Shown here: piece by piece, positions 1 through 64,000 of the stretch
Numbering within the stretch: the stretch's first letter is position 1
Layout: each line of letters begins with the position of its first letter
Source of the DNA: Streptomyces cavernae
Lineage (GTDB): Bacteria > Actinomycetota > Actinomycetes > Streptomycetales > Streptomycetaceae
Direction of reading: 5' to 3'
DNA length: 64,000 nucleotides
Assembly: GCF_004023625.1 (NCBI RefSeq)
Contig: NZ_ML137710.1
Location: 173,914-237,913, forward strand
Translations under genes and position numbers: made by a program
The notes under the pieces: generated by a model
The model's database searches: none
The model's input: the letters and a program-made list of their open reading frames with translations, nothing else
Told to the model about the DNA's origin: nothing

Positions 1-1
1 C

Positions 2-814
2 GTGCTGACGGAGAAGGACGCCATCGCCGCCATCATGATCCCCTCCGCCAACAACATCGCCCGCCTGCTGGCCCGTTGGGACGCCGGTTCCGAGGCCGCG
101 TTCGTCAAGAAGATGAACGCCGCCGCCAAGGAACTCGGCATGAAGAACACCAAGTACACCGACCCCTCCGGGCTGATGGAGACGACCGTCTCCACCGCCG
201 AGGACCAGGTGAAGCTGGGCAACGAGCTGGTGAACATGCCCGCCCTGACGGACATCACCAAGCTGCCGAGCTGGGTCGACCCGTCGGGCACGAAGTGGCG
301 CAACTGGAACCAGCTCGTTCCGTACAACGGCGCCATCGGCATCAAGACCGGCACCACCACCAAGGCGGGCGGCAACCTGCTCTTCGCCGCCACCAAGGAC
401 GTCGGCGGCGAGACGGTGACCGTCGTCGGCGCCATCCTCGGCCAGCACGAGGCGCCGATCATCGACACCGTCATCCGGGTGAGCAAGGACGCGATGATCG
501 CCGCGCGGGACGTGCTGACCTCGGAGAAGATCCTCTCGAAGGGCGATGTCGTCGGTTACGTGGACAACGGGCTCGGCGGGCGCACGCCCGTGGTGGTCAC
601 CAAGGACGTCTCGGCTGTGGGCTGGGCCGGACAGACCGTCAAGCTGACGCTCGCCGACGGCGGCGAGACGATTCCGCAATCGGCCGCGGCGGGAACCAAG
701 GTGGGTGTTTTGGACGTCGGAGATGGTACGGGGGACGCGGTCGAGGTGCCCGTCGCCCTGAAGTCCGAAATGACCGAACCCGGCTTCGGCGCCAAGCTGA
801 CCCGGGTGAGCTGA
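2..814 (+). CDS. D-alanyl-D-alanine carboxypeptidase (S11 family), 5' end outside window
   Basis: C-terminal ~270 residues of a penicillin-binding-protein type serine carboxypeptidase, which trims the terminal D-Ala of peptidoglycan stem peptides outside the membrane. The SxN motif is visible (SAN near residue 15 of the visible part) and the KTG triad is in IKTGTTT near residue 115. The SxxK nucleophile motif and signal peptide must lie upstream of the window. The last ~90 residues form a beta-rich tail as in S11 enzymes, with no obvious C-terminal membrane anchor. The first visible codon is probably internal. A strong hairpin follows the stop. Confidence 0.9.
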   Translation: MLTEKDAIAAIMIPSANNIARLLARWDAGSEAAFVKKMNAAAKELGMKNTKYTDPSGLMETTVSTAEDQVKLGNELVNMPALTDITKLPSWVDPSGTKWRNWNQLVPYNGAIGIKTGTTTKAGGNLLFAATKDVGGETVTVVGAILGQHEAPIIDTVIRVSKDAMIAARDVLTSEKILSKGDVVGYVDNGLGGRTPVVVTKDVSAVGWAGQTVKLTLADGGETIPQSAAAGTKVGVLDVGDGTGDAVEVPVALKSEMTEPGFGAKLTRVS

Positions 815-865
815 CAGAAGGAGCGTCCCCGGGCCGGCGCCTGACCAGCGCGGCCCGGTTCAGCG

Positions 866-893
866 GGCCCGGTGCATGGACCGGCACCGGGCC
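866..893 (+). terminator. Intrinsic-type hairpin after carboxypeptidase gene
   Basis: Perfect 10-bp stem GGCCCGGTGC/GCACCGGGCC with an 8-nt loop, 52 nt after the stop codon. There is no T-run, as is usual for streptomycete terminators. Confidence 0.6.
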
Positions 894-1063
894 GGTAAGA
901 GGCAGTAAGAGGAACAGCGCCGGACCACGCAGCCAGCAGCCGCACCCCGTCGGCGGAGCCCCAACCGGGCGCTCCTCGGCGGGGTGCGTGCTAGCGTCGC
1001 GAGATCGGGGCAGGTCGGGAGCCGCGAGCCCCGGCCGAGTACGACACGGGGAGTGCCAGCACA

Positions 1064-3490
1064 GTGGCCACTGCGGAGCCGACGCACGCCGACGACGCCG
1101 ATGCGGGACGGGGACCGGGACGATCCTCGGGGCGGGGCCCGCGAATACGGCTGCCCGAACGCACCACGGAGACACCCGGGCAGTCCACCACGAGACCCGG
1201 TCCGGCCCGCCCGGACCCGAAGCCCACCACCAGGGCTTCCCACCGCACGTCCGACCACGCCGGCGCGCCCCACCCCCAGCACCACAACGCCAAGCCCGCC
1301 GTCGCCCCGGGCCACGACAACGACCCCGCGCCCACTCCGGACGGCGAGGGAGAACCCGCCCCCGCCGCGGACCTCGAAGGCTCCACGGTGCCCAAGGAGC
1401 CCGCGAAACCCACGGCCCGAACTGCAACGGCCGACGCGCCCGCGACACCGAAAGGCCCCGAACCACCGGAAGGCCCCGCGGCACCAGGTGAACCGGCAGC
1501 ACCGGAAGGCCCCGCGGCACCGGTAGGCACTGCGGCGCTGGAAGGTCCCCCGGCAGCGGAAGAACCGGCAACACCGGCAACACCGGCAACACCGGCAACA
1601 CCGGAAGAACCGGAAGGACCGGCAGCACCGGAAGGTCCTACGCCACCGGAAGGACCGGCAACACTGGAAGGTCCCACGCCACCGGAAAGCCCGGCAGCAC
1701 CGGAAGGCCCCGTGAACGCCACACCGCCCGCGGAGGAGTCCGCCCCGCGTCTCCGCCCCGGTCACGATCCCCGTGGACAAGGTGGGCACCATCGCTTCAC
1801 CGAGCACCCGGCCGCCCTCATCACCGGGCTCGCCGGCGTCCTGCACGTCGTCTGGTTCTTCACCTTCGCGAACAGCGGTGGCGATCTCGCGGCGCAGGAC
1901 GCCTGGGCCGAGTTCGTCGGGCGGCACCCGGACTCGGCGTACAACCTCGCCTGGTACGGCGGTATGCACCCGGTCTCGTACAGCGTCGTCTCCCCCTATC
2001 TGATGTCCGTTCTCGGGGTGCGGACGACGATGATGATCGCGGGGACCGTCTCGGCGGGTCTGCTGACGCTGATCCTGATGCGCAGCCGTGCCGTGCGCAG
2101 ACCGCTGTATCCCGCGGTCGCGGGCGTGTTCGCGCTGCTGTGCAACGCGATCTCCGGCCGGGTCACCTTCGGTCTCGGCATGGCCTTCGCCCTCGGCGCC
2201 ACCGCCGTCGTCTTCTGCTGGCCGTACCGCTGGCGCTACAAGCGCTGGGCGAAGGCTCTCTGCGCGGCCCCGCTGGCGGGCCTGGCGACCGCTGCCTCCC
2301 CGGTGGCGGGCCTCTTCGTGGGCCTGGTCGCGGTCGCGCTGTTCCTGCAGAAGCGCAGGCCGGGCGCGTACGCCCTGGGTCTCGCCCCGGCCGCGGTGGT
2401 CGGTCTGTCCGCCTGGCTGTTCCCCTTCTCCGGCACCCAGCCGATGACATTTGCCTCGACCACGCTGCCGTTCCTGTTCTCCGCCTTCGTCTACTTCCTC
2501 GTCCCCCGGCAGTGGGTGACGGTCCGGATCACGGCCGCGGTCTACGGGCTGTCCGTGCTGCTCGTCTGGATCATCAGTTCGCAGATCGGCTCCAACATCA
2601 CCCGTCTGGCGATGCTGTTCGCCGGGGTGGCGCTGCTGGCGGCGCTGCCGTTCGCGGCGCCGAAGTCACGCAGGTGGTACGCGATCGTCGTGGCCTTCGC
2701 CGGCTTCACCACGTGGATCGGCATCAAGACGGTCGACGACATCATCCACACGCAGCCCGCGGCGTCCTGGGCCCGGGAACTGGCCCCGCTGGTCAACCAG
2801 CTCCAGGTGGTGGGCGCCGAGAAGGGCCGGGTCGAGGTGGTCCCGGCCCGTTCCCACCGTGAGGCGTCCGCGCTCGCCCCGTACGTCAACCTGGCCCGCG
2901 GCTGGAACCGCCAGGCGGACATGGAACGCAACCCCCTCTTCTACGACGACACGCTCAACTCCGCCAACTACCACGAGTGGCTCAAGCGCTGGGCCGTCCA
3001 CTACGTGGTGCTGCCGAAGGGCGAGCCGGACGGCGACGGCGGCGAACGGGAGCGCGCGCTGGTGCAGCGCGGCATGCCGTATCTGAAGCAGATCTGGGGC
3101 GACGCCAACTGGCAGCTGTTCGCGGTGAAGGCCCCGACCCCGCTGGCCGACCCGCCGGCCGCCGTCGAACGTGCGGAGCAGGGCGAGCTGACCATCAAGG
3201 TGAAGCAGGCGGGCCGGGTGCTGATCCGCATCCCGTACTCGCCGTGGCTGGGCCTGGTCGACGCCGAGGGCCAGAGCGTGAAGCCGCCCAGGGAGACGGA
3301 GGAGTCCAAGGAGCGCGCGGATGACGCCCCCAAGACGTACGAGAACCTCAACGGCTGTCTGATGGAGGCCGCGGAGGACGCCCACGGCGACACGTGGACG
3401 GAACTCCTCGCGCCCCGACCGGGAACGTACCGTCTGGCAGCGCCTTACCAGCTCCCGAGGGGGACGGGCTGCCCGGAGGAACTGCGCTGA
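1064..3490 (+). CDS. Large integral membrane protein with Pro/Ala/Gly/Glu-rich repetitive N-terminus
   Basis: 808 residues from a GTG start preceded by a GGGGAG-like site. Residues 1-245 are low complexity, dominated by repeats of the type GPAAPEGPA and PATPATPATP. About eleven hydrophobic segments follow between residues ~250 and ~560, then a soluble C-terminal domain of ~250 residues that is probably outside the cell. The architecture resembles actinobacterial polytopic membrane proteins of the glycosyltransferase-like/6-pyruvoyl-tetrahydropterin-synthase-related group, but I see no catalytic motif that decides the function. It lies downstream of a cell-wall carboxypeptidase, so an envelope role is plausible; that is inference. 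The repetitive N-terminus may be a disordered cytoplasmic or wall-spanning arm. Confidence 0.75.
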   Translation: MATAEPTHADDADAGRGPGRSSGRGPRIRLPERTTETPGQSTTRPGPARPDPKPTTRASHRTSDHAGAPHPQHHNAKPAVAPGHDNDPAPTPDGEGEPAPAADLEGSTVPKEPAKPTARTATADAPATPKGPEPPEGPAAPGEPAAPEGPAAPVGTAALEGPPAAEEPATPATPATPATPEEPEGPAAPEGPTPPEGPATLEGPTPPESPAAPEGPVNATPPAEESAPRLRPGHDPRGQGGHHRFTEHPAALITGLAGVLHVVWFFTFANSGGDLAAQDAWAEFVGRHPDSAYNLAWYGGMHPVSYSVVSPYLMSVLGVRTTMMIAGTVSAGLLTLILMRSRAVRRPLYPAVAGVFALLCNAISGRVTFGLGMAFALGATAVVFCWPYRWRYKRWAKALCAAPLAGLATAASPVAGLFVGLVAVALFLQKRRPGAYALGLAPAAVVGLSAWLFPFSGTQPMTFASTTLPFLFSAFVYFLVPRQWVTVRITAAVYGLSVLLVWIISSQIGSNITRLAMLFAGVALLAALPFAAPKSRRWYAIVVAFAGFTTWIGIKTVDDIIHTQPAASWARELAPLVNQLQVVGAEKGRVEVVPARSHREASALAPYVNLARGWNRQADMERNPLFYDDTLNSANYHEWLKRWAVHYVVLPKGEPDGDGGERERALVQRGMPYLKQIWGDANWQLFAVKAPTPLADPPAAVERAEQGELTIKVKQAGRVLIRIPYSPWLGLVDAEGQSVKPPRETEESKERADDAPKTYENLNGCLMEAAEDAHGDTWTELLAPRPGTYRLAAPYQLPRGTGCPEELR
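1480..1715 (+). repeat. In-frame tandem repeat encoding Pro-Ala-Glu-Gly units
   Basis: Short imperfect units of 9-18 bp (such as ACCGGCAAC and ACCGGAAGG) run head to tail inside the membrane-protein gene. All units keep the reading frame, so copy-number changes would lengthen or shorten the N-terminal arm without breaking it. Confidence 0.8.
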
Positions 3491-3497
3491 GCCCACC

Positions 3498-3525
3498 GAC
3501 CCCGCCCGCCGCACCGGGCGGGGTC
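3498..3525 (+). terminator. Hairpin after membrane-protein gene
   Basis: Perfect 11-bp stem GACCCCGCCCG/CGGGCGGGGTC with a 6-nt loop, starting 7 nt after the stop codon. Confidence 0.7.
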
Positions 3526-3575
3526 CGCCCGGCCACGGAAACGCCCCTCATGGCCCGGTAGGAAGCCGACATCCG

Positions 3576-3690
3576 CCCGTGGGTACTGAGCAGGCCTCTG
3601 CCCGTAGGTACTCAGCCAGCCTCTGCCCGTGGGTACTCATTCGGCATCCGCCCGTGGGAGCCGGCCCCGCCTCATGGGCACTCAGCCGGC
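3576..3690. repeat. 25-bp tandem repeat, four full units plus a partial one
   Basis: Units beginning CCCGTGGGTACTCAGC start at 3576, 3601, 3626 and 3651. The fifth, partial copy overlaps the 3' end and stop codon of the glutathione peroxidase gene, so the array looks like an outward amplification from that gene end. Confidence 0.8.
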
Positions 3691-4188
3691 GAGCAGCTTC
3701 TCCACCGCGGCGACCACCTCGGCCGACTCGGGCTCGGTCTGCGGCGAGAACCGTGCGACGACGGTGCCGTCGGGGCCGATCAGGAACTTCTCGAAGTTCC
3801 AGCGGATGTCCCCGCTGTGCCCCTCCGCGTCGGCGAAACCGACGACCCGCTCGTACAGCGGATGCCGACCGGCCCCGTTGACCTCGATCTTCTCGGTCAT
3901 GGGGAAGGTCACACCGTACGTCGCCGAGCAGAACTCGGCGATCTCCTCGGACGTGCCCGGTTCCTGTCCGAGGAACTGGTTGCAGGGCGCCCCGAGCACG
4001 CTGAACCCCCGGGCGGCGTACTGCTCGTGCAGCCGCTCCAGGCCGGCGTACTGCGGGGTCAGCCCGCACCGGGAGGCCACGTTCACCAGCAGCACGGCCT
4101 TGCCCCGGAACTGCCCGAGGTCGGCGGAACCGCCCTGCAGGGCCTCGATCTCAACGTCGTACACAGAAGCGTCAGTGTTGTCAGTCAT
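3682..4188 (-). CDS. Glutathione peroxidase family (thioredoxin-type Cys peroxidase)
   Basis: 168 residues, normal length for a bacterial GPx. The protein reduces hydrogen peroxide or lipid hydroperoxides in the cytoplasm. Peroxidatic Cys41 sits in NVASRCGLTPQY, Gln71 in CNQFLGQEPG, and Trp130-Asn131 in the WNFEKFL motif, giving the Cys-Gln-Trp-Asn set. Cys87 in EFCSATYGVTFP fits the resolving cysteine of thioredoxin-dependent members; actinobacteria use mycothiol/thioredoxin rather than glutathione. It is cysteine- rather than selenocysteine-based. It appears monocistronic and ends in a 25-bp tandem repeat array that could replace its terminator. Confidence 0.93.
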   Translation of the reverse strand: MTDNTDASVYDVEIEALQGGSADLGQFRGKAVLLVNVASRCGLTPQYAGLERLHEQYAARGFSVLGAPCNQFLGQEPGTSEEIAEFCSATYGVTFPMTEKIEVNGAGRHPLYERVVGFADAEGHSGDIRWNFEKFLIGPDGTVVARFSPQTEPESAEVVAAVEKLLAG

Positions 4189-4252
4189 GTGGCGGAGCCT
4201 ATCTCCGCCGTCGGACGGGGCCGGTGCCCGGTCCGACGGCGGTACTGCCGGC

Positions 4253-6514
4253 TCACTTCGCGCTTCTGACGCCGATCACGAGGTCGTTCGTCCCGGTGAA
4301 GTACGGACGGATACGCAGCGGGCCGGGCAGTTCCGGTGCGTCCGGGGCGTACTCGGTCGTCGGGTAGGTGTCCGTCTTCTGGCGTTCCACGATGTCGCCG
4401 AGGAGACGGCCGACGCGGACCTCCGTCTTCCCCGACGGCAGGACCAGGTCCCAGACGCAGTCGGAGGAGTGTGCCTCGGCCAGCGCCGTGAACGACACCG
4501 TCGCGTGGAAGCCGGCGGTGCCCGTGCGGTGGACCGGTACCGGGATGCGGCCGCGGCCGGAGACGGCGACGAGGGTGAGCTCGTCCGGCCAGTCGGCCCC
4601 GTACAGGGTGCCCTCGACGGTCAGGTGCTCGTCGTTGACGTGCACCGCGGTGGTCTCGGCGTGCAGGGGGCGGTGCCAGGCCCGGACCGCCAGGAACCCG
4701 TCCGCGGTGGTGTAGGGGATCCGCCAGGCGAGCGGCTCCCGTGGCGCGGGCGCCACCGTCAACAGGCCCTGTTGCTCGACGAGGTCGGCCACGACACGGT
4801 GCCGGGCACCGTCCGCGGCGCGCTCGACGTGCAGGTCCCAGCGGCCTTCCGGCATGGTGTGCGCGCCCCGCTCGATGACGGCGGTCCAGGGCTCCCCGGG
4901 CTCGGTCGGCGCCTGCAGCGGGATACGGATGCGCTCCTTGCCCCGGCGGCGGCCGACCGTCAGCGTCAGCCGGGTCCCCGAGACGCCGGCGGGAGCGATG
5001 CGTACGACGATGTCGCCGTCGGTGTCGATGCGGCACCCACCCTTGGGGCGCAGCGACTTGAGCGCTCCGGGCTTGCTGTCGGGCTTGACCCTGGCGGAGC
5101 GGGCCACCGCCGTGGACGCCTTGGCGGCGACCGTACGGGCGGCGGTGACCGAGCCGGCCCGGCGCAGCGGGCGCAGCACCCGCCCGGCGAGCCGGCGCAG
5201 GGGTGCCGGGTGCCGGGCGCCGGAGATCCTGGCGCTGGTTCCCGAGACGGTGGTCTGGGAAAGGCTTGTTCCGGACGCGGCGGTGCCGGGCTTCACCGTG
5301 CCGGGCTTCACGGTGGCGGGCCTGGTGGAGGTGGTGGTGGCGCTCGTGGTGCCGCCCGCCAGTGAGACGTGTGCGGCACGGAGTTCGCCGATCAGGTCCA
5401 CATAGCGTTCGGCGATCAGCGTGGGGGCGTAACGGCCGGCGGCGACGCGGGCGCGTTCGCCCATCGCGCGGCGGCGGGGCTCGTCGTTGATGAGGGCGAG
5501 CAGTCCTTCGGCGATGCCGTCGATGTCCCCGACGGGGACGAGCAGCCCGTCCTCACCGTTGGTGATGATCTCTCCGGGGCCGTGCGGGCAGTCGGTGGCG
5601 ACGACCGGTAATCCGGCGTGCATGGCCTCGACGATGGTCATGCCGAAGGACTCGCTGTCGGAGGTGACGGCCGCGATGGCGCCCTTGGCCCATTCGGTCT
5701 CGATCGGTGAGTGCGCTCCCATGAGGAACACATGGTTGTTGAGTGCGAGTTCGTCGATCGCCGCGCGCAGCGTGTCGGCCTCGCGGCCGCGGCCGTAGAT
5801 GCGCAAGCGCCAGTCGGGGCGCTCGGCGACCACCTTCGCGAAGGCCTGCACCAGCAGGTCCCACCGCTTGATCGGGATCAGCCGGCCGGCGGCGACGACG
5901 AGCTTCGCCTCGCCGCGGGCGGGCGCGGTGCGCGGGGTGGGGCAGGCGTTGGGGATGCCCAGGATCTTCGTGGTCAGCCCGGGCAGCCGGGTGCGGTGGA
6001 TGGCGGCGTCGGCGTCGGAGACGGTGACGAACGCGTCGAGCCTGCCGATGGCCGCGTCCTGCGCCGCCCGGACGTCGACGGCGTGGCTGTCGTAGGTGAG
6101 GTGCTCCTGTCCGATGCGGACGTAGCGGTCCTGGCCGTATTCGGCGAGGCCGACGACCAGCGTGGGCCGGGTCGCGATCACGGCGTCGCTGTCGGTGGCG
6201 TGCAGGAAGTCGGCGAGCCGGGCGTCGGTGAGCCGGCTGTAGCCGCCGGATTTGATCTCCGTCGGTGGCGCCACGGCGGACTCGTACGCCGCGAGCGGGT
6301 GGTCGCCCTCGTACGCGGGTGAGTCCTTGCGGAGGTCGATCAGTGAACTCATCCGCACCTTGGAGCTGACGGAGAGTGACGGTGTGTCCCGGGTGCGAAC
6401 CAGGGAGACGATCTCCACTTCGTGACGCTCGGCCAGTGCACTGGTCAGGTTCATGGTCGAGCGGATGGTGCCGCCGATGCCGTAGGCATTGTGCAGCAGG
6501 AATGTGATTTTCAC
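4253..6514 (-). CDS. Family 4 glycosyltransferase with long linker and C-terminal accessory domain
   Basis: 753 residues, about twice a plain GT4 enzyme. Residues 1-365 form the GT-B fold: N-terminal MKITFLLHNAYGIGGTIRST with the GG(T) acceptor loop, AAGRLIPIKRWDLLV in the donor domain, and the E-x7-E motif in ESFGMTIVEAMHAGLP. A Thr/Pro/Gly/Ser linker containing TVKPGTVKPGT (about 385-430) leads to a basic stretch and then a beta-rich region with no catalytic motif I recognise, possibly carbohydrate- or polymer-binding. The likely role is transfer of a nucleotide-sugar unit to an envelope glycan or teichoic-acid-like polymer; acceptor and linkage cannot be read. It stands alone upstream of a long AT-richer spacer holding its promoter. 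Confidence 0.85.
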   Translation of the reverse strand: MKITFLLHNAYGIGGTIRSTMNLTSALAERHEVEIVSLVRTRDTPSLSVSSKVRMSSLIDLRKDSPAYEGDHPLAAYESAVAPPTEIKSGGYSRLTDARLADFLHATDSDAVIATRPTLVVGLAEYGQDRYVRIGQEHLTYDSHAVDVRAAQDAAIGRLDAFVTVSDADAAIHRTRLPGLTTKILGIPNACPTPRTAPARGEAKLVVAAGRLIPIKRWDLLVQAFAKVVAERPDWRLRIYGRGREADTLRAAIDELALNNHVFLMGAHSPIETEWAKGAIAAVTSDSESFGMTIVEAMHAGLPVVATDCPHGPGEIITNGEDGLLVPVGDIDGIAEGLLALINDEPRRRAMGERARVAAGRYAPTLIAERYVDLIGELRAAHVSLAGGTTSATTTSTRPATVKPGTVKPGTAASGTSLSQTTVSGTSARISGARHPAPLRRLAGRVLRPLRRAGSVTAARTVAAKASTAVARSARVKPDSKPGALKSLRPKGGCRIDTDGDIVVRIAPAGVSGTRLTLTVGRRRGKERIRIPLQAPTEPGEPWTAVIERGAHTMPEGRWDLHVERAADGARHRVVADLVEQQGLLTVAPAPREPLAWRIPYTTADGFLAVRAWHRPLHAETTAVHVNDEHLTVEGTLYGADWPDELTLVAVSGRGRIPVPVHRTGTAGFHATVSFTALAEAHSSDCVWDLVLPSGKTEVRVGRLLGDIVERQKTDTYPTTEYAPDAPELPGPLRIRPYFTGTNDLVIGVRSAK

Positions 6515-7390
6515 TCAGCCCCCGTGTGGCTCACGCCGCCCTCCCCTGGCGGCCGACCTCCGGCACCCATGCGTCACGACGCACAACGATGCCCCTTTCA
6601 CCCGGGTTACGCCGGATAGCTCACTCAGGTGAATATTGCGTAATACATTCATGAAATGTGTCAGTGTGTCAACTTACTGTTCACCTGTTGGCTGACGGCC
6701 CGGCAGGTAACGATCACCGGCCCGTCACGCTCCGCGCTTCGTCATTGACAAGGACCGTTCTCCGGTCGATCAGTTGCCTCCGCATCCCGAAAAGTGATCC
6801 TGGTCACGTCGCGGCAGTCGTGGCGGGAACGCCGAGAGGTGACGCTGCGTCACCATGACGCCTCTCGCTGTGTACGAGCTCCGCGACCGGGCGATCGGCG
6901 CGAATTACCTTGTGGCGTGGGGAATTGGGGGGACGGTAGATATCAACTGGACGACCGTGCCTCGGCCTTCTCTCTCCCACTTCCCGTCGGGTCCGTGACC
7001 GAGTCGTGAGTCGAACTGCTCTTCGGTTCGTTTGGCTGATGTCGCAGGAAGGCGCCCTACTGGTGTCTGGTTGCTCGGGCATCTGCATTCCCGTCAATTG
7101 CCCTCCTCCGTCGCTCGCTCGCGCTTCCCGGGGGCCCTGGTTCGAGATGCCGTCATGTCAACTACGGGGTCTGGTAAGGAACTACGGTGATCGGCGAGAA
7201 TGGGACCCTGATGCCCCCGAGGCTCCGGGGCGTCGGTGCCGTGCTTTCAGGGCCTCTGCACGCTGTACTTCTGTCCGACTGGGGTTCCGTATCTTCCAGG
7301 GGAGCGGCTCCTTGACGTTCCGGCACGGGGGAGGCCGGCGGCGCAACGGGTAAGGCTAGGTCTCGGTCTCGGTTCTCAGGGGGCGCACCG
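6515..7390. other. 876-nt non-coding spacer, lower GC, with candidate operators
   Basis: No convincing ORF on either strand. The first ~150 nt (promoter side of the glycosyltransferase) are AT-richer and contain ACATT-N5-AATGT at 6646-6660. GTGA-N6-TCAC at 6794-6807 resembles a Crp site. A perfect palindrome with 8-bp arms GGTGACGC/GCGTCACC lies at 6838-6854. The remaining part up to 7390 has mixed composition and may hold the promoter of the next gene, or a small RNA; nothing decisive is visible. Confidence 0.5.
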
Positions 7391-8017
7391 GTGCTGCAGC
7401 AATTCCGTCACGGGACGATCATCTTCACACTGCTCGGCGGATACGTGGGGACGGTCACAGGGATTTCCGACATCGGGTTCCTGGGTGATTCGAAACCCGT
7501 GCTGATTCTGGTGGCCACCGCTCTGGTGACGATCGCCATCGTTCTCGAGATTCAGAACTTCAAGGACGGAAAACCGTTCTACATGGGCCTTGAGGAAGAC
7601 AGCCACAAGGCGATGGAGAAGCTTCTGCGGAAGAACGGCAAGGCGGTCATCTTCACCGTTGATCTCAGTTTTGCCCGGGACAACCAGTCGACGATGGACG
7701 CACTGCTGCGAAAGGCTGAACTCGGGGAGTTGACGCTGTGTGTGCCGCGTCTCGTCCGGGAGGCGGACCTCGCTTCGCAGCGCGGCGCCGATGTTCATGT
7801 GTACGCAGACGCCTCATGGACCCCGAAGAGCCGCTTCACCATGATCCGCTACAACCAGGACGACTCGGAGGTCTACTTCGGCCACTACATTTCAACTACC
7901 GTTTTCGTAATCGAGTGTTTTCGACATGGTAGTGTGCCGCACGTACTGGCCGAGGATCTGGCGAGACTGACGAGCCAAAGATTTCCGAGCATCAATGATC
8001 CGAGAAACCGAGCTTGA
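7391..8017 (+). CDS. Unrecognised two-helix membrane protein with soluble, possibly PLD-like domain
   Basis: 208 residues from GTG. Two hydrophobic helices (about 6-24 and 31-52) are followed by a soluble domain. The segment around residues 120-180 (LCVPRLVREADL, then HVYADASW, RFTMIRYNQDDSEVYFGHYI) has the order of a phospholipase-D-like sensor fold without an HKD motif. A similar layout occurs in the C-terminus of the regulator at 27335-28258; this is inference from pattern only. It sits 30 nt upstream of a methyltransferase gene, so the two are probably co-transcribed. Base composition is lower in GC than the flanking genes, which suggests acquisition. Confidence 0.6.
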   Translation: MLQQFRHGTIIFTLLGGYVGTVTGISDIGFLGDSKPVLILVATALVTIAIVLEIQNFKDGKPFYMGLEEDSHKAMEKLLRKNGKAVIFTVDLSFARDNQSTMDALLRKAELGELTLCVPRLVREADLASQRGADVHVYADASWTPKSRFTMIRYNQDDSEVYFGHYISTTVFVIECFRHGSVPHVLAEDLARLTSQRFPSINDPRNRA

Positions 8018-8047
8018 ATCGGAATCCGGGAAAGTGGAAGTGGCAGA

Positions 8048-8848
8048 ATGGTCGATACTGGCCGCAGTGTGCACAGTGACGGACGTCTGGCCGAACCCTG
8101 GCTGGCGCCGGGGAAGGACTGGGACGCCGTGGCCGATCTGCGGTTCGAGCAGATCGAATCCGGTGCTGACATCTCCTACCGCAGGGTCCTGGTCCCGGCG
8201 ATCGAGAACCTGCTGACCGACCTCCCGGGCCTCTCCGCAGCGAACGTGGTGGACGTGGGCTGCGGCACCGGCTATCTGACCGGCATTCTCGCGAAGTCGG
8301 CGGAACACGTCGACGCCACCGACCCCAGTTTCCAGAGCATCGCCATCGCACGGGCGAAGCATTCGGCGTCGAATATCCGCTACTACCAGCAGGAAATCGA
8401 GTCCTTCGGCGCTCCCGCCCGGCGCGGCCGGTACCAGATCGCGGTGGCGAACATGGTACTGATGTGCGTGTCGGACCTCACGGCGACCCTGCGGTCCGTG
8501 GCCGAACTCCTGGCCCCCGGCGGCCGCCTCGTGGCCACCATTCCGCACCCCGCCCACTGGGCCGCCTACGCGGGGTACCTCGACAAGCCCTGGTACGACC
8601 CGAGGGCGGAACTCGAATCGCAGATCCGCGTCGCCTGGCGCTACCGGGTATCCACCGACGACCGCGAGGGCTCGGAGGTCGTCCACTATCTGCGTTCGAT
8701 GACCTCCTATTCACGGGCGCTGGAGTCCAACGGAATGGGCATCGAAAAAATCCGCGAACTGTTCCCGGACGCCGAGACGGAGAAAATGTATCCGGAACGG
8801 TGGGAGTTCCCCCGCTATCTTGCGTTCCAGGCGAAAAGGCAGTCGTAG
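8048..8848 (+). CDS. Class I SAM-dependent methyltransferase
   Basis: 266 residues. Motif I VVDVGCGTGYL (67-77) binds S-adenosylmethionine, an acidic residue follows in VDATDPS, and a post-motif segment LLAPGGRLVATIPHP is typical of UbiE/small-molecule methyltransferases. The substrate is not predictable. ATG 8048 was chosen because the homologous region begins soon after and a GGAAGTGGCAG-type purine-rich site precedes it. It is the second gene of a two-gene unit with the membrane protein upstream and ends at a hairpin shared with the convergent TROVE gene. Confidence 0.85.
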   Translation: MVDTGRSVHSDGRLAEPWLAPGKDWDAVADLRFEQIESGADISYRRVLVPAIENLLTDLPGLSAANVVDVGCGTGYLTGILAKSAEHVDATDPSFQSIAIARAKHSASNIRYYQQEIESFGAPARRGRYQIAVANMVLMCVSDLTATLRSVAELLAPGGRLVATIPHPAHWAAYAGYLDKPWYDPRAELESQIRVAWRYRVSTDDREGSEVVHYLRSMTSYSRALESNGMGIEKIRELFPDAETEKMYPERWEFPRYLAFQAKRQS

Positions 8849-8859
8849 GCAGCGGGGGT

Positions 8860-8877
8860 CGCCCCCTTTCGGGGGTG
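8860..8877. terminator. Bidirectional hairpin between convergent genes
   Basis: CGCCCCC-TTTC-GGGGGTG stem-loop, 11 nt after the methyltransferase stop and 15 nt after the TROVE stop, so it can end both transcripts. Confidence 0.6.
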
Positions 8878-8892
8878 CGGCGCCGGTCGGGG

Positions 8893-10593
8893 TCAGTCCG
8901 TGCGGGCCGTCGACTCCGGGGCCTCCCAGGGCCACTTGGCGTCCTGGACGCCGGACTCCACGAGCGGGATCACCCGGAACGCGGCGTCGCTGAGACCACC
9001 GAACGTATGCCGGTGCGGCCCGTCGGCGCCATGCCCCACGGCATAGCCCGCCAGGTTCCACGTATAGACGGGAATCTGCTCGGGAACGGCGCCGAGGGGG
9101 TCCCCGAAGGGTGAGAGGTGGGCCTGTTCGTCGGTGACGACGACCACCCGGTCGTGCTCGTCGTAGTGCCGGGTGACCGCTCCGGCGGTGTCGGTGCCGC
9201 CGAGGTCGTGGAACCGGTCCAGCGCCCGCAGGACGGACTCGCCAGGCGCCGGCTCGACCGGTCGGCTGCCGCTGCCGAACTCGATGAGGTCGGCCCGCTC
9301 CGCCCGCAGAGCGAGCGCGGTGCCGAAGATGGCGGCGGAGTCGGCCCGGTTGAGCTGGGTCCCCGCGCTGGGCAGGTCGAACATCGATCCCGACCGGTCC
9401 ACCAGGACCAGGGTCCGGCCGGGCAGCGCGGGCACGTTGGCGAGGGAGTGCCCGAGGGCCGCCTCCAGGGACCGCTCCCAACGATGCGACGGCGCGTTGC
9501 GGTGAGCGGCCAGATACCGGAAGGGGAACTGCCGGGAACGCGCCACCTCGGCCGGATCGCAGATCCGGCGGGCCACCTCGGCGGCCACCCCGTCACCGAC
9601 ACCCGCGAGATCGAAGTTGCGCAGGTTGCGGACGAGTGCCATCGCTCCCATCGACGGGATCACGGCCTCCCAGACCGCCGCGTCCAACGGGCCCTGCAAC
9701 CAGCCCGCCAGCGCCTCCCAGGTCATCCCCGCCGCCGCCAGCCGCTCGGCCCCGCCCGGCCCGGTGACCAGGGCATACCGTTCACCGACGGGGACGGACA
9801 TCAGCGCGTGGTGCGCGGTCAGCAGCGGCTCGCCGGACGGCGGTACGGCACGCTCGGGCCGCCGGCGCCGGTCCAGGGCGTACCGGAACAGCTCCCCCTG
9901 CCAAGGCCGGTCGGGAGCCGGGGAGGGATGGGTCAGCTCCAGGACGTCACCGAAGCGGAAACCCCGCGAGCGGGTGTCGTACTTCAGCAGCGCACGACCG
10001 GTGTAGAGCCGGCGCACGGCGTCCGCGACCCCGCGCTTGAGCGGCTGCGGCAGGCTCCGCCCGTACCGGGAGGTCCAGTACGCCAGCAACTCGCCTGGCT
10101 CGTCCGCACGTTGCAGCACGGCGTCGACCGCCTGCCGGGAGAAACCGACCGCCCGCGCCTCCTGCCGGGCCCGGACGAACTCCGCCGCGCCCACCAGCGA
10201 CGCCGTCCGCATCTGGGCTGCCGAGCGCAGCCAACGCAACAGCCCCAGGGTCCACTCAGGATCGCTGACCGCGAACTCGCGGACCAGCCGGGCGTAACGC
10301 TCGTCGCGGGACTGGGCGCTCTCGTAGAAACTGCCGTGCCCGACCATGTTGGCGACGGCCAACAGGAAGAGCTCCGCCCTGGGTTCCCGGACGTACCCGG
10401 CGCCCCCTTGGTGGTTGATGACCCGCGGCGCGGGAAAAACCGTCCGCCGGGAGGCCGCCGTCGAAGGCGGGACGAGCCACCGTCCGTGGGTGGAGAGCGA
10501 GGATGTCGCTCCGCCCGCGGTCAAGCCCGGTACCTCGGCCTGGATCTCACTCCTGGCTTCGGCCTTGGCCCGCTGACGGTTGAACTGGGTCAT
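8893..10593 (-). CDS. rsr: TROVE domain protein (Ro60/Rsr ortholog)
   Basis: 566 residues, close to the ~540 of human Ro60. An N-terminal alpha-helical TROVE region (about 40-340; HGSFYESAQSRDERYARLVR is a recognisable helix pair) forms the RNA-binding ring. A C-terminal von Willebrand A domain follows, with the MIDAS motif DRSGSM near residue 398 and GGTDT near 470. Family members bind Y RNAs and misfolded RNA and work with PNPase in RNA decay during stress (known from Deinococcus and Salmonella). Y-RNA genes are often adjacent, and the 650-nt upstream spacer contains a long hairpin. It is convergent with the methyltransferase gene and appears monocistronic. Confidence 0.9.
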   Translation of the reverse strand: MTQFNRQRAKAEARSEIQAEVPGLTAGGATSSLSTHGRWLVPPSTAASRRTVFPAPRVINHQGGAGYVREPRAELFLLAVANMVGHGSFYESAQSRDERYARLVREFAVSDPEWTLGLLRWLRSAAQMRTASLVGAAEFVRARQEARAVGFSRQAVDAVLQRADEPGELLAYWTSRYGRSLPQPLKRGVADAVRRLYTGRALLKYDTRSRGFRFGDVLELTHPSPAPDRPWQGELFRYALDRRRRPERAVPPSGEPLLTAHHALMSVPVGERYALVTGPGGAERLAAAGMTWEALAGWLQGPLDAAVWEAVIPSMGAMALVRNLRNFDLAGVGDGVAAEVARRICDPAEVARSRQFPFRYLAAHRNAPSHRWERSLEAALGHSLANVPALPGRTLVLVDRSGSMFDLPSAGTQLNRADSAAIFGTALALRAERADLIEFGSGSRPVEPAPGESVLRALDRFHDLGGTDTAGAVTRHYDEHDRVVVVTDEQAHLSPFGDPLGAVPEQIPVYTWNLAGYAVGHGADGPHRHTFGGLSDAAFRVIPLVESGVQDAKWPWEAPESTARTD

Positions 10594-10691
10594 GCAGAGA
10601 TCCCCCTGGCGGGTGGCGGTCGGAAAGCGGGTCGTAGCGACACGTGGTGGGAATCGGGTCGTCCAAGCGGCGTTCGTCGGAACCCGCGAGC

Positions 10692-10719
10692 TGTGCGCGC
10701 ACGGCTCGGTGCGCGCACA
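10692..10719. repeat. 11-bp perfect inverted repeat upstream of TROVE gene; candidate structured RNA
   Basis: Arms TGTGCGCGCAC and GTGCGCGCACA with a 6-nt loop, 100 nt upstream of the TROVE start. On the plus strand a T6 run follows at about 10763-10768. This is compatible with a small divergent RNA, but no tRNA-like T-arm (as in YrlA) is visible. The rest of the 10594-11246 spacer holds only the tandem repeat noted separately. Confidence 0.4.
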
Positions 10720-10854
10720 CGCGACAGCAGGAGCCCTCCGAGATCACAGTGGGCCCCGGTGGTTTTTTCGACAGGAAGTAACCGGGACGCGGCGCATCGG
10801 AAGGCGTCGGACCGGGACGCTACCCCGCCTGTCCCCTCAGCGCATCCGAATTAG

Positions 10855-10914
10855 TACGAGCCGCTTGTACGAGCGCGGCTTAATACGAGAGCGGCTTGGT
10901 ACGAGAGCGGCCCG
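10855..10914. repeat. 13-16 bp tandem repeat TACGAGAGCGGCTT
   Basis: TACGAG occurs at 10855, 10868, 10884 and 10900, three of the copies followed by a GCGGCT-type block. The spacing of 16 bp for the last three copies is regular. It lies in the spacer between the divergent TROVE and LTD genes and could be a multi-site operator or a simple minisatellite. Confidence 0.65.
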
Positions 10915-11246
10915 GTTCCGTCGTGGTGTTACGCACTTTCGAGTGACGGGCTGGTCAGGGGCGGGGCCGCGGATGCCGGGCCGGAGGGTGCGTCGGCCCG
11001 GTGTTCAGGGGACAGTCGGCGCGACAGGGGACAAGGAGGGATGTTTTCGGCATGTGAATGGATCATGCAGTCGACCGTCACGGATATATCGGCAATTGGT
11101 AACAGGCTTCGTGTATCGCTCATTTCAGGCATCGCGGGCGCCAGTGTAGGGGCCCTCGGCCACCGGGCCGGGACCCGCACCAGCAGACCTGCCTCTCCCC
11201 TCGGGGACCGGATCCGGGTCTGCCAGCACGGAAATGAAGGACGTTC

Positions 11247-11783
11247 ATGTCTGCTTCCCTGTCTGTCACCGCCCGCCGTCTCACCGCCGTCGTCCTCGCG
11301 GCCGGCACCCTGGTGGGTGCGTCGGCCGCGTCGGCCTCCGCCGACCACCGCCGTCCACACCGGCCTGCCGTCGAGATCAGCGCCGTCCAGTACGACCCGC
11401 CCGGCCACGACGACCGCAGCAACCGGTCCCTGAACAGGGAGTGGGTGGAGCTCACCAACAACACGCGCCACGCGGTGAACCTGGACGGCTGGACCCTGGC
11501 GAGCGAGGACGGCCGCACCTACACCTTCGACGGCTTCTGGCTCGGCGGACGCGCCACGGTCCGCGTCCACACCGGCATCGGCCGCGACACCCGCAGTGAC
11601 GTGTACCAGGACCGCCGCCGGTACGTCTGGGACGACCACTCGGACACCGCCACCCTGCGCAACGACCGCGGACGCGTCGTCGACACCGAGTCCTGGGGGA
11701 ACGACGACCACCGTGGCGACGACCGTGGCGGACGCCACCACCACCGCCACCAGAACCACCACCACAACAACCACGACCACTGA
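11247..11783 (+). CDS. Secreted lamin-tail-domain (LTD) protein with His-rich tail
   Basis: 178 residues. A signal peptide covers about residues 1-32, cleaved near ASASA-DH. An LTD immunoglobulin-like domain spans ~41-150 (REWVELTNNTRHAVNLDGW, then TYTFDGFWLGG and RRYVWDDHSDTATLRNDRG). The last ~25 residues are almost all His, Asn, Asp and Arg (GGRHHHRHQNHHHNNHDH). LTD domains occur in secreted or wall-attached bacterial proteins and often accompany nucleases; no catalytic domain is present here. The His-rich end could bind Zn or Ni, which is inference. It appears monocistronic. Confidence 0.88.
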   Translation: MSASLSVTARRLTAVVLAAGTLVGASAASASADHRRPHRPAVEISAVQYDPPGHDDRSNRSLNREWVELTNNTRHAVNLDGWTLASEDGRTYTFDGFWLGGRATVRVHTGIGRDTRSDVYQDRRRYVWDDHSDTATLRNDRGRVVDTESWGNDDHRGDDRGGRHHHRHQNHHHNNHDH

Positions 11784-11972
11784 GCGAACCCGGTCTCGTG
11801 CTGCCGCATGAGACCCGGACCCGAGCACCCCGGAGAGCCGGTACCGCGTCGCGGTGCCGGCTCTCCGCCTGAAGTCACGGAAGAATTCGCCGCCCGTGAC
11901 ATAGCTGCCGGGGTGCTCCGACGTCTGAGACGTGTAGCCAACCACCGATCACTTGGATCACCGGGAGGACTC

Positions 11973-12284
11973 ATGAGGACGAAGAGGCTCGTCATGGCGG
12001 CGGTCGCGGCGCCGGCCCTGGCCGGCGGAGCCGGCACGGCTCTCGCCGTCGGCGGCACGGTGCCGCCCGCCGGGAGCGCACGCGACTCGCCCGACGCAGC
12101 CGCACCCGCCCGAGCCGCTGCCGCGTCCGCCGGGCCGCGCGTCGTGCAGCCGTACGAGCCGGTGGAGATTTACTACGCCTTCGGGGAGGTCGTTACGGCG
12201 TACGCCGGTTACACGGTCACGGCGTACGCCGAGGACGGCACAGCGCTGTTCGAGCAGGAGGTCAAACACGTGGCCGGGCCGTGA
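11973..12284 (+). CDS. Small secreted protein of unknown function
   Basis: 103 residues from the ATG at 11973, chosen because GGGAGGA lies 5 nt upstream and the protein then begins with a classical signal peptide (MRTKRLVMAAVAAPALAGG). An in-frame extension to 11808 has no ribosome site. The mature part has an Ala/Pro-rich stretch followed by a short beta-type segment (EPVEIYYAFGEVVTAYAGYT). I do not recognise the family. Confidence 0.7.
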   Translation: MRTKRLVMAAVAAPALAGGAGTALAVGGTVPPAGSARDSPDAAAPARAAAASAGPRVVQPYEPVEIYYAFGEVVTAYAGYTVTAYAEDGTALFEQEVKHVAGP

Positions 12285-12344
12285 CGCAGCTCCGGAAGGA
12301 GCGTCCGCGCTGCCGTCCCGCTCATCTGCGTGTGGCGGTCCCGC

Positions 12345-13442
12345 TCAGGTGCGTGTGGCGGTCCCGCATTCCGCGTCGTCGGCCTCCCGTACGCGCTCGT
12401 CCATCGACTTGCTCCGGTCGTACGGGTCGACCTCGGGGCCGCCCCCGGGTCCCGTGGTCGCGCGTTCGCCGGTGAACTCGGGGCGGAAGTAGCCGGTGAC
12501 GGTGTCGCAGCCGCCGTTGGTGGCGTGCATCTTGTAGGAGACCAGGGAGAACGTCCCCGGCTCGGTGATCACCTTCGCCGGGTCGTCCCAGCTCATTACG
12601 ACCTCGCGGCGCACGATGGTGCGCGCGACCTCGTCGCTTCCCGCCGCGGCGCGTACGACCGGATAGACGTACGTGACATCGGTGGTCACCTCGACCGCAC
12701 CGCGCTCGCCCTCCCGGTAGGTGACCCGCCCCCGGGTCTTGACCACGTCCCCGACGATCCGCACCCTCGCCGTCTCGAAACGGCTGAACAGCAGCAGTGG
12801 ATCGTTCTCCCGGCTGGGCGCGGGGAACGCGGTCGCCAAGAAGTCCTGGACATCCTTCTGATGCGGATTGATCAACGCGATCGCCCTGCTCGGCCGCTCC
12901 CCGCGCAGCACAGCGGCATCCAGACTGGACGCGGCGAGGAAGTCCCGGGCCCGATCGAGCGTCTGCGCGACCTGCTTCTTGCTCATCCAGCCGGTCGCCC
13001 GTGCCGCGGGCAGACCGATCCCTGCCGTCCCGTCGGCCCACCGCGCCGCCGGGGACCCCCTGAACGGCTGGTCCACCGTGGGCGGTTGGGCAGCCGCCTC
13101 CGTCGCCGGCGGCTCATCCGGGCGTTCCGACTCGGTGGCGAGCGGCGTGCTTCCACCATCGCCGCCTCCAAACCAACCGACCACCCGGCCCGGAGCCAGT
13201 GCCACGACCAGTAAGCCGACCGCGACCAGCAGACCGACCGCGTACCAGCCCTTGCCCCGTCTCCGCCGGGCCGGTTGATGAGTCCGCCACCCCGCCGGCG
13301 GGGCGGGCTCCTCCCGAAGCCGCCGCGCCACCATCCGGGCCCGCGCCGACGGCTCCTCGGGTGCGCCCCGGCTCCCGGCCTCGGCCTCCCGCAGGAAGCG
13401 CTCCCACTCCTCATCCGGTATGGACGACCCGCCGTTGCCCAC
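12345..13442 (-). CDS. Single-pass membrane protein with extracytoplasmic domain, unknown
   Basis: 365 residues from GTG. A charged cytoplasmic N-terminus (1-60) contains a basic RRRRGK stop-transfer motif, followed by one membrane helix (WYAVGLLVAVGLLVVALAP, about 66-84), a Ser/Pro/Glu linker and an external domain of ~240 residues, possibly NTF2-like. The type is common in Streptomyces as a conserved hypothetical protein next to secretion or wall genes. Its 3' end lies in a 23-bp direct duplication (copies near 12328 and 12351) that contains the stop codon. Confidence 0.7.
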   Translation of the reverse strand: MGNGGSSIPDEEWERFLREAEAGSRGAPEEPSARARMVARRLREEPAPPAGWRTHQPARRRRGKGWYAVGLLVAVGLLVVALAPGRVVGWFGGGDGGSTPLATESERPDEPPATEAAAQPPTVDQPFRGSPAARWADGTAGIGLPAARATGWMSKKQVAQTLDRARDFLAASSLDAAVLRGERPSRAIALINPHQKDVQDFLATAFPAPSRENDPLLLFSRFETARVRIVGDVVKTRGRVTYREGERGAVEVTTDVTYVYPVVRAAAGSDEVARTIVRREVVMSWDDPAKVITEPGTFSLVSYKMHATNGGCDTVTGYFRPEFTGERATTGPGGGPEVDPYDRSKSMDERVREADDAECGTATRT

Positions 13443-13700
13443 GATGTGCTTCCGCCCCTTCTCACGAACCCCGGTCCTGCCCGGGCCGGTCAGTGCCCGA
13501 GTATCATCACACCACTCGTCCGGCCGGGGCTGCTCTGCCAGCTGTGGTCAAGTGCCCGTCGCCCAAAGCCTTTTCGGGCTCGGTCAGGCCCGCCACGATC
13601 GGGGCAGGCTCCATCCCGTTCAGAGGGCCGCGGGCCGGCCCGGTGCGGCACAAGAGTGAAGTGCTGAACGGCGCGCGCGCATCACAAACACGCGGCTGGA

Positions 13701-14654
13701 TCACGCGAGTTCGTCCCAGGGGGCTGGTGGCCCTGAGGCGAAGAAGCGGAGCAGGCCCAGGAGCCGGCCGGCCGGAGGGGCTGTCCAGTGGCGTTCGCCC
13801 GGGTGCGGGACGGGATCCGCGAGGCGCCCGAGGGCCCAGCTGAGATGGAACCAGAGCACACGGGCTTCCCAGGCCGGTGTACTGGTCCACGCTTCTGCAC
13901 GTGGTGACGGTTCCTCGCCGGTTTCCTGCCGATAGCCGTCGAGCATGGCCGGGATGTCGGTCAGTGGCATCTTGGCGAAGTCGACGGCGGGGTCGGCCCA
14001 TTGGGCGTCACCCCAGTCCACGACTCCGGTGAGCTGGGCCGTCCGCGGGGAGGCGAGCAGGTTCGGCGGAGCGATGTCACCGTGGACCAGGACCATGGGC
14101 GGGTTCGCCGGGAAGCGCGCCGAGAGCCGGTCGAACCAGCAGGTGAGCCAGCGGGCGGCCTCGGCGTCCATCCAACCGCCCACTACGAGACGGCTGATGA
14201 GTGCCCGGGGGTCCGCGGTGCCGTCTTCCACGGGGACCGCAGGCAGGTCAGGCGCGGTGGGCGGAGACAGCCGGTGCAGCTTTGCCAGTTCCCGCCCCAC
14301 CTGGTGGAGGACACGGTCCTTCTCGGCGGTGGACAGTGCGAGGCGTTCGAGATCTGCTCCCGACGCCCGAGCGAGCACCATGTAGGGCACGTCCACCACC
14401 GAGCAGGTGCCGTCGAAGGCGACGACTTCCGGTGTGCTCACGCCTGCGTGCCGGGCGACGGGGATGACTGCGGCCTCCTTGACCAGGTCGGGGAGGAATT
14501 GCTGGGTCCGTGGAACGCGCAGCACCAGGTTGTCCCCGAGAAGGAAGACGCGATTGGCCACCCCCGACGGAAGAGGCCGCACCCGCTCGGCGGCGATCCC
14601 GTGCCGCCCGGCGATGACCGCCAGGGTCTCGTCGCTCGTCTCGTACACCAGCAT
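13701..14654 (-). CDS. Aminoglycoside phosphotransferase (APH) family kinase
   Basis: 317 residues, normal length for the family. Brenner motif HGDIAPPNLL carries the catalytic Asp and DWGDAQWADPAVDFA the Mg-binding Asp; an ATP lobe lies at the N-terminus (PLPSGVANRVFLLGDNLVLRVPR). Such kinases phosphorylate aminoglycosides, macrolides, homoserine or other small molecules; the substrate cannot be told. Start ATG at 14654 gives a family-typical N-terminus; the frame stays open far upstream, but that part reads through a tandem repeat and is not coding. Confidence 0.85.
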   Translation of the reverse strand: MLVYETSDETLAVIAGRHGIAAERVRPLPSGVANRVFLLGDNLVLRVPRTQQFLPDLVKEAAVIPVARHAGVSTPEVVAFDGTCSVVDVPYMVLARASGADLERLALSTAEKDRVLHQVGRELAKLHRLSPPTAPDLPAVPVEDGTADPRALISRLVVGGWMDAEAARWLTCWFDRLSARFPANPPMVLVHGDIAPPNLLASPRTAQLTGVVDWGDAQWADPAVDFAKMPLTDIPAMLDGYRQETGEEPSPRAEAWTSTPAWEARVLWFHLSWALGRLADPVPHPGERHWTAPPAGRLLGLLRFFASGPPAPWDELA

Positions 14655-14711
14655 GACCGAGCATGCTGACACGGATGGCGGATCCCAGCCCGCCCTTTCC
14701 GGATCGCCTGA

Positions 14712-14795
14712 GCTCCCCGCGTGGCTCCCCGCGTGGCTCCCCGCGTGGCTTCCCGCGTGGCTTCCCGCGTGGCTCCCCGCGCGGCTTCCCGCCCG
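14712..14795. repeat. 12-bp tandem repeat GCTCCCCGCGTG, seven units
   Basis: Seven head-to-tail 12-bp units, the last ones with C-to-T or G-to-C changes, between the APH-type kinase gene and the next minus-strand gene. It occupies the kinase promoter region, so copy number could alter promoter spacing. Confidence 0.85.
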
Positions 14796-14827
14796 GCCAC
14801 AGCCGCCGGCTGCACGCCAGGGCTGCC

Positions 14828-15277
14828 TCACACCTTGCTCGGCGGGCGCTCCTCGAACAGGTCGGAGAGGTTGTCGCGCCGGACCACGCACAGGGCCCAG
14901 ATGATGAAGCCCGAAAGCGCGATCATCACGACCGACCACACCGGGTAGTACGGCAGGGAGAGGAAGTTGGCGATGATGACGAGTCCGGCGATGGCCACGC
15001 CGACGATGCGTGCCCACAGCGCGGTCCGGAGCAGCCCGATACTGACGATCACGGCGACCGCGCCCAGAACGAGGTGGACCCAGCCCCAGCCGGTCAGGTC
15101 GTACTCGAACACGTAATTGCGCGTCGTGACGAAGATGTCGTCGTTGGCGATGGCCGTGATGCCCCGGAATATGTCGAGCACGCCGACGAGGAAGAGCATC
15201 ACCGCGGCGAAGGCGGTCAGGCCGGTGGCCCACTCCTGCTTCTCCGTGGGTGCCGGACGGGTGGGTGTGGCGGTCAT
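14828..15277 (-). CDS. Four-helix membrane protein, DUF7144-like
   Basis: 149 residues with four membrane segments at about 20-42, 68-90, 95-112 and 118-138 (FAAVMLFLVGVLDIFRGITA; WVHLVLGAVAVIVSIGLL). The pattern TGLTAFAAVMLFLVG...GITAI matches the small actinobacterial membrane family now called DUF7144. Function unknown. A GAGG site precedes the ATG. The SHOCT gene lies 30 nt upstream on the same strand, so the two may form one transcript. Confidence 0.8.
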   Translation of the reverse strand: MTATPTRPAPTEKQEWATGLTAFAAVMLFLVGVLDIFRGITAIANDDIFVTTRNYVFEYDLTGWGWVHLVLGAVAVIVSIGLLRTALWARIVGVAIAGLVIIANFLSLPYYPVWSVVMIALSGFIIWALCVVRRDNLSDLFEERPPSKV

Positions 15278-15307
15278 CCTGCGCCTCGTTTCGTGTTGTC
15301 CGGATGT

Positions 15308-15769
15308 TCAGTGACCGGAGGGGTGCGTGGAGCTCGAGTGCCCCGCCGGACCGTGGCCGCTCAGGACCAGCTCCTTCGCCCTGCGGAACTCCTCGTCCGT
15401 GATGTCGCCGCGGGCACGGATCTCGGACAGCCTGGCGAGATCGTCGGCGCTGCTGGTCCGGCCGGCCGCCGTGGTCTGCCGGATGTAGGCGTTGAGCTCC
15501 TCCTGCTGCGCACGCGCCTGCGCGATCTCCCGGCGGCCCATGTTCTTGCCGCGGGCCATCACGTAGACGAACACGCCGAGGAAGGGCAGGACGATGCAGA
15601 AGACCAGCCAGCCGGCTTTCGCCCAGCCGCTCAGGTCGTCGTCGCGGAAGATGTCGACGATGATTCGGAAGAGCAGGACGATCCACATGATCCACAGGAA
15701 GAACCAGAGCATGGTCCAGAAGGCGCTCAGCAGCGGAAAGTCGTACGCCAGGTAGGTTTGCGCGTTCAT
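15308..15769 (-). CDS. SHOCT-domain membrane protein
   Basis: 153 residues. Two membrane helices (about 17-38 and 52-71; FWTMLWFFLWIMWIVLLF) are followed by a cytoplasmic tail ending in the SHOCT motif (DDLARLSEIRARGDITDEEFRRAKELVL, about 110-138), a short oligomerisation helix pair. Start ATG 15769 has GGAGGAA 4 nt upstream; the longer frame to 16228 lacks a ribosome site. Function unknown; such proteins often accompany stress or envelope genes. Confidence 0.88.
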   Translation of the reverse strand: MNAQTYLAYDFPLLSAFWTMLWFFLWIMWIVLLFRIIVDIFRDDDLSGWAKAGWLVFCIVLPFLGVFVYVMARGKNMGRREIAQARAQQEELNAYIRQTTAAGRTSSADDLARLSEIRARGDITDEEFRRAKELVLSGHGPAGHSSSTHPSGH

Positions 15770-16193
15770 GTGTTCCTCCGCTCCGGGCGGGTGCTCCCTG
15801 CGGCAACTCCGTGCCCTCCTCAGCGTGCGCTGGGGAGAACCGGGGGGCCTCACCCGACTCGGGTGAGCGTGGGGGCGGGCGTGCCTCGTCGACCGTGTCA
15901 CCGCGTACCGTTCCTGAGGACTGGCGGAAGTGATCCGGTCAGCCGCACAGCGGGGCCCGGCGGACGGAGCCAGGCGTCCGGGGCCCGGACGGGCCCCGAA
16001 CGGTCTTGGCACTGCCGACTGCCGACTGCCGCACTGCCGCACCGCGACGCCGCAGACGAAGCCGCGGTGCGGCAGGTCCCTGGCGACGATGGCCGTGGAG
16101 AAGCGAGGACGCCGGACACGGGCCGGACGACGCCGACGATCAACGAGAGCGCGGCGATGGTCTGTGACGGCGACCGCCCCAGAAGCGGCTTCC

Positions 16194-16229
16194 GCAGGCA
16201 CAGCAGGCACAGCAGGCACAGCAGGCACA
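16194..16229. repeat. 9-bp tandem repeat GCAGGCACA, four units
   Basis: Four perfect units lie in the 620-nt spacer 15770-16389 between the divergent SHOCT and DUF2252 genes. The rest of that spacer shows no convincing gene. Confidence 0.85.
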
Positions 16230-16389
16230 GGGAGCCGACCGGTCCAGCGTCCAGCATGCCGGTGGCCGCTGGGTCACCCATGACGGGTGATCCGGCGGCA
16301 CCGCCGTGGCGGTGGGGTGGGACCGGAGGCATCCGTCCGCCTCGCGGCGGACCGGGGCCTCGCGGCGGGACGGAACCGGGAGACGGGGC

Positions 16390-17811
16390 ATGACAGTAGT
16401 GAGCGACTTCACCGCCGCGCTGTCACCAGCGGAGCGGGCGGCGTACGGCAAACAGGCGCGCACGCGCGCGTCGCGTTCGAGTCACGGCTGGTTCGAGCCG
16501 GATCAGGGGCGTCCCGACCCGATCGAGGTGATAGAGCGTCAGTCGGCGACGCGGCTGCCGGAGCTGGTGCCGGTCCGCTACGGCCGCATGCTCGAGTCGC
16601 CGTTCCGCTTCTACCGCGGCGCGGCAGCGATCATGGCGGCGGACCTGGGCCCCGTCCCGAAGACCGGGCTGCGGGTGCAGCTCTGCGGGGACGCCCATCC
16701 GCTGAACTTCCGGCTGCTCGCCTCGCCGGAGCGTCGTCTGGTCTTCGACATCAACGACTTCGACGAGACCCTGCCCGGGCCGTTCGAATGGGACGTCAAA
16801 CGGCTGGCGGCGGGCCTCGTGACGGTGGGCCGGGGGAACGGGTTCTCGCTCAAGGAGCAGAACATGCTGGTGAGGGGCTGCGTGCGGGCGTACCGGGAGC
16901 GGATGCGCGCCTTCGCCGGGATGCGCACCCTGGACATCTGGTACGCCCAGGACGACGCCGACCGGCTGCGGGAGCTCATGGCCTCGTCGATGGACGAGGA
17001 GTCGGCGCGCCGTACCGCCCGGGCGGCGGAGCGGGCCCGCACCCGCACCCACCTCCGGGCCTTCGCCAAGCTCACCAGGACCACAGCCGAGGGCCGACGC
17101 ATCGCCCCGGACCCACCGCTGATCACTCCGATCGACCAGTTGCTGCCCGACCCGTCCGAGGAGGGGCGTGAAAAGGAGCTCCGGACCCTCCTGGACGGCT
17201 ACGCGCGGACCCTGCCCTCCGAACGCCGGTACCTGTTGCGGCACTACCGTCTGGTGGACATGGCCCGGAAGGTGGTGGGCGTCGGCAGTGTCGGTACGCG
17301 CTGCTGGATCCTTCTCCTGCTCGGCAGGGACGACGACGATCCGCTGCTGCTGCAGGCCAAGGAGGCCCAGGAGTCGGTGCTGTCCGCCCACACGGGCGGT
17401 GCCCGCTACGACAACCAGGGGCGTCGGGTGGTGGCCGGACAGCGTCTGATCCAGACGACCAGTGACATCTTCCTGGGCTGGACGCACGTCGTGGGCCTCG
17501 ACGGGCAGGGCCGGGACTTCTACGTGCGCCAGCTGTGGGACTGGAAGGGCATAGCGCGGCCGGAGGCCATGGGACCGGGCCTGCTCGCCCTGTTCGGCCG
17601 GCTGTGCGGAGCGTCCCTGGCCCGTGCCCACGCCCGCTCCGGCGATCCCATCGCCATCGCCGCCTATCTGGGCGGCAGCGACCGCTTCGACCGGGCGATC
17701 ACCGAGTTCGCCCAGTCCTACGCCGACCAGAACGAGCGGGACTTCGAGGCGCTGGGAGCCGCCTGCCGCTCCGGCCGGATCAGCGGTCCGGCAACTGCCG
17801 CATCTCCATGA
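16390..17811 (+). CDS. DUF2252 domain protein
   Basis: 473 residues. Family motifs: RMLESPFRFYRGAAAIMAAD (~70), LCGDAHPLNF (~102), DINDFDETLPGPFEWDVKRL (~123) and DIFLGWTHVVGLDG near the C-terminus. The GDAHPLNF and DINDFDE motifs resemble the catalytic loop and metal site of APH-type kinases, so a kinase-like fold is likely, but no substrate is known. ATG 16390 fits family length; the in-frame extension to 16306 overlaps repeat-type sequence. The 3' end overlaps a small convergent gene by 32 nt. Confidence 0.88.
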   Translation: MTVVSDFTAALSPAERAAYGKQARTRASRSSHGWFEPDQGRPDPIEVIERQSATRLPELVPVRYGRMLESPFRFYRGAAAIMAADLGPVPKTGLRVQLCGDAHPLNFRLLASPERRLVFDINDFDETLPGPFEWDVKRLAAGLVTVGRGNGFSLKEQNMLVRGCVRAYRERMRAFAGMRTLDIWYAQDDADRLRELMASSMDEESARRTARAAERARTRTHLRAFAKLTRTTAEGRRIAPDPPLITPIDQLLPDPSEEGREKELRTLLDGYARTLPSERRYLLRHYRLVDMARKVVGVGSVGTRCWILLLLGRDDDDPLLLQAKEAQESVLSAHTGGARYDNQGRRVVAGQRLIQTTSDIFLGWTHVVGLDGQGRDFYVRQLWDWKGIARPEAMGPGLLALFGRLCGASLARAHARSGDPIAIAAYLGGSDRFDRAITEFAQSYADQNERDFEALGAACRSGRISGPATAASP

Positions 17812-17980
17812 CGCGAAGCCCCAGCGACTGGAACCGCGCCAGCAGCCCGTACAGATGTGCCTCGTCGACGACGGGGCCGAAGAGGACCGTCTGGCCGGAC
17901 ATCACCACGTGGTCCAGCTCTGGGAACGCCTTGGTCAGCGTTTCGGACATGTGTCCCTCGACGCGGATCTCATAGCGCAT
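17780..17980 (-). CDS. Small conserved-type hypothetical protein (66 aa)
   Basis: MRYEIRVEGHMSETLTKAFP opens a compact alpha/beta polypeptide ending ...FQSLGLRVMEMRQLPDR. The pattern of a strand, a helix and the phrase VLFGPVVDEAHLYGLL is that of a small streptomycete protein often found beside regulators. A purine-rich CGAGAGAA site lies upstream of ATG 17980. The frame remains open to 18223, but that extension encodes a poly-Leu run derived from a hexanucleotide repeat and is rejected. The 3' end overlaps the convergent DUF2252 gene. Confidence 0.7.
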   Translation of the reverse strand: MRYEIRVEGHMSETLTKAFPELDHVVMSGQTVLFGPVVDEAHLYGLLARFQSLGLRVMEMRQLPDR

Positions 17981-18111
17981 GTGCTGTTCTCTCGCGGGTG
18001 GGCGTGGCGGAGGCGGACGGAACCTCTCGCCACGATCGTCGGCCTCGGCGTCTCCGCCTGCCTCACCCGGGGCAGGTGACCCGTCGGCCGGCCACGATGA
18101 CGCAGCACCCA

Positions 18112-18180
18112 GTAACAGCAACATGAGCAACAACCCCATCAACAGCAACAGCAACAGCAACAGCAACAGAAACAGCAGCA
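18112..18180. repeat. Hexanucleotide microsatellite (AACAGC)n
   Basis: Five to six consecutive AACAGC-type units from 18141, with degenerate flanks, between the 66-aa gene and the ArsR-type gene. Such a low-complexity A-rich tract is unusual in this GC-rich DNA. Confidence 0.85.
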
Positions 18181-18280
18181 CGGCCTCGGCGCTGTACAGG
18201 GCGAAGTGGCCGGTGTCCTGCACGGTGTGGAACCTCTTGGGGCCGGGGGCCTTCTGCGACCACGAGCTTCCCTCGTCGGC

Positions 18281-19465
18281 TCACCGCGCCACCGTAGCGA
18301 GGACATCGTGGCCCAGCCGCTGGACGACGTCCGTGGCGAGCCGGTGCCGCACCAGCTTGCCGTCTCGGGTGGAGCGCACCAGGCCCGCGTCGCGCAGGGT
18401 CCGCAGCGCGCGGGAGACCTGTGGTTCGCTGGAGCCGAGCCGGGCGGCGAGCTCCGACGTGGTGATGGGCTCGCCCAGCAGATGGCGGCACAGCTCCATC
18501 CGGGCGGGCGAGTTCAGAGCCATCAGCCGGTGGTGCAGATCCCGCAGGGTCAGCTCTCCGGCCGGAGTGGTGCCGTGCGCCGCATACTGCACCACCACGC
18601 ACGAGGGGTGCTCGTTCTTGACCGTCAGATGCGGCCACACCCGGGCGGACGGGACGAGGACGAGGGGGCGCGGGGCCACCCTCACTTCGTCGATCTGCAG
18701 CTTGTCCAGGCGTACCCGTTCCCCCGGCCCGACCCGGGCCGCGGTCGGCAGCAACTCGGTGAGCACATCCGCGGGCGAGCGATGCGAGACGGGGGTCCCC
18801 ACGGCCGAAGTCCCCCTGGGGGCGCCCCCGGCCGGAGGCTGGAGGACTTCGGCCGGGGGTGCGCCCAGGGGGAGGCTCGCCAGCCGGCGACGTACCTCCC
18901 GCGCGTGATCCTCCAGGGCCGGCCGCAGGAGGCGCCAGTCCTCGGCGAAGAACGCGCTGTCGGCGGCCCGCAGCACCGCCAGCAGCCGGTCCCGCAGCTC
19001 CAGCGGTGCCGCGACCAACTGTCGCGCCAGCTCCCCGCGGGCGTAGGAGCGGCGCAGGCAGCGGCGTGCGTAGTCCTCCGCCGCGGCGGTGCCGGCACGC
19101 AAATCGCGGGCCGGCGGCACCGGTTGCGCGTTGGTGCCGAGAACTCCGGGTGCCACCAGCTCCAGGAAGTTCTCCGCAGGCAGCGCCGCGATGGCCGCCA
19201 GCTCATCGTCCAGGCTCGCCGCGAGCGGCAGCACAAGGGGAAAGAACAGGCGGCAGCGGTAGCGGGCCCACAGCGGAGCGAACACGGACAACTCGTCGTG
19301 CAGCTCGGGTCCCGCCGCGGCGGCGCGGGCCGCCCAGCCGGCAGCCTCCGGGTGGTGCTCGGGTTCGGCGAGCACGTGCAGGCTCGCCATCAGTTCCGAC
19401 AGCGCGGAGGGTCCCGCGGTGACGTCCGCGGGCCCGAGCCCTCCGAGGTCGAGGACGATGCTCAC
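18281..19465 (-). CDS. ArsR-type winged-helix regulator with DUF5937-like N-terminal region
   Basis: 394 residues. The N-terminal ~330 residues form an alpha-rich ligand- or partner-binding region of the kind annotated DUF5937. The C-terminal ArsR winged helix (about 300-385) includes the recognition segment ELAARLGSSEPQVSRALRTL and the wing KLVRHRL. It lacks obvious metal-binding cysteines. Residues ~198-218 come from a palindromic element inserted in frame (see 18812-18872). Start GTG/ATG near 19465 gives MSIVLDLGG, usual for this family. It sits 22 nt downstream of the AbgT gene stop on the same strand and may be co-transcribed with it. Confidence 0.82.
   Translation of the reverse strand: MSIVLDLGGLGPADVTAGPSALSELMASLHVLAEPEHHPEAAGWAARAAAAGPELHDELSVFAPLWARYRCRLFFPLVLPLAASLDDELAAIAALPAENFLELVAPGVLGTNAQPVPPARDLRAGTAAAEDYARRCLRRSYARGELARQLVAAPLELRDRLLAVLRAADSAFFAEDWRLLRPALEDHAREVRRRLASLPLGAPPAEVLQPPAGGAPRGTSAVGTPVSHRSPADVLTELLPTAARVGPGERVRLDKLQIDEVRVAPRPLVLVPSARVWPHLTVKNEHPSCVVVQYAAHGTTPAGELTLRDLHHRLMALNSPARMELCRHLLGEPITTSELAARLGSSEPQVSRALRTLRDAGLVRSTRDGKLVRHRLATDVVQRLGHDVLATVAR
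18812..18872. repeat. 61-bp imperfect palindrome inserted inside the ArsR gene
   Basis: Two 23-nt arms (18812-18834 and 18850-18872; two mismatches) surround a 15-nt loop GAGGCTGGAGGACTT. Dispersed palindromes with a loop of this type are found in streptomycete genomes, mostly between genes. Here it adds a Pro/Gly/Ala-rich loop (PLGAPPAEVLQPPAGGAPRG) to the protein without breaking the frame. Confidence 0.7.
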
Positions 19466-19487
19466 GCCGTCAGCGTACGGCGGGAGT

Positions 19488-21062
19488 TCACCGCACCGGC
19501 GCTCCCGGCCCGAGCGGGATGCCCAGCAGGTACCAGGCGAAGAACAGCAACACCCAGACCACCATCATGATCATGGCAATGGGCAGGGTGAAGGAGACCA
19601 GGGTGCCGATGCCGGCCTCACGGCGGAGGGTCTGCAAATAGCCGACACAGAGCATGAACGAGGTGCTCATCGGGGTGATGGAGTTCGTGCAGGAATCGGC
19701 GATGCGGTAAAGCGCCATGGTGGTGGCCGGGTTGGTGCCGAGCAGCAGCAACATCGGCACCAGTGCCGGGGCCACCAGGGTCCACAGGGCCGAGCCGGAG
19801 GTGATGAGAAGGTTCATCAGCGCCACCGCGACGATCAGCAGGGTGAACAGCACCAGCGTGGGCGCGCCCAAGTCCCGGAGGAAGTCGGCGCCTTCCACGG
19901 CGACGACCGTGGCGATGTTGGTCCACTTGAACAGGGCGAGGAACTGGGACACGGCGAAGAACAGCACCAGCAGCGGTGCGATGGAGCGCACGCCTTCCGC
20001 CATGAACTCCGGTATCGCGCGGCTCCCGCGGATCTGCCCGGTGAACCGCCCGTACACGGCGCCGATGAGCAGGAAGAAGACGGTGAGGAAGACGGCGATG
20101 GCGTTCATGAAGGTGGACTCCACGATCGCGCCCCCCTCGCCCCGGAGCGGTGACGAGGCGGGCAGCAACGCGAGCACGATCAGCGCGGCGTAGCCGAGCA
20201 CGGCAAGCCCGGTCAGCTTCAGGGCCCGCAGCTCGGTGGCCTCGTCGACGCCGGCGGCGACCACCTGCCGTGCCGCGGCGGCCTCCAGGTCCGCGTCGGG
20301 GGTCAGATGGTGCTCGCGTCTGGCGAGGATCTTGTCCACGACCAGGGCGATGGTGCCGGCCAGCACGAACGCCGAGACGGTGGTGAAGTACATGTTGTCC
20401 GTCGCGCGGACCACCACGTCCTTGTCGACGAGTTGCGCGGCCTCGGTTGCCACGGCGGCGAACAGCGCGTCACCGGGGGCGATCAGCGGGTTGGCGTCGC
20501 CCGCGGCGTTGATGGAGACGAACGCGACGATCATGCCGAGCATGGGGGAGCGGCCCACGGCGCGGAAGGCCACCGCCCCGAGCGGGATGAGGACCACGTA
20601 CGCGGAGTCGGACAGGAACTTGCCCAGCACGCCGCCCAGCGCCACGCCGAGAACGACCGTGCGGGGCGACAGCCCGGACAGCATGCGGCGGGCCAGTGCT
20701 TCGAAGAGTCCCGAACGCTCGGCGACCGCGACACCGAGCATCACCATCAGCACGGTGCCGAGCGGGCCGAAGGTGACGAAGGACTCCTCGGCGCCGGTGA
20801 TCAGGTCCCGTACGGCGTCCGCCGACAATGCGCTGCGCACACCGACCGGATCACCCGAGGACGGGTCCTCGACCTGCAGGCCGGAGGCGTTCAGCGCCCA
20901 GCTGACGACGGCGACGACCCCGCACAGGATCCAGAACAGCCAGAACGGATGCGGCAGTGCGTTCCCCGCGCGCTCGACCAGGTCGAGGAGCCGGGAGCCA
21001 CGGCCCCCCTCGTCGGGCCTGGTGGCCTGCACCTCCTTGGCGCGGCTGTCGGGTGTGCTCAT
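19488..21062 (-). CDS. AbgT family transporter
   Basis: 524 residues with about twelve membrane segments and two re-entrant hairpins. Recognisable AbgT segments: HPFWLFWILCGVVAV, SFVTFGPLGTVLMVMLGVAV, GGVLGKFLSDSAYVVLIPL, FVSINAAGDANPLIAPGDAL, and near the end LYRIADSCTNSITPMSTSF. AbgT proteins move p-aminobenzoyl-glutamate into cells or export sulfonamides by an ion gradient. The ArsR-type gene follows 22 nt downstream; whether that regulator controls export is inference. Upstream is a GGGGATGGC minisatellite where a promoter would be expected. Confidence 0.92.
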   Translation of the reverse strand: MSTPDSRAKEVQATRPDEGGRGSRLLDLVERAGNALPHPFWLFWILCGVVAVVSWALNASGLQVEDPSSGDPVGVRSALSADAVRDLITGAEESFVTFGPLGTVLMVMLGVAVAERSGLFEALARRMLSGLSPRTVVLGVALGGVLGKFLSDSAYVVLIPLGAVAFRAVGRSPMLGMIVAFVSINAAGDANPLIAPGDALFAAVATEAAQLVDKDVVVRATDNMYFTTVSAFVLAGTIALVVDKILARREHHLTPDADLEAAAARQVVAAGVDEATELRALKLTGLAVLGYAALIVLALLPASSPLRGEGGAIVESTFMNAIAVFLTVFFLLIGAVYGRFTGQIRGSRAIPEFMAEGVRSIAPLLVLFFAVSQFLALFKWTNIATVVAVEGADFLRDLGAPTLVLFTLLIVAVALMNLLITSGSALWTLVAPALVPMLLLLGTNPATTMALYRIADSCTNSITPMSTSFMLCVGYLQTLRREAGIGTLVSFTLPIAMIMMVVWVLLFFAWYLLGIPLGPGAPVR

Positions 21063-21084
21063 GGCGGCCTCCTGTGAGGACGGG

Positions 21085-21240
21085 TGACGGTGATGGGGGC
21101 GGCGACGGGGATGGCGAGGGGACGGTGATGGGGATGGCGAGGGGATGGCGAGGGGACGGGGATGGGGATGGCGAGGGGACGGGGATGGGGATGGGGATGG
21201 CGAGGGGATGGGGATGGTGACGGTGACGGGGAGATGAGGG
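21085..21240. repeat. G-rich minisatellite (GGGGATGGCGAG-type units)
   Basis: About 150 bp built from GGGGATGGCGA, GGGGAC and GGTGACG blocks, immediately upstream of the AbgT start. The G-tracts on one strand could form G-quadruplexes. Confidence 0.85.
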
Positions 21241-21438
21241 CGTTGCGCGGCTAGGCCGCGAGCAGTGAGAAATGGGCCCGGGGCCGCTAACGCTCCGTCG
21301 CGTTGGGACGTGGGGCGTGCCGGGTCCGGGCGTTCCTGGGTTGCGCTGCACAGTAGGTCCCGTGTCCGGTCCCGTCACCGTCCGGCGGAACAGTTGACCT
21401 GATGACGTCAAGTGATCGCCATGACCTGGGCCGTTGCT

Positions 21439-21454
21439 TAGCGTCACGGGAGTG
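21439..21454 (+). promoter_or_regulatory. -10 element TAGCGT directly before a leaderless GTG start
   Basis: TAGCGT (21439-21444) fits the TAnnnT housekeeping consensus and ends 7 nt before GTG 21452, so transcription would begin at or near the start codon. There is no ribosome binding site at usable distance. The -35 region is weak. Confidence 0.5.
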
Positions 21455-23461
21455 ACCCCGTACGACACCTCCCACGCCTGCCGACCCGAACCCCTCCAGG
21501 GCGGCGCCCTGTGGCGCCGTACCCTGCGCATCCCCATGCGGGACGGCATCCGTCTCGCCGCCGACCTGTACTCCGCCTCACCCGAGCCGGAGGCGGAGGC
21601 GACCGCGCTTCCCGTACTCCTCGAGCGCACCCCGTACGGCCGGCGCGCGCAGCGCGGTTCGGACCAGGACCGCAGCGACGCGCCGGTTCCGCAGCCCGAG
21701 GACATAGCCCGGCACTTCACCGAAGCCCGCTACCACGTCGTACGGCAGGACTGCCGGGGCCGCGGCGACTCCGAGGGGACGTTCGTGAAGTACCTCGGCG
21801 AGGGACCGGACGGGGCGGACACGATCGCCTGGCTCAGGAACCAGCCGTGGTGCGACGGCAGGGTCGTGATGACGGGGGTGTCCTACTCCGCCCACGTCCA
21901 GGCAGCCGCGGCCGCCGAAGGGGCGACGGGGCTGGCCGCCATGTTCCAGGACTCGGGCGGTTTCTCCTCCGCGTACGACGCGGGGATGCGGATGGGCGGC
22001 GCCTTCGAGCTGAAGCAGGTGACCTGGGCAGTGCGGCACGCGGTGCAGAGCCCGGAGGCCGCGGCGGATCCGGTTCTGTCCGAGGCACTGCGGCGGGTGG
22101 ACCTGGCGGGCTGGTTCGGTGCCATGCCGTGGCGGCCCGGCTGCACGCCGCTGCGGCACCTGTCGGCGTACGAGGACTTCCTGCTGGAGCAGTGGCGCCA
22201 GGACACGTTCGGGGACTACTACCGCAACCCTGCCATCTACGGGCGCGGCTTCTACGAGCGCTTCCCGGACGCGCCGAGCCTGCACATGGGCAGCTGGTAC
22301 GACCCCTACGTCCGCTCCACCATCGAGAACTTCACCGCCCTGCGGGAGCTGAAGTCGGCATCCTCCTACCTGGTCATGGGTCCCTGGACGCACGGGCACC
22401 GCTGCGAGAGGTACGCCGGAGACGTGGACTTCGGTCCGCGGGCGACACTGGACGGCAACCTCGCCCCGTCCTATCTGGAGTTCCGCCGCCGCTGGTTCGA
22501 CCGGGCGCTGGGCCGGGAGGGCAGTGAGGGGAGTGAGGGCATCGAGGGGAGTGACGTGAATGCGGGGAATCCGGGGAGTCGGAGTCCGGGGAGTCGGAGT
22601 CCGGGGAGTCCGGAGAGCGAAGACCTCCCCGCCGTCCAGTACTTCCTGATGGGCGGCGGCGACGGCCGACGGGATGCGGCAGGGCGGATGCGGCACGGCG
22701 GCGTATGGCGCACCGACACCCAGTGGCCGCCGGCGTCGACGGCCCCCGTCGCCCTGTACCTGCGAGTTCCTGGCACCACCGACGACGCGCTCACCGTGGC
22801 CCCGCCCACCGCGGCCGTCGCGTCGGTGACCTACGACTTCGACCCGCGCCACCCGGTCCCCACCATGGGAGGCCAAGTCACCTCGGGCGAGCCGGTGATG
22901 ACGGGCGGGGCATACGACCAGAATGCCCCGGACGCCCGGGTGTACGGGGCGCGCGAGCCGTACCTGCCACTGGACTCCCGCCCGGACGTGATCAGCCTGA
23001 GCACCGCGCCACTCGAGCGGGACGTGGTGCTGGCCGGCCCGGTGTCGGCAAGGCTCTACATCTCGACCACAGCCCCGGACACCGACTTCACCATCAAACT
23101 GATCGACGTCCATCCGCCCAACGCCGACTACCCGCACGGCTTCGCCATGAACCTCACCGACGGCATCGTCCGCTGCCGCTTCCACCGTTCCTTCGAGAGG
23201 CCGGAGTTGCTCACTCCGAACGAGGTGTACCGGATCGAGGTAACCGCTCCTGACACGGCGAACCGCTTCGCCGCCGGCCACCGAATCCGGCTCGACGTCT
23301 CCTCCAGCAACTTCCCCCGCTTCGACGTCAACACCAACACCGGCGAACCGGAGGCCGCCGCCCGCCGCACCGCCGTAGCCGTGAACACCGTGCACATGGA
23401 TGCCGAGCGCCCCTCCCACCTACGAGTGTGGCTGGAAGGAGGAGCGGACGCGCTCGCGTAG
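21452..23461 (+). CDS. CocE/NonD family hydrolase (X-Pro dipeptidyl-peptidase S15 type)
   Basis: 669 residues. Alpha/beta-hydrolase core: LERTPYGRR, the oxyanion Tyr region, the nucleophile in GVSYSAHVQA, the acid in GSWYDPYVR and the His in GPWTHGHRCE. A C-terminal jelly-roll domain (DFTIKLIDVHPPNADYPHG; RLDVSSSNFPRFDVNTNTG) is typical. The enzymes hydrolyse acyl esters or release X-Pro dipeptides; no signal peptide is seen, so it acts in the cytoplasm. GTG 21452 is preferred to TTG 21434 because of the leaderless promoter layout. Residues around 355-390 are a repeat-encoded Gly/Ser/Glu/Pro insertion. Confidence 0.9.
   Translation: MTPYDTSHACRPEPLQGGALWRRTLRIPMRDGIRLAADLYSASPEPEAEATALPVLLERTPYGRRAQRGSDQDRSDAPVPQPEDIARHFTEARYHVVRQDCRGRGDSEGTFVKYLGEGPDGADTIAWLRNQPWCDGRVVMTGVSYSAHVQAAAAAEGATGLAAMFQDSGGFSSAYDAGMRMGGAFELKQVTWAVRHAVQSPEAAADPVLSEALRRVDLAGWFGAMPWRPGCTPLRHLSAYEDFLLEQWRQDTFGDYYRNPAIYGRGFYERFPDAPSLHMGSWYDPYVRSTIENFTALRELKSASSYLVMGPWTHGHRCERYAGDVDFGPRATLDGNLAPSYLEFRRRWFDRALGREGSEGSEGIEGSDVNAGNPGSRSPGSRSPGSPESEDLPAVQYFLMGGGDGRRDAAGRMRHGGVWRTDTQWPPASTAPVALYLRVPGTTDDALTVAPPTAAVASVTYDFDPRHPVPTMGGQVTSGEPVMTGGAYDQNAPDARVYGAREPYLPLDSRPDVISLSTAPLERDVVLAGPVSARLYISTTAPDTDFTIKLIDVHPPNADYPHGFAMNLTDGIVRCRFHRSFERPELLTPNEVYRIEVTAPDTANRFAAGHRIRLDVSSSNFPRFDVNTNTGEPEAAARRTAVAVNTVHMDAERPSHLRVWLEGGADALA
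22515..22616 (+). repeat. In-frame coding tandem repeat (GGGGAGT-based) in the hydrolase gene
   Basis: Units such as GGGGAGTCGGAGTCC repeat three times after AGTGAGGG-type units, encoding Gly-Ser-Glu and Gly-Ser-Arg-Ser-Pro runs. It lies in the loop between catalytic and jelly-roll parts, where variation would be tolerated. Confidence 0.8.
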
Positions 23462-23572
23462 TCGCACGTGGGGGCACACTGCCTGGGGGTTCGGTCTCGG
23501 CTCAGCTAAGAGGAGGCCGACAGCCCACAGCCGACAGCCGCCGGCCGGCCCCCGGTCAGTCGGACGGCGGAC

Positions 23573-23989
23573 TCACAGCAGTCCATGGTCCTGGCACCAT
23601 TTCACGATGTCGTGGCCGCCCTCTTCGATGACCTGCCGCCAGCGCTGGTCCGCGGCGATGGCGTCCGAAACCGTCGGGTGGATCGTGAAGACACTGACGA
23701 GTCCGGTGATGCGGAAGATCCGGATGATCCGGTCGGAGTCGATCGCAAGGTGGAGCGATCCCTTGCAGGTGCGGAGCCGGTTGAGGCTGCCTACGAGAGC
23801 ACCCAGGCCAGTGGAATCCAGGAACTCCACACCACGCAAGTCCACGATGAGGTGTAAGGCGCCCTCGTCGAGAAGTTCGATCACCTTGTCGCGCAGCTTC
23901 GGGGCGGTGTAGACGTCGAGCTCGCCCGTGGCGCGGAGGACGGCGCGGTTGCTCTCCGCACTCACGGACTCCAGGAGTAGGTCCTGCAC
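23573..23989 (-). CDS. STAS-domain anti-sigma factor antagonist
   Basis: 138 residues from GTG 23989, chosen because AGGAG lies 6 nt upstream; the longer frame to 24118 runs into a heptanucleotide repeat. STAS core: RAVLRATGELDVYTAPKLRD, HLIVDLRGVEFLDSTGLGAL with the phosphorylatable Ser in DSTGLG, then ...GLVSVFTIHPTVSDAI. Such SpoIIAA-type proteins bind anti-sigma kinases when unphosphorylated, freeing a stress or sporulation sigma factor. No partner kinase is adjacent. The C-terminal ~25 residues (RWRQVIEEGGHDIVKWCQDH) extend beyond the usual domain. Confidence 0.9.
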   Translation of the reverse strand: MQDLLLESVSAESNRAVLRATGELDVYTAPKLRDKVIELLDEGALHLIVDLRGVEFLDSTGLGALVGSLNRLRTCKGSLHLAIDSDRIIRIFRITGLVSVFTIHPTVSDAIAADQRWRQVIEEGGHDIVKWCQDHGLL

Positions 23990-24063
23990 GTCGGTCTCCT
24001 TATGCCCTCTACGGTTCCTCGGCGGCCCGAGGTAACCGAGGCCGTCATGGAGCATTTTGCTAA

Positions 24064-24140
24064 TGCCATCTGCCATCTGCCATCTGCCATCTGCCGTCTG
24101 CCGTCTGCCATCTGCCATCTGTCATCTGTCATCTGTCATT
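24064..24140. repeat. Heptanucleotide repeat TGCCATC, eleven units
   Basis: Units from 24064 to 24140: TGCCATC or TGCCGTC eight times, then TGTCATC and TGTCATT. It lies in the spacer between the divergent STAS and XRE genes; 7 is not a multiple of 3, so any fusion reading would be phase-variable. Confidence 0.92.
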
Positions 24141-24208
24141 CTGAGCAGTGACAGGGAAATGCCTGGCGTTACGGTAGGCGCCAGGATGAGTGACTGTCAA
24201 CGGTGGCG

Positions 24209-24234
24209 TATATTTGTCATTGCAGGGAATGACA
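24209..24234 (+). promoter_or_regulatory. Probable promoter and operator of the XRE gene
   Basis: A TATATT -10 box (24209-24214) is followed by the inverted repeat TGTCATT-N6-AATGACA (24215-24234), placed at the expected transcription start and 13 nt before the GTG. The same TGTCATT word ends the adjacent repeat array. The layout suggests autorepression. Confidence 0.5.
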
Positions 24235-24247
24235 CCTAGGAGTAGCT

Positions 24248-24700
24248 GTGCGGGTTGAGGAAGCCATCGGGCGACAAATCGCGCGGCTCCGGGAAACTCG
24301 GCGGATGTCACTCGCCGAACTGGGTGAGGCGGTGGGCCGATACCTGGGCAAGTCCTGGAGTCGTCAGGCTGTCCACCAGGCGGAGCGCGGTGGCCGGGCG
24401 TTCACGGCGACTGAGCTGACGGCCATCGCCTTGGCGCTCGATACATCGATTCCGGCCCTGTTCCTCGCGGACGCGGCTGAGGAGCGCATTGAGATGCCTG
24501 CCAAAGTGATCTCGTCCGAGGAGTACAGAGGCGTACTCCTGCACGCGGGCAAGGAGGCGCCCCTGGACGGGGTGGAGGAACTGATCGTGGCCCTGAATGA
24601 CATCGGAGAGGTGCTGTCCCGGCCCACGCTGGTCCGCCTGGCGAAGATCGGGCGGGTGGCGGAGCAGGTCGCCAACCCGCATGAACGCCACCTGCCCTAG
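24248..24700 (+). CDS. XRE-family helix-turn-helix regulator
   Basis: 150 residues from GTG with AGGAG 5 nt upstream. The HTH covers residues ~5-65: IGRQIARLRETRRMSLAELG, then SWSRQAVHQAERGGRAFTAT with the recognition helix. The C-terminal half is helical and not assigned. Probably a DNA-binding dimer that controls its own promoter through the TGTCATT palindrome. No partner toxin or phage gene is adjacent. Confidence 0.88.
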   Translation: MRVEEAIGRQIARLRETRRMSLAELGEAVGRYLGKSWSRQAVHQAERGGRAFTATELTAIALALDTSIPALFLADAAEERIEMPAKVISSEEYRGVLLHAGKEAPLDGVEELIVALNDIGEVLSRPTLVRLAKIGRVAEQVANPHERHLP

Positions 24701-24968
24701 CGGCCTGACCAGCCGTCATCAGTTCGGTCAGCCCGGTCACCCCGGTCACCCCGGTCAACTCGGCATCGCTGGCCTCCGGCCGGAGGCGGACGTCGAAGGT
24801 GTAGCCCTCGTCGCAGAACACGACGTCAGAATCTGCCGGAACGAGTCTGCGGAACACGGCCGCCGGCCGCACGGCGTCTGCCTGCCGGGCCTTCAGGTAC
24901 AGGCAGTACAGGCAGTTACCGTGCGGCCAGGCCGCGAGTAGCCGTCGAAAGCACCGCTGGGCAATCCG

Positions 24969-25157
24969 CTAGGCGGCCTTGGGCCGCGCCGGTCGCGTGC
25001 CCGGGGCGGGCACCTGTGCATCCTCGGACCAGAAGCTCTCGTCCTCTCCGAAGTCCGGGGCTTGAAAGGGTTTGGTAGTCGGAGGCGGTGATACTGCGGT
25101 GGAACGGCGGGGTTGCCCTTCCAGGGCGGAGAACAGCGACGTCGGGTCGATGAGAGG
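24969..25157 (-). pseudogene. Remnant or start-less small ORF related to the Tudor-like gene
   Basis: Reading from 25157 down to TAG at 24969 gives a plausible ~60-residue tail (IDPTSLFSALEGQ...TTKPFQAPDFGEDESFW...RPKAA) with good third-position GC but no ATG, GTG or TTG in frame. The frame is the same as that of the 73-aa gene upstream and follows its stop codon. The words CTACCAAACCCTTTCAAGCC here and CTACCAGCCCCTTCAAAGCC in that gene match, so it may be a degraded duplicate. The rest of spacer 24701-25217 shows only a GGTCACCCC triplication near 24735. Confidence 0.4.
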
Positions 25158-25172
25158 TCTGCCTTTCGTTAC

Positions 25173-25190
25173 AGGTCCCTGAAGGGACCT
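25173..25190 (-). terminator. Hairpin after the Tudor-like gene
   Basis: AGGTCCC-TGAA-GGGACCT, a perfect 7-bp stem with a 4-nt loop, 28 nt after the stop codon. Confidence 0.5.
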
Positions 25191-25217
25191 GGCGTGCCGT
25201 GACCGGGCACAGCGGTT

Positions 25218-25439
25218 CTACAGCTTGGTCATCTTGGCGTAGGGGCTCAAGATCCGCATCTGCGCCGAGCCGAAATCCACGAGCGCCGCGATTCCCTCCT
25301 CGACGCCGATTACCCGGCCGAGGCCGTACATGTCGTGTGTGACCTGGTCGCCCATGGCGAAGTGCTTGGGGGCCGGTGCGACCGGGGCTTTGAAGGGGCT
25401 GGTAGGCAGGTGACGCTTAGGTGCCGCAGGCTTTGTCAT
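25218..25439 (-). CDS. Stand-alone Tudor/CarD-like small protein resembling the PcrA/UvrD C-terminus
   Basis: 73 residues. After a Pro/Lys-rich N-terminus (1-25), the segment FAMGDQVTHDMYGLGRVIGV...ALVDFGSAQMRILSPYAKM matches the layout of the C-terminal Tudor domain of PcrA/UvrD helicases (GDxVxHxxFGxGxV, then the acidic-basic strand pair), which contacts RNA polymerase; CarD/Mfd RNAP-interaction domains are similar. Known domain function plus small size suggest an RNA-polymerase-binding protein; that is inference. ATG 25439 has no ribosome site, but CATACT lies 5 nt upstream, so the message may be leaderless. Confidence 0.7.
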   Translation of the reverse strand: MTKPAAPKRHLPTSPFKAPVAPAPKHFAMGDQVTHDMYGLGRVIGVEEGIAALVDFGSAQMRILSPYAKMTKL

Positions 25440-25618
25440 GACTCAGTATGAGCCCACGTCTGTCCCGCTCGCTGTGGCCATTGGCACAGATCCGTACGGC
25501 AGCAACCGCGTCGTGCCACTGACCTGGGGGTTTCCAGACAAGATGAGCGAAACTCGACTTCTCGTTCGGTGACCGCGACTGCCGGGATCTGATCGAGGGC
25601 GCGGCGTCCCTCCTGGGG

Positions 25619-25888
25619 TCAGCCGATGGCGCTGGAGGCCGGGGCTCTCCTGGCGGGGAGCCATGACGCGGTGCCGGCCCCCGAGGACGGAGCCGACGGC
25701 ACCCTTGACCACAACGAGGCCGGCCGGGATCGCGGCGATGGCTGCGGACTCCAGTGCGGACAGGTTGACGACGTTGGTCGTACCCGAGGCGAGCAGGAGG
25801 CCGAGGAATGCCTCGAGGTAGGTCAGAACGGTGCGCTCGGCGATGTCGGCGAGGAGCTTCGCGGAGTTGGTGGGGGTGGCGCTTGCAC
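25619..25888 (-). pseudogene. Degraded phage holin-like gene
   Basis: GTG 25888 has AAGGAA upstream. One base out of frame, the sequence reads KLLADIAERTVLTYLEAFLG, LLLASGTTNVVNLSALESAA and IAAIPAGLVVVKGAVGSVLG, the two-helix pattern of actinophage/Streptomyces holins. A second frame change in a run of G (25678-25682 on the plus strand) restores a plausible tail ending at TGA 25619. Two frame breaks mark it as a remnant. The 130 nt upstream of it and the 180 nt downstream hold no gene I can support. Confidence 0.55.
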
Positions 25889-26015
25889 AGAGGTTCCTTC
25901 CGAGGTGTCAGGGCCTGAGCACGCGAAGCTCGGCCCAGCTCATCGGGCCGGGAAACAGTCGCAATGCGACCCTGCCTACGGCTGAGACCGGTTGGAGGTA
26001 CTGGGAAACTGCGTC

Positions 26016-26504
26016 ATGACTTCACGGAACCTGCGGCCCTTGGTCGCCGGATGCACGGTAGCGGCATCGGTGCTCTTGCTTGCCTCGTGCACGTCGAGCA
26101 ACGACGACGGCAAAGCCGCCGCCTCTTCAACGCCGTCCGTACCGAGCGTCTCTCAAACGGCAGCTGGACCGGACGAGAAGAAGCTCACCCAGCAGGCCCA
26201 GGCAGCCCTGGCCGCCGTCCATGGCGGGACGATGGTTGAGGCCGGAGCAGAGCGTGTGACCGACGGCATCCACACAGAGCCCAGCCTGAGCGAGGGCAAG
26301 ACCTACAAGATCAGCCTGATGTGCTTCGGCAGCGGTAGCGCCAAGTTGGTGTTCACGCCGGCGAGCACTGGCACGGAGACCAAGGTGCCGTGCGACCAGT
26401 CGGTGGTCCAACAGCGGATCACAGCGGCAAAGGCACTGCGCATCGACGTCGATGGTTCCAAGGGGTCGACCGGTGTGATCGCCTGGCAGATCGATACCGT
26501 CTGA
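26016..26504 (+). CDS. Small secreted lipoprotein, unknown
   Basis: 162 residues from ATG 26016. The signal peptide ends in the lipobox LLAS-Cys25, followed by a Ser/Asp/Pro-rich tether and a domain of ~110 residues with two Cys (in SLMCFGSG and KVPCDQSV) that may form a disulfide. The pattern YKISLMCFGSGSAKLVF is shared by many actinobacterial small lipoproteins of unknown role. TTG 25992 would extend it, but lipobox spacing favours 26016. Its stop is 18 nt before the IS5-type element. Confidence 0.8.
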   Translation: MTSRNLRPLVAGCTVAASVLLLASCTSSNDDGKAAASSTPSVPSVSQTAAGPDEKKLTQQAQAALAAVHGGTMVEAGAERVTDGIHTEPSLSEGKTYKISLMCFGSGSAKLVFTPASTGTETKVPCDQSVVQQRITAAKALRIDVDGSKGSTGVIAWQIDTV

Positions 26505-26522
26505 CCTGTCGCCGTTCCGTGA

Positions 26523-27310
26523 ACCGTCCGGCTGGTTCCTGACGGTCTGTGGGAGCTGGCTGCTCCGTTGCTGCCGTCGTTCAATTCCCGTCCGCAGGCC
26601 GGCGGGACCGCTCCGTGTGACGAGCGGTCCGTGTTCACGGTGGTCGTGTTTGTGCTGACCAGCGGGTGTGCCTGGCGGCATCTACCGGAGACGTTCGGCG
26701 TCTCGCCCGCGACGGCGCATCGCCGGTTCACCGCGCGGACCCGGCGGGGCTGTGGCGTCGGCTTGGCGGTCCTGGATGAACTCGGCGCGCGGGGCGAGCT
26801 GGACTGGACCTCGGCGATCGTCGACGCTGCCTCGGTTCGGGCCAAAAGGGGGGCACGCTGACCGGACCGAACCCGGTCGATCGCGGCAAGAAGGGCAGCA
26901 AGCTGCACGTGCTGTCCGAGGCCCAGGGCATCCCTCTGGCCGTCGCGGTGTCCGGTGCGAACACCCACGACAGCCTGGCCCTCAAGCCCCTGATCCGTGG
27001 CATACCCGCCGCCCGCTCCCGCCGAGGGCCGCGGCGGGAGCGGCCCGCCAAACTCCGCGCAGACAAAGCCTACTTGTCCGCCGAACAGCTCGCCTGGCTG
27101 CGCGAACGCGGAATCGTCCCACGCATCGCACGTCCCGGGATCGAATCGAGCGAGCGGCTCGGCCGACACCGCTGGAAGATCGAGCGGTCGATCGCCTGGC
27201 TGTTCGGCTACCGCCGGCTCACCGTCCGGTACGAGCGAAAGGGATCTCACTTCCTCGGCCTCGCAGCCGCCCTCACCTGCTACAAGAAGCTCGCCAAACT
27301 CACCACGTGA
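26523..27310 (+). mobile_element. IS5-family element (IS427-type), transposase in two frames
   Basis: ORF A (open from 26523, stop 26861) carries LWELAAPLLPSFNSRP and the first catalytic Asp in SAIVDAASVRA. ORF B (frame -1, to 27310) carries NPVDRGKKGSKLHVL, the second Asp in LRADKAYLS and the Glu in RWKIERSIAWLFGYRRL. The frames meet at AAAAGGGGGG near 26847, a slippery run of the kind used for -1 frameshifting in this group. No valid start codon precedes the first conserved residues, so the 5' end may be cut. Terminal inverted repeats were not found by eye. Confidence 0.85.
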
Positions 27311-27334
27311 GACATCCTCTAAGTTACTTGATCT

Positions 27335-28258
27335 TCAGTAGAAGGAGAGATCTGCGGAGACCGTTTCCCAGATTGAGTTGAACCACAGGTGGGATTGCTC
27401 AACGAAAACGGTATCGTTGTCCAGGGCTTCGCCTGAGTTGAAGCGCCTTTGCAAGGAAACATCCGTCGATGCGTCGAAGACATCGTGAAGCGTGTCATCG
27501 ATGGTTTCCTCTCGACGCGACACCATGCAGTAGGCAAAGAGCGCCTCAGTCCCGTTGATCAGGTAAAGCTCTGCCATCGGGGTGAAGGGGACGGCCCGGA
27601 AGGAGACCTGCACGTCAATGCCGTGCGATCTGCGAAGTGAGAGCAGGGCGGTCCTGAGTGAGTTTGCGTTTGTATTGCGCTGTATCAGCCATTGGCTATG
27701 CAGTGGATCGTCGGATTCAGGCGCTTCGACTGACACCGGGAAAGCAAGGCTGATGTCTCGACTTGGCAACAGGACTCTGACGCCAATGCTTTCGGGTCTG
27801 ATCCTGCCCGCGTGTATGTCCTGAACTGGACGCGCTATGGCCAAGGCCAGCGTTTGACCGGTCACGCACAAGGCGTCTACCTCTACTTGACGCGCAGAGA
27901 AGCCTGTCGAGATTCGATCCCCGAGGCCGACCATGGACGGTAGCCACAAAATGTCTGCGTTGGCAGCCGAAGTATCCCTGACTGCGCGGGCTTCGCCAGT
28001 CTTCTCGACCAGTTGTATCCACTGGCGCACATTTGGGGGAGGCAGCTCTGCCCAACGACTCAAGAGGCGTACGACTTCGAGGAAACGGTCGGCGTCACGT
28101 GGAGCGTGATTTCCGGTGCGCCAGTCGCTCAACGTGGCTACTGGTACTCCGGTCTCGCGATGGACGCGAACCAAGGTCAGGCTGCTTCCCTCGGCGGCCA
28201 GGCGAGCCCGCGCGGCATCCCACAAGTCCGTGAACGCCCGCATGGGTGGTGACGTCAT
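27335..28258 (-). CDS. HTH regulator with C-terminal sensor-like domain (possibly PLD-like)
   Basis: 307 residues from ATG 28258. An N-terminal HTH-like segment (about 5-60: LTLVRVHRETGVPVATLSDW) is followed by a large C-terminal domain with VRVLLPSRDISLAFP, HGIDVQVSFRAVPFTPMAEL and YLINGTEALFAYCMVSRRE. The last motif order (charged strand, then LINGTEALF) resembles catalytically dead PLD-like sensor domains of actinobacterial regulators; this is a pattern judgement. Start 28258 is preferred to 28339 because the extension would translate a perfect 23-bp palindrome better explained as its operator. No target gene is obvious. Confidence 0.7.
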   Translation of the reverse strand: MTSPPMRAFTDLWDAARARLAAEGSSLTLVRVHRETGVPVATLSDWRTGNHAPRDADRFLEVVRLLSRWAELPPPNVRQWIQLVEKTGEARAVRDTSAANADILWLPSMVGLGDRISTGFSARQVEVDALCVTGQTLALAIARPVQDIHAGRIRPESIGVRVLLPSRDISLAFPVSVEAPESDDPLHSQWLIQRNTNANSLRTALLSLRRSHGIDVQVSFRAVPFTPMAELYLINGTEALFAYCMVSRREETIDDTLHDVFDASTDVSLQRRFNSGEALDNDTVFVEQSHLWFNSIWETVSADLSFY

Positions 28259-28281
28259 ATGCCGTCCCCGTCTCAGGACCT

Positions 28282-28304
28282 CCGAGTCGGAACTTCCGAC
28301 TCGG
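28282..28304 (-). promoter_or_regulatory. 23-bp perfect palindrome, likely operator of the adjacent regulator
   Basis: 11-bp arms CCGAGTCGGAA and TTCCGACTCGG around one central base, 24 nt upstream of ATG 28258. On the minus strand TACACT (TAnnnT-type -10) lies just upstream at about 28310-28316, so the palindrome covers the transcription start. Further TCCGGA words at 28318-28332 add half-site-like symmetry. Confidence 0.6.
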
Positions 28305-28425
28305 AACCGAGTGTATGAGTCCGGAATCCGGATCGTCACGAGATGTGTGGCCGGAGCAGGTGCGCAGCCCCCAAATGGAAACCAGCAGCGTGGCGCTGGC
28401 CCGCTCGGTACCTCAGGGGGTTCAC

Positions 28426-28563
28426 GTGGTCAAAAGGGTTCGGAGCAATCTCACGGTCCAGCGCCTTGGACGCACCGCTCTGTTCGGGCTCGTGCGCGGG
28501 GCCAGCGCTGCCATGGGTAGTGCCGTGGTCGCCGGCCTTGTGTGGTGGGCGCAGAGCAGGTGA
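28426..28563 (+). CDS. Small membrane peptide (45 aa)
   Basis: GTG 28426 has AGGGGG 5 nt upstream. The peptide is basic at the N-terminus (VKRVRSNLTVQRLGRTALFG) and ends with one hydrophobic helix (ASAAMGSAVVAGLVWWAQ). Small basic one-helix peptides like this are scattered in Streptomyces genomes, often near mobile-element scars. Function unknown. Confidence 0.5.
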   Translation: MVKRVRSNLTVQRLGRTALFGLVRGASAAMGSAVVAGLVWWAQSR

Positions 28564-28730
28564 GGGTACCGAGGTGCTTGCATCGCAGGGCCCGTAAAGG
28601 CCTTGCAGTGCTGCCCGGCAGCGCTGCTGTAGACCGTAGACTGGGCCTCTCTTTCCTTGTGGAACGGTGCCCCGGGATCTGACTCGCACTCTGCCCGGGG
28701 CGTTGCCGTTCGACCGCTGTAGAGGTACGG

Positions 28731-29246
28731 GTGGGGAATCAACACGCTGACATGCCAGCCGACTTCGAGGACTTCCCATTGCCGCCTGCCGAGGTCGCGG
28801 TGACGCGTCGGGTGTCCGGCGGCTCGGCGTACGTGACCGTGGCCATCACCTTGGCCGTGGCGCCCTTCGTCCAAGCGGTCGCCACGGCTATGGGCGGCAA
28901 GCTCGCCGACTCCATCGACACGAACGCCCGCGACGCGGTACGTCGCCTGCTGCAGCGAACACGAAATCAGGCGGAACTCCCGCCGCCCGATCCGCAGTTG
29001 TGCACGCAGGTCAGTGTCGCTCTCAGCGATGAGGACTCCGGTGCTCGCGTGCTCCTCGCTGATGATCTCCCCGCGGAGGCCGTAGCCCAGCTGCTCAAGA
29101 TGGGACGTGCCGGAACACGGGAAGTCCGCGGATCTGTGATGTGGCTTCCGGAGGGAGCGAAGGAGGGGCGCTGGTACGTGGAGTCGGAGGGGCGCCTTAC
29201 GTGGGTTTGGAATCCGGCCGATCTCCGCTGGACTCCCCTCCAGTAG
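28731..29246 (+). CDS. Hypothetical protein with one hydrophobic segment
   Basis: 171 residues from GTG with AGAGG 5 nt upstream. Residues ~35-58 (YVTVAITLAVAPFVQAVATA) are hydrophobic, followed by KLADSIDTNARDAVRRLLQRT, then a region with RVLLADDLPAEAVAQL and a C-terminal GRWYVESEGRLTWVWNPADL. It resembles a small membrane-associated protein with a soluble alpha/beta tail. I do not recognise the family. Confidence 0.65.
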   Translation: MGNQHADMPADFEDFPLPPAEVAVTRRVSGGSAYVTVAITLAVAPFVQAVATAMGGKLADSIDTNARDAVRRLLQRTRNQAELPPPDPQLCTQVSVALSDEDSGARVLLADDLPAEAVAQLLKMGRAGTREVRGSVMWLPEGAKEGRWYVESEGRLTWVWNPADLRWTPLQ

Positions 29247-29251
29247 CGCGA

Positions 29252-29455
29252 TCAGAGGATGCGCAGCAGGAAGCAGACGGCGAGGCTCGTCCAGGCGACC
29301 GCGAAGAGCGCGCGGCCAGGGCGACTGTGAAGGCGCAGCCAGGCACGGAAACGTTCGGACCGCGTGTTGCCGTCCTCGCTGTCCACCAGCGTGAACAACT
29401 CGGCCGCGAGGCCAAGCACCAGCAGGTTGGCCAAGATCAGGTCGGGTGTGGTCAA
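29252..29455 (-). CDS. Small two-helix membrane protein
   Basis: 67 residues. Helix 1 DLILANLLVLGLAAELFTLV, a charged loop RSERFRAWLRLHSRPGR, helix 2 ALFAVAWTSLAVCFLLRIL. It is the second gene of a minus-strand pair, 40 nt downstream of the 65-aa gene. Function unknown. Confidence 0.6.
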   Translation of the reverse strand: MTTPDLILANLLVLGLAAELFTLVDSEDGNTRSERFRAWLRLHSRPGRALFAVAWTSLAVCFLLRIL

Positions 29456-29495
29456 TCCGGTCTCCTTGTTCTCCGATGCGGTGTGAGCCTGTGCC

Positions 29496-29693
29496 TCAGC
29501 GGGCGAACGCCGACCAGACGGCCAGGCCGAGGGCGGCGAGTCCCGTGAGCGTGCTGATGGTTGCCTGGACCGGCGCGATCGTCAGCCCGAGGCCCTGGCC
29601 CCGTCGGTTCTCGGCCGCTCCGGTCCGCAAGTGTCGCTGCCCGGGGGCGAGCAGCTCTGCCGAAGCCCGGGCCTGGTTTGCGTACGACGACAA
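29496..29693 (-). CDS. Small one-helix membrane protein
   Basis: 65 residues if TTG 29693 is used. A basic N-terminal half (GQRHLRTGAAENRRGQGLG) precedes one C-terminal helix (TISTLTGLAALGLAVWSAF). The start has no good ribosome site, so length is uncertain. Probably co-transcribed with the 67-aa gene downstream. The 305 nt between it and the sigma factor gene show no further gene. Confidence 0.4.
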   Translation of the reverse strand: MSSYANQARASAELLAPGQRHLRTGAAENRRGQGLGLTIAPVQATISTLTGLAALGLAVWSAFAR

Positions 29694-29998
29694 CGGCGCC
29701 GTTCACCGTCGGTGAGACCGGTGCCCGCCCGTGCCGGTGGGCGTTGCCGGATCAGCCTGTTCCGCGCCCGCGTTCGGCCTCGACACCTCCAACAGCTTCT
29801 CGACCGGCCTGCGCACCCCCGGACCGGGTCCGGCATCAGATCGGGCGCCTTGCTCTCGGGCCTCGCAGCCTGAGCGGTGCGCGGCTGGGCGGCTGCCATG
29901 TCCACCGAGTCCTCGTACAGGTCACCGCCCCGGTGACCTGTACGACGGCTGTGACGTGTCTCACGGGAACTCGCCCGCACCGTACGTCAGTTCAAGAC

Positions 29999-30643
29999 GT
30001 GACCACAGATATGCGAACCCGGGTGCGAAACGGAGATCCGGACGCCTTCGCGGAACTCTTCGACGAGTGCGCCCGCGCGGTGTACAACCATGCCTTCCGG
30101 CTGACCGCCGACTGGTCGCTGGCCGAGGACGTGATGTCGACGACCTTCATGGAGGCGTGGCGGCGCCGGGCCTCGGTCGAGGCCGAAGGTGGCTCGCTGC
30201 GGCCGTGGCTGCTGGGCATCGCCACCAACGTCGCCCGCTCCCACCACCGCAGCAACCGCCGCTACCGCAACGCGGCGAGCGCCGCGGCCGCCGCGCACGC
30301 CGCCGAGGAACGGGTCGAGGACCACGCAGAGGAGACCGCCGGACGCCTGGACGGCCGGCGCCGTATCAACGCCACGCTCGCCGCCCTCAGCCTGCTCAAG
30401 CGCCCCGAGCGTGAGGTCCTGACGCTGTGCCTGTGGGAGCGGATGGAGTACGCCGAGGCGGCTCGCGCCCTGGGCATCCCGGTCGGCACCGTCCGCTCCC
30501 GCCTCTCCCGCGCCCGCGCCAAGCTGCGCAAGCTCGCCGACGCGCAACTGCTCGGAGAAAAACGGGAACCCACCCGCACGAACCGGCAGATAACAGGTGA
30601 TCGCGGATACGCGGTCCGGTCCGCACAGGAAGGAAACCGATGA
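29999..30643 (+). CDS. ECF RNA polymerase sigma factor
   Basis: 214 residues from GTG 29999 (ATG 30011 also possible). Region 2: DPDAFAELFDECARAVYNHA with SLAEDVMSTTFMEAWRRR. Region 4: RPEREVLTLCLWERMEYAEA then GIPVGTVRSRLSRARAKLRKL, a clear HTH. A basic C-terminal tail of ~40 residues is longer than the minimal ECF core. The stop overlaps the next ATG in ATGA, so translation is coupled to the CU044_5270-type membrane protein, which sits where an anti-sigma or sensor usually lies. It probably drives its own operon, including the S8 protease (inference). Confidence 0.92.
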   Translation: MTTDMRTRVRNGDPDAFAELFDECARAVYNHAFRLTADWSLAEDVMSTTFMEAWRRRASVEAEGGSLRPWLLGIATNVARSHHRSNRRYRNAASAAAAAHAAEERVEDHAEETAGRLDGRRRINATLAALSLLKRPEREVLTLCLWERMEYAEAARALGIPVGTVRSRLSRARAKLRKLADAQLLGEKREPTRTNRQITGDRGYAVRSAQEGNR

Positions 30644-31719
30644 ACGCCAGCCCCTCCCACCGGCCCCACCCGGCCGAGTGGACGGAGACGCAGAGCCTGC
30701 TGCCCTCCGCCGAGCGGGATCTGCCGGCGGGCCGCCACCAGTTCCACAAGGAGCAGATGATGGCCCGGATCCACGAAGACCTCCGCACCTCCTCCCGTAC
30801 GTCCGCCACCTCTCCGGTCGCGCCCGGGAAGCGCTCCAACCCGTTCCTGCGCCGTACGATCTTGCTGCCCGCCGCGGCCTTCGCCCTGGCCGGCGCGGTC
30901 GCGGGCGGCCTCGCCCTCACCGGCGGCGGCGCGGACGACGGCAGGACCGCCCTGGCCACCGGCCCCGCACTGACCACCCGGATCGGCGCCGCCGACGCCA
31001 AGGGCGCCCCCCAGCTCCTCGAACGTATCTCCCTGGCCGCCGCCGACACCTCCGCGCCCACCCCGCGCAAGGGCCAGTACATCTACATCGCCTCGAAGGT
31101 GGCCGACACCTACATCAAGACCGAGGGCGACAAGAGCGAGGTGGTCAGCGACGAGCTGCACTCCCGCCAGGTCTGGAACTCCCTTGACGGCAGGGACGGT
31201 TGGCTGATCGAGGCCGGCAAGACGAGCGACAAGGGCATCACCCTGAAGGGCGACACCCCGTTCAGCGGCGCCTACAACGCCCTGGCCGAGCTGCCGACCG
31301 ACCCCGACACGCTGCTGCAGCGGATCTACCGCGAGTCGGATGCCGTCCGGGACCCCGAAGTCCCGCGCGACCAGGCCGCCTTCGTCGCGATCGGCGATCT
31401 GCTGTTCGAGAGCTACCCGCCCGCCGAGGTCGGCGCCGCCCTCTACAAGGCCGCGGCCAAGATCCCCGGCGTCGTCGCGGTGAACGACGCGGTCGACGCC
31501 ACGGGCCGGCACGGGGTCGCGATCGCGCGGGAGAACGACGGCGAGCGCATCGAGTGGATCTTCGACAAGAAGACGCTGCGGTTCCTCGGCCAGCGCATCG
31601 TGGTGGTCAAGGCCACGGCGGACAACCCCCTCAAGGTCGGTACCGTCACGCACACCAGCGCGATCACCGAGCGCGCGGTCGTCGACGCCAACAAGCAGCT
31701 CCCCGGGCAGGCGAGCTGA
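30640..31719 (+). CDS. CU044_5270 family membrane protein, possible anti-sigma/sensor
   Basis: 359 residues. The cytoplasmic N-terminus (1-65) includes LPAGRHQFHKEQMMARIHED, typical of this family. One helix follows (ILLPAAAFALAGAVAGGLAL, about 70-90), then an external domain with KGQYIYIASKVADTYI and, near the end, AIARENDGERIEWIFDKKT. CU044_5270 proteins regularly follow ECF sigma genes in Streptomyces and are thought to act as their membrane partners. The gene overlaps the sigma gene by 4 nt and ends next to the protease ATG (TGAATG), so the three form one operon. Confidence 0.88.
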   Translation: MNASPSHRPHPAEWTETQSLLPSAERDLPAGRHQFHKEQMMARIHEDLRTSSRTSATSPVAPGKRSNPFLRRTILLPAAAFALAGAVAGGLALTGGGADDGRTALATGPALTTRIGAADAKGAPQLLERISLAAADTSAPTPRKGQYIYIASKVADTYIKTEGDKSEVVSDELHSRQVWNSLDGRDGWLIEAGKTSDKGITLKGDTPFSGAYNALAELPTDPDTLLQRIYRESDAVRDPEVPRDQAAFVAIGDLLFESYPPAEVGAALYKAAAKIPGVVAVNDAVDATGRHGVAIARENDGERIEWIFDKKTLRFLGQRIVVVKATADNPLKVGTVTHTSAITERAVVDANKQLPGQAS

Positions 31720-34700
31720 ATGCGCGACAGAACCACAAGCGCCTCGCTGGCCGCCCTGCTGGTGGCGGGGCTGATGACGGGTGTCTCGGTGGCGGCCACG
31801 GGCTCCGGCCTCGGCGTACGGACGCAGGCCACCGCCACCGTCGCGGCGCCCGGCAGCCCCGCCCTCGGCGCGCGGACCGCCGGCTCCGCCTCCGCGGCCG
31901 ACCGGTACGTCACTCTCCTCACCGGCGACCGGGTCCGGCTGGACGCCCGGGGCCGGGTGACGGGCGTACGGCGGGCACCGGGCCGTGAGCACGTCCCGGT
32001 GTCCGTGCGCGGCGTCGGGGGCGATCAGTACGTCGTTCCCGCCGACGCCGCCGCCCTGATCGGCCAAGGCGTCCTGGACATGCGGCTGTTCGATGTCAGC
32101 GGCCTGATACGCGCCGGCTACGACGACACCCGGCGCGGCACGCTCCCGCTGATCGTGTCGTACGAGGGCAAGTCCGCCCAGCGCAGAAGCACTCAGAAGT
32201 CGCTGGTCGCGGACGCGGACGCCACCGTGCGCCGGGAGCTGCCCAGTGTGGCGGGCGCCGCGATCACCGTGCCCAAGGCCGGGGCCGACGACATGTGGCA
32301 GGCCCTCACCGAGGAGCAGGGAGTCGCGCGGGTCTGGCTGGACGGCCGGTTCAAGGCCCCGGCGGACGAAGACGGCGCGAAGGCCGGGGAGGCGGGCGGC
32401 GGCGTCGCGCAGATCGGCGCCCCGGCCGCCTGGGCGGCCGGATACGACGGCAAGGGCGTCAAGGTCGCCGTCCTGGACACCGGCGTCGACACCACACACC
32501 CGGACCTCGCCTCGGCGGTGAAGGCCTCGAAGAACTTCACCGGCACCGGCAGCACCGAAGACATGGCCGGCCACGGCACCCATGTGGCCGCGACGCTGGC
32601 GGGCTCCGGCGAACGGTCCGGCGGCCGGTACAAGGGCGTCGCGCCCGGTGCCGGGATCCTCAACGCCAAGGTGCTTAACGACAGCGGCGAGGGCAGCGAC
32701 TCCAGCGTCATCGCCGGCCTGGAGTGGGCCGCCGGGCAGGGCGCCAGGGTGGCCAACCTCAGCCTGGGCCAGGACGACACCCCGGGGGAGGACCCGGTCG
32801 AGGCGGCGGTGAACGCCCTCTCGAAGAGCACCGGCATGCTCACCGTCGCCGCGGCCGGCAACGAGGGCCCCGACGCGGGAACCGTCGGCTCCCCGGGGGC
32901 CGCGGAGTCGGCGCTCACCGTGGGCGCCGTCGACGGGGAGGACCGGCTCGCCGACTTCTCCAGCACCGGCCCGACCGCCGACAGCGCGCTGAAACCGGAC
33001 CTCACGGCGCCGGGCGTGGCCATCGTCTCGGCGAGGGCGGCGCACGGCCACATGGGCGACCCGGCTGCCGACGGCTATGTCTCCATGTCCGGTACGTCGA
33101 TGGCGACGCCGCATGCCGCAGGGGCGGCCGCGATCCTCGCCCAGCGGCACCCCGACTGGACCGGCGCACGGATCAAGCAGGCGCTCACCGCGTCCACCAC
33201 CCCGACCACCGGCGCGACCGGCTACCAGCAGGGGACGGGCCGGCTCGACGTGTCCCGGGCACTGGAGGGGGCGGTGGCGAGCGAACAGACCTCCGTGTCC
33301 TTCGGCAAGCAGCTGTGGCCCCACACCGACGACCGGCCGGTCACCCAGCACATCACCTACCGCAACGACGGCGACCAGCCCGTCACCCTGGACCTGACGG
33401 CCACCGCGACCGGCCCCGGAGGCAGCACGGCCCCCAAGGGCATGTTCACGCTGAGCACCACACAGCTCACCGTCCCGGCGGGCGGCACCGCCGACGTCGA
33501 TCTCACCGCGGACACCCGCGTCGAGGCGGCGGACGGCGCCTACTCGGGCACGCTGGTCGCCACCGCGCGGAACGGCGCCGGCCCCGCTGCCGTACGGACC
33601 GCCTTCGGCGTCGTACGCGAGGCCGAGTCATACGACCTCACCCTGAAGTTCCTCGACCGCGACGGCCGGCCCGTGAGCGCTCCGCTGACCGAGATCCTCG
33701 GGTACTCGGGCACGTACTGGACCACGAACCTCAAGGACTCCGAGCAGATCTCCAAGGGCGTGTACCGGGTGCGGGTCCCGCGCGGCGACTATGTCGTGGA
33801 CACCGTGATGGACGACGCCGGGGGCACCTCCGCGCTGGTCCGGCCGCGGCTCTCGCTGACCGGGGACACCACGGTCGTCTTCGACGCGCGCAAGGCGAAG
33901 CCGGTCCGGATCACCGCGCCGCAGGGCGCGAAGATGTCCGACGGCCAGATCAACCTCGCCGTGGGCACCGGAGACACCGGGAGCGAACCGCACAACAGCA
34001 CCCTGTTCTGGGGAACGTTCAAGAACCTGCGCACCGCGACCCTGGGACCGACCGCCCCGGCCGGGAGGCTCAGCACGCAGCTCGGCGGCCTGTGGCAGAA
34101 GGGCAGCACCACCTACCACCTGCTCCACAACCTGCCTGACCGCTTCCCCACCGGTTATCGGCACACCACGCGCATGAACGAACTGGCCCTGCTGAAGCGG
34201 AACTTCGGCTCGTCCGTCGCACACCGCAGGGGCATCGTCAACGTCCTGTGGAGCGGCCCCACCCTGTCGCTGGGCACGGTGAGCGACCCCTTCCCGCTGC
34301 CGACGACCGCGAAGATCTACGTCACCACGCCCAAGGGCTTCAAGTGGACGGCCAACCTGGGCCAGCGAAACGCCTCCGGAGACGACGATGACGTCTTCTA
34401 CGGCACGGAGAGCGCGAGGTCGTACCAAGCGGGCCGGACCTACGCAGCGACGTACAACGTCGGCGTCTTCAGCCCGATCACCGGCGGCCCGTACGGCGCA
34501 CAGCGCGACGGCGACACCCTCGACCTGTGCGTCCCCGACCTCGCCGACGGGAGCGGACACCCCGCCTCCTCCACAGCGAAACGCCACACCACGGTGACCG
34601 CGGACGGCAGCACCCTGCTCGACAACGACGGCGACCTCTGCCAGACCGTGGAGAAGCTCCCGTCCGTCCCGGCCCGCTACACGATCCGAACGAACCTGAC

Positions 34701-35094
34701 CCGCCCGCCAGGCGTGGCCACCACCACGAGCCGCCTGACAGCGGCCTGGACCTTCACGTCCAGCCCGTCCGACTCCGGTTCCCTGCCCCTCTCCACGGTC
34801 CGCTTCCACCCGAAGCTGACCCCGACCGGCACGGCCCCCGCAGGCCGCCGCACCACGATCCCCCTCTCCCTCCAGGGCCCGGCGGCCACTGACCTGAAAT
34901 CCCTGACGGTGAAGGTCTCCTACGACGCCGGCAAGACCTGGTCCCCCGCCCCAGTGACCACCAGCCACGGCAAAAGGACCCTCACCCTGACCCACCCGGA
35001 AAACGCCCGCTCGGTCTCCCTCACATCCACCCTGACCGACACCACCGGCAACACCTACGCGGTGACGATCCTGGAGGCATACCTCCTGACCTGA
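31720..35094 (+). CDS. Large secreted S8 family serine protease (subtilisin type)
   Basis: 1124 residues. A signal peptide lies at ~1-26, followed by a pro-region to ~225 and a catalytic domain at ~235-510 with Asp253 (VLDTGVDTTHP), His285 (GHGTHVAATLAG) and Ser460 (SMSGTSMATPHAAG). Ig-like and beta-rich C-terminal modules fill the last 600 residues, without a wall anchor or C-terminal helix. Streptomycete secreted S8 proteases of this size degrade extracellular protein. Its place after an ECF sigma/CU044_5270 pair suggests envelope- or stress-triggered expression. The stop lies 1 nt before an integrase remnant, so the operon terminator has been lost or displaced. Confidence 0.94.
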   Translation: MRDRTTSASLAALLVAGLMTGVSVAATGSGLGVRTQATATVAAPGSPALGARTAGSASAADRYVTLLTGDRVRLDARGRVTGVRRAPGREHVPVSVRGVGGDQYVVPADAAALIGQGVLDMRLFDVSGLIRAGYDDTRRGTLPLIVSYEGKSAQRRSTQKSLVADADATVRRELPSVAGAAITVPKAGADDMWQALTEEQGVARVWLDGRFKAPADEDGAKAGEAGGGVAQIGAPAAWAAGYDGKGVKVAVLDTGVDTTHPDLASAVKASKNFTGTGSTEDMAGHGTHVAATLAGSGERSGGRYKGVAPGAGILNAKVLNDSGEGSDSSVIAGLEWAAGQGARVANLSLGQDDTPGEDPVEAAVNALSKSTGMLTVAAAGNEGPDAGTVGSPGAAESALTVGAVDGEDRLADFSSTGPTADSALKPDLTAPGVAIVSARAAHGHMGDPAADGYVSMSGTSMATPHAAGAAAILAQRHPDWTGARIKQALTASTTPTTGATGYQQGTGRLDVSRALEGAVASEQTSVSFGKQLWPHTDDRPVTQHITYRNDGDQPVTLDLTATATGPGGSTAPKGMFTLSTTQLTVPAGGTADVDLTADTRVEAADGAYSGTLVATARNGAGPAAVRTAFGVVREAESYDLTLKFLDRDGRPVSAPLTEILGYSGTYWTTNLKDSEQISKGVYRVRVPRGDYVVDTVMDDAGGTSALVRPRLSLTGDTTVVFDARKAKPVRITAPQGAKMSDGQINLAVGTGDTGSEPHNSTLFWGTFKNLRTATLGPTAPAGRLSTQLGGLWQKGSTTYHLLHNLPDRFPTGYRHTTRMNELALLKRNFGSSVAHRRGIVNVLWSGPTLSLGTVSDPFPLPTTAKIYVTTPKGFKWTANLGQRNASGDDDDVFYGTESARSYQAGRTYAATYNVGVFSPITGGPYGAQRDGDTLDLCVPDLADGSGHPASSTAKRHTTVTADGSTLLDNDGDLCQTVEKLPSVPARYTIRTNLTRPPGVATTTSRLTAAWTFTSSPSDSGSLPLSTVRFHPKLTPTGTAPAGRRTTIPLSLQGPAATDLKSLTVKVSYDAGKTWSPAPVTTSHGKRTLTLTHPENARSVSLTSTLTDTTGNTYAVTILEAYLLT

Positions 35095-35095
35095 C

Positions 35096-35546
35096 GTGGT
35101 CCAGACACTCCTCGACGCGGTCACGCATCATCTGGAGCACTTCGCCGCCGCCGACCGAGACACACGTCTTCGTCGATCCGCAGAGGCGGGCACCTGCGGT
35201 GGAGGGACGACTGTGTGAAGGCTCGGAAGGCTGCGGGTGTCACGGCCGAGTTGCACTTCCACGACCTTCGGCACACGGCAACACGCTCGCCTCGACGGCG
35301 GGAGCCAGCACCCGGGAGTTGATGACGCGCATGGGCCACAGCAGCTCCCGAGCCGCGCTGATCTACCAGCACATGACCAGCGACCGGGACCGGGCCATCG
35401 CCGACCGGCTTGGGGCCATGATCCGGGCGGCGGGGGAGTGGCCAGCCCCGAGCCCTCTGAAAAGGATCGGGCGGGCTCGTAGTGGCATGGATGTGGCACG
35501 GCGCCTGAAATGGCCAAGGGCCAGCCTTGGAGGAAACCCCTCCTGA
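35096..35546 (+). pseudogene. Tyrosine integrase C-terminal remnant
   Basis: Read across frames: VVQTLLDAVTHHLEHFAAAD, then HVFVDPQ, KARKAAGVTAELHFHDLRHT, and NTLASTAGASTRELMTRMGHS...ALIYQHMTSDRDRAIAD. The HxLR-H box (HDLRHT), LxRMGHSS and the Tyr in IYQH are recognisable, but at least two single-base frame breaks (near 35167 and 35275) and the missing N-terminus make it inactive. It ends 18 nt before the tRNA 3' end, the usual position of an integrase next to its attachment site. Confidence 0.85.
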
Positions 35547-35563
35547 GCTGGCCCTTCTGTCTG

Positions 35564-35636
35564 TGCCCCCGGCAGGATTCGAACCTGCGACACCCGCTTT
35601 AGGAGAGCGGTGCTCTATCCCCTGAGCTACGAAGGC
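35564..35636 (-). tRNA. tRNA-Arg(CCT)
   Basis: 73 nt, no encoded CCA. The acceptor stem is GCCTTCG/CGGGGGC with two G-U pairs. D arm GCTC..GAGC, anticodon loop CTCCTAA (anticodon CCT), T arm GCAGG-TTCGAAT-CCTGC. Its 3' end faces the integrase remnant, so it served as an attachment site. Confidence 0.93.
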
Positions 35637-35852
35637 GGGGCTTGGGCGAAACCTTGCGCGGAACTCGGTGTACGAGTCGTGGCCAGGTCTCTCGGTCAAG
35701 CCCTGAGCGACCTGAGGCAGCAACTGCGGTGAGCAGGTGGGCGGAGCCCGCGTGACACGCCACAGCGCCCGCCGGGGCGCTCGATCCACAGGGTACCGGA
35801 TCGAGGCTCGGACGGGCGCTGGTGTCTCGGACTGGGGGCGGGCAGGAGGCGG

Positions 35853-37280
35853 TCAGGCCGTGTGGCTGAACATGGGGGCTGCCTCCTCGTGCAGTGCGCG
35901 GCTGGTCGAGTTCTGGGCGAGGACGAAGCCGAGGGTCAGGAGTTGCTGGGCTTCGACGCCGTAGGAGATGAGGCGTCCGTTCCACAGGGAGGCGTCGAGT
36001 TGTGAGTGGCCCGACTCGGCGTCGCTTCGGTAGGGGTAGACGAGCTGATGGGTGCGGGTGAGCTCTGGTATCTGTTGCAGGTGCTCGGCACGGTGGAAGC
36101 CGCGTTCCTCGTCACTTTCGCCGCGTGGCCGCTCGCCCTGTCGGCTTGTCGTCCCGACAGCGACCCTGTGTTCGTGGAGGCCGTGGCGGCAGGGAATGGC
36201 CAGGAGGTGGTACCAGCGGAACGTCTGGATTCCGCGTCGCTCCAGTCGCTTGATGGGAACGGGGAGGAGTTCCGCGGTGCCGTCGGCATAGTGGACTTTC
36301 TCCGCGATGCGTCCGTCGGCCGCCCACAGCTCGTGGATGCAGCGACCGGGGCGTAGTGATTCGTAGAATTGCGGCTCGTTCCCCTTGTGCTGTTTGTTGA
36401 TGACGAGCCGCCGTACCGGGCAATGGCATCGCGGTGTACGCCGCGGAACGCGCCGTCGTAGAGGACTCCCATGCAGCCGGGAGCCGCGGACATGATGTCG
36501 ATGACGCCTTCGATGGCGACGGCGGCCTCTCCGCCCGGGTGGAGGTGGGGTACGTAGCGCGAGTCCAGAAAGACTCGTGACAGGTAGTTCTCGTCTTTTC
36601 GGGCGGAGAAGAACACGTATTTCGGGCCGTACACTTCCCTGCCACCGCCTTCCATCTGCGCGATGGAAGCAGGGTCGACACGGTGATATCGGATTTCGCC
36701 GGTCGTCATGTCCACACTTTGGCCGGCCCGGGCCAGGGTCGGGGATTTGAGGACGGTTCCGTCAGCGGCTATCAGCTGGTGTCGTTGTGGTCTGCTCCAG
36801 GACCGGGTCTCGTTTTCGGGAAAGATCCCCTGTCCAAGTGCCTGGTCGAGGGCCAGCACCCGGTACGCGTCCCACAGGTCGTGCGCATGCTCGCGCAGCC
36901 GTTGCTGGGCACGGAGCCACTGGGACCGGGTCGGTCCCGTTTCGGGCAGGCAGGCGGCGGCCACGGCCCCGAGCTCCGCCCGTACCCCGGCCTTCAGGAT
37001 GGCCCAGACCTGCGGGTTTCGAGGTGCGCGGCAGCGCGGCGGGCTGAGGCCAGCACGCTGCGGGCCGTCAGGAAGAACAGGAACGCGACATCGGGGTAGT
37101 CGCGGGGCCTGCCGGTCCTGCCGGGGGCGGGAGCGTCTCGGCCAGCTCGTAGAGGTCGGGGTTGTGCGCGCAGTCGACGAGGCGCTCGTGGAGAGTGCGG
37201 CGGTCGCTGTCGGTGAAGGCCCGCTTGCGTGGTGCGCGCTGGGCCGGCGGGACGGCATCTCCGAAGATGTCCTCAGGCAC
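35853..37280 (-). pseudogene. DDE-transposase-like protein, three -1 frame breaks
   Basis: From ATG 37280 (overlapping the stop of the recombinase-like gene by 8 nt) to TGA at 35853, about 475 residues across three frames. N-terminus MPEDIFGDAVPPAQRAPRKR, then RDYPDVAFLFFLTARSVLAS, then NPQVWAILKAGVRAELGAVA. Candidate acidic triad: Asp in IAADGTVLKSPT, Asp in MGVLYDGAFRGVHRD, Glu in YRSDAESGHSQLDASLWNG. LVINKQHKG lies between the last two. The three breaks (near 37120, 37025 and 36415) each look like one lost C in a short C/G run, so either the gene is dead or the sequence has homopolymer errors. I cannot name an IS family. The 216 nt to the tRNA show no gene. Confidence 0.6.
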
Positions 37281-38280
37281 GGCCGACCTGCCCTTCCCGT
37301 GTACGGCGCGACCAGTCGTAGCCGACGAGATCGGCTGCCCGGTCCAGGGAGCGCAGGCCGAGCCCGCGGGCGACCTTCTCGACCTTTCCGGTCTCGTCGA
37401 AGATCCGTACAGCGGCGTAGGCGGTCAGCGAGGCCGGTTTGACCCGTGGGTCGGCACCCAGCCCGATGCGGCGGATGAGGTCGGCGAGCGCGACACAGGC
37501 CCGGGCCTGTAGCTGCTCGTCCGGAGCGGGGGCCGAGGAGACAGCGAGCCGAGCGTCGGGGGTCGTCTCCGAGGAGCGCTGCTGTCGGCTGACGAAGGCG
37601 GCCCTCGCCTGGAGCACGCGCAATGCCCATGGGTCGAGAGGGCACCACCGTGGATCTGTCCGGGTGGAGCCGTGTATCCAGACGGCCGCGGCGTCCTGGT
37701 CCAGGTCACGGATGCGGGCGTGACCGATCTCGCCGGTGTGCCCGCCCGAGAGGGCCAGGGCTGCCGCCGCGGCGTGCCGGCTGGGCCTGCTCACATACTC
37801 CGCGGCGTGACGCAGGGCGATGGCTTCGTCCTCGTCCAGGGGGCGGACCAGGGTTCTGGTGCGCTCGGGCAGGCGGATGTCCCGGGTGGGGTCGGCGTCG
37901 GTAAGGCCCAGCTCGCGCAGAGTCCGGTAGAAGGACCGCAGGACGGCGCGGCGCTGGTGGAGGGTCGCGGCGGCCGAGTCACCGATCAGTCCGTGTCGGG
38001 TGCGGCCCTGGGCGAAGACGAAGTCCTCGGCGAAGTCGAGGGTGACCTCGGCGACGAGGCGGATACCGCGGGCCTGTGCATAGCGCTGGTAGCGCTCCAG
38101 CAGTTGCCCGAAGGAGCGGCTGGTCTGCGGGGACATCTGTCCCTGGGAAGTCATGTCGGTCCAGAGGGTGATGGTCTGCTCGACGGCATGCGCCAGCGTG
38201 ACGTCCGCAGAAGTGGTTGCGGGCGTGCTGGGGTCGGCGGGCAGCGCTTCGTGGGGTCTGGGTGCGCGCGGGACGGGCAT
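37273..38280 (-). CDS. Tyrosine-recombinase-fold protein lacking catalytic residues
   Basis: 335 residues; GGGAGGT lies upstream of ATG 38280. An N-terminal SAM-like core-binding region (about 30-150: QTSRSFGQLLERYQRYAQAR; LHQRRAVLRSFYRTLRELGL) is followed by LPERTRTLVRPLDEDEAIAL. In the catalytic half the usual G-L-R box reads LSGGHTGEIGHARI, the HxLR box reads SLTAYAAVRIF and the LGH box reads LGLRSLDRAADLVGYDW, so Arg and both His are missing. It is probably a DNA-binding or structural partner rather than an active integrase. It is coupled by overlap to the DDE-like gene downstream, with a winged-helix gene 126 nt upstream. Confidence 0.75.
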   Translation of the reverse strand: MPVPRAPRPHEALPADPSTPATTSADVTLAHAVEQTITLWTDMTSQGQMSPQTSRSFGQLLERYQRYAQARGIRLVAEVTLDFAEDFVFAQGRTRHGLIGDSAAATLHQRRAVLRSFYRTLRELGLTDADPTRDIRLPERTRTLVRPLDEDEAIALRHAAEYVSRPSRHAAAAALALSGGHTGEIGHARIRDLDQDAAAVWIHGSTRTDPRWCPLDPWALRVLQARAAFVSRQQRSSETTPDARLAVSSAPAPDEQLQARACVALADLIRRIGLGADPRVKPASLTAYAAVRIFDETGKVEKVARGLGLRSLDRAADLVGYDWSRRTREGQVGRA

Positions 38281-38406
38281 GGGTGACTACCTCCCAAGGC
38301 GGTGCAAGTTCACACCAGCCTTGAGAGGGGGGCCCTCGATGCGCAAACGCTCGCGCGCGAAAGGGTGACGAGAGCGGCGGAAGACGCCGGGTTCAGCGAC
38401 GGGGTG

Positions 38407-39183
38407 TCAGGTCCTCTGGCGGGACAACACGTCGTAGATCGTCGCGAGCGATCGCATCACCGCGCCGTAGTCCTCGGCGGTCAGGTGCAGAAGCTGATCC
38501 ATGCTCAACGGGAGCACCAGGCCCACCTGCGGCGCGGACGGATCGGCGGCCGGGTCCTGCGATTGCTCCTCCGCCTTGCCGTGAGTCGCCTCCCCGGCTC
38601 CGACCGCTTTCGACAGGTGGAGCCTTCCATCGGCGTCGCGCTCGACATACCGCGCCAGCTCGAGCCAGTCCACCAGGTGCACCCACGGCGACAGGGTGGA
38701 TGTCGGGTAGGGCTTCATGGCCCTGGCGATGTCCTCGGCGCTGTACGCGACACCCGGCTGTACGGAGTCGGACAGGAGTCGGTACACCCACGAGTCACGC
38801 CAGACGTCGCCGAACACCGTCCTGGCGGCCTCACGATTGGTGGCCCATGACTGCCCGACGCGCACGCCGGAGACGGTGGGTGTCCATCCGGCCGGGCCCG
38901 ACGTCAGCAGGCCGGTGTCGGTCAGGAAACGTAGCGCGGGGGTGATGTCGCGTCGTTCCAGCCCGGTCTCCCGGACGAAGTCGCGGATCTTGACCGCCAG
39001 GCGACCGGTTGCGCATGTGCTGACCGCGGCGGCCAGGAGGTCCATCTGCCGGTCGGCCTGGATCCCGACGGCCGGCATGCGGTAAGTGGTGGGCTTGGCA
39101 CTGGAAGTCGCCTTTGCCCCGGGGCCGCGTGATGCGCGCCGGTTGGAGGAGCGTCCGGCTGGTCCGGACGAGGAAGCGCTCAT
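38407..39183 (-). CDS. Winged-helix-like DNA-binding protein of the transposition module
   Basis: 258 residues; AAGGA precedes ATG 39183. A basic Ser/Arg/Gly-rich N-terminus (1-40) is followed by an HTH/wHTH at ~55-105 (VKIRDFVRETGLERRDITPALRFLTDTGLL). A second alpha-helical region (GVAYSAEDIARAMKPY; WVHLVDWLELARYVERDADG) may be another winged helix. The tail LPLSMDQLLHLTAEDYGAVM closes the protein. It is on the same strand as its neighbours and likely co-transcribed. Family not recognised; a role in binding element ends is inference. Confidence 0.6.
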   Translation of the reverse strand: MSASSSGPAGRSSNRRASRGPGAKATSSAKPTTYRMPAVGIQADRQMDLLAAAVSTCATGRLAVKIRDFVRETGLERRDITPALRFLTDTGLLTSGPAGWTPTVSGVRVGQSWATNREAARTVFGDVWRDSWVYRLLSDSVQPGVAYSAEDIARAMKPYPTSTLSPWVHLVDWLELARYVERDADGRLHLSKAVGAGEATHGKAEEQSQDPAADPSAPQVGLVLPLSMDQLLHLTAEDYGAVMRSLATIYDVLSRQRT

Positions 39184-39306
39184 TTCGTGGGTCCTTGTTT
39201 CCTTGGTCGCCGCGAAGATCGGCGACGGAAAGGGCTCACGTCGGTCTCGCCAGATGGCCTAGGCTGGCCACCGGTGTGTGAACCCTTGTCTGGAGGCATA
39301 CGCCAA

Positions 39307-39339
39307 CGGCCGCCGTGGGCTCGCAACTTGCGGCGGCCG
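39307..39339 (-). terminator. Inverted repeat between the two winged-helix genes
   Basis: 9-bp arms CGGCCGCCG and CGGCGGCCG with a 15-nt loop, just after the stop of the 159-aa gene on the minus strand. It could be an attenuator within the module. Confidence 0.45.
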
Positions 39340-39357
39340 ATCTGTGTGTCTGCGTCT

Positions 39358-39837
39358 TTACCGGGCCCGAGTGCCCTCCGATCCCACCACGGCGAGTGAG
39401 TACCGGGACTTGCCGTCACGTCGGAGCGTCCCCTGCTTGGCCAGCTTGCTGAGCCGGGCTCGGATGCTGGACGCGGAACTGCTTACGCCGAGCGTCTCGA
39501 CCCTCCTCGCGATCTCCAGAGGGGGCAGGCCGCTTTCCCCGCGCAGCACGCGGAGGATGGCCTCCTCGATCGACAGAGCGTGAGGGGCCTCCGAGTCGTT
39601 CGCGGTGTCGGCATCTCCGTCGCCCATGGGGGACCCCGGGGCGTCGCCGGTGTAGACCTGCAGGGCGCGCAGCGCTGCCGTACTGTCCGCCAACCGCTTC
39701 TCGAAGTCCGCGAGGCGCGCTGCCGCTTCGTCGCGCTCACGCCGAGCGGCTTCGGCTCCCTGTCTCAACTCTTCTGTCTGGCTGGCGAGTTGAGCGAGAA
39801 AGTGGTGAGTGGAGATATCGATATCGGCCACTGCCAC
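39358..39837 (-). CDS. Coiled-coil plus winged-helix protein
   Basis: 159 residues from GTG 39837, preceded by GGAAGGG. N-terminal coiled coil (about 12-60: LASQTEELRQGAEAARRERD; RLADFEKRLADSTAAL), an acidic linker, then a C-terminal wHTH (SIEEAILRVLRGESGLPPLEI; SSASSIRARLSKLAKQGTLR). It is first in a four-gene minus-strand module. The layout (dimerising coil plus wHTH) fits a repressor or an end-binding factor; the GTGCAC array 110-180 nt upstream is a candidate target. Confidence 0.65.
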   Translation of the reverse strand: MAVADIDISTHHFLAQLASQTEELRQGAEAARRERDEAAARLADFEKRLADSTAALRALQVYTGDAPGSPMGDGDADTANDSEAPHALSIEEAILRVLRGESGLPPLEIARRVETLGVSSSASSIRARLSKLAKQGTLRRDGKSRYSLAVVGSEGTRAR

Positions 39838-39943
39838 CTCGCCCTTCCTGTCGACGGGGTCACGGCGTTCATGATCTGCGGCGACAGCATAGGCAACAAC
39901 AACTCACCCTGTCTTCCAGTCTGTTGGATGTGCATTCACTCGC

Positions 39944-40021
39944 AGGTGCACTGCGCGTGCGTGCTTCGGGTGCACCTACGCTGATCAGGCAAGACGCAGG
40001 TGCTCGCACCTGAAGTGCACC
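39944..40021. promoter_or_regulatory. Array of GTGCAC-type sites upstream of the transposition module
   Basis: AGGTGCAC at 39944, the palindrome GGTGCACC at 39969-39976, CAGGTGC-TC-GCACCTG at 39997-40012 and AGTGCACC at 40014. Four related sites within 78 bp suggest cooperative binding by a module protein. The rest of the spacer 39838-40317 shows no gene. Confidence 0.5.
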
Positions 40022-40317
40022 GTGCGCAGTGGTGGGACGCGTTGGGATGCGACCTGGGTGGTGCTCTCGGCTATGCAGCCCCAGAGCACTTGGCGCGGGC
40101 GGTTGGTGGGAGCTGCGGGGCAGGGGGCATAGTCGCGCCGCGTGCGCGTCGACCAGAGCTTTCCGCTCGCCGACGCCGCCAGGGCGCACGAGCTGAGCGA
40201 TCCGGCCGTGCGCGCGGCAAGGTGCTCCTGCGCCCGTAGAGAAAGCTCCGGACTTCGAAATCGGTTCCGTGGAAGTCAGCGACAACCAGTGAACTGGAGA
40301 TCGGCATGAGCAGGTTC

Positions 40318-40455
40318 AACGAGCGGGAAGTCGCCGGACGAGTTGTGGGAGATGTTCGAGCGGGTGGTTCCGCCTGTTCCATCGCGGCCGCAGGGTGGCG
40401 GCCGGCGGCGGTACGGGGATCGCGAGGTGCTGGCCGCGATCATCTTCGTGGCCAC
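40318..40455 (+). pseudogene. Truncated IS5-type transposase N-terminus
   Basis: In one frame: SPDELWEMFERVVPPVPSRP, then RRRYGDREVLAAIIFVAT, the N-terminal segment of IS5/DUF4096-type transposases. It stops abruptly where the solute-binding-protein remnant begins. Confidence 0.65.
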
Positions 40456-41005
40456 GAGACGAAGGCGTACTACGAGCAGCTCACCAAGGACGGCGGCGTC
40501 TGCGACCGCGACGTGATGGTCGACGTGCAGGACCGTGAACGTCCCGGTCATCGGACACGCCCCGACGTTCAACCCGGCCCTGCTGGACAGCCCGGCCGGC
40601 CCGGCCCTGCTGAAGAACTACTACGCGTTCACCAGCACGGCCCCCTACAGCTCGGACGAGCCGGGAGTCAAGAAGGCCGTGGAGATCTACGAGGCCGCCG
40701 CCCCCAAGGGGGCGAAGGGCTTCGAGGTGCCGCTGGCCTACGCGCAGGCAGAGCTGCTGACCGACGCCATGAAGGGCGCCTGCAAGGCCGGGAACCTCAC
40801 CCCGGAGGGTGTCGTGGAAGCGATGCGGAAGACCTCCGACCTCGACCTGGACGGCCTGCTCACCACGCCTCTCGACTACACCGACGCGTCGCAGCCGCCG
40901 ACGCGTACCGTCTTCATCTCCCGTGCGGACACCGACACACCGGGCGGTCTCAAGCTGGGCAAGACTTTCGAGGGCCCCAGCGGCAAGGGCTACACCTTCA
41001 AGTGA
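40455..41005 (+). pseudogene. Amino-acid ABC transporter solute-binding protein, internally deleted
   Basis: ETKAYYEQLTKDGGVCDRDV (one frame) is joined near 40530 to VNVPVIGHAPTFNPALLDSP and ...EVPLAYAQAELLTDAMKGAC...SGKGYTFK in another frame, up to TGA 41005. These are non-adjacent parts of a Leu/Ile/Val-type binding protein; the signal peptide and central part are missing. The C-terminal piece is open from GTG/ATG near 40535 but cannot fold alone. Confidence 0.75.
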
Positions 41006-41430
41006 TCCCTGCCCCCACCCCCCGGAGCGAGCAGAGTTCCCAGCTCTCCGTCTCCGACCACCGGCCCGGCGGCGCGCGTCACGATGACCTGCTCCGCCGG
41101 GCCACCCGGCTCGGTCTCGAGGAGCCGTTGGGGCAGCCCACGATCGACGACCTCCTCGACCTCTTGGAACGTGACGCCTCATTGCTTCAGCAGCGGCCTT
41201 GCGCGCCATGTGAAGGGTGGAGAGCACGCGCCTGCGACCCGCGAGACGGGAGAGCCTGTGAGCGGGGTGCAGACCAGCCTGAACTGCTGCACTTTGCCGT
41301 TCGGTGCGCGCCGCCATGCCGTCCGTCGATAATGGGGTGCCAACGCCTGCGGCACCCGCCGGATTCTAACCGGGGTCGGCTCGCGCGTCGGCCGTCGGGG
41401 ACGTCGCGGCTGACTGAGTGGGGTGGCAGG
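41006..41430. other. Non-coding spacer with possible gene debris
   Basis: A short readable stretch (ARHDDLLRRATRLGLEEPLG, then TIDDLLDLLERDAS, about 41070-41180) looks protein-like but has no start and no recognised family. The remainder up to the response regulator shows no gene. Confidence 0.35.
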
Positions 41431-42096
41431 GTGATTCGGGTGCTGTTGGCCGATGACGAGGTGTTGATCCGCGCCGGGATCCGGTTCGTGCTCGATGTCG
41501 CCGATGACATCGAGATCGTGGCCGAGGCGGACAGCGGTGCCGGCGCCGTCGAGCTCGTTCGCAAGCACCTCGTTGACGTGGCGCTGCTGGACATTCGTAT
41601 GCCCGGCGTCGACGGGCTGGCCGCGGCGGCCGAGATAGGGAAGGTGGCGCCGCGGACGAGCGTGGTCATGCTGACGACCTTCGGTGAGGAAGAGTACGTC
41701 ACCCGGGCGCTGCGCTGCGGCGTTGCGGGGTTTCTACTCAAGGACACCCCGCCCGACGACCTGATCAGGGCTGTCCGGGCGGCGGCCGCCGGTGAGCCCG
41801 TCCTGTCGCCCCGGGTCACCAGGCAGTTGATCGATCGCCACGTCAACCGGGACGTGAGCCAGGCCGACGAGGCGCGGCGCCGCGTGGCGGCTCTGACCGA
41901 CCGTGAGCGCGACGTGCTGTGCCTGCTGCGTGAGGGCTGCTCGAACGCTGAGATCGCCAAGGCGCTGCTGATGAGTGAAGGCACCGCCAAGTCTCCCGTC
42001 AGTCGCATCCTCTCCGTCCTTGGCTGCACCAACCGGGTTCAGGCGGCGATCCTGGCGCACGATGCCGGAGTTCTTCCGCCAAGCAGCCGTTCCTGA
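41431..42096 (+). CDS. NarL/LuxR-family response regulator
   Basis: 221 residues from GTG 41431 with GGGTGG upstream. Receiver domain 1-120: acidic pocket DDE (8-10), phosphoacceptor Asp54 in LLDIRMPG, Thr in MLTTFGEEEY and Lys in FLLKDTPPDD. LuxR-type HTH ~150-210: LTDRERDVLCLLREGCSNAE, then MSEGTAKSPVSRILSVLG, where the common K-T-H-V of the recognition helix reads K-S-P-V. The helix-breaking Pro could weaken DNA binding. The partner is probably the convergent histidine kinase next door. Confidence 0.92.
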   Translation: MIRVLLADDEVLIRAGIRFVLDVADDIEIVAEADSGAGAVELVRKHLVDVALLDIRMPGVDGLAAAAEIGKVAPRTSVVMLTTFGEEEYVTRALRCGVAGFLLKDTPPDDLIRAVRAAAAGEPVLSPRVTRQLIDRHVNRDVSQADEARRRVAALTDRERDVLCLLREGCSNAEIAKALLMSEGTAKSPVSRILSVLGCTNRVQAAILAHDAGVLPPSSRS

Positions 42097-42142
42097 TCCG
42101 CCTCGTCGTGCCCACGCGAAGCGCCGGCTTGCCGGGTTCCGC

Positions 42143-43798
42143 CTATGACCTCCCAAGCTCGTCCTTCTGTGTGAGCTTGCCGTGTGTGAAGCAGAACCGG
42201 AACACGTGCCCGAAGCCCTCGGCCAGCGTGTACTCGCACGTGGTGTTGGCCGGTGCCGCCGGTTGCTCTGCCTGGCCCGCTGTGCGGGCGATCATGTTGT
42301 CGCCGCCGGTCAGCTCGCGCACTCTGTCCTGGGTGTCGCCGATCTTGATCTGCCGGTAGGTGTGCGGCGAGACGGCGGACTGGAAGTAGTAGTAGACGCT
42401 GAAGCCGAGGCCGCCGCAGACCGCGACGGCGGCTCCAGCGAGGGCGATGAAGGCCGTCTTGGTCTTCCTTCGTGGTGCGTCGTGGCGGGGCCCGTCTTCG
42501 GCCCCGGTACGGGAGGGGAGCATCTGCGCGTCGGCCGGGGCGGGTTGATCGATGGTGGGGCTCGTAGTGCCGGGGCTGTTGTGGCGCAGGGGGAGGGTGG
42601 CGGTGAGGGTGTGGTTGCCGGTGAGCGGGTCTGTGCCGGCGGTGAGGTCGCCGCCGGCCAGGCGGGCGCGTTCGCGCAGGCCGGCCAGTCCCAGGCCGCT
42701 GCTGGGCGGTGGGACGGCGGGCGGGCGTGCGACGTTGCGGACGCTGATGGTGAGTTTTTCGGTGTCGACGGTGACGGTCAGCCGCGTGGGCGCACCCGGG
42801 GCGTGTTTGTGCACGTTGGTGAGGGCTTCGCGCACGATGCGGTTGACCGCTCGGCGGATGCCGATGTCGGCGTCGGTGAGGTCGTCGCCGCGCCAGGACA
42901 GGGTGAGGGGCAGGCCCGCATGCTGGGCTTCGGCGACCAGGTTGGTGACATCCTCGCGCGTGCCGGCCACCGATTCGGTGCCGTCCGGTGGTTCGGCGCC
43001 GTCGAGGCGCAGGATGCCCAGCACGATGCGAAGCTCGTCGAGTGCGGTCCGGGAGGTGGTCCGCAGCAGGTCGGCCTGCTCGTTGATCTCGGGGGCCGCG
43101 GTGCGGGTGCGCATCTCCAGGGCCCCGGCGTACAGGACGATCAGGCTGAGCCGGTGCCCGAGGAGATCGTGCATCTCGCCGGCGATGCGCGCCCTTTCCT
43201 GCATGCGGGCCTGCGACTCGCCGAGCAGGTTGGCGCGTTCCAGCAGGGCGTTGCGTTCGTGCAGGGCATCCATGGCCAGGGCTCGTTCCCCCTGCCGCAT
43301 GCCGATGGCGCCCGGCAGGACCACCAGCAGCACATTGATGACGACGATGACGCCGACATCCTGGAGGTCAACCGTCAGCCCGGCGAGCTCGACGAGGCTG
43401 GCCGCGGATTGTACGCCGGTGGCGAGTGCCAAGGCGGCCACGGCGAGGCGGGTGTCCGGGACCTGGCGGCCCACCGCATAGGCGAGCATCACGCTCACCG
43501 GCCAGAGAAAAGCCAACAGGGTCGTGCTCGGCCATATCGACGGCACTATCGCGACGCCGCTCCCGGCCAGCAGCGAGGTGATCGGCCAGGTGAACCGGCA
43601 GAGCAGGGCGACCGCGGCGGCCAGCAGGCCGATCGCTGTCGCGGGCTGCCCGGGCACGTTGACGACGGCCGTGACGATCGCCGTGGCGGGCAGGAACAAC
43701 CACCACGCCAGCAGCAACCTGCCCTGTCCTGCCAGGTGCTGCCGGGTCGTCACCGCCTCGGCGGTGACGACCCGGGCGAGTTTTGCGTGGCCTGTCAC
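42143..43798 (-). CDS. HisKA_3 sensor histidine kinase with extra C-terminal membrane/external domain
   Basis: 551 residues from GTG 43798 (GGAGGT 4 nt upstream). About five to six membrane helices fill 1-170. The dimerisation/phosphoacceptor helix ARIAGEMHDLLGHRLSLIVL has His near residue 208. An HATPase_c domain includes NRIVREALTNVHKHAPGAPT and SGLGLAGLRERA. Unusually, after a Pro/Arg linker the protein continues with another helix (TAFIALAGAAVAVCGGLGFS, ~455-475) and ~75 residues outside the cell (TYRQIKIGDTQDRVRELTGG...CEYTLAEGFGHVFRF), reminiscent of a SmpA/BamE-type fold. It likely signals to the convergent NarL-type regulator. A broken second copy of the N-terminus lies at 50286-50809. 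Confidence 0.9.
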   Translation of the reverse strand: MTGHAKLARVVTAEAVTTRQHLAGQGRLLLAWWLFLPATAIVTAVVNVPGQPATAIGLLAAAVALLCRFTWPITSLLAGSGVAIVPSIWPSTTLLAFLWPVSVMLAYAVGRQVPDTRLAVAALALATGVQSAASLVELAGLTVDLQDVGVIVVINVLLVVLPGAIGMRQGERALAMDALHERNALLERANLLGESQARMQERARIAGEMHDLLGHRLSLIVLYAGALEMRTRTAAPEINEQADLLRTTSRTALDELRIVLGILRLDGAEPPDGTESVAGTREDVTNLVAEAQHAGLPLTLSWRGDDLTDADIGIRRAVNRIVREALTNVHKHAPGAPTRLTVTVDTEKLTISVRNVARPPAVPPPSSGLGLAGLRERARLAGGDLTAGTDPLTGNHTLTATLPLRHNSPGTTSPTIDQPAPADAQMLPSRTGAEDGPRHDAPRRKTKTAFIALAGAAVAVCGGLGFSVYYYFQSAVSPHTYRQIKIGDTQDRVRELTGGDNMIARTAGQAEQPAAPANTTCEYTLAEGFGHVFRFCFTHGKLTQKDELGRS

Positions 43799-44037
43799 GG
43801 CACCTCCACGACGACGGCGGTGGCCGGCGAGCCGGGCGGTCGCCCGACCGATGAGCGCAGCCGCGTCCGGGCCACGCCGGCCGGGGTCACCAGCCGCAGC
43901 AGTGGAGCGGTGATGACAGGTAGCCCGTGATGGGCGCCGACCGTACCCGAGGACGGGGGCCGTGGTCATCGTATCCGGGGCCGGCCAGGGCCGACCTCGT
44001 TCGGGCGAAGGGCGAACGTGCCCTGACACGCCGCGTC

Positions 44038-45306
44038 TCACCGGACGAGTTTCGCCAGTTTGGTGGTGCTGTTGAGCAGGTACTCCAGCGGTCCGCGGCT
44101 GAAGAAGCGCGACCAGACGGTGGCGAACAGGATCGCCCCGGCGATGAACCCGAACAGCGGCACCAGGGTGTTGGTGGCGTCCTCGGGCAGCATGGTGTAG
44201 GCGGCGACGTGGGCGACGTAGAGCGTCAGGGACATGCTGCCCACGGCGATCAGCGGGCTCGCCAGCCGCCGCAGCCATGCCAACCGGGCCATGGCCACCG
44301 TCGCGCAGACGAGCACGGTGATCGCCACGCCGAGGCCGCCGATGATCTCGAAGGTCGTACCGCTGTGCGGATCGGATCCCAGCAGCGACCAGACCGTGGG
44401 CGAGCTGTTCGCAAGCTTGTTCTGGATGGCGTCGAAAGCCGCCGACCCCGGTTCCAGGGAGTCGAAGGACCCCGGATCCACGCTCGCGAACATCTCTTTC
44501 AACTTGGCCTTGTCCGCCTGAATGGGCGGGTACAGCTTTGCTGCCAGCCAGGCGGTGCCGTATCCGAGCGCCATCAACGCGGGGCCGAGCGCGGCCAGCC
44601 GGCGTTGCACCGCGCCGGCGGCCAGGTCGAGCCGGGCCAGTGCCATGCCGGCGATCACGAACGGCATCCAGGTGATCGCGGGGTAGTCACCGTGGAGCAG
44701 CAGGCCCAGCAGTCCGTCGCCGCCGAGCCGGGCGATCGGGTCGTACGCGTCGATGCTCTTCGCCCCCGCCTCCCCCAGCAGCCACTTCAGGCCGAACGCC
44801 GCCTGCGGCCCAACGACCGCGAGCACGGCCGCGATGATCGCGAGGGTCCTGGCCCGCAGTCGTATCAGGGGTAGTGCCAGCAGGAAGTACACCCCGTAGA
44901 AGGCCAGAATCACCACGATCCCGGTCTTGAGCATCGTCAGCGCGGTGCCCAGCACCAGCAGGACCAGCGCACGGATCACGATCCGGACCTTCGCCTGCCG
45001 GCCGGCCAGGCCGGTCTTCGGCTCCCGGCGGCCCGCGATCAGCATCAGTGAGAAGCCGGCGAGGGTGGCGAACAGGATCGACGACCGGCCCTCGGTCAGC
45101 TCCAGCAGCCGGCCGCCGAAGCCACCCACATCCACGGCAAACGGTCCGACGTGTACCGCGAACATGCCGAACACCGCCAGCGCGCGGGCCACGTCCACCC
45201 CGACCAACCGCCCCACCGACGGCTGCTGTTCGACCACGTAGGCGGGCTCAGCCGGTGCCCCGTGCCGCGGGGGTGGCGTTTCGTGCGAGATCTCTGTCTG
45301 AGTCAT
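44038..45306 (-). CDS. DUF418/heparan-acetyltransferase-type polytopic membrane protein, copy 1
   Basis: 422 residues from ATG 45306. N-terminal tail MTQTEISHETPPPRHGAPAE, then ~10 helices beginning with GVDVARALAVFGMFAVHVGP (the R-x-LDxxRGxAxxGM box of the family) and ending with SRFFSRGPLEYLLNSTTKLA, the DUF418 C-terminal signature. Related proteins transfer or transport acyl groups, or have unknown roles in the envelope. A second copy (51049-52299) is highly similar. The start region belongs to a repeated cassette shared with two other genes. Confidence 0.85.
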   Translation of the reverse strand: MTQTEISHETPPPRHGAPAEPAYVVEQQPSVGRLVGVDVARALAVFGMFAVHVGPFAVDVGGFGGRLLELTEGRSSILFATLAGFSLMLIAGRREPKTGLAGRQAKVRIVIRALVLLVLGTALTMLKTGIVVILAFYGVYFLLALPLIRLRARTLAIIAAVLAVVGPQAAFGLKWLLGEAGAKSIDAYDPIARLGGDGLLGLLLHGDYPAITWMPFVIAGMALARLDLAAGAVQRRLAALGPALMALGYGTAWLAAKLYPPIQADKAKLKEMFASVDPGSFDSLEPGSAAFDAIQNKLANSSPTVWSLLGSDPHSGTTFEIIGGLGVAITVLVCATVAMARLAWLRRLASPLIAVGSMSLTLYVAHVAAYTMLPEDATNTLVPLFGFIAGAILFATVWSRFFSRGPLEYLLNSTTKLAKLVR

Positions 45307-45480
45307 GCGCCCAAGGTCGCCGGTCCGGACGCCCTGACGCGTCTGCCGAGTTTCCGGAACACGCCCCGCCGAATGGCAGAGGACGCCGAGCCGATCGGCC
45401 ACCACCAAGAGCGACCCCAGTACCGCAGCGGGAGCCGAGACGCGCCTGCATCATGTCCTTGCAGCCCTCCATCCGGGCCG
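45287..45480 (-). promoter_or_regulatory. Repeated start-region cassette, copy 1
   Basis: In gene direction it contains GGCCGATCGGCTCGGCGTCC, a CTCTGCCATTCGGCGGG block, TCCGGAAACTCGGCAGACGC followed by GTCAGGGCGTCCGGACC, and continues through the ATG into the first codons. The core has the 8-bp palindrome GACGCGTC flanked on both sides by TCCGGA. Similarity to copy 2 extends upstream to about 45480, including GAGCCGAGACGCGCCTGCAT. Confidence 0.75.
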
Positions 45481-45854
45481 GCAGTTGCAGGAGGCAAAGA
45501 ACGAATCTGGCACTCGTGCTCTTACGGCAACAATCCACGACTCCCGAAACGCGCGGCTGCCATGGGCAAGCTGACTCACGAGCTTCAAGCACCCGTGAAC
45601 GTTCGACCTCGGCCCGGACAAGCGGCGCCATCTCCCGCCCGCGACAGCCGGCAAAGGGCGGAGGGGCCGATGCGATGAAGTCCGCGGTCGTCACCGCATC
45701 CGGGTGGTTCACGGTGAGGCCGTGCGGGTCGTTCGGGACGTACGGTGCTTGCCCATCTCGACCACCTGACCGGCGGCGTCGGTGGCTTCTGTGTCGTCTT
45801 GCACAGTGCGGCCCTCTGGTGTGCGCCGGAGAGTGGAGCGGGTTCGGTCACAGT

Positions 45855-46440
45855 CGTGGTGGGGTCATGACGATGTGGGCTTCGACTCGGGCGGTGACGA
45901 TCTGTCGTGCGGGTTGCAGGTGTATGGCGTTTGGCGGCTCGGCTCCGTCGAGGGCCTCGGCGTATGCGCGGGCGCGGCGGACGGCGTCGAGGACGTGCGG
46001 CGGTGCGGCGCGCTGCGCGGTGGACGGGTGAGTCTAGGCGCAGGGCCCACCAGGGACCGTCGACGCTGGTGAGGTCGAGTTCGGCGAGGCGGGTGGTGAG
46101 TTCGCCGAGGGCGGTGAAGTCGGTGAGTTCGGCGGTGGTGTGGAGGTGGCCATGGTAGACGCGGACGCGTTCGCGGCAGCCGCGTTCGGTCAGTTGGGGA
46201 GTGATGGCCAGCCCGCCGGTCTCCAGGCGGTCGACGGCGTCGCCGTGACCTCTGACGAGGTCGAGGGCGGCGTGTTCCGGCGGGTGAGGTCGACGAGCCG
46301 GACTTCGCCCCGCCAGCCCACGCCGTCGACGCCGCGCAGAAGACTGCCGCCCGCCCCCTGGGTGCACACCTGCCAACGGGATAACGGGACTGAGCATTGC
46401 CCGGGCGGGCCAGTCCAGGGTTCCCACACTCTGATCACTG
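45855..46440 (-). pseudogene. SIMPL (DUF541) domain protein remnant
   Basis: Fragments in order: LVRGHGDAVDRLETGGLAIT, PQLTERGCRERVRVYHGHLH, DFTALGELTTRLAELDLTSV, DGPWWALRLDSPVHRAARRT, then after a frame break near 46015 DAVRRARAYAEALDGAEPPN, ending RQIVTARVEAHIVMTPP. The N-terminus is unreadable. SIMPL proteins are small secreted or cytoplasmic proteins of unclear function. The rest of 45481-45854 and 46441-46599 holds no gene. Confidence 0.7.
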
Positions 46441-46599
46441 CGGTGCTCCCAGGCTCTGCCGATGGCATCGTCGCCGCCATCGCCGTCGAGGCCGGTGTCC
46501 GGTGCAGTACTCGTGCTCTGGGTTGTCGTTGTTCTGATTGTTCGTCATTGCAGGTGTGCGCCGACTACGGCCCATGCCTCTTGCACGGCGCGGGCTGCC

Positions 46600-46785
46600 G
46601 ACCGGGACCGAGGCTGCAAGGGCACGATGCAGGCGCATCTCGGCTCCCGCAGCGGCACCGGAGTCGCCCCCGGTGATGGCCGATCGGCTCGGCGTCCTTG
46701 GCCATTCGGCGGGCGTGGTTCGGAAGCTTGGCAGACGCGTCAAGGCGTCCGGACCGGCGACGTTGGGCGCATGACTCAGACAGAG
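46600..46785 (+). promoter_or_regulatory. Repeated start-region cassette, copy 2
   Basis: Inverted relative to copies 1, 3 and 4. Same order of blocks: GATGGCCGATCGGCTCGGCG, GCCATTCGGCGGGCGTGGTT, CGGAAGCTTGGCAGACGCGT and GGCGTCCGGACCGGCGACG, running through ATG 46771. Confidence 0.75.
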
Positions 46786-48816
46786 TTCTCCCACGAAACG
46801 CCACCTCCACGGCACGCGATCATCGCGACCGTGCCCGCGGTCGTTGGGCCGCCTCCGCGTACGGGGAAACGCACGCGCTTCACGATCTACAGAACGTGTG
46901 CGACCGCCTCCGTGGCCGCCCTGCTGGCCGCCTTCCTCACCCCGGCGGCGGCCCAGGCCGCCCCCGCCCCGAAGGAGAGCCGGCCGGTCTACTCCTACGC
47001 CCATGCCGTCCGTGAGTCCGTCTGGGTCGACACCGGCCTCGACGGCGATGGCGACGGGAGGAACGACCGCGTCGCCGCCGACATCGTCCGGCCCCGCGAA
47101 CCCGCCCGGCTGGGCCGCAAGGTCCCCGTCATCATGGACGCCAGCCCGTACTACTCCTGCTGCGGGCGCGGCAACGAGAGCCAGAAGAAGACGTACGACA
47201 AACGCGGGCGCGTCGTCCGGATGCCGCTGTTCTACGACAACTACTTCGTTCCCCGCGGCTACGCCTTCGTCGGTGTCGACCTCGCCGGTACCAACCGCTC
47301 CGACGGTTGCGTCGATGTCGGCGGCCGCAGCGACATCCGGTCCGCGAAGGCCGTCGTCGACTGGCTGAACGGCCGCGCCAGGGCCTACACCAGCCGCCGA
47401 GGCGGCACCGTCGTCAAGGCGACCTGGAGCAATGGCCGCACTGGCATGATCGGCAAGAGCTGGGACGGCACCATCGCCAACGGCGTCGCCGCCACCGGCG
47501 TCAAGGGCCTGAAGACGATCGTTCCGATCAGCGCGATCTCCTCCTGGTACGACTACTACTTCGCCAAGGGTGCCCCGTTCTCCGAGTTCGGCCCAGACTG
47601 GCTGTCCTTCGCAGTGCAGAGCAACAACGCCAACAGGCACTGTGCGGCCATGGAACGCAAGCTCATCAACGGGGCCCCGCGCAGCGGTGACTGGACGCCC
47701 CTGTGGACCCAGCGCGACTACATAAAGGACGCGGCGAAGGTACGCGCGAGCGTGTTCCTCGTGCACGGGACGCAGGACCTCAACGTCCGCGCCAAGCACT
47801 TCGGGCAGTGGTGGGACGCACTCGCGAAGAACGGCGTCGAGCGCAAGATCTGGCTTTCCCAGACCGGTCACGTCGACCCCTTCGACTTCCGGCGCGCCGA
47901 CTGGGTCCATGCCCTGCACCGCTGGTTCGACCACGAACTCCTCGGCTACGACAACGGCATCGGCCGTGAGCCCATGGCCGACATCGAGCGCCACCCCGAC
48001 CAGTGGGTCACCTCGAAGGTCTGGCCGCCGCGCGCCACGCACACCACCACCCTGTACCCGGCCACCGGCAGCCGACCGGGCGTGGGGACCCTCGGCCCGA
48101 ACAAGGGCACCGGCACCGAGACGTTCACCGACAACCGGGCGCGGAGCGAGACCGACTGGGCGGCACGGATCGGCAGCACGACGCCCGAGAAGGCCGGCTT
48201 CCTGACCAAGCCGCTCACCCGTGACCTGCGTCTGTCCGGCTCCTCCAAGGTCACCGTCACCGCCACCCCGACCACCTCGACGGCCCATCTGTCCGCCGTC
48301 CTCGTCGACCTCGGCCCCGACACCATCCGGGACTACGCCCACAAGGCCGAGGGCATCACCACGCTCACCAACCGCACCTGCTGGGGCAGCAGCACCACCG
48401 GGGACAGCGCCTGCTTCAAGGCAACGCGGGCGAAGAAGAGGTCCGTCGACTACACCGTGTTCAGCCGCGGGTGGGCCGACCTCGGCAACCACGCCTCCGA
48501 CCGCAAGGGGGTCCCGCTCACCCCGGGCAAGGCTTACACCATCACGCTCGACCTCGCGGCCACCGACCACGTCGTCCCCAAGGGCCACCGCCTGGCCCTG
48601 ATCGTCGCGGGCACGGACAAGAACCTCATCGACCCGCCGTCCACCACCCCCACGCTCACCCTGGACCTGGCCCGTACATCGGTTCACGTCCCGCTCCTCG
48701 GCGGCGCCACCGCGTTCGCCCGCGCCACCTCGGGCGGCACGTCCGCCGCACCCGAGGCCAGGGTCCTGGACGGCGTGCGGGCACCGCACACCGCCCAGCG
48801 CGTCCCCGGCAACTGA
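46771..48816 (+). CDS. Secreted Xaa-Pro dipeptidyl-peptidase (S15) type hydrolase with acquired N-terminal leader
   Basis: 681 residues. The first 15 residues (MTQTEFSHETPPPRH) equal those of the DUF418-type proteins, then a Pro/Arg segment and a signal-like helix (ATASVAALLAAFLTPAAAQA, about 45-64) follow. Catalytic residues: Ser in GMIGKSWDGTIAN, Asp in HGTQDLNVRAKH, His in LSQTGHVDPFD; a C-terminal jelly-roll includes TVTATPTTSTAHLSAVLVDL. S15 enzymes release X-Pro dipeptides or hydrolyse esters. The leader lengthens the n-region of the signal peptide; export is still plausible. A strong hairpin follows the stop. Confidence 0.9.
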   Translation: MTQTEFSHETPPPRHAIIATVPAVVGPPPRTGKRTRFTIYRTCATASVAALLAAFLTPAAAQAAPAPKESRPVYSYAHAVRESVWVDTGLDGDGDGRNDRVAADIVRPREPARLGRKVPVIMDASPYYSCCGRGNESQKKTYDKRGRVVRMPLFYDNYFVPRGYAFVGVDLAGTNRSDGCVDVGGRSDIRSAKAVVDWLNGRARAYTSRRGGTVVKATWSNGRTGMIGKSWDGTIANGVAATGVKGLKTIVPISAISSWYDYYFAKGAPFSEFGPDWLSFAVQSNNANRHCAAMERKLINGAPRSGDWTPLWTQRDYIKDAAKVRASVFLVHGTQDLNVRAKHFGQWWDALAKNGVERKIWLSQTGHVDPFDFRRADWVHALHRWFDHELLGYDNGIGREPMADIERHPDQWVTSKVWPPRATHTTTLYPATGSRPGVGTLGPNKGTGTETFTDNRARSETDWAARIGSTTPEKAGFLTKPLTRDLRLSGSSKVTVTATPTTSTAHLSAVLVDLGPDTIRDYAHKAEGITTLTNRTCWGSSTTGDSACFKATRAKKRSVDYTVFSRGWADLGNHASDRKGVPLTPGKAYTITLDLAATDHVVPKGHRLALIVAGTDKNLIDPPSTTPTLTLDLARTSVHVPLLGGATAFARATSGGTSAAPEARVLDGVRAPHTAQRVPGN

Positions 48817-48823
48817 CCGGCTC

Positions 48824-48849
48824 GGGCGCCGGGCGCATGCCCGGCGCCC
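48824..48849 (+). terminator. Hairpin after the S15 hydrolase gene
   Basis: Perfect 11-bp stem GGGCGCCGGGC/GCCCGGCGCCC with the 4-nt loop GCAT, 7 nt after the stop codon. Confidence 0.75.
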
Positions 48850-48956
48850 GCCTCCCCGGCCACGGCGACGTGGCAGGAAGATTCCTGTCCACATTGCGGC
48901 GATTCCGAATCGCTGAGATGAGCTCTACTCAAACTCGATCGCGAGGCTTCATCAGT

Positions 48957-50167
48957 ATGCGAATCACTGCCTCATCAGTCGTCCTGCGCCGGACGGAACG
49001 TTGGTTCATCCGTCAGGGCACCCCCACGATGATCGAGGGATACGGCGTCATAAGGAATGTCCTGCCCCGGATGCTGCCTGCGCTGTCCTTCGTGAGCATG
49101 GCCAGCCTCGCCTGGCTGATACCGCTGGAAGCGGGCTTGCTGCAATGGGTCCTGCTCGGCGCGGTGATCGTGGCCGCACTGGCCGCCTGGACAACTATCA
49201 GAGTGTTTGTCCGGCGGCTACGCCGCTTCCCGCCGCCGGCCGCCGTCGCGCTCCTCACCGGCTTTGCCGTGATTTTTGTCGTGACACCTGAGCTGAAACT
49301 CGCCGTCGAGGATCCCGTTACACCTGTCGGCGGATACGTCATCGGCCTCCTGGCATCCGCCGTGCTCTTCGCCGTGCTCTTCGCCGTTGTCTTCGGCATC
49401 GCGCTCGTAGCCACGACATACGGCTTCGGTGAACTGATGCGCCGCGCGATCGGACGCGCCGCCCACGACTTGCGCAACAGCCCGCGCGTACTGGGCCGGG
49501 CGCTGCCGCCCATGTTGTTCGTCACCCTCTTCCTCTTCTTCACCAGCGAGTTGTGGCAGGTGATGAACAGGCTCTCGTGGTGGAGGGTCGCCCTGTTCGT
49601 CGCACTTTTCGTGGGAGTCACCGTGCTCGCGGCAGCCGGGCGTCTTCACGACGAATCGGGCAGGTCGAGCAGGACCTCACACCGTCCCTGTTGTCGTCGG
49701 CGTGCCGAGGCACACCCCTGGAGGCTGTGAACATCGGCGAGCTGACACAGCGCTGTTCACTTGCACCTGTGTCCCTGAACAGGCGTCAGGTGCGCAACTT
49801 GTTGTTGCTGTTTGCCGTCCGCCAATTGGTTCAGGCGATGGTGTTCGGTTTCGCGCTGTTCACGTTCTTCCTCGTCCTGGGCCTGATAGTGGTCACACCG
49901 GAAACGGCGAAACAGTGGATCGGGAGTACGCCCGCAGTCTCGGTCGTTCTCCCTGGCGTTCCGCTTGCTCTCTTGGGCAACGCCACGCTCTTGGCCGCCT
50001 TCGGCGGCATGTACTTCGCCATCACCTCGATGACCGACGCCAACCATCGACAGGATTTCTTCGCCCCGACCATCGACGAAGTCGAACGGACTCTCGCGGT
50101 GCACGCCGTCTACCTGGCCGTGCGCGCCAACCAGCATGCCGACCATGCCAGGGCAGGAACTTACTGA
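48957..50167 (+). pseudogene. Polytopic membrane protein with one frame break
   Basis: The first frame (48957 to ~49650) encodes helices such as LPALSFVSMASLAWLIPLEA, ALLTGFAVIFVVTPELKLAV and VLFAVLFAVVFGIALVATTY. At GGGCGTCTTCACGACGAATC (~49640-49660) the -1 frame continues with IGQVEQDLTPSLLSSACRGT, NRRQVRNLLLLFAVRQLVQA, FGFALFTFFLVLGLIVVTPE and APTIDEVERTLAVHAVYLAV, ending at TGA 50167. Together about 400 residues with seven to eight helices, family unknown. Two separate proteins are less likely because the second part has no good start. ATG 48918 is an alternative first codon. Confidence 0.55.
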
Positions 50168-50285
50168 CCGCGCTCTTTCAATTGCCACTCCAGCGTGAGG
50201 ATCGCTGCGGCGCTGGACGACAATCGGTTCGGGCTGCGCCGTGCTCTGCGGAAGATGCGCCAGGACTTGAGTGAGCGTTTGATTC

Positions 50286-50809
50286 AGCTCGTTCCCCCTG
50301 CAGCATGCCGATGGCGCCCGGCAGCACCACCAGCAGCACAGTGACGACGACGCTGAGGCCGACATCCCCTGGCCCAACCTTCGACCAGGCGACCTGTTCG
50401 ACAAGGTTGGCCGCGGTTTGCACGACGGTGGCGAGTGCCAAGGCGGCCACGGCGAGGCGGGTGTCCTGCACCTGGCGGCCTACCGCATAGGCGAGCATCA
50501 CGCTCACCGGCCAGAGAAGATCCGACAGGGTCGTGCTCGGCCATATCAACGGCACTGCCGCGAGGCCGGTCCCGGCCAGCAGTGAGGTGATCGGCCAGGT
50601 GAATCGGCAGAGCAGGGCGACCGCGGCGGCCAGCAGGCCGATCGCTGTCGCGGGCTGCCCGGGCACGTTGACGACGCCGGTGACGATCGCCGTGGCGGGC
50701 AGGAACAACCACCACGCCGGCAGCAACCTGCCCTGTCGTGCCGGGTGCTGCTAGGTCGTCACCGCCTCGGCGGTGACGATACCTGGGCGAGTTTTGCGTG
50801 GCCTGTCAC
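50286..50809 (-). pseudogene. Broken second copy of the histidine kinase N-terminus
   Basis: Nearly identical to the first 170 residues of the kinase at 42143-43798 (AWWLFLPATAIV, VNVPGQPATAIGLLAAAVAL, WPVSVMLAYAVGRQV). After GTG 50809 the frame runs MTGHAKLAQVSSPPRR and stops; an insertion and a TAG in the next segment break it. Homology ends at GAIGMLQGERA, where unrelated sequence (plus-strand debris reading IAAALDDNRFGLRRALRKMR at about 50200-50275) begins. No kinase core remains. Confidence 0.85.
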
Positions 50810-51048
50810 GGCACCTCCACGACGACGGCGGTGGCCGGCGAGCCGGGCGGTCGCCCGACCGGTGAGCGCAGCCGCGTCCGGGCCGAGTCGGCCGGGGTCA
50901 CCAGCCACAGCAGTGCAGCGGTGACGACCGGTAGGCCGTGATCGGCGCCGACCGTACCGGAGGACAGGGGCCATGGTCACCGTATCCGGGCTCGGCCAGG
51001 GCCGACCTCGTTCGGGCGAAGGGTGGGCGCCCCCTGACACATCGCTTT

Positions 51049-52299
51049 TTACCGGACGAACTTGGCCAGTTTGGTGGTGCTGTTGAGCAGGTATTCCAGC
51101 GGTCCGCGGCTGAAGAAGCGCGACCAGACGGTGGCGAACAGGATGGCCCCGGCGATGAACCCGAGCAGCGACACAAAGGTGCCGGTGGCGCCGTCGGGCA
51201 GCATGGTGTAGGCGGCGACGTGGGCGACGTAGAGCGTCAGGGACATGGTGCCCACGGCGATGAGCGGGCTCGCCAGCCGGCGCAGCCATGCCAGCCGGGC
51301 CATGGCCACGGTCGCGCAGACGAGCACGGTGATCGCCACGCCGAGGCCGCCGATGATCTCGAAGGTTGTACCGCTGTGCGGCTCGGATCCCAGCAGCGAC
51401 AGGGCCTTGTTCGAGGTGTCCGCAAGCTTGTTGTGGATGGCGTCGAAGGTGGATTCGACGGACTGCGGATTCAGGTTCGCGAAGATGTCCTTCATTTCGG
51501 CCTTGCCTGCCTGAATGGGCGGGTACAGCCTTGCCGTCAGCCAGGCGGTGCCGTATCCGAGCGCCATCAGCGCGGGGCCGAGCGCGGCCAGTCGCCGTTG
51601 CACCGCGCCGGAGGCCAGGTCGAGCCGGGCCAGTGCCATGCCGGCGATCACGAACGGCATCCAGGTGATCGCGGGGTAATAACCGTCGAGCAGCAGGCCC
51701 AGCAGTCCGTCGCCGCCGAGCCGGGCGATCGGGTCGTACGCGTCGATGCTCTTCGCCGTCGCCTCCCCCAGCAGCCACTTCAGGCCGAACGCCGCCTGCG
51801 GCCCAACGACCGCGAGCACGGCCGCGATGATCGCGAGGGTCCTGGCCCGCAGTCGTATCAGGGGCAGTGCCAGCAGGAAGTACACCCCGTAGAAGGCGAG
51901 AATGACCACGATTCCGGTCTTGAGCATCGTCAGCGCGGTGCCCAGTACCAGCAGGACCAGGGCACGGATCACGATCCGGACCCTCGCCTGCCGGCCGGCC
52001 AGGCCGGTCTTCGGCTCCCGACGGCCGGCGATCAGCATCAGCGAGAACCCGGCCAGGGTGGCGAACAGGATCGACGACCGGCCCTCGGTCAGTCCCAGCA
52101 GCCGGCCGCCGAAGCCACCCACGTCCTCGGCAGGTGGGGCGACGTGGACCGCGAACATGCCGAACACCGCCAGCGCGCGGGCCACGTCCACCCCGACCAA
52201 CCGCCCCACCGACGGCTGCTCTTCGACCACGTAGGCGGGCTCAGCCGGTGCCCCGTGCCGCGGGGGTGGCGTCTCGTGCGAGATCTCTGTCTGAGTCAT
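51049..52299 (-). CDS. DUF418/heparan-acetyltransferase-type polytopic membrane protein, copy 2
   Basis: 416 residues from ATG 52299, highly similar to the copy at 44038-45306. It has the same N-terminal tail and helices. Differences cluster in the external loop before HSGTTFEIIGG: six residues shorter, with KDIFANLNPQSVESTFDAIH instead of KEMFASVDPGSFDSLEPGSA. That loop is probably the specificity or interaction part. Intact, unlike the accompanying kinase copy. Confidence 0.85.
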   Translation of the reverse strand: MTQTEISHETPPPRHGAPAEPAYVVEEQPSVGRLVGVDVARALAVFGMFAVHVAPPAEDVGGFGGRLLGLTEGRSSILFATLAGFSLMLIAGRREPKTGLAGRQARVRIVIRALVLLVLGTALTMLKTGIVVILAFYGVYFLLALPLIRLRARTLAIIAAVLAVVGPQAAFGLKWLLGEATAKSIDAYDPIARLGGDGLLGLLLDGYYPAITWMPFVIAGMALARLDLASGAVQRRLAALGPALMALGYGTAWLTARLYPPIQAGKAEMKDIFANLNPQSVESTFDAIHNKLADTSNKALSLLGSEPHSGTTFEIIGGLGVAITVLVCATVAMARLAWLRRLASPLIAVGTMSLTLYVAHVAAYTMLPDGATGTFVSLLGFIAGAILFATVWSRFFSRGPLEYLLNSTTKLAKFVR

Positions 52300-52395
52300 G
52301 CGCCCAACGTCGCCGGTCCGGACGCCCTGACGCGTCTGCCGAGTTTCCGGACCACGCCCGCCGAACGGCAGAGGACGCCGAGCCGATCGACCAAC
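52285..52395 (-). promoter_or_regulatory. Repeated start-region cassette, copy 3
   Basis: Same order of blocks as copy 1, from GATCGGCTCGGCGTCCTCTG through TCCGGAAACTCGGCAGACGC and GTCAGGGCGTCCGGACC to ATG 52299. Similarity ends soon after GATCG at ~52390, earlier than in copies 1 and 2. The spacer from here to 52690 has no gene I can support. Confidence 0.75.
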
Positions 52396-52689
52396 CAGAA
52401 GCGACTTCGGCGCTGCGGTCTTGACTCGCGGTCGCTGTCGCGGACGGTGCGGGCGGCCGACGTCGCCTGGCGTTTGTGGCGTTCATGTGGACGGGACGAT
52501 CCAGCATTCGTGTGCGGTCAGCACGCAGCAGATCGGCTCGACGCCGCCGATGCGGCCCCTGTGCTCGTCGATGAACGCCACGAGCATGTGTGTGACCGGT
52601 CGAGCTCAGAGATGCTCCTATGTCAAGCAGCCCGGGCAAGTGCCAACCTGGCGCTGGCTGTTGTGCTGGTTGCCCGGCTGGCCGAAGCA

Positions 52690-52930
52690 CGGTCTGTTCG
52701 TCGAGGTGTAGGCGGTGAAGACGGCATCCGAGAGGCGTCGCCGCAGCAGGCGGAGACGGCGATTGGGGTCTTGCGGCGCTCCTGGACCTTGTCGACGTAG
52801 GCTTTGCCGGGGCCGAGTCCGCGGACTGGGTAATGGCGATCATGTGGAGTGCGGTGTTGACGGTGCGGTTGCCGACTCGGTTGAGCCGGACCTTGCCGTG
52901 GCGGTCGCCCCCAGAACCTCACCGGGCCGT
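52690..52930 (-). pseudogene. IS110-type transposase C-terminal remnant
   Basis: RLNRVGNRTVNTALHMIAIT is the G-N-R-x-L-N-x-A-L-H box of IS110 transposases. After a frame break comes GPGKAYVDKVQERRKT and then, in another frame, a RRLSDAVFTAYTS-type end. No complete domain remains. Confidence 0.65.
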
Positions 52931-52944
52931 ACTCATCGTGGGCA

Positions 52945-53095
52945 TTGACACGAAGAAGGACGCCGCAGCCTTGCGGATCTCGTTCGCCCGCTTCAGCTCC
53001 GTGTTCTCCCTCTTCAGCCGCTTCAGCCGCTTCAGCCGCTTCAGCCGCTTCAGCTTGGCGGAGTCCTCCTGAGAGTGCGGGATGTGGCGTTCCGT
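52945..53095 (-). pseudogene. IS3-type OrfA fragment with repeat expansion
   Basis: QEDSAKLKRLKRLKRLKRLK runs into RENTELKRANEIRKAAASFF, the leucine-zipper end of IS3-family OrfA. The Lys-Arg-Leu triplet is repeated because of a 9-bp tandem repeat (CTTCAGCCG at 53012, 53021, 53030 and 53039 on the plus strand). No OrfB follows. Confidence 0.7.
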
Positions 53096-53172
53096 CGGTC
53101 TTGTCATCGCTCGACGGTGTGACGTCGGGGCATTGCTGCCGGTCAGGCGTTCGGAGTTCCTGGGGTTGTGGC

Positions 53173-53790
53173 ATGGACATGTGCACGTACTCGAGCGGTC
53201 TCACCGACGTGCAGTGGGTGCTTGTGGAGCCCGTGATCACGGCAGGGAAGGCCCGGCATCCGTCTGTCAGCGGCCATCAGGGGAAGTACGCGATGCGCGA
53301 GATCGTGAACGCGACCCTCTACCAGAACCGCACGGGTTGTCGGTGGGAGTTCCCGCCCCACGGGTTGTCAGTGGGAGTTCCCGCCCCACGGCATGCCCCT
53401 GCCCGGAGCGGTGAAGTACTACTTCCACCTCTGGCGCGACGACGGCATCGACCAGGACATCCACGGCCTGCCGCATCGGCAGATGCGGGATGAACGGAAA
53501 CGGTTAGCCGACCCGAGCCTGGTGGTCCTGGACACGCAGAGCCTCCCCGCCTCCGCCGGCGTCCCGGCCGCGATGACGGGCCGGGACGCCGCGAAGAAGG
53601 GCCCGGGCAGGACGAGATGCCTGGCCGTGGACGTGTCGGGCCTCGTCATCGACTGCGTCGTCCTGCCCGCCTCCGCCCACGACAACGCCGCCGGCATCGC
53701 CCTGCTGGACGGTGTCGCCGGGCAGTGCGACACGGTGGAGAAGGCCCTGGTCGACCAGGGCTTCAAGAAGAAGGTCGTCGACACTCTCAG
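53173..53790 (+). pseudogene. IS5-type transposase, disrupted by a 28-bp duplication and truncated
   Basis: MCTYSSGLTDVQWVLVEPVI, ATLYQNRTGCRWEFPPHGLS, then frame change to LPGAVKYYFHLWRDDGIDQD, VVLDTQSLPASAGVPAAMTG with the first Asp, and DQGFKKKVVDTL. A 28-bp direct duplication (53333-53360 and 53361-53388, one mismatch) causes the frame shift. The 3' part is lost at the junction with the IS30-type remnant at ~53790. Confidence 0.85.
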
Positions 53791-54585
53791 TGGCCGTGCT
53801 GGCGCTCCTGTGGGTGGCCATCTCTGCGCCCTGGTCCCAGGGGAGAGCGCGGACCAGGTGTTCGGGCAGCGGCCGGACGGTATCCACCAGGGCGTCCCGG
53901 ACGTGTTCGGCGCTGCGGCCGTCGGGCAGGTGCAGGAGCATCACGCAGCGGGTGGCGCGTTCGACGAGGGTGCCGATCGACGAAGCGCCGTCCTTGCCGA
54001 TGATCAGGTCGCCCTCCCCGTGGCCGGGGACGGCCCGGTCTTCGGCCTCGGCGGGACGTTCGCTGATCATGCCCAGGGGGCCCGGCGGCGGGGCTGCAGG
54101 CTGCGGGTCTGCCGCTGGGGCTTGCGGCGGGTCCGTCCCGAGCGCAGTGCGCGGGCCGGCTCACGGCGCAGTTCCCCGCGGCCCTGGACGTAGAGGGCCT
54201 GGTAGACCGTCTCGTGGACCACATGCATCTCCGGCGGTCGGGAAACTGTGCCTTCTAGAGCGTGGCATATCTGTTCCGGGCTCCGCCGGCGGTCCAGGCC
54301 GGCCCGGACGAAGACCCGCGGCTCGGGGTTCCGGTGGATCTTCCGGGGCTTGGGGCGGGGGCGGCGGCTCTCCGCACGGGCTTGAGCGGTGTAGGGCCGG
54401 TAGTGCCACTGGGCGGTGGTGCCCGTGGTGCGGTTGCGGCGGATCTTGCGGCTGACGGTCGACGGGCTGCGGTCCAGCTCAACGGCGATGGCCCTGACCG
54501 GCGCTTTCTCCCGTATCTGGTCGGCGATGCAGATCCGCTCGTCCTGGCTCAGGCATCGCGACGAAGAAACGGCCGACGGCACCAC
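53788..54585 (-). pseudogene. IS30-type transposase, frame-broken and 3'-truncated
   Basis: CLSQDERICIADQIREKAPV with the HTH, ELDRSPSTVSRKIRRNRT, WHYRPYTAQARAESRRPRPK, GLDRRRSPEQICHALEG, then a frame break near 54070 to ISERPAEAEDRAVPGHGEGD, LIIGKDGASSIGTLVERATR (first Asp) and LPEHLVRALPWDQGAEMATH (second Asp). The Glu-containing C-terminus is absent. It abuts the IS5 remnant directly. Confidence 0.85.
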
Positions 54586-54960
54586 CGGACGAACCGGTGA
54601 TGCCGCCTTGTTCCCGGCCGGACGGTCTGCGTCCGTTGCGCCGGCGCCTGCCGGCCTTCGAGTTCACCCTGACGATTCGGCCCGCGTCCTCGTTGTTCAC
54701 ACCCTGCTGCGTGAGCGGGAAGTATGCAGCTCGCTCAGCAGAGAGCTTCTTGCGGCCCTGAGGGCTCCGTACCTTCCGGATCTCGAAGTCCCTCGCATCC
54801 CCTGAGCTGGGGTGTTGAGACGACCACCAGAACGGAAGGTGTGGGCGACGCAGGGGCCTTCAGCCCGCGACGGTCGGGCCGGCTCGTGCACGGCCTCGTC
54901 GGGGCCGGCCAGGGCGGGGGCGGTCGTGGAGGCTTCGTCGATGGCGTTCTGGAGTGCGTC
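54586..54960. other. Spacer with unassigned debris
   Basis: On the minus strand ALQNAIDEASTTAPALAGPD (about 54890-54955) reads like a protein tail, without start or family. No other gene signal is seen up to the lipoprotein stop. Confidence 0.35.
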
Positions 54961-55266
54961 TCAGTCTTTTTTCATGCCCGCGAGGACTTCAGTCGCGGCC
55001 TTCTGGTAGTCCCTCTTACTGAGGCCGTCGCACTCGGCGGGCTTCAAGGCCTCGGAGTCCGCATCGGGGTTCGCATCGAGTACGGCCTTCATGGCCTTCG
55101 TACAGGCCTTCAGGTCTTCGGCGCCGGCGGCTGCCGGTGTGGCGCCGGCGGTGGTCGGGGTGCTGCTGGACTTGCTCGGCTTGCTGGTGCTCTCGGAGCT
55201 TCCGCAGCCGGTGGTGAAGGCCGTGAGGGCGAGCAGTACGACGCAGGCGGCTGTGCGAGTGCGCAT
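54961..55266 (-). CDS. Small lipoprotein, unknown
   Basis: 101 residues with GGAGG 5 nt upstream of ATG 55266. The lipobox FTTG-Cys21 is followed by a Ser/Thr/Pro/Lys tether (22-48) and a small helical domain with Cys in LKACTKAMKAV and PAECDGLSKRDY that can pair. The end is EVLAGMKKD. The start region carries the repeated cassette (copy 4), so it probably belongs to the same regulon as the DUF418-type and S15 genes. Confidence 0.82.
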   Translation of the reverse strand: MRTRTAACVVLLALTAFTTGCGSSESTSKPSKSSSTPTTAGATPAAAGAEDLKACTKAMKAVLDANPDADSEALKPAECDGLSKRDYQKAATEVLAGMKKD

Positions 55267-55307
55267 GGTGCCTCCAAGGACGTTGTGTTGTCGATGGGAG
55301 CATGTAT

Positions 55308-55392
55308 GGTCCGCACACCCTGACGCGTCTGCCGAACTTCCAGACCTGCCCCCGCCGAACGGCAGAGGACGTCGAGCCGATCGGCCATCACC
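55308..55392 (-). promoter_or_regulatory. Repeated start-region cassette, copy 4 (shorter, diverged)
   Basis: GATGGCCGATCGGCTCGACG, TCTGCCGTTCGGCGGG and TTCGGCAGACGCGTCAGGGT are retained, then GTGCGGACC in place of GTCCGGACC. Unlike the other copies it ends about 40 nt before the ATG, so conservation without coding constraint points to a DNA-level function. Confidence 0.7.
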
Positions 55393-55402
55393 GTCGATGG
55401 GG

Positions 55403-55592
55403 TCAGTGGGACTGAACGAGGGTTCCCTTCAGTACCTGGGTGAGGAGCGAGCGGAGGGCTTTTTCGGTGACCGGTTGTGGGTTGGCGTAGGGATGGGCCT
55501 GTGCCTGTGCGGTGATCTCGTCGATGTCGCGCTCCGTCAGGCCGAGTTCGGCGGAGCGGGCCGACATGGCGGTCGGCAGCTTCTCTGAACTA
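55403..55592 (-). pseudogene. Iron-type alcohol dehydrogenase C-terminal remnant
   Basis: SEKLPTAMSARSAELGLTER, then DIDEITAQAQAHPYANPQPV and TEKALRSLLTQVL match the last ~60 residues of group III (Fe-ADH) dehydrogenases. Upstream sequence in this frame is unrelated. The spacer 55593-55858 shows no gene. Confidence 0.65.
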
Positions 55593-55858
55593 GCGCCGCG
55601 TTGGGTTCGTGGCGATCCCCGGCCGCACACGGTGCAGCAGGTTTGCCAATATCCGTGGACAGACCCGCAGAGTCGGCCGTAATTGGGTATCGACCGGGCG
55701 GCAGCCACGCTCTCGCCCCGCGATGGAGCGCGGCCCCGGCGCGAGATTCAGCAGTGGGGCAGCCGCGCCGACGGCGCCGAACGTCCAGGCTGGTGGCGGG
55801 TGATCACCGCGGAGGTCAGGACGTTGGATCCCTGCGCCCCGCGGATCTTCTGGTCGGC

Positions 55859-56725
55859 CTACCGGACTCTGCCGAGAAGGCGGGTCGCGTGGCGGACGGC
55901 GGCGATGGCGTGCCGGTCGTCGGTGGCGCGGGTGGCGACGGCGATCTCCACGGGCGGTCCGTCGAGCGGGACGAACCGGACGTCCGGGTGGGGGTAGAAG
56001 CGGCCGGCGGCTGCGGCGTGCAGGGCTATGCGGCCGGTTGTCGCCACGGCTGACGGTATGGCGGCGGGGTGGCGCAGGGCGCCGCGGCTGTGGGACCCGT
56101 CGGAGGCGGGGCCGGACCATGCTTCGAGCGCGGGATGGGCGAGGGCGGTAGGCAGCCACGGGCTGTCACCGAGGTCGGCCTCGGTCAGACGGTCGGCGTC
56201 GGCGAGAGGGGAGCGCGCGGGGACGACCACGACCCGGGGCATGGTCATGGCGTGCTCGAAGACCAGCCCGTCGACGGGGCCGACGTACTGGACGATGCCC
56301 ACGTCGACCCGGTGGCTGCGGACCGCTTCGTACTGGTCGGCCAGGTCCAGTTCGGCGTAGGAGAAGGCGATCCCGGGATCGTGGCCGTGCACCGCCGCAG
56401 TCAGGTCCGTCCAGCGTTCGGCGAGTCCGAATCCCAGGACGCCCAGCGTGAGGAGCTTTTCGTCGGTGGTGCGGCGGCGGTGGTGTTCGGTGAGGGAGTC
56501 CACGGTGTCGAGCAGAGTCCGGGCTTCGGCGATCAGCCGCTCTCCATCAGGGGTGAGGGCCACCCGTCGGCTGGTGCGTTCGAAGAGCTTGGTGCCCAGT
56601 TCCCGTTCCAGCCGCTGGATGTGGCGGCCGAAGGGCTGGGGGCTGATGTAGTGCCGCTGCGCGGCCCTGCCGAAGTGCAGTTCCTCCGCCAGGGTCACCG
56701 CGTAGCGGAGCGCCCGGATGTCCAT
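55859..56725 (-). CDS. LysR-family transcriptional regulator
   Basis: 288 residues from ATG 56725. The N-terminal HTH is MDIRALRYAVTLAEELHFGR with HYISPQPFGRHIQRLERELG (recognition helix) and LFERTSRRVALTPDG. The substrate domain (90-288) has the usual two-lobe order. It is divergent from the amidohydrolase operon with a 201-nt gap, the classical layout in which a LysR protein senses a substrate or intermediate and activates the operon. Confidence 0.92.
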   Translation of the reverse strand: MDIRALRYAVTLAEELHFGRAAQRHYISPQPFGRHIQRLERELGTKLFERTSRRVALTPDGERLIAEARTLLDTVDSLTEHHRRRTTDEKLLTLGVLGFGLAERWTDLTAAVHGHDPGIAFSYAELDLADQYEAVRSHRVDVGIVQYVGPVDGLVFEHAMTMPRVVVVPARSPLADADRLTEADLGDSPWLPTALAHPALEAWSGPASDGSHSRGALRHPAAIPSAVATTGRIALHAAAAGRFYPHPDVRFVPLDGPPVEIAVATRATDDRHAIAAVRHATRLLGRVR

Positions 56726-56926
56726 GCCTGTGCCTCCGTGCCTCCCGCTCCGTACCGCCCGCACTGCCGGTGCTTCCGTCTATGCCAGAGGAGGCCGGGC
56801 CGTCAATCCCTCGGTCACGGCCGGTTCACAACCGTTTCGGCTGATGATCCCCGGCTTCCTCCTCTGGTGAGGTGAGTCCACGGGAGGCACTGCCTCTGTG
56901 GCTCGGATGACGAAGGAGTCATCATC

Positions 56927-58372
56927 ATGGCTCGGTATCGCGTTGTGCTGCGCGGCGGCACCGTCCTCACCATGGATCCGCATCTGGGGAGCCTGCCCCG
57001 AGGTGACGTGCTGATCGAGGACGGTGTGATCGCCGCTGTGGCACCGGACCTCTCCGTCGAGGAGGCGGAGACGGTGGACGTCACGGGGCACATCGTGGCA
57101 CCCGGCATGATCGACACACACCGGCACACCTGGCAGACGCAGCTGCGCGCCCTGTGCGCCGACTGGACCCTGGCGGACTACCTGTTCGGCATCCGGCTCG
57201 GCGTCTCACCGGCCTACCTCGCCGAGGACGTCCACCTGGGCAATCACCTCGGCGCCCTGGACGCACTGAATTCCGGCGTCACCACGATCCTGGACTTCTC
57301 GCACTGCAACAACACGCCCGAGCACGCCGACGCCGCGATCACCGGGCTGCGGGACGCGGGAATCCGCGCGGTGTTCGGCTACGGCTTCTTCGAGTCGAAC
57401 CCGCTCCAGCCGCCGCACTTCACCGACCACGCCTCGCGCCTGGCGGACTTCCGTCGCGTCGCCGACGCCCATTTCCCGAGCCGGGACGCGCTGCTGACCC
57501 TCGGCGTGGCGCTCACCGAGTACGGCACGCGGCCGTTCGACACCACCCGCGCCGAGATCGCCGCCGCCCGCGAACACGACGCGCTGATCGTCACGCACAC
57601 CGGCTGCGTGTGGTCACTGCCGAGCGGCGTGCGCGAATTCGCCGCGGCGGGCCTGCTCGGACCGGACCAGGTCCACGTGCACTGCAACACCCTCACCGAC
57701 GAGGAGTGGCGCCTGCTGGCCGACCACGGCGCCAAGCTGTCGATCTCGGTGGAGACCGAACTCAACATGGGCATGGGCCGCCCCGCCTTCGCAGCCGCCC
57801 GCCGGCACGGCATCAAACCGACCCTGTCCTGCGACATCGTCTCCCTCAACACCGGCGACCTGTTCACCCAGACCCGCATGGGCCTGGCCTTCCAACGCTG
57901 GGCCGACACCGAGAACCTCAACCTCGCAGGCGCGGACCCCACCACGGTGACCATCACTGCGCAGGAGGCACTGGCCTGGACCACCGTCAATGCGGCCGAG
58001 GCGATCGGACTCGATCACCGGATCGGCAGCCTCACCCCCGGCAAGCAGGCCGACATCATCGTGACCGGCGGGCCCGGCATGTCCCAGCACCCGCATCTCG
58101 ACCCTGCCGGCACCCTCGTCTTCCAGACCACCCCCGCCGATGTCCGCCACGTCCTGGTCGCCGGTCGCTTCGTCAAGCGCGACGGCCGACTCACCGGCAC
58201 TGATCTTCCGGCCCTGCTCGCACGGGCGGACGCCTCGGCCGAAACAGTCCTCGGCCGGCTCGCCGGCGCCGGGCGCCCCCTGCCCGGCACCCCGCCGGAA
58301 GCATGGGGCTTCATTGCCAGCATGTCGCCGGAACTCCAGGCGGCTCCGGAACACCAGCCGCCCGGGAGGTGA
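56927..58372 (+). CDS. Amidohydrolase (TrzA/AtzA/guanine-deaminase-like)
   Basis: 481 residues; AAGGAG lies upstream of ATG 56927. Metal-binding residues: His pair in DTHRHTWQTQ (~63-65), His in VTHTGCVWSL, His in QVHVHCNTL, and Asp in LSCDIVSLNTGD. The Glu region ISVETELNMGMGRPAF is typical of the AtzA/TrzA/SsnA subgroup, which removes amino, chloro or similar groups from N-heterocycles. First gene of a catabolic operon; the next gene's ribosome site overlaps its stop. The exact substrate is unknown. Confidence 0.9.
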   Translation: MARYRVVLRGGTVLTMDPHLGSLPRGDVLIEDGVIAAVAPDLSVEEAETVDVTGHIVAPGMIDTHRHTWQTQLRALCADWTLADYLFGIRLGVSPAYLAEDVHLGNHLGALDALNSGVTTILDFSHCNNTPEHADAAITGLRDAGIRAVFGYGFFESNPLQPPHFTDHASRLADFRRVADAHFPSRDALLTLGVALTEYGTRPFDTTRAEIAAAREHDALIVTHTGCVWSLPSGVREFAAAGLLGPDQVHVHCNTLTDEEWRLLADHGAKLSISVETELNMGMGRPAFAAARRHGIKPTLSCDIVSLNTGDLFTQTRMGLAFQRWADTENLNLAGADPTTVTITAQEALAWTTVNAAEAIGLDHRIGSLTPGKQADIIVTGGPGMSQHPHLDPAGTLVFQTTPADVRHVLVAGRFVKRDGRLTGTDLPALLARADASAETVLGRLAGAGRPLPGTPPEAWGFIASMSPELQAAPEHQPPGR

Positions 58373-58374
58373 TC

Positions 58375-59367
58375 ATGCGCTTCGTCACCTACACCGAGAA
58401 CGACGGCGACATCGACAGCGACGGCGGCGACCGTGTCGGCGTACTCGGCGCCGACGGCCTCGTCCACGCGCTGCCAGCCGGTATTCGTCTCATCGACCTG
58501 CTCGACGACCCGCAGCGGTTGCGCGACGCCGCGGACGACGCGCTGCGCGATCCCCGTGCCGTGCACCCCTACGCCTCGCTCAGGCTGCGGGCGCCGATTC
58601 CCCAGCCGCCGACCGTGCGGGATTTCATGACCTTCGAGAGTCACGTCGAGGGCGTGGCCAGACTGGGCGGACCGGAGGCAGGCCCGCCCGAGCAGTGGTA
58701 CGAGGCTCCGGCCTTCTACTTCACCAACCCCTATGCCATCCAGGGCCCGCAGGAGGATGTGCGCATCCCGCCGGGCTGCACGCGCTTCGACTTCGAACTG
58801 GAGGTCGCCGCCGTGATCGGTCGAGGCGGCCGGGACCTGAGCGTCGACGAGGCAGAGTCCCACATCGCCGGATACGTGCTGATGAACGACTGGTCCGCGC
58901 GCGACCTGCAGTTCACGGAGATGCAGGTCCGCCTCGGCCCCGCGAAGGGCAAGGACAGCGCCACCACGCTCGGCCCGGTGTTCGTCACCCCCGACGAACT
59001 GGAGCCCTACCGCGCGGGCAACGCCTACGGCCTGCGGATGACGGCGGCCGTCAACGGCACCGTCGTGGGCGAGGACGTGTGGAGCAACATGGCCTTCAGC
59101 TACGCCCAGATGATCGCCTACGCCTCGCGGGGCACCGAGGTCCGCACCGGCGACATCCTCGGTTCCGGGACCTGCGGCGGCGGCTGCCTGGCCGAACTGT
59201 GGGGACGCCACGGACTCGACGCCCACCCACCCCTGGCCCCGGGCGACACCGTCACCCTCAGCGTCGAGCACCTGGGCACCCAGACCTGCCGCGTGACCGA
59301 GCCTGCCGAGCGCCCCGTCGGCGACCTGCGGGCCACCTCGCACCCGCACCACGGAGGCCGCCCATGA
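58375..59367 (+). CDS. Fumarylacetoacetate hydrolase family protein
   Basis: 330 residues; GGAGGTGA overlaps the upstream stop. The FAH catalytic domain (~85-320) has FMTFESHVEGVA, FYFTNPYAIQGP, metal-binding acidic residues in DFELEVAAVIG, NDWSARDLQFTEM, GPAKGKDSATTLGP and GDILGSGTCGGGCL. Family enzymes cleave or decarboxylate beta-diketo or oxo acids. The gene ends by a 4-nt ATGA overlap with the MBL gene. It fits a pathway in which the amidohydrolase product is ring-opened and cleaved. Confidence 0.92.
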   Translation: MRFVTYTENDGDIDSDGGDRVGVLGADGLVHALPAGIRLIDLLDDPQRLRDAADDALRDPRAVHPYASLRLRAPIPQPPTVRDFMTFESHVEGVARLGGPEAGPPEQWYEAPAFYFTNPYAIQGPQEDVRIPPGCTRFDFELEVAAVIGRGGRDLSVDEAESHIAGYVLMNDWSARDLQFTEMQVRLGPAKGKDSATTLGPVFVTPDELEPYRAGNAYGLRMTAAVNGTVVGEDVWSNMAFSYAQMIAYASRGTEVRTGDILGSGTCGGGCLAELWGRHGLDAHPPLAPGDTVTLSVEHLGTQTCRVTEPAERPVGDLRATSHPHHGGRP

Positions 59368-60308
59368 CCCCCGCACTGAGCCCGCCACCGGACACCGCGG
59401 GCACCGCCCACGCCGTGGCCCCCGGCGTGTACGCCTGGATCCAGCAGGACGGTTCCTGGTGGATCAACAATGCCGGGTTCGTGATCACCGACGACCACAC
59501 CGTCCTCATTGACACCTGCGCCACCGAGAACCGCACACGGGGCCTGCTGGGCGCCGTCGGCCGGGCGGCACCGGGCACACCGATCCGCTACCTGGTCAAC
59601 ACCCACCTGCACGGCGACCACACCCACGGCAACAGCCTGCTGCCCCGCACCACGGTGGTCATCGCGCACCAAGCCACCCGTGAAGGCATCCTGACCGACA
59701 CCGTCATCGACGGCTGCCCGCCGATCTGGCAGCCCGTGCCCGACTGGGGCGCGGTCACCCGGCGCGCCCCGGACCTCACCATCCGCACAGCGCTCACCCT
59801 GCACAGCGACAGCCATCCCATCGAACTCCACCACCCCGGCCACCCCGCGCACACCAGCGGCGACCTGATCGCCTGGCTCCCCGAACAACGCGTGCTGTTC
59901 GCCGGGGACCTGCTCTTCCACCGTGTCACCCCACTGGTGTTCATGGGCTCCCTGGACGGCGCCCTGCGCTCGCTGGACTGGATCGCCTCCTTCGCACGCG
60001 GGCACGTGGTGCCGGGCCACGGCCCCGTCATCGACGCACACGCCCTGCCGATGGTGCTCGACCAGCACCGTGCGTACTACCGGCTCGTACACACCACCGC
60101 CCAGACCGGCCTGCGCGACGGCCTCACACCCCTGCAAGCGGCGCGCACCTGCCGCCTCGGCCCATTCGCCGACCTGCCCGACGCAGAACGCATCGTCCTC
60201 AACCTGCACCGCGCCTACGCCGACACCACCGGCCACCCCTTCGACCTGCCCCAAGCATTCGCCGACGCGATCACCTACAACTCCGGCCCCCTGCACACCC
60301 AGGTCTGA
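59364..60308 (+). CDS. MBL-fold metallohydrolase
   Basis: 314 residues. Metal motif HLHGDHTHG (H-x-H-x-D-H), a later His in [12 protein letters not shown], Asp in [12 protein letters not shown] and His in VPGHGPVI. The N-terminal [20 protein letters not shown] is typical of cyclase-like or SoxH-like subgroups. It probably hydrolyses a thioester or lactone step of the operon's pathway. Translation is coupled to the FAH gene. Confidence 0.92.
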
Positions 60309-60369
60309 TCGGCGTCGGCCTGCCCCACGAAGCGCGCAATCGCCCCGCCACCACCTGCAAAGGCTCCAC

Positions 60370-60594
60370 GTGAACAAAGTCCGTGACACCGCCGCCGAGG
60401 CGGTCGCCGACATCCCCGACGGTGCCTCACTGGCCGTCGGCGGCTTCGGCCTCAGCGGCGTCCCCGACGTCCTCATCCGCGCCCTCTGCACACAAGGCGC
60501 GGGCGGGCTGCGGGTCGTCTCCAACAACTGTGGCGTGGACGGCCGCGGCCTCGGTGTCCTGCTCGCCGCCGGCCGGACCGGCGTACTGAACCTG
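60370..60594 (+). pseudogene. 3-oxoacid CoA-transferase subunit A, N-terminal fragment
   Basis: [20 protein letters not shown] from GTG 60370, then [20 protein letters not shown] and [20 protein letters not shown], the start of a SCOT/ScoA-type subunit (about 75 residues of ~230). The sequence is cut after LLAAGR and continues in unrelated sequence. It was probably the next gene of the catabolic operon, activating a 3-oxoacid product. Confidence 0.85.
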
Positions 60595-60968
60595 TGGGCA
60601 CACACGCCGACGGCGCCGCCGCGTCGTACGCCTCGTTGTCCGCCACACACGAGGAGCGGTTTCTGCTGGGCGCCGGCGTGAGCCACGCCCATCGCGTCGA
60701 CGCCTTGGAACCCGGCCGCTACCGTCGGCCGCCGGCCGCGATGACGGCGTTCCTCGACGGGCTGGACACGGCAGACGAGCCGGTGCCGTCCGAGGGCCGG
60801 GCGCTCGCCGCACTCGGCCCCAAGATGCTGGAGGTGGTGGCGAAGCGGGCCCGGGGCGTGTACCCCTACCTCGTCACCCCCGAGCACACGCGGCGGGCCC
60901 GCGAGGCCGTGGGCGACGGAGGGCTCGTGCTCCCGGAACAGGCGGTCGTCCTCGCCGCGGACGCGGAC
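60594..60968 (+). pseudogene. LLM-class F420-dependent oxidoreductase fragment
   Basis: [79 protein letters not shown] and LVLPEQAVVLAADAD match the middle of luciferase-like F420 oxidoreductases (TIGR03620-type order). N- and C-terminal parts are missing. Confidence 0.75.
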
Positions 60969-60969
60969 G

Positions 60970-61340
60970 GGGGCGACTGGCCGGACCAGCGGGATGAGTG
61001 CCTGGCTGTCGTGGAGGTTGGCGGCGGAGATGCCGATCGACAGAGGCAGGCCCTGGCGGTCGACGATGAGGGTGGGTTTTCGATCCCTTCTTGCCTCGGT
61101 CGGTCGGATTCGGTCCCATCAGCTGCCCCCTTCGAGGGTCCGGACGGTCACCGAGCCGATCGCGCACCGTGACCAGTCCAGCTCACCTCTGGCACCGAGT
61201 TCATCCAGGACCAGGCGGTGAAGCTTGGCCCACACCCTGGCCTCGGTCCATTCGGTGAACCGGCGGAAGGCCGTCACGCCCGACAGCCCGAAGCCTGGGC
61301 GACGAGGAGACCGGCCCCGCGTGGCGTCCTTTTCGGGCCG
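60970..61340 (-). pseudogene. IS5-type transposase fragment
   Basis: Minus-strand pieces: RVWAKLHRLVLDELGARGEL, DWSRCAIGSVTVRTLEGG, then after frame breaks RKPTLIVDRQGLPLSIGISA and ANLHDSQALIPLV. These are the central DDE region of an IS5 transposase like the one at 26.5-27.3 kb. It lies directly after the LLM fragment. Confidence 0.75.
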
Positions 61341-61345
61341 GACGG

Positions 61346-61957
61346 TCAGCGCTCCTCGTCGAGTGGCGCCTGGGCTGTGGGGAAGAGGCGTTGGACGGCC
61401 GCTACGACGGCGGCGCGCCGGGACGACAGGTATGCCGCCCGTTCCTGCGGGGGGATCCCGGCGGTGAGGTGGGGCTGGTTGGCCCAGGAGGTGGCGATCT
61501 GGTTGACGAGAACGAGGACGTCGACCGGATCCCAGTCGGGGGCGAGTTGCCCGGCTTCCTGCGCGGCGCGCAGTTGCTCGGTCTTGTGAGCCATGGCCTG
61601 GCAGATGGGGTCGTCGTCCGCGGTGTCGTCCGGGCCGAGTTCCAACTGGCCCCAGGCCACCAGCCGGTGCTGCTCGGGATGGGCGGTGAAGTAGTCGTGG
61701 ATGCGGCCCGCGTAGCCGGGCAGGTCCGCAGGGTCCATGCGGGTGGCCTCCGCGATCGCGGTGAGTTCACGGCCGGAGGCGAAGCGGTAGAGCTCCTCCT
61801 TGCCGCGGAAGTAGGCGTAGACACGCTCCTTGCTGGTCTTCGCGGCCTTGGCGATGCGCTCAATGCGGGCGCCGGCGATTCCGTGCCGGGCGAACTCGGC
61901 CGTGGCCGCGGCGACGATTCGGTCGCGGGTGGAGTCGGCGCCGGTGGAGGAGATCAT
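61346..61957 (-). CDS. TetR-family repressor
   Basis: 203 residues. N-terminal HTH: TRDRIVAAATAEFARHGIAG, ARIERIAKAAKTSKERVYAY and FRGKEELYRFASGREL. The C-terminal ligand-binding domain is helical. It is divergent from the aldo/keto reductase gene; two CAAAC-N6-GTTTG sites lie in the 93-nt gap, so it probably represses itself and the reductase until an inducer (perhaps a reactive carbonyl) appears. Confidence 0.92.
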   Translation of the reverse strand: MISSTGADSTRDRIVAAATAEFARHGIAGARIERIAKAAKTSKERVYAYFRGKEELYRFASGRELTAIAEATRMDPADLPGYAGRIHDYFTAHPEQHRLVAWGQLELGPDDTADDDPICQAMAHKTEQLRAAQEAGQLAPDWDPVDVLVLVNQIATSWANQPHLTAGIPPQERAAYLSSRRAAVVAAVQRLFPTAQAPLDEER

Positions 61958-61970
61958 GCCTCAATCGTAC

Positions 61971-62028
61971 CAAACCGTTCGGTTTGACTCGATGCCGAGC
62001 CTGACCTACGGTCAAACCAGACAGTTTG
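61971..62028. promoter_or_regulatory. Two CAAAC-N6-GTTTG operators between TetR and AKR genes
   Basis: Site 1 at 61971-61986 (spacer CGTTCG) and site 2 at 62013-62028 (spacer CAGACA). Their starts are 42 bp apart, four helical turns, so two dimers would sit on the same face of the DNA. Confidence 0.75.
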
Positions 62029-62050
62029 GTTTGGCGATGAGGAGTGCGTC

Positions 62051-63028
<978 letters not shown>

Positions 63029-63055
63029 CCCGCCCCGCGGGCCAGGACACCGGTC

Positions 63056-63095
63056 CCACCGGCCGGGACCGTCATCGTGCGGTCCCGGCCGGTGG
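63056..63095 (+). terminator. Strong hairpin after the aldo/keto reductase gene
   Basis: Perfect 16-bp stem CCACCGGCCGGGACCG/CGGTCCCGGCCGGTGG with an 8-nt loop, 28 nt after the stop. Confidence 0.8.
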
Positions 63096-63540
63096 CCGTC
63101 CGTCCTCGCCCGCGTCGTCCTCGCCGGCGTCCGGGTCTCGGAGGGAACTGCAGCAGGTGCAGGGTCTTGAAGATCCGGCCGTGGTGGGCGAATGCGTCGC
63201 CCAGGCCGGTCGGGCGGCCGTCCCGCAGAGCATGCGATCAGATCGTGGCCGCGGACCTCGCCGAGCGTCAGGGAGCCGGCCACGCGGAGCATGTCGCCCC
63301 CGTGGGCGCGGAACGCCGCCGTCGCGGCCCAGCAGTGCGTCCATGAGTCGCGCAGGGTGCCGGGCACGACGACGCCGCCCAGGCCCATCCCTGGTCGTTG
63401 ACGACGTTCAGCCAGATCGCGCCCTTCTGCCGCAGGGCGAAGTACCGGGGACTGTAGCCCGCGTGGATCGTCTGGACGGGCACGCCTGCTGGACAACGCC
63501 GAGGTTCTGCCTGTGCTGGCTGGGCCGCACCTCGATCACC
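63096..63540 (-). pseudogene. Tn3-family transposase C-terminal remnant
   Basis: Across frames: VQTIHAGYSPRYFALRQKGA and IWLNVVNDQGW, VVVPGTLRDS, MDALLGRDGGV, DMLRVAGSLTLGEVRGHDLI and RPTGLGDAFAHHGRIFKTLH. These follow the order of the Tn3 DDE domain and its C-terminal part, with several frame breaks and deletions. Upstream, 63546-63780 reads on the minus strand as IRDFPATRHARITPDRVGLL and DWSTDEPTRHARFRLERRFR, unassigned. Confidence 0.75.
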
Positions 63541-63809
63541 TGAACTCCTTGGTGGGTTACCGCTGATGGGGGTTCCGGAATCGCCGTTCGAGGCGGAATC
63601 GGGCGTGCCGTGTGGGCTCGTCGGTCGACCAGTCGAAGGTCCGCCTGCGGGGGCCCCTGAGCAGGCCGACCCGGTCCGGGGTGATCCTGGCGTGCCGGGT
63701 GGCCGGGAAGTCACGGATCTGGGCGCGGTCGGGTGGCCGTTCCGGTGAATGCCGTGGCAGTTGAGGTCGGCGACGGTCTCGGGTCGTTCCTCACACGTTC
63801 GAGGGCAGC

Positions 63810-63841
63810 CAGGCGCCCCGGCCGGCGGCGCGGGGCGCCTG
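63810..63841 (-). terminator. Hairpin after the partial gene at the right edge
   Basis: Perfect 10-bp stem CAGGCGCCCC/GGGGCGCCTG with a 12-nt loop, 7 nt after the stop codon at 63849. Confidence 0.7.
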
Positions 63842-63848
63842 GCGCCTC

Positions 63849-64000
63849 TCACTGGTCGGAGTGCAGCGAGCCTTCGTAGTCCGGCCGCTGGTGAGGAGGC
63901 AGGAAGGTCTCCTCGACGTGCCGGATCGTCGCGTAGGACGGACGGGCGAGCTCGCCGAAGGCCAGGTGGTACCGCGTCCCCTTCAACGCCTCGATGCGCT
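63849..64000 (-). CDS. Unidentified gene, C-terminal 49 residues only
   Basis: The frame ends ...RIEALKGTRYHLAFGELARP, SYATIRHVEETFLPPHQRPD, YEGSLHSDQ-stop, with strong third-position GC and a terminator hairpin right after. The gene continues past the right edge. The family cannot be told from this end. Confidence 0.6.
   Translation of the reverse strand, partial: RIEALKGTRYHLAFGELARPSYATIRHVEETFLPPHQRPDYEGSLHSDQ

What the first reader, a model, noticed from the sequence alone, without database searches (positions are those of the whole stretch)
35853..40021. Four-gene module pairing a DDE-transposase-like protein with a catalytically empty tyrosine-recombinase fold
The genes at 39358, 38407, 37273 and 35853 lie on one strand. 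The last two overlap by 8 nt. The recombinase-like protein keeps the core-binding region and overall order of a tyrosine recombinase but lacks the catalytic Arg, both His boxes and the HxLR motif. The downstream protein shows D, D and E in plausible DDE positions. Transposons normally use one or the other chemistry, so a dead tyrosine recombinase as DNA-binding partner of a DDE enzyme would be a new arrangement. Two winged-helix proteins and an upstream GTGCAC array complete the module.
Basis: partly seen in the sequence, partly recalled or inferred. Interest (0 to 1): 0.75.

Follow-up and report, generated by a model that had tools for sequence, protein, structure and literature searches.

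The report
Giant tRNA-homing transposon with dead recombinase
The four genes sit at one end of a 50-kb stretch of DNA inserted into the start of a tRNA-Arg gene of an actinobacterium, and related stretches lie at the same tRNA gene in many species and on plasmids; the stretch is predicted to move by a Tn5-like cutting enzyme that a recombinase lacking its catalytic residues likely guides to the target.

The parts
35563..35636 (-). tRNA-Arg(CCT), the target gene; its first bases GCCTTCGT (35636 down to 35629) are the right copy of the target duplication
   Evidence: ARAGORN; second copy GCCTTCGT at C10:259645-259638 before the left end
35637..35651 (+). right end of the element, GGGGCTTGGGCGAAA read inward; the left end GGGGCTTGTGCGAAA is at C10:259637, outside the window
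35637..64000 (.). part of the 50.1-kb element that lies in the window (whole element C10:209550-259637)
35790..35799 (-). promoter-like motif CCGGTACCCT, 163 bp upstream of the tRNA, inside the element
   Evidence: no transcription data
35853..37280 (-). broken gene of the Tn5-fold DDE transposase-like protein
   Evidence: frame pieces; fold of intact relative P0126
37273..38280 (-). REC, 335 aa, tyrosine-recombinase fold without catalytic residues
38407..39183 (-). WH2, 258 aa, conserved module protein, possible winged helix (weak)
39358..39837 (-). WH1, 159 aa, conserved module protein, coiled coil and possible winged helix (weak)

Best explanation
The four genes are the tRNA-proximal end of a 50.1-kb element with inverted ends and a repeated target sequence at the start of tRNA-Arg(CCT); it is likely a transposon moved by the encoded, predicted Tn5-fold DDE protein, with the catalytically empty tyrosine-recombinase protein (REC) likely acting as its DNA-binding target selector. 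Shown by sequence: the ends, the GCCTTCGT copies, empty sites, tandem insertions, a nearly identical 44-kb relative at six different sites in six mycobacterial species with exact 9-bp duplications at the three whose two ends were seen, and the loss of the recombinase residues in a protein under purifying selection. Predicted: the DDE protein folds like Tn5 transposase with invariant Asp, Asp and Glu. Inferred: it cuts at the GGG ends and joins them across a staggered cut of 9 bp (8 bp by symmetric ends in the window type); REC recognises tRNA-Arg and recruits it; the two small proteins assist. Insertion parts the tRNA from its own promoter; the duplication restores the acceptor stem, and the promoter-like motif at the right end likely restores transcription. 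Plasmid sites likely serve transfer between hosts. The window copy has a broken transposase gene and likely cannot move by itself.
Against: No transposition was observed, and REC binding to tRNA DNA is untested. 31 of the 77 loci have no tRNA nearby and 4 are too short to tell, so tRNA targeting is not absolute. Left ends not found in G092 and G125, nor on the S. mirabilis and M. chimaera plasmid stretches read. Five of the 11 genomes without the module (G013, G127, G009, G177, G095) still have element-like right ends at the tRNA, so other elements or relics use the site. In G100 the base before GCCTTCGT differs between the ends, and G166's ends pair less well. Foldseek itself gave no match at E <= 0.001 for the DDE model, and no Pfam or PDB sequence family matches it. 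Some relatives also carry a Mu/TniB-like protein that this account does not use. The 42 loci come from related species and are not independent.
Confidence: 0.72

Rival explanations
1. An ordinary tRNA-targeting genomic island or actinomycete ICE moved by a tyrosine integrase (REC itself or one in trans), with the DDE gene a passenger.
For: REC has the recombinase fold; such ICEs stack at a tRNA-Arg gene in Streptomyces (PMC9513070, passages); an integrase-like fragment lies at 35199-35546 on the other side of the tRNA.
Against: REC lacks the catalytic residues in every relative aligned. The element lies 5' of the tRNA, has inverted ends, and three copies have 9-bp duplications at unrelated sites. 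DDE follows REC in 19 of 19 loci.
Confidence: 0.06
2. A degenerate Tn7-like transposon: REC is a TnsF-like selector and the real machinery is Tn7 proteins elsewhere.
For: Same logic as Tn6022 (PMC10293859, passages); TniB-like hits lie inside the element in 3 of 10 genomes; Mu-transposase C-terminal plus TniB/AAA proteins near the module in L035, L036, L041 and L038 (by similarity).
Against: 0 of 14 TniQ hits in 10 genomes lie inside an element; the window element has no TniB hit; the DDE model matches Tn5 (16.9) far above TnsB (6.3); the duplication is 8-9 bp (5 bp for Tn7 is recalled).
Confidence: 0.06
3. The element is a DDE transposon as described, but REC does not choose the target: it is a repressor or an end-binding cofactor, and the DDE protein or a small module protein finds the tRNA.
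For: MrpR is a dead recombinase fold that works as a repressor (PMC10516654, passages), and MrpR and SroF are among REC's structural matches. Near-identical copies also insert at sites without a tRNA.
Against: REC and DDE are adjacent in 19 of 19 loci and fused in one frame in L041, which fits joint action better than repression. None of this excludes end binding.
Confidence: 0.25

Closest known systems
Tn6022-type Tn7-like transposons with TnsF (PMC10293859; passages read)
   Same: A DDE transposon whose chromosomal target is chosen by a protein with an inactivated tyrosine-recombinase domain; the paper suggests a second, plasmid route.
   Different: Tn6022 uses TnsA, TnsB, TnsC and TniQ and targets comM; here the transposase is Tn5-like, no TniQ was found in the elements tested, the target is the 5' end of tRNA-Arg(CCT), and the REC family is 310-390 aa rather than TnsF's 498 aa with zinc fingers.
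Tn5 / IS4-type transposases
   Same: Predicted fold, DDE positions, strand-rich insertion before the last helix, 9-bp duplication (the Tn5 features are recalled).
   Different: No Pfam match; known members are, as recalled, small and not homing; the IS4 Y-R-E-K signature is incomplete (recalled signature; Asp at the Lys position).
MrpR / SroF phage repressors (PMC10516654, passages; structures)
   Same: Tyrosine-recombinase fold that lost the enzyme function and binds DNA.
   Different: They regulate phage genes; they are not partners of a transposase.
Actinomycete ICEs at tRNA-Arg (PMC9513070, passages)
   Same: Large elements accumulating at a tRNA-Arg gene in Streptomyces.
   Different: Moved by active tyrosine integrases; no DDE module described in the passages read.
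GInts (PMC5385486, abstract and outline)
   Same: A four-gene core at one end of a site-specific cargo island.
   Different: Three integrases and a small protein; circular excision; no DDE enzyme in the abstract.

Membership tests
Tyrosine recombinase (active enzyme) | Overall fold with core-binding and catalytic domains | tested here: met
Tyrosine recombinase (active enzyme) | Catalytic R, H-x-x-R, H/W and Y | tested here: not met
   Alignments
Tn5/IS4-type DDE transposase | Tn5-like RNase H fold with inserted strand-rich region | tested here: met
Tn5/IS4-type DDE transposase | Conserved D, D, E | tested here: met
   D174, D276, E423 invariant in 38 sequences
Tn5/IS4-type DDE transposase | Pfam transposase family match by sequence | tested here: not met
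   No transposase family among hits to 38 members
Tn5/IS4-type DDE transposase | Target duplication of about 9 bp (recalled) | tested here: met
   Exact 9 bp at three sites; 8-9 bp in Streptomyces
Tn5/IS4-type DDE transposase | Enzyme activity on the ends | not testable with these tools
   Needs an experiment
Tn7-like (Tn6022/TnsF) | TniQ in the element | tested here: not met
   14 TniQ hits in 10 genomes, none inside an element
Tn7-like (Tn6022/TnsF) | TnsC/TniB-type ATPase in the element | tested here: inconclusive
   Inside the element in 3 of 10 genomes; none in the window element; TnsA and TnsB were not searched for separately
Tn7-like (Tn6022/TnsF) | Inactivated tyrosine-recombinase protein in the core | tested here: met
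   REC; that it selects the target was not tested
GInts | Three integrase-type genes plus one small protein gene | tested here: not met
   One recombinase-fold gene, one DDE-fold gene, two small proteins
tRNA-targeting tyrosine-integrase island/ICE | Element at the 3' end of the tRNA with an active integrase | tested here: not met
   Element lies 5' of the tRNA; REC is inactive by residues

The most novel reading that the evidence does not exclude
A separate family of giant transposons has independently reached the Tn7 way of life from other parts. A Tn5-type enzyme is steered by a dead tyrosine recombinase into the first 8-9 bases of tRNA-Arg(CCT) on chromosomes; the element repairs the tRNA by target duplication, replaces its promoter with one carried at its own end, stacks in tandem with rival elements, and uses plasmids as a second target to pass between actinobacteria.
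Probability: 0.6. Interest if true: 0.88.

Novelty: new variant of a known kind. Interest (0 to 1): 0.82.

Why it matters
It would be a second, unrelated way to build a large-cargo DDE transposon that homes to one chromosomal site, with perhaps only four core proteins, and would show that dead tyrosine recombinases were recruited as target selectors more than once. It gives exact ends to a class of 17-102-kb islands in Streptomyces and a 44-kb one in mycobacteria whose core genes are now annotated as hypothetical proteins or site-specific integrases. The promoter-like motif carried at the tRNA-side end is a directly testable way in which insertion into a tRNA gene could be made harmless.

Tried and rejected
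REC as an active integrase: rejected on residues. GTGCAC array as part of the module: rejected. Defence role: PADLOC gave nothing for eight of nine proteins and weak AbiEi-type hits for one WH1 relative. Tn7 membership: TniQ not found in the elements. Foldseek on the DDE model: no match at E <= 0.001; its profile against PDB sequences: none up to E 5. A first guess at the mycobacterial left end (GGGGACGTC) was wrong; comparing copies gave GGGACCTGACG. Left ends not found: S. mirabilis pI within about 100 kb and the M. chimaera plasmid stretch, G092 and G125. The M. tusciae and M. arupensis contigs end before the left end, and the M. canariasense contig departs from the others near its own end. 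Plasmid nature of the non-tRNA sites: sure for pMK12478, strong for M. neglectum, partial for M. chlorophenolicum and M. canariasense, no match for M. tusciae. Not found in print: the nine answered searches of an open-paper library listed no description of this element.

Full report
What is there. The four genes exist on the minus strand at 39358-39837 (WH1), 38407-39183 (WH2), 37273-38280 (REC) and 35853-37280. The last is not an open gene: matches to relatives fall in four pieces that change frame at least three times. No second copy of REC or of the large gene was found in the genome. I cannot tell decay from assembly error.

The module is conserved. REC matched in 18 of 199 genomes of the window's genus. 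I dropped two, G147 (26 residues) and G058 (30% over 120 residues). The other 16 genomes hold 19 loci, window included, and in 19 of 19 a relative of the large gene lies directly downstream of REC, though it is broken or interrupted in some (window, L026, L032, L034). The 8-nt overlap recurs in L025. In L041 REC and the large gene are one 830-aa frame. WH1 and WH2 relatives and an XRE-type regulator accompany many copies; in the window's element the XRE gene is near the far end, C10:257811-258089.

It is the end of an element. tRNA-Arg(CCT) lies at 35563-35636 and follows the module on its strand in 13 of the 19 loci. Of the other six, three abut the left end of a second element (L032, L037, L041), two have the module inside an element whose right end is at the tRNA further on (L029, L030), and L028 has no tRNA on its contig. 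In the window a sharp end, GGGGCTTGGGCGAAA read inward, starts at 35637. A matching left end preceded by GCCTTCGT is at C10:259623-259644, so the element is about 50.1 kb, 28.4 kb of it in the window. A search of 26 genomes for such left ends found them upstream of the tRNA on its strand in 13 of 15 genomes with the module (16 ends; not in G092 and G125; the sixteenth genome, G113, was not searched) and in 0 of 11 without. Five of those 11 do have an element-like right end at the tRNA. Sizes run from 17 to 102 kb. Ends pair within a copy: GGGGCTTG with GGGGCTTG, GGGCCTTG with GGGCCTTG, GGGATNTG with GGGATCTG; G166 pairs less well. The target copy varies with the host: GCCTCCGT at both ends in G069 and G150. 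The base before it agrees at both ends as G in G005, G069 and G150 and T in G108; G100 is an exception.

Tandem and empty sites. In G083, G075 and G104 two elements of different subfamilies lie head to tail before one tRNA, in differing order. The window's own element abuts the right end of another, whose core genes I did not find within 3 kb. G150's left flank (274 bp, 74%) aligns to G096, which has no insert, right up to the tRNA, and G190's left flank aligns to four loci judged empty. G005 and G075 share the module and right end at 98% over 5.9 kb and some rearranged cargo; the match stops at the tRNA, and their 1.4-kb left-end stretches share nothing. The window and G104 share only the module, right end and tRNA (82% over 4.6 kb) in the 20 kb compared.

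A promoter carried along. In 16 of 16 right ends tested (of the 19 loci; L028-L030 left out) a motif CCGSTANNCT lies 99-165 bp before the tRNA or junction; the background is 0.026 per kb per strand. The motif lies upstream of the tRNA in 29 of 30 sampled genomes: 20-67 bp away in 17 (taken as empty) and 102-165 bp away in 12; the 30th has an element-like end without it. I read this as the tRNA promoter and its replacement; no transcription data support it.

Distribution. A search of one genome per GTDB species matched 94 relatives and kept the best 80, giving 77 loci: Streptomyces, Actinacidiphila, Streptacidiphilus, Kitasatospora, Amycolatopsis, Segniliparus, mycobacteria and a MAG labelled Acidobacteria. 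REC was matched upstream in 65 of 77. tRNA-Arg(CCT) follows on the same strand within 500 bp in 42; no other tRNA does in any; 4 were too short and 31 have none. In 41 of the 42 a CCC end lies 0-3 nt from the tRNA start. These loci are related by descent and are not independent.

Recent movement. Six mycobacterial species carry the same copy. Their 5.5-kb right-end stretches are 99.98-100% identical, stop at the same place and run into six different flanks. The next 17 kb match in full at 100% (rounded) in all five compared with pMK12478, and the next 20 kb at 99.98-100%, except that M. neglectum lacks about 2.5 kb. In M. arupensis the flank is tRNA-Arg; in M. kansasii it is plasmid pMK12478. 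Both ends were seen in three copies, each with an exact 9-bp duplication: ACTGGAGAC (M. chlorophenolicum), CGCGGTGCC (M. neglectum), CGTCCCACC (pMK12478). The M. neglectum flank resembles mobF plasmids. M. canariasense and M. chlorophenolicum flanks resemble plasmids in part, M. tusciae not at all, and the M. arupensis flank beyond the tRNA has one partial match. Further relatives lie on plasmids of S. mirabilis, M. avium and M. intracellulare. So the module moves, between species, to tRNA-Arg and to plasmids.

Cargo. In the window genome the element carries three mycofactocin genes, a P450, a ferredoxin reductase, dehydrogenases, hydrolases and regulators. I saw no conjugation genes among the 20 cargo proteins scanned; not all genes were scanned.

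Mechanism. The simplest account is a cut-and-paste-type transposon with a Tn5-type enzyme, a dead recombinase that finds the tRNA, and a second route to plasmids. Movement, ends and duplications are shown by comparison; the enzyme fold is predicted; the role of REC, the small proteins and the promoter is inferred.

What is known. TnsF of Tn6022 is an inactivated tyrosine-recombinase domain that selects comM for a Tn7-like transposon (PMC10293859, passages), so the idea of such a partner is in print. The parts differ: none of 14 TniQ hits in 10 genomes lies in an element, the fold is Tn5-type, the target is another. Some relatives carry a protein with a Mu-transposase C-terminal domain and a TniB/AAA domain (L035, L036, L041; L038 by similarity); by eye its catalytic positions look lost, which I did not test. 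MrpR is another dead recombinase fold that binds DNA (PMC10516654, passages). ICEs stacked at a tRNA-Arg gene in Streptomyces are known (PMC9513070, passages), and GInts share only the four-gene plan (PMC5385486, abstract and outline). Nine answered literature searches listed no description of this element (call numbers under Tried and rejected).

Noticed in passing
C10:249417-253002, beyond the window (L046:617-4199): Cargo of the window's element includes mycofactocin genes mftC, mftD and mftE, all over the NCBIfam cut-offs.
   Followed up: partly
35199-35546, + strand: Fragment that reads like the end of a tyrosine integrase, on the other side of tRNA-Arg: probably a relic of a second, ordinary integrative element at the same tRNA (by eye).
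   Followed up: no
L035:12910-15558, L041:3792-6473, L036:12786-15266, L038 17954-19900: Large protein with a Mu-transposase C-terminal domain and a TniB/AAA domain upstream of the module in some subfamily-2 elements; Asp and Glu positions look lost by eye.
   Followed up: partly
L082 (G100 left flank) and L058 (G022 tRNA): The target bases GCCTTCGT occur twice in a row or nearly so, as if left behind by an earlier excision.
   Followed up: no
L047, L056, L057, L062, L064, L066, L069: Element-like right ends at tRNA-Arg without a DDE relative within 1.5 kb: relics, or relatives with the module elsewhere.
   Followed up: partly
NC_022654 (pMK12478) 139483-144951 and 1-38666: The 44.1-kb mycobacterial copy begins 371 bp after the mobF gene and carries mce-type genes.
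   Followed up: partly
C10 beyond 259637: The window's element abuts the right end of a subfamily-2 element whose core genes were not found within 3 kb.
   Followed up: partly
39946-40020: Three GTGCAC copies upstream of WH1, possibly operator sites in this lineage; not conserved in relatives.
   Followed up: yes
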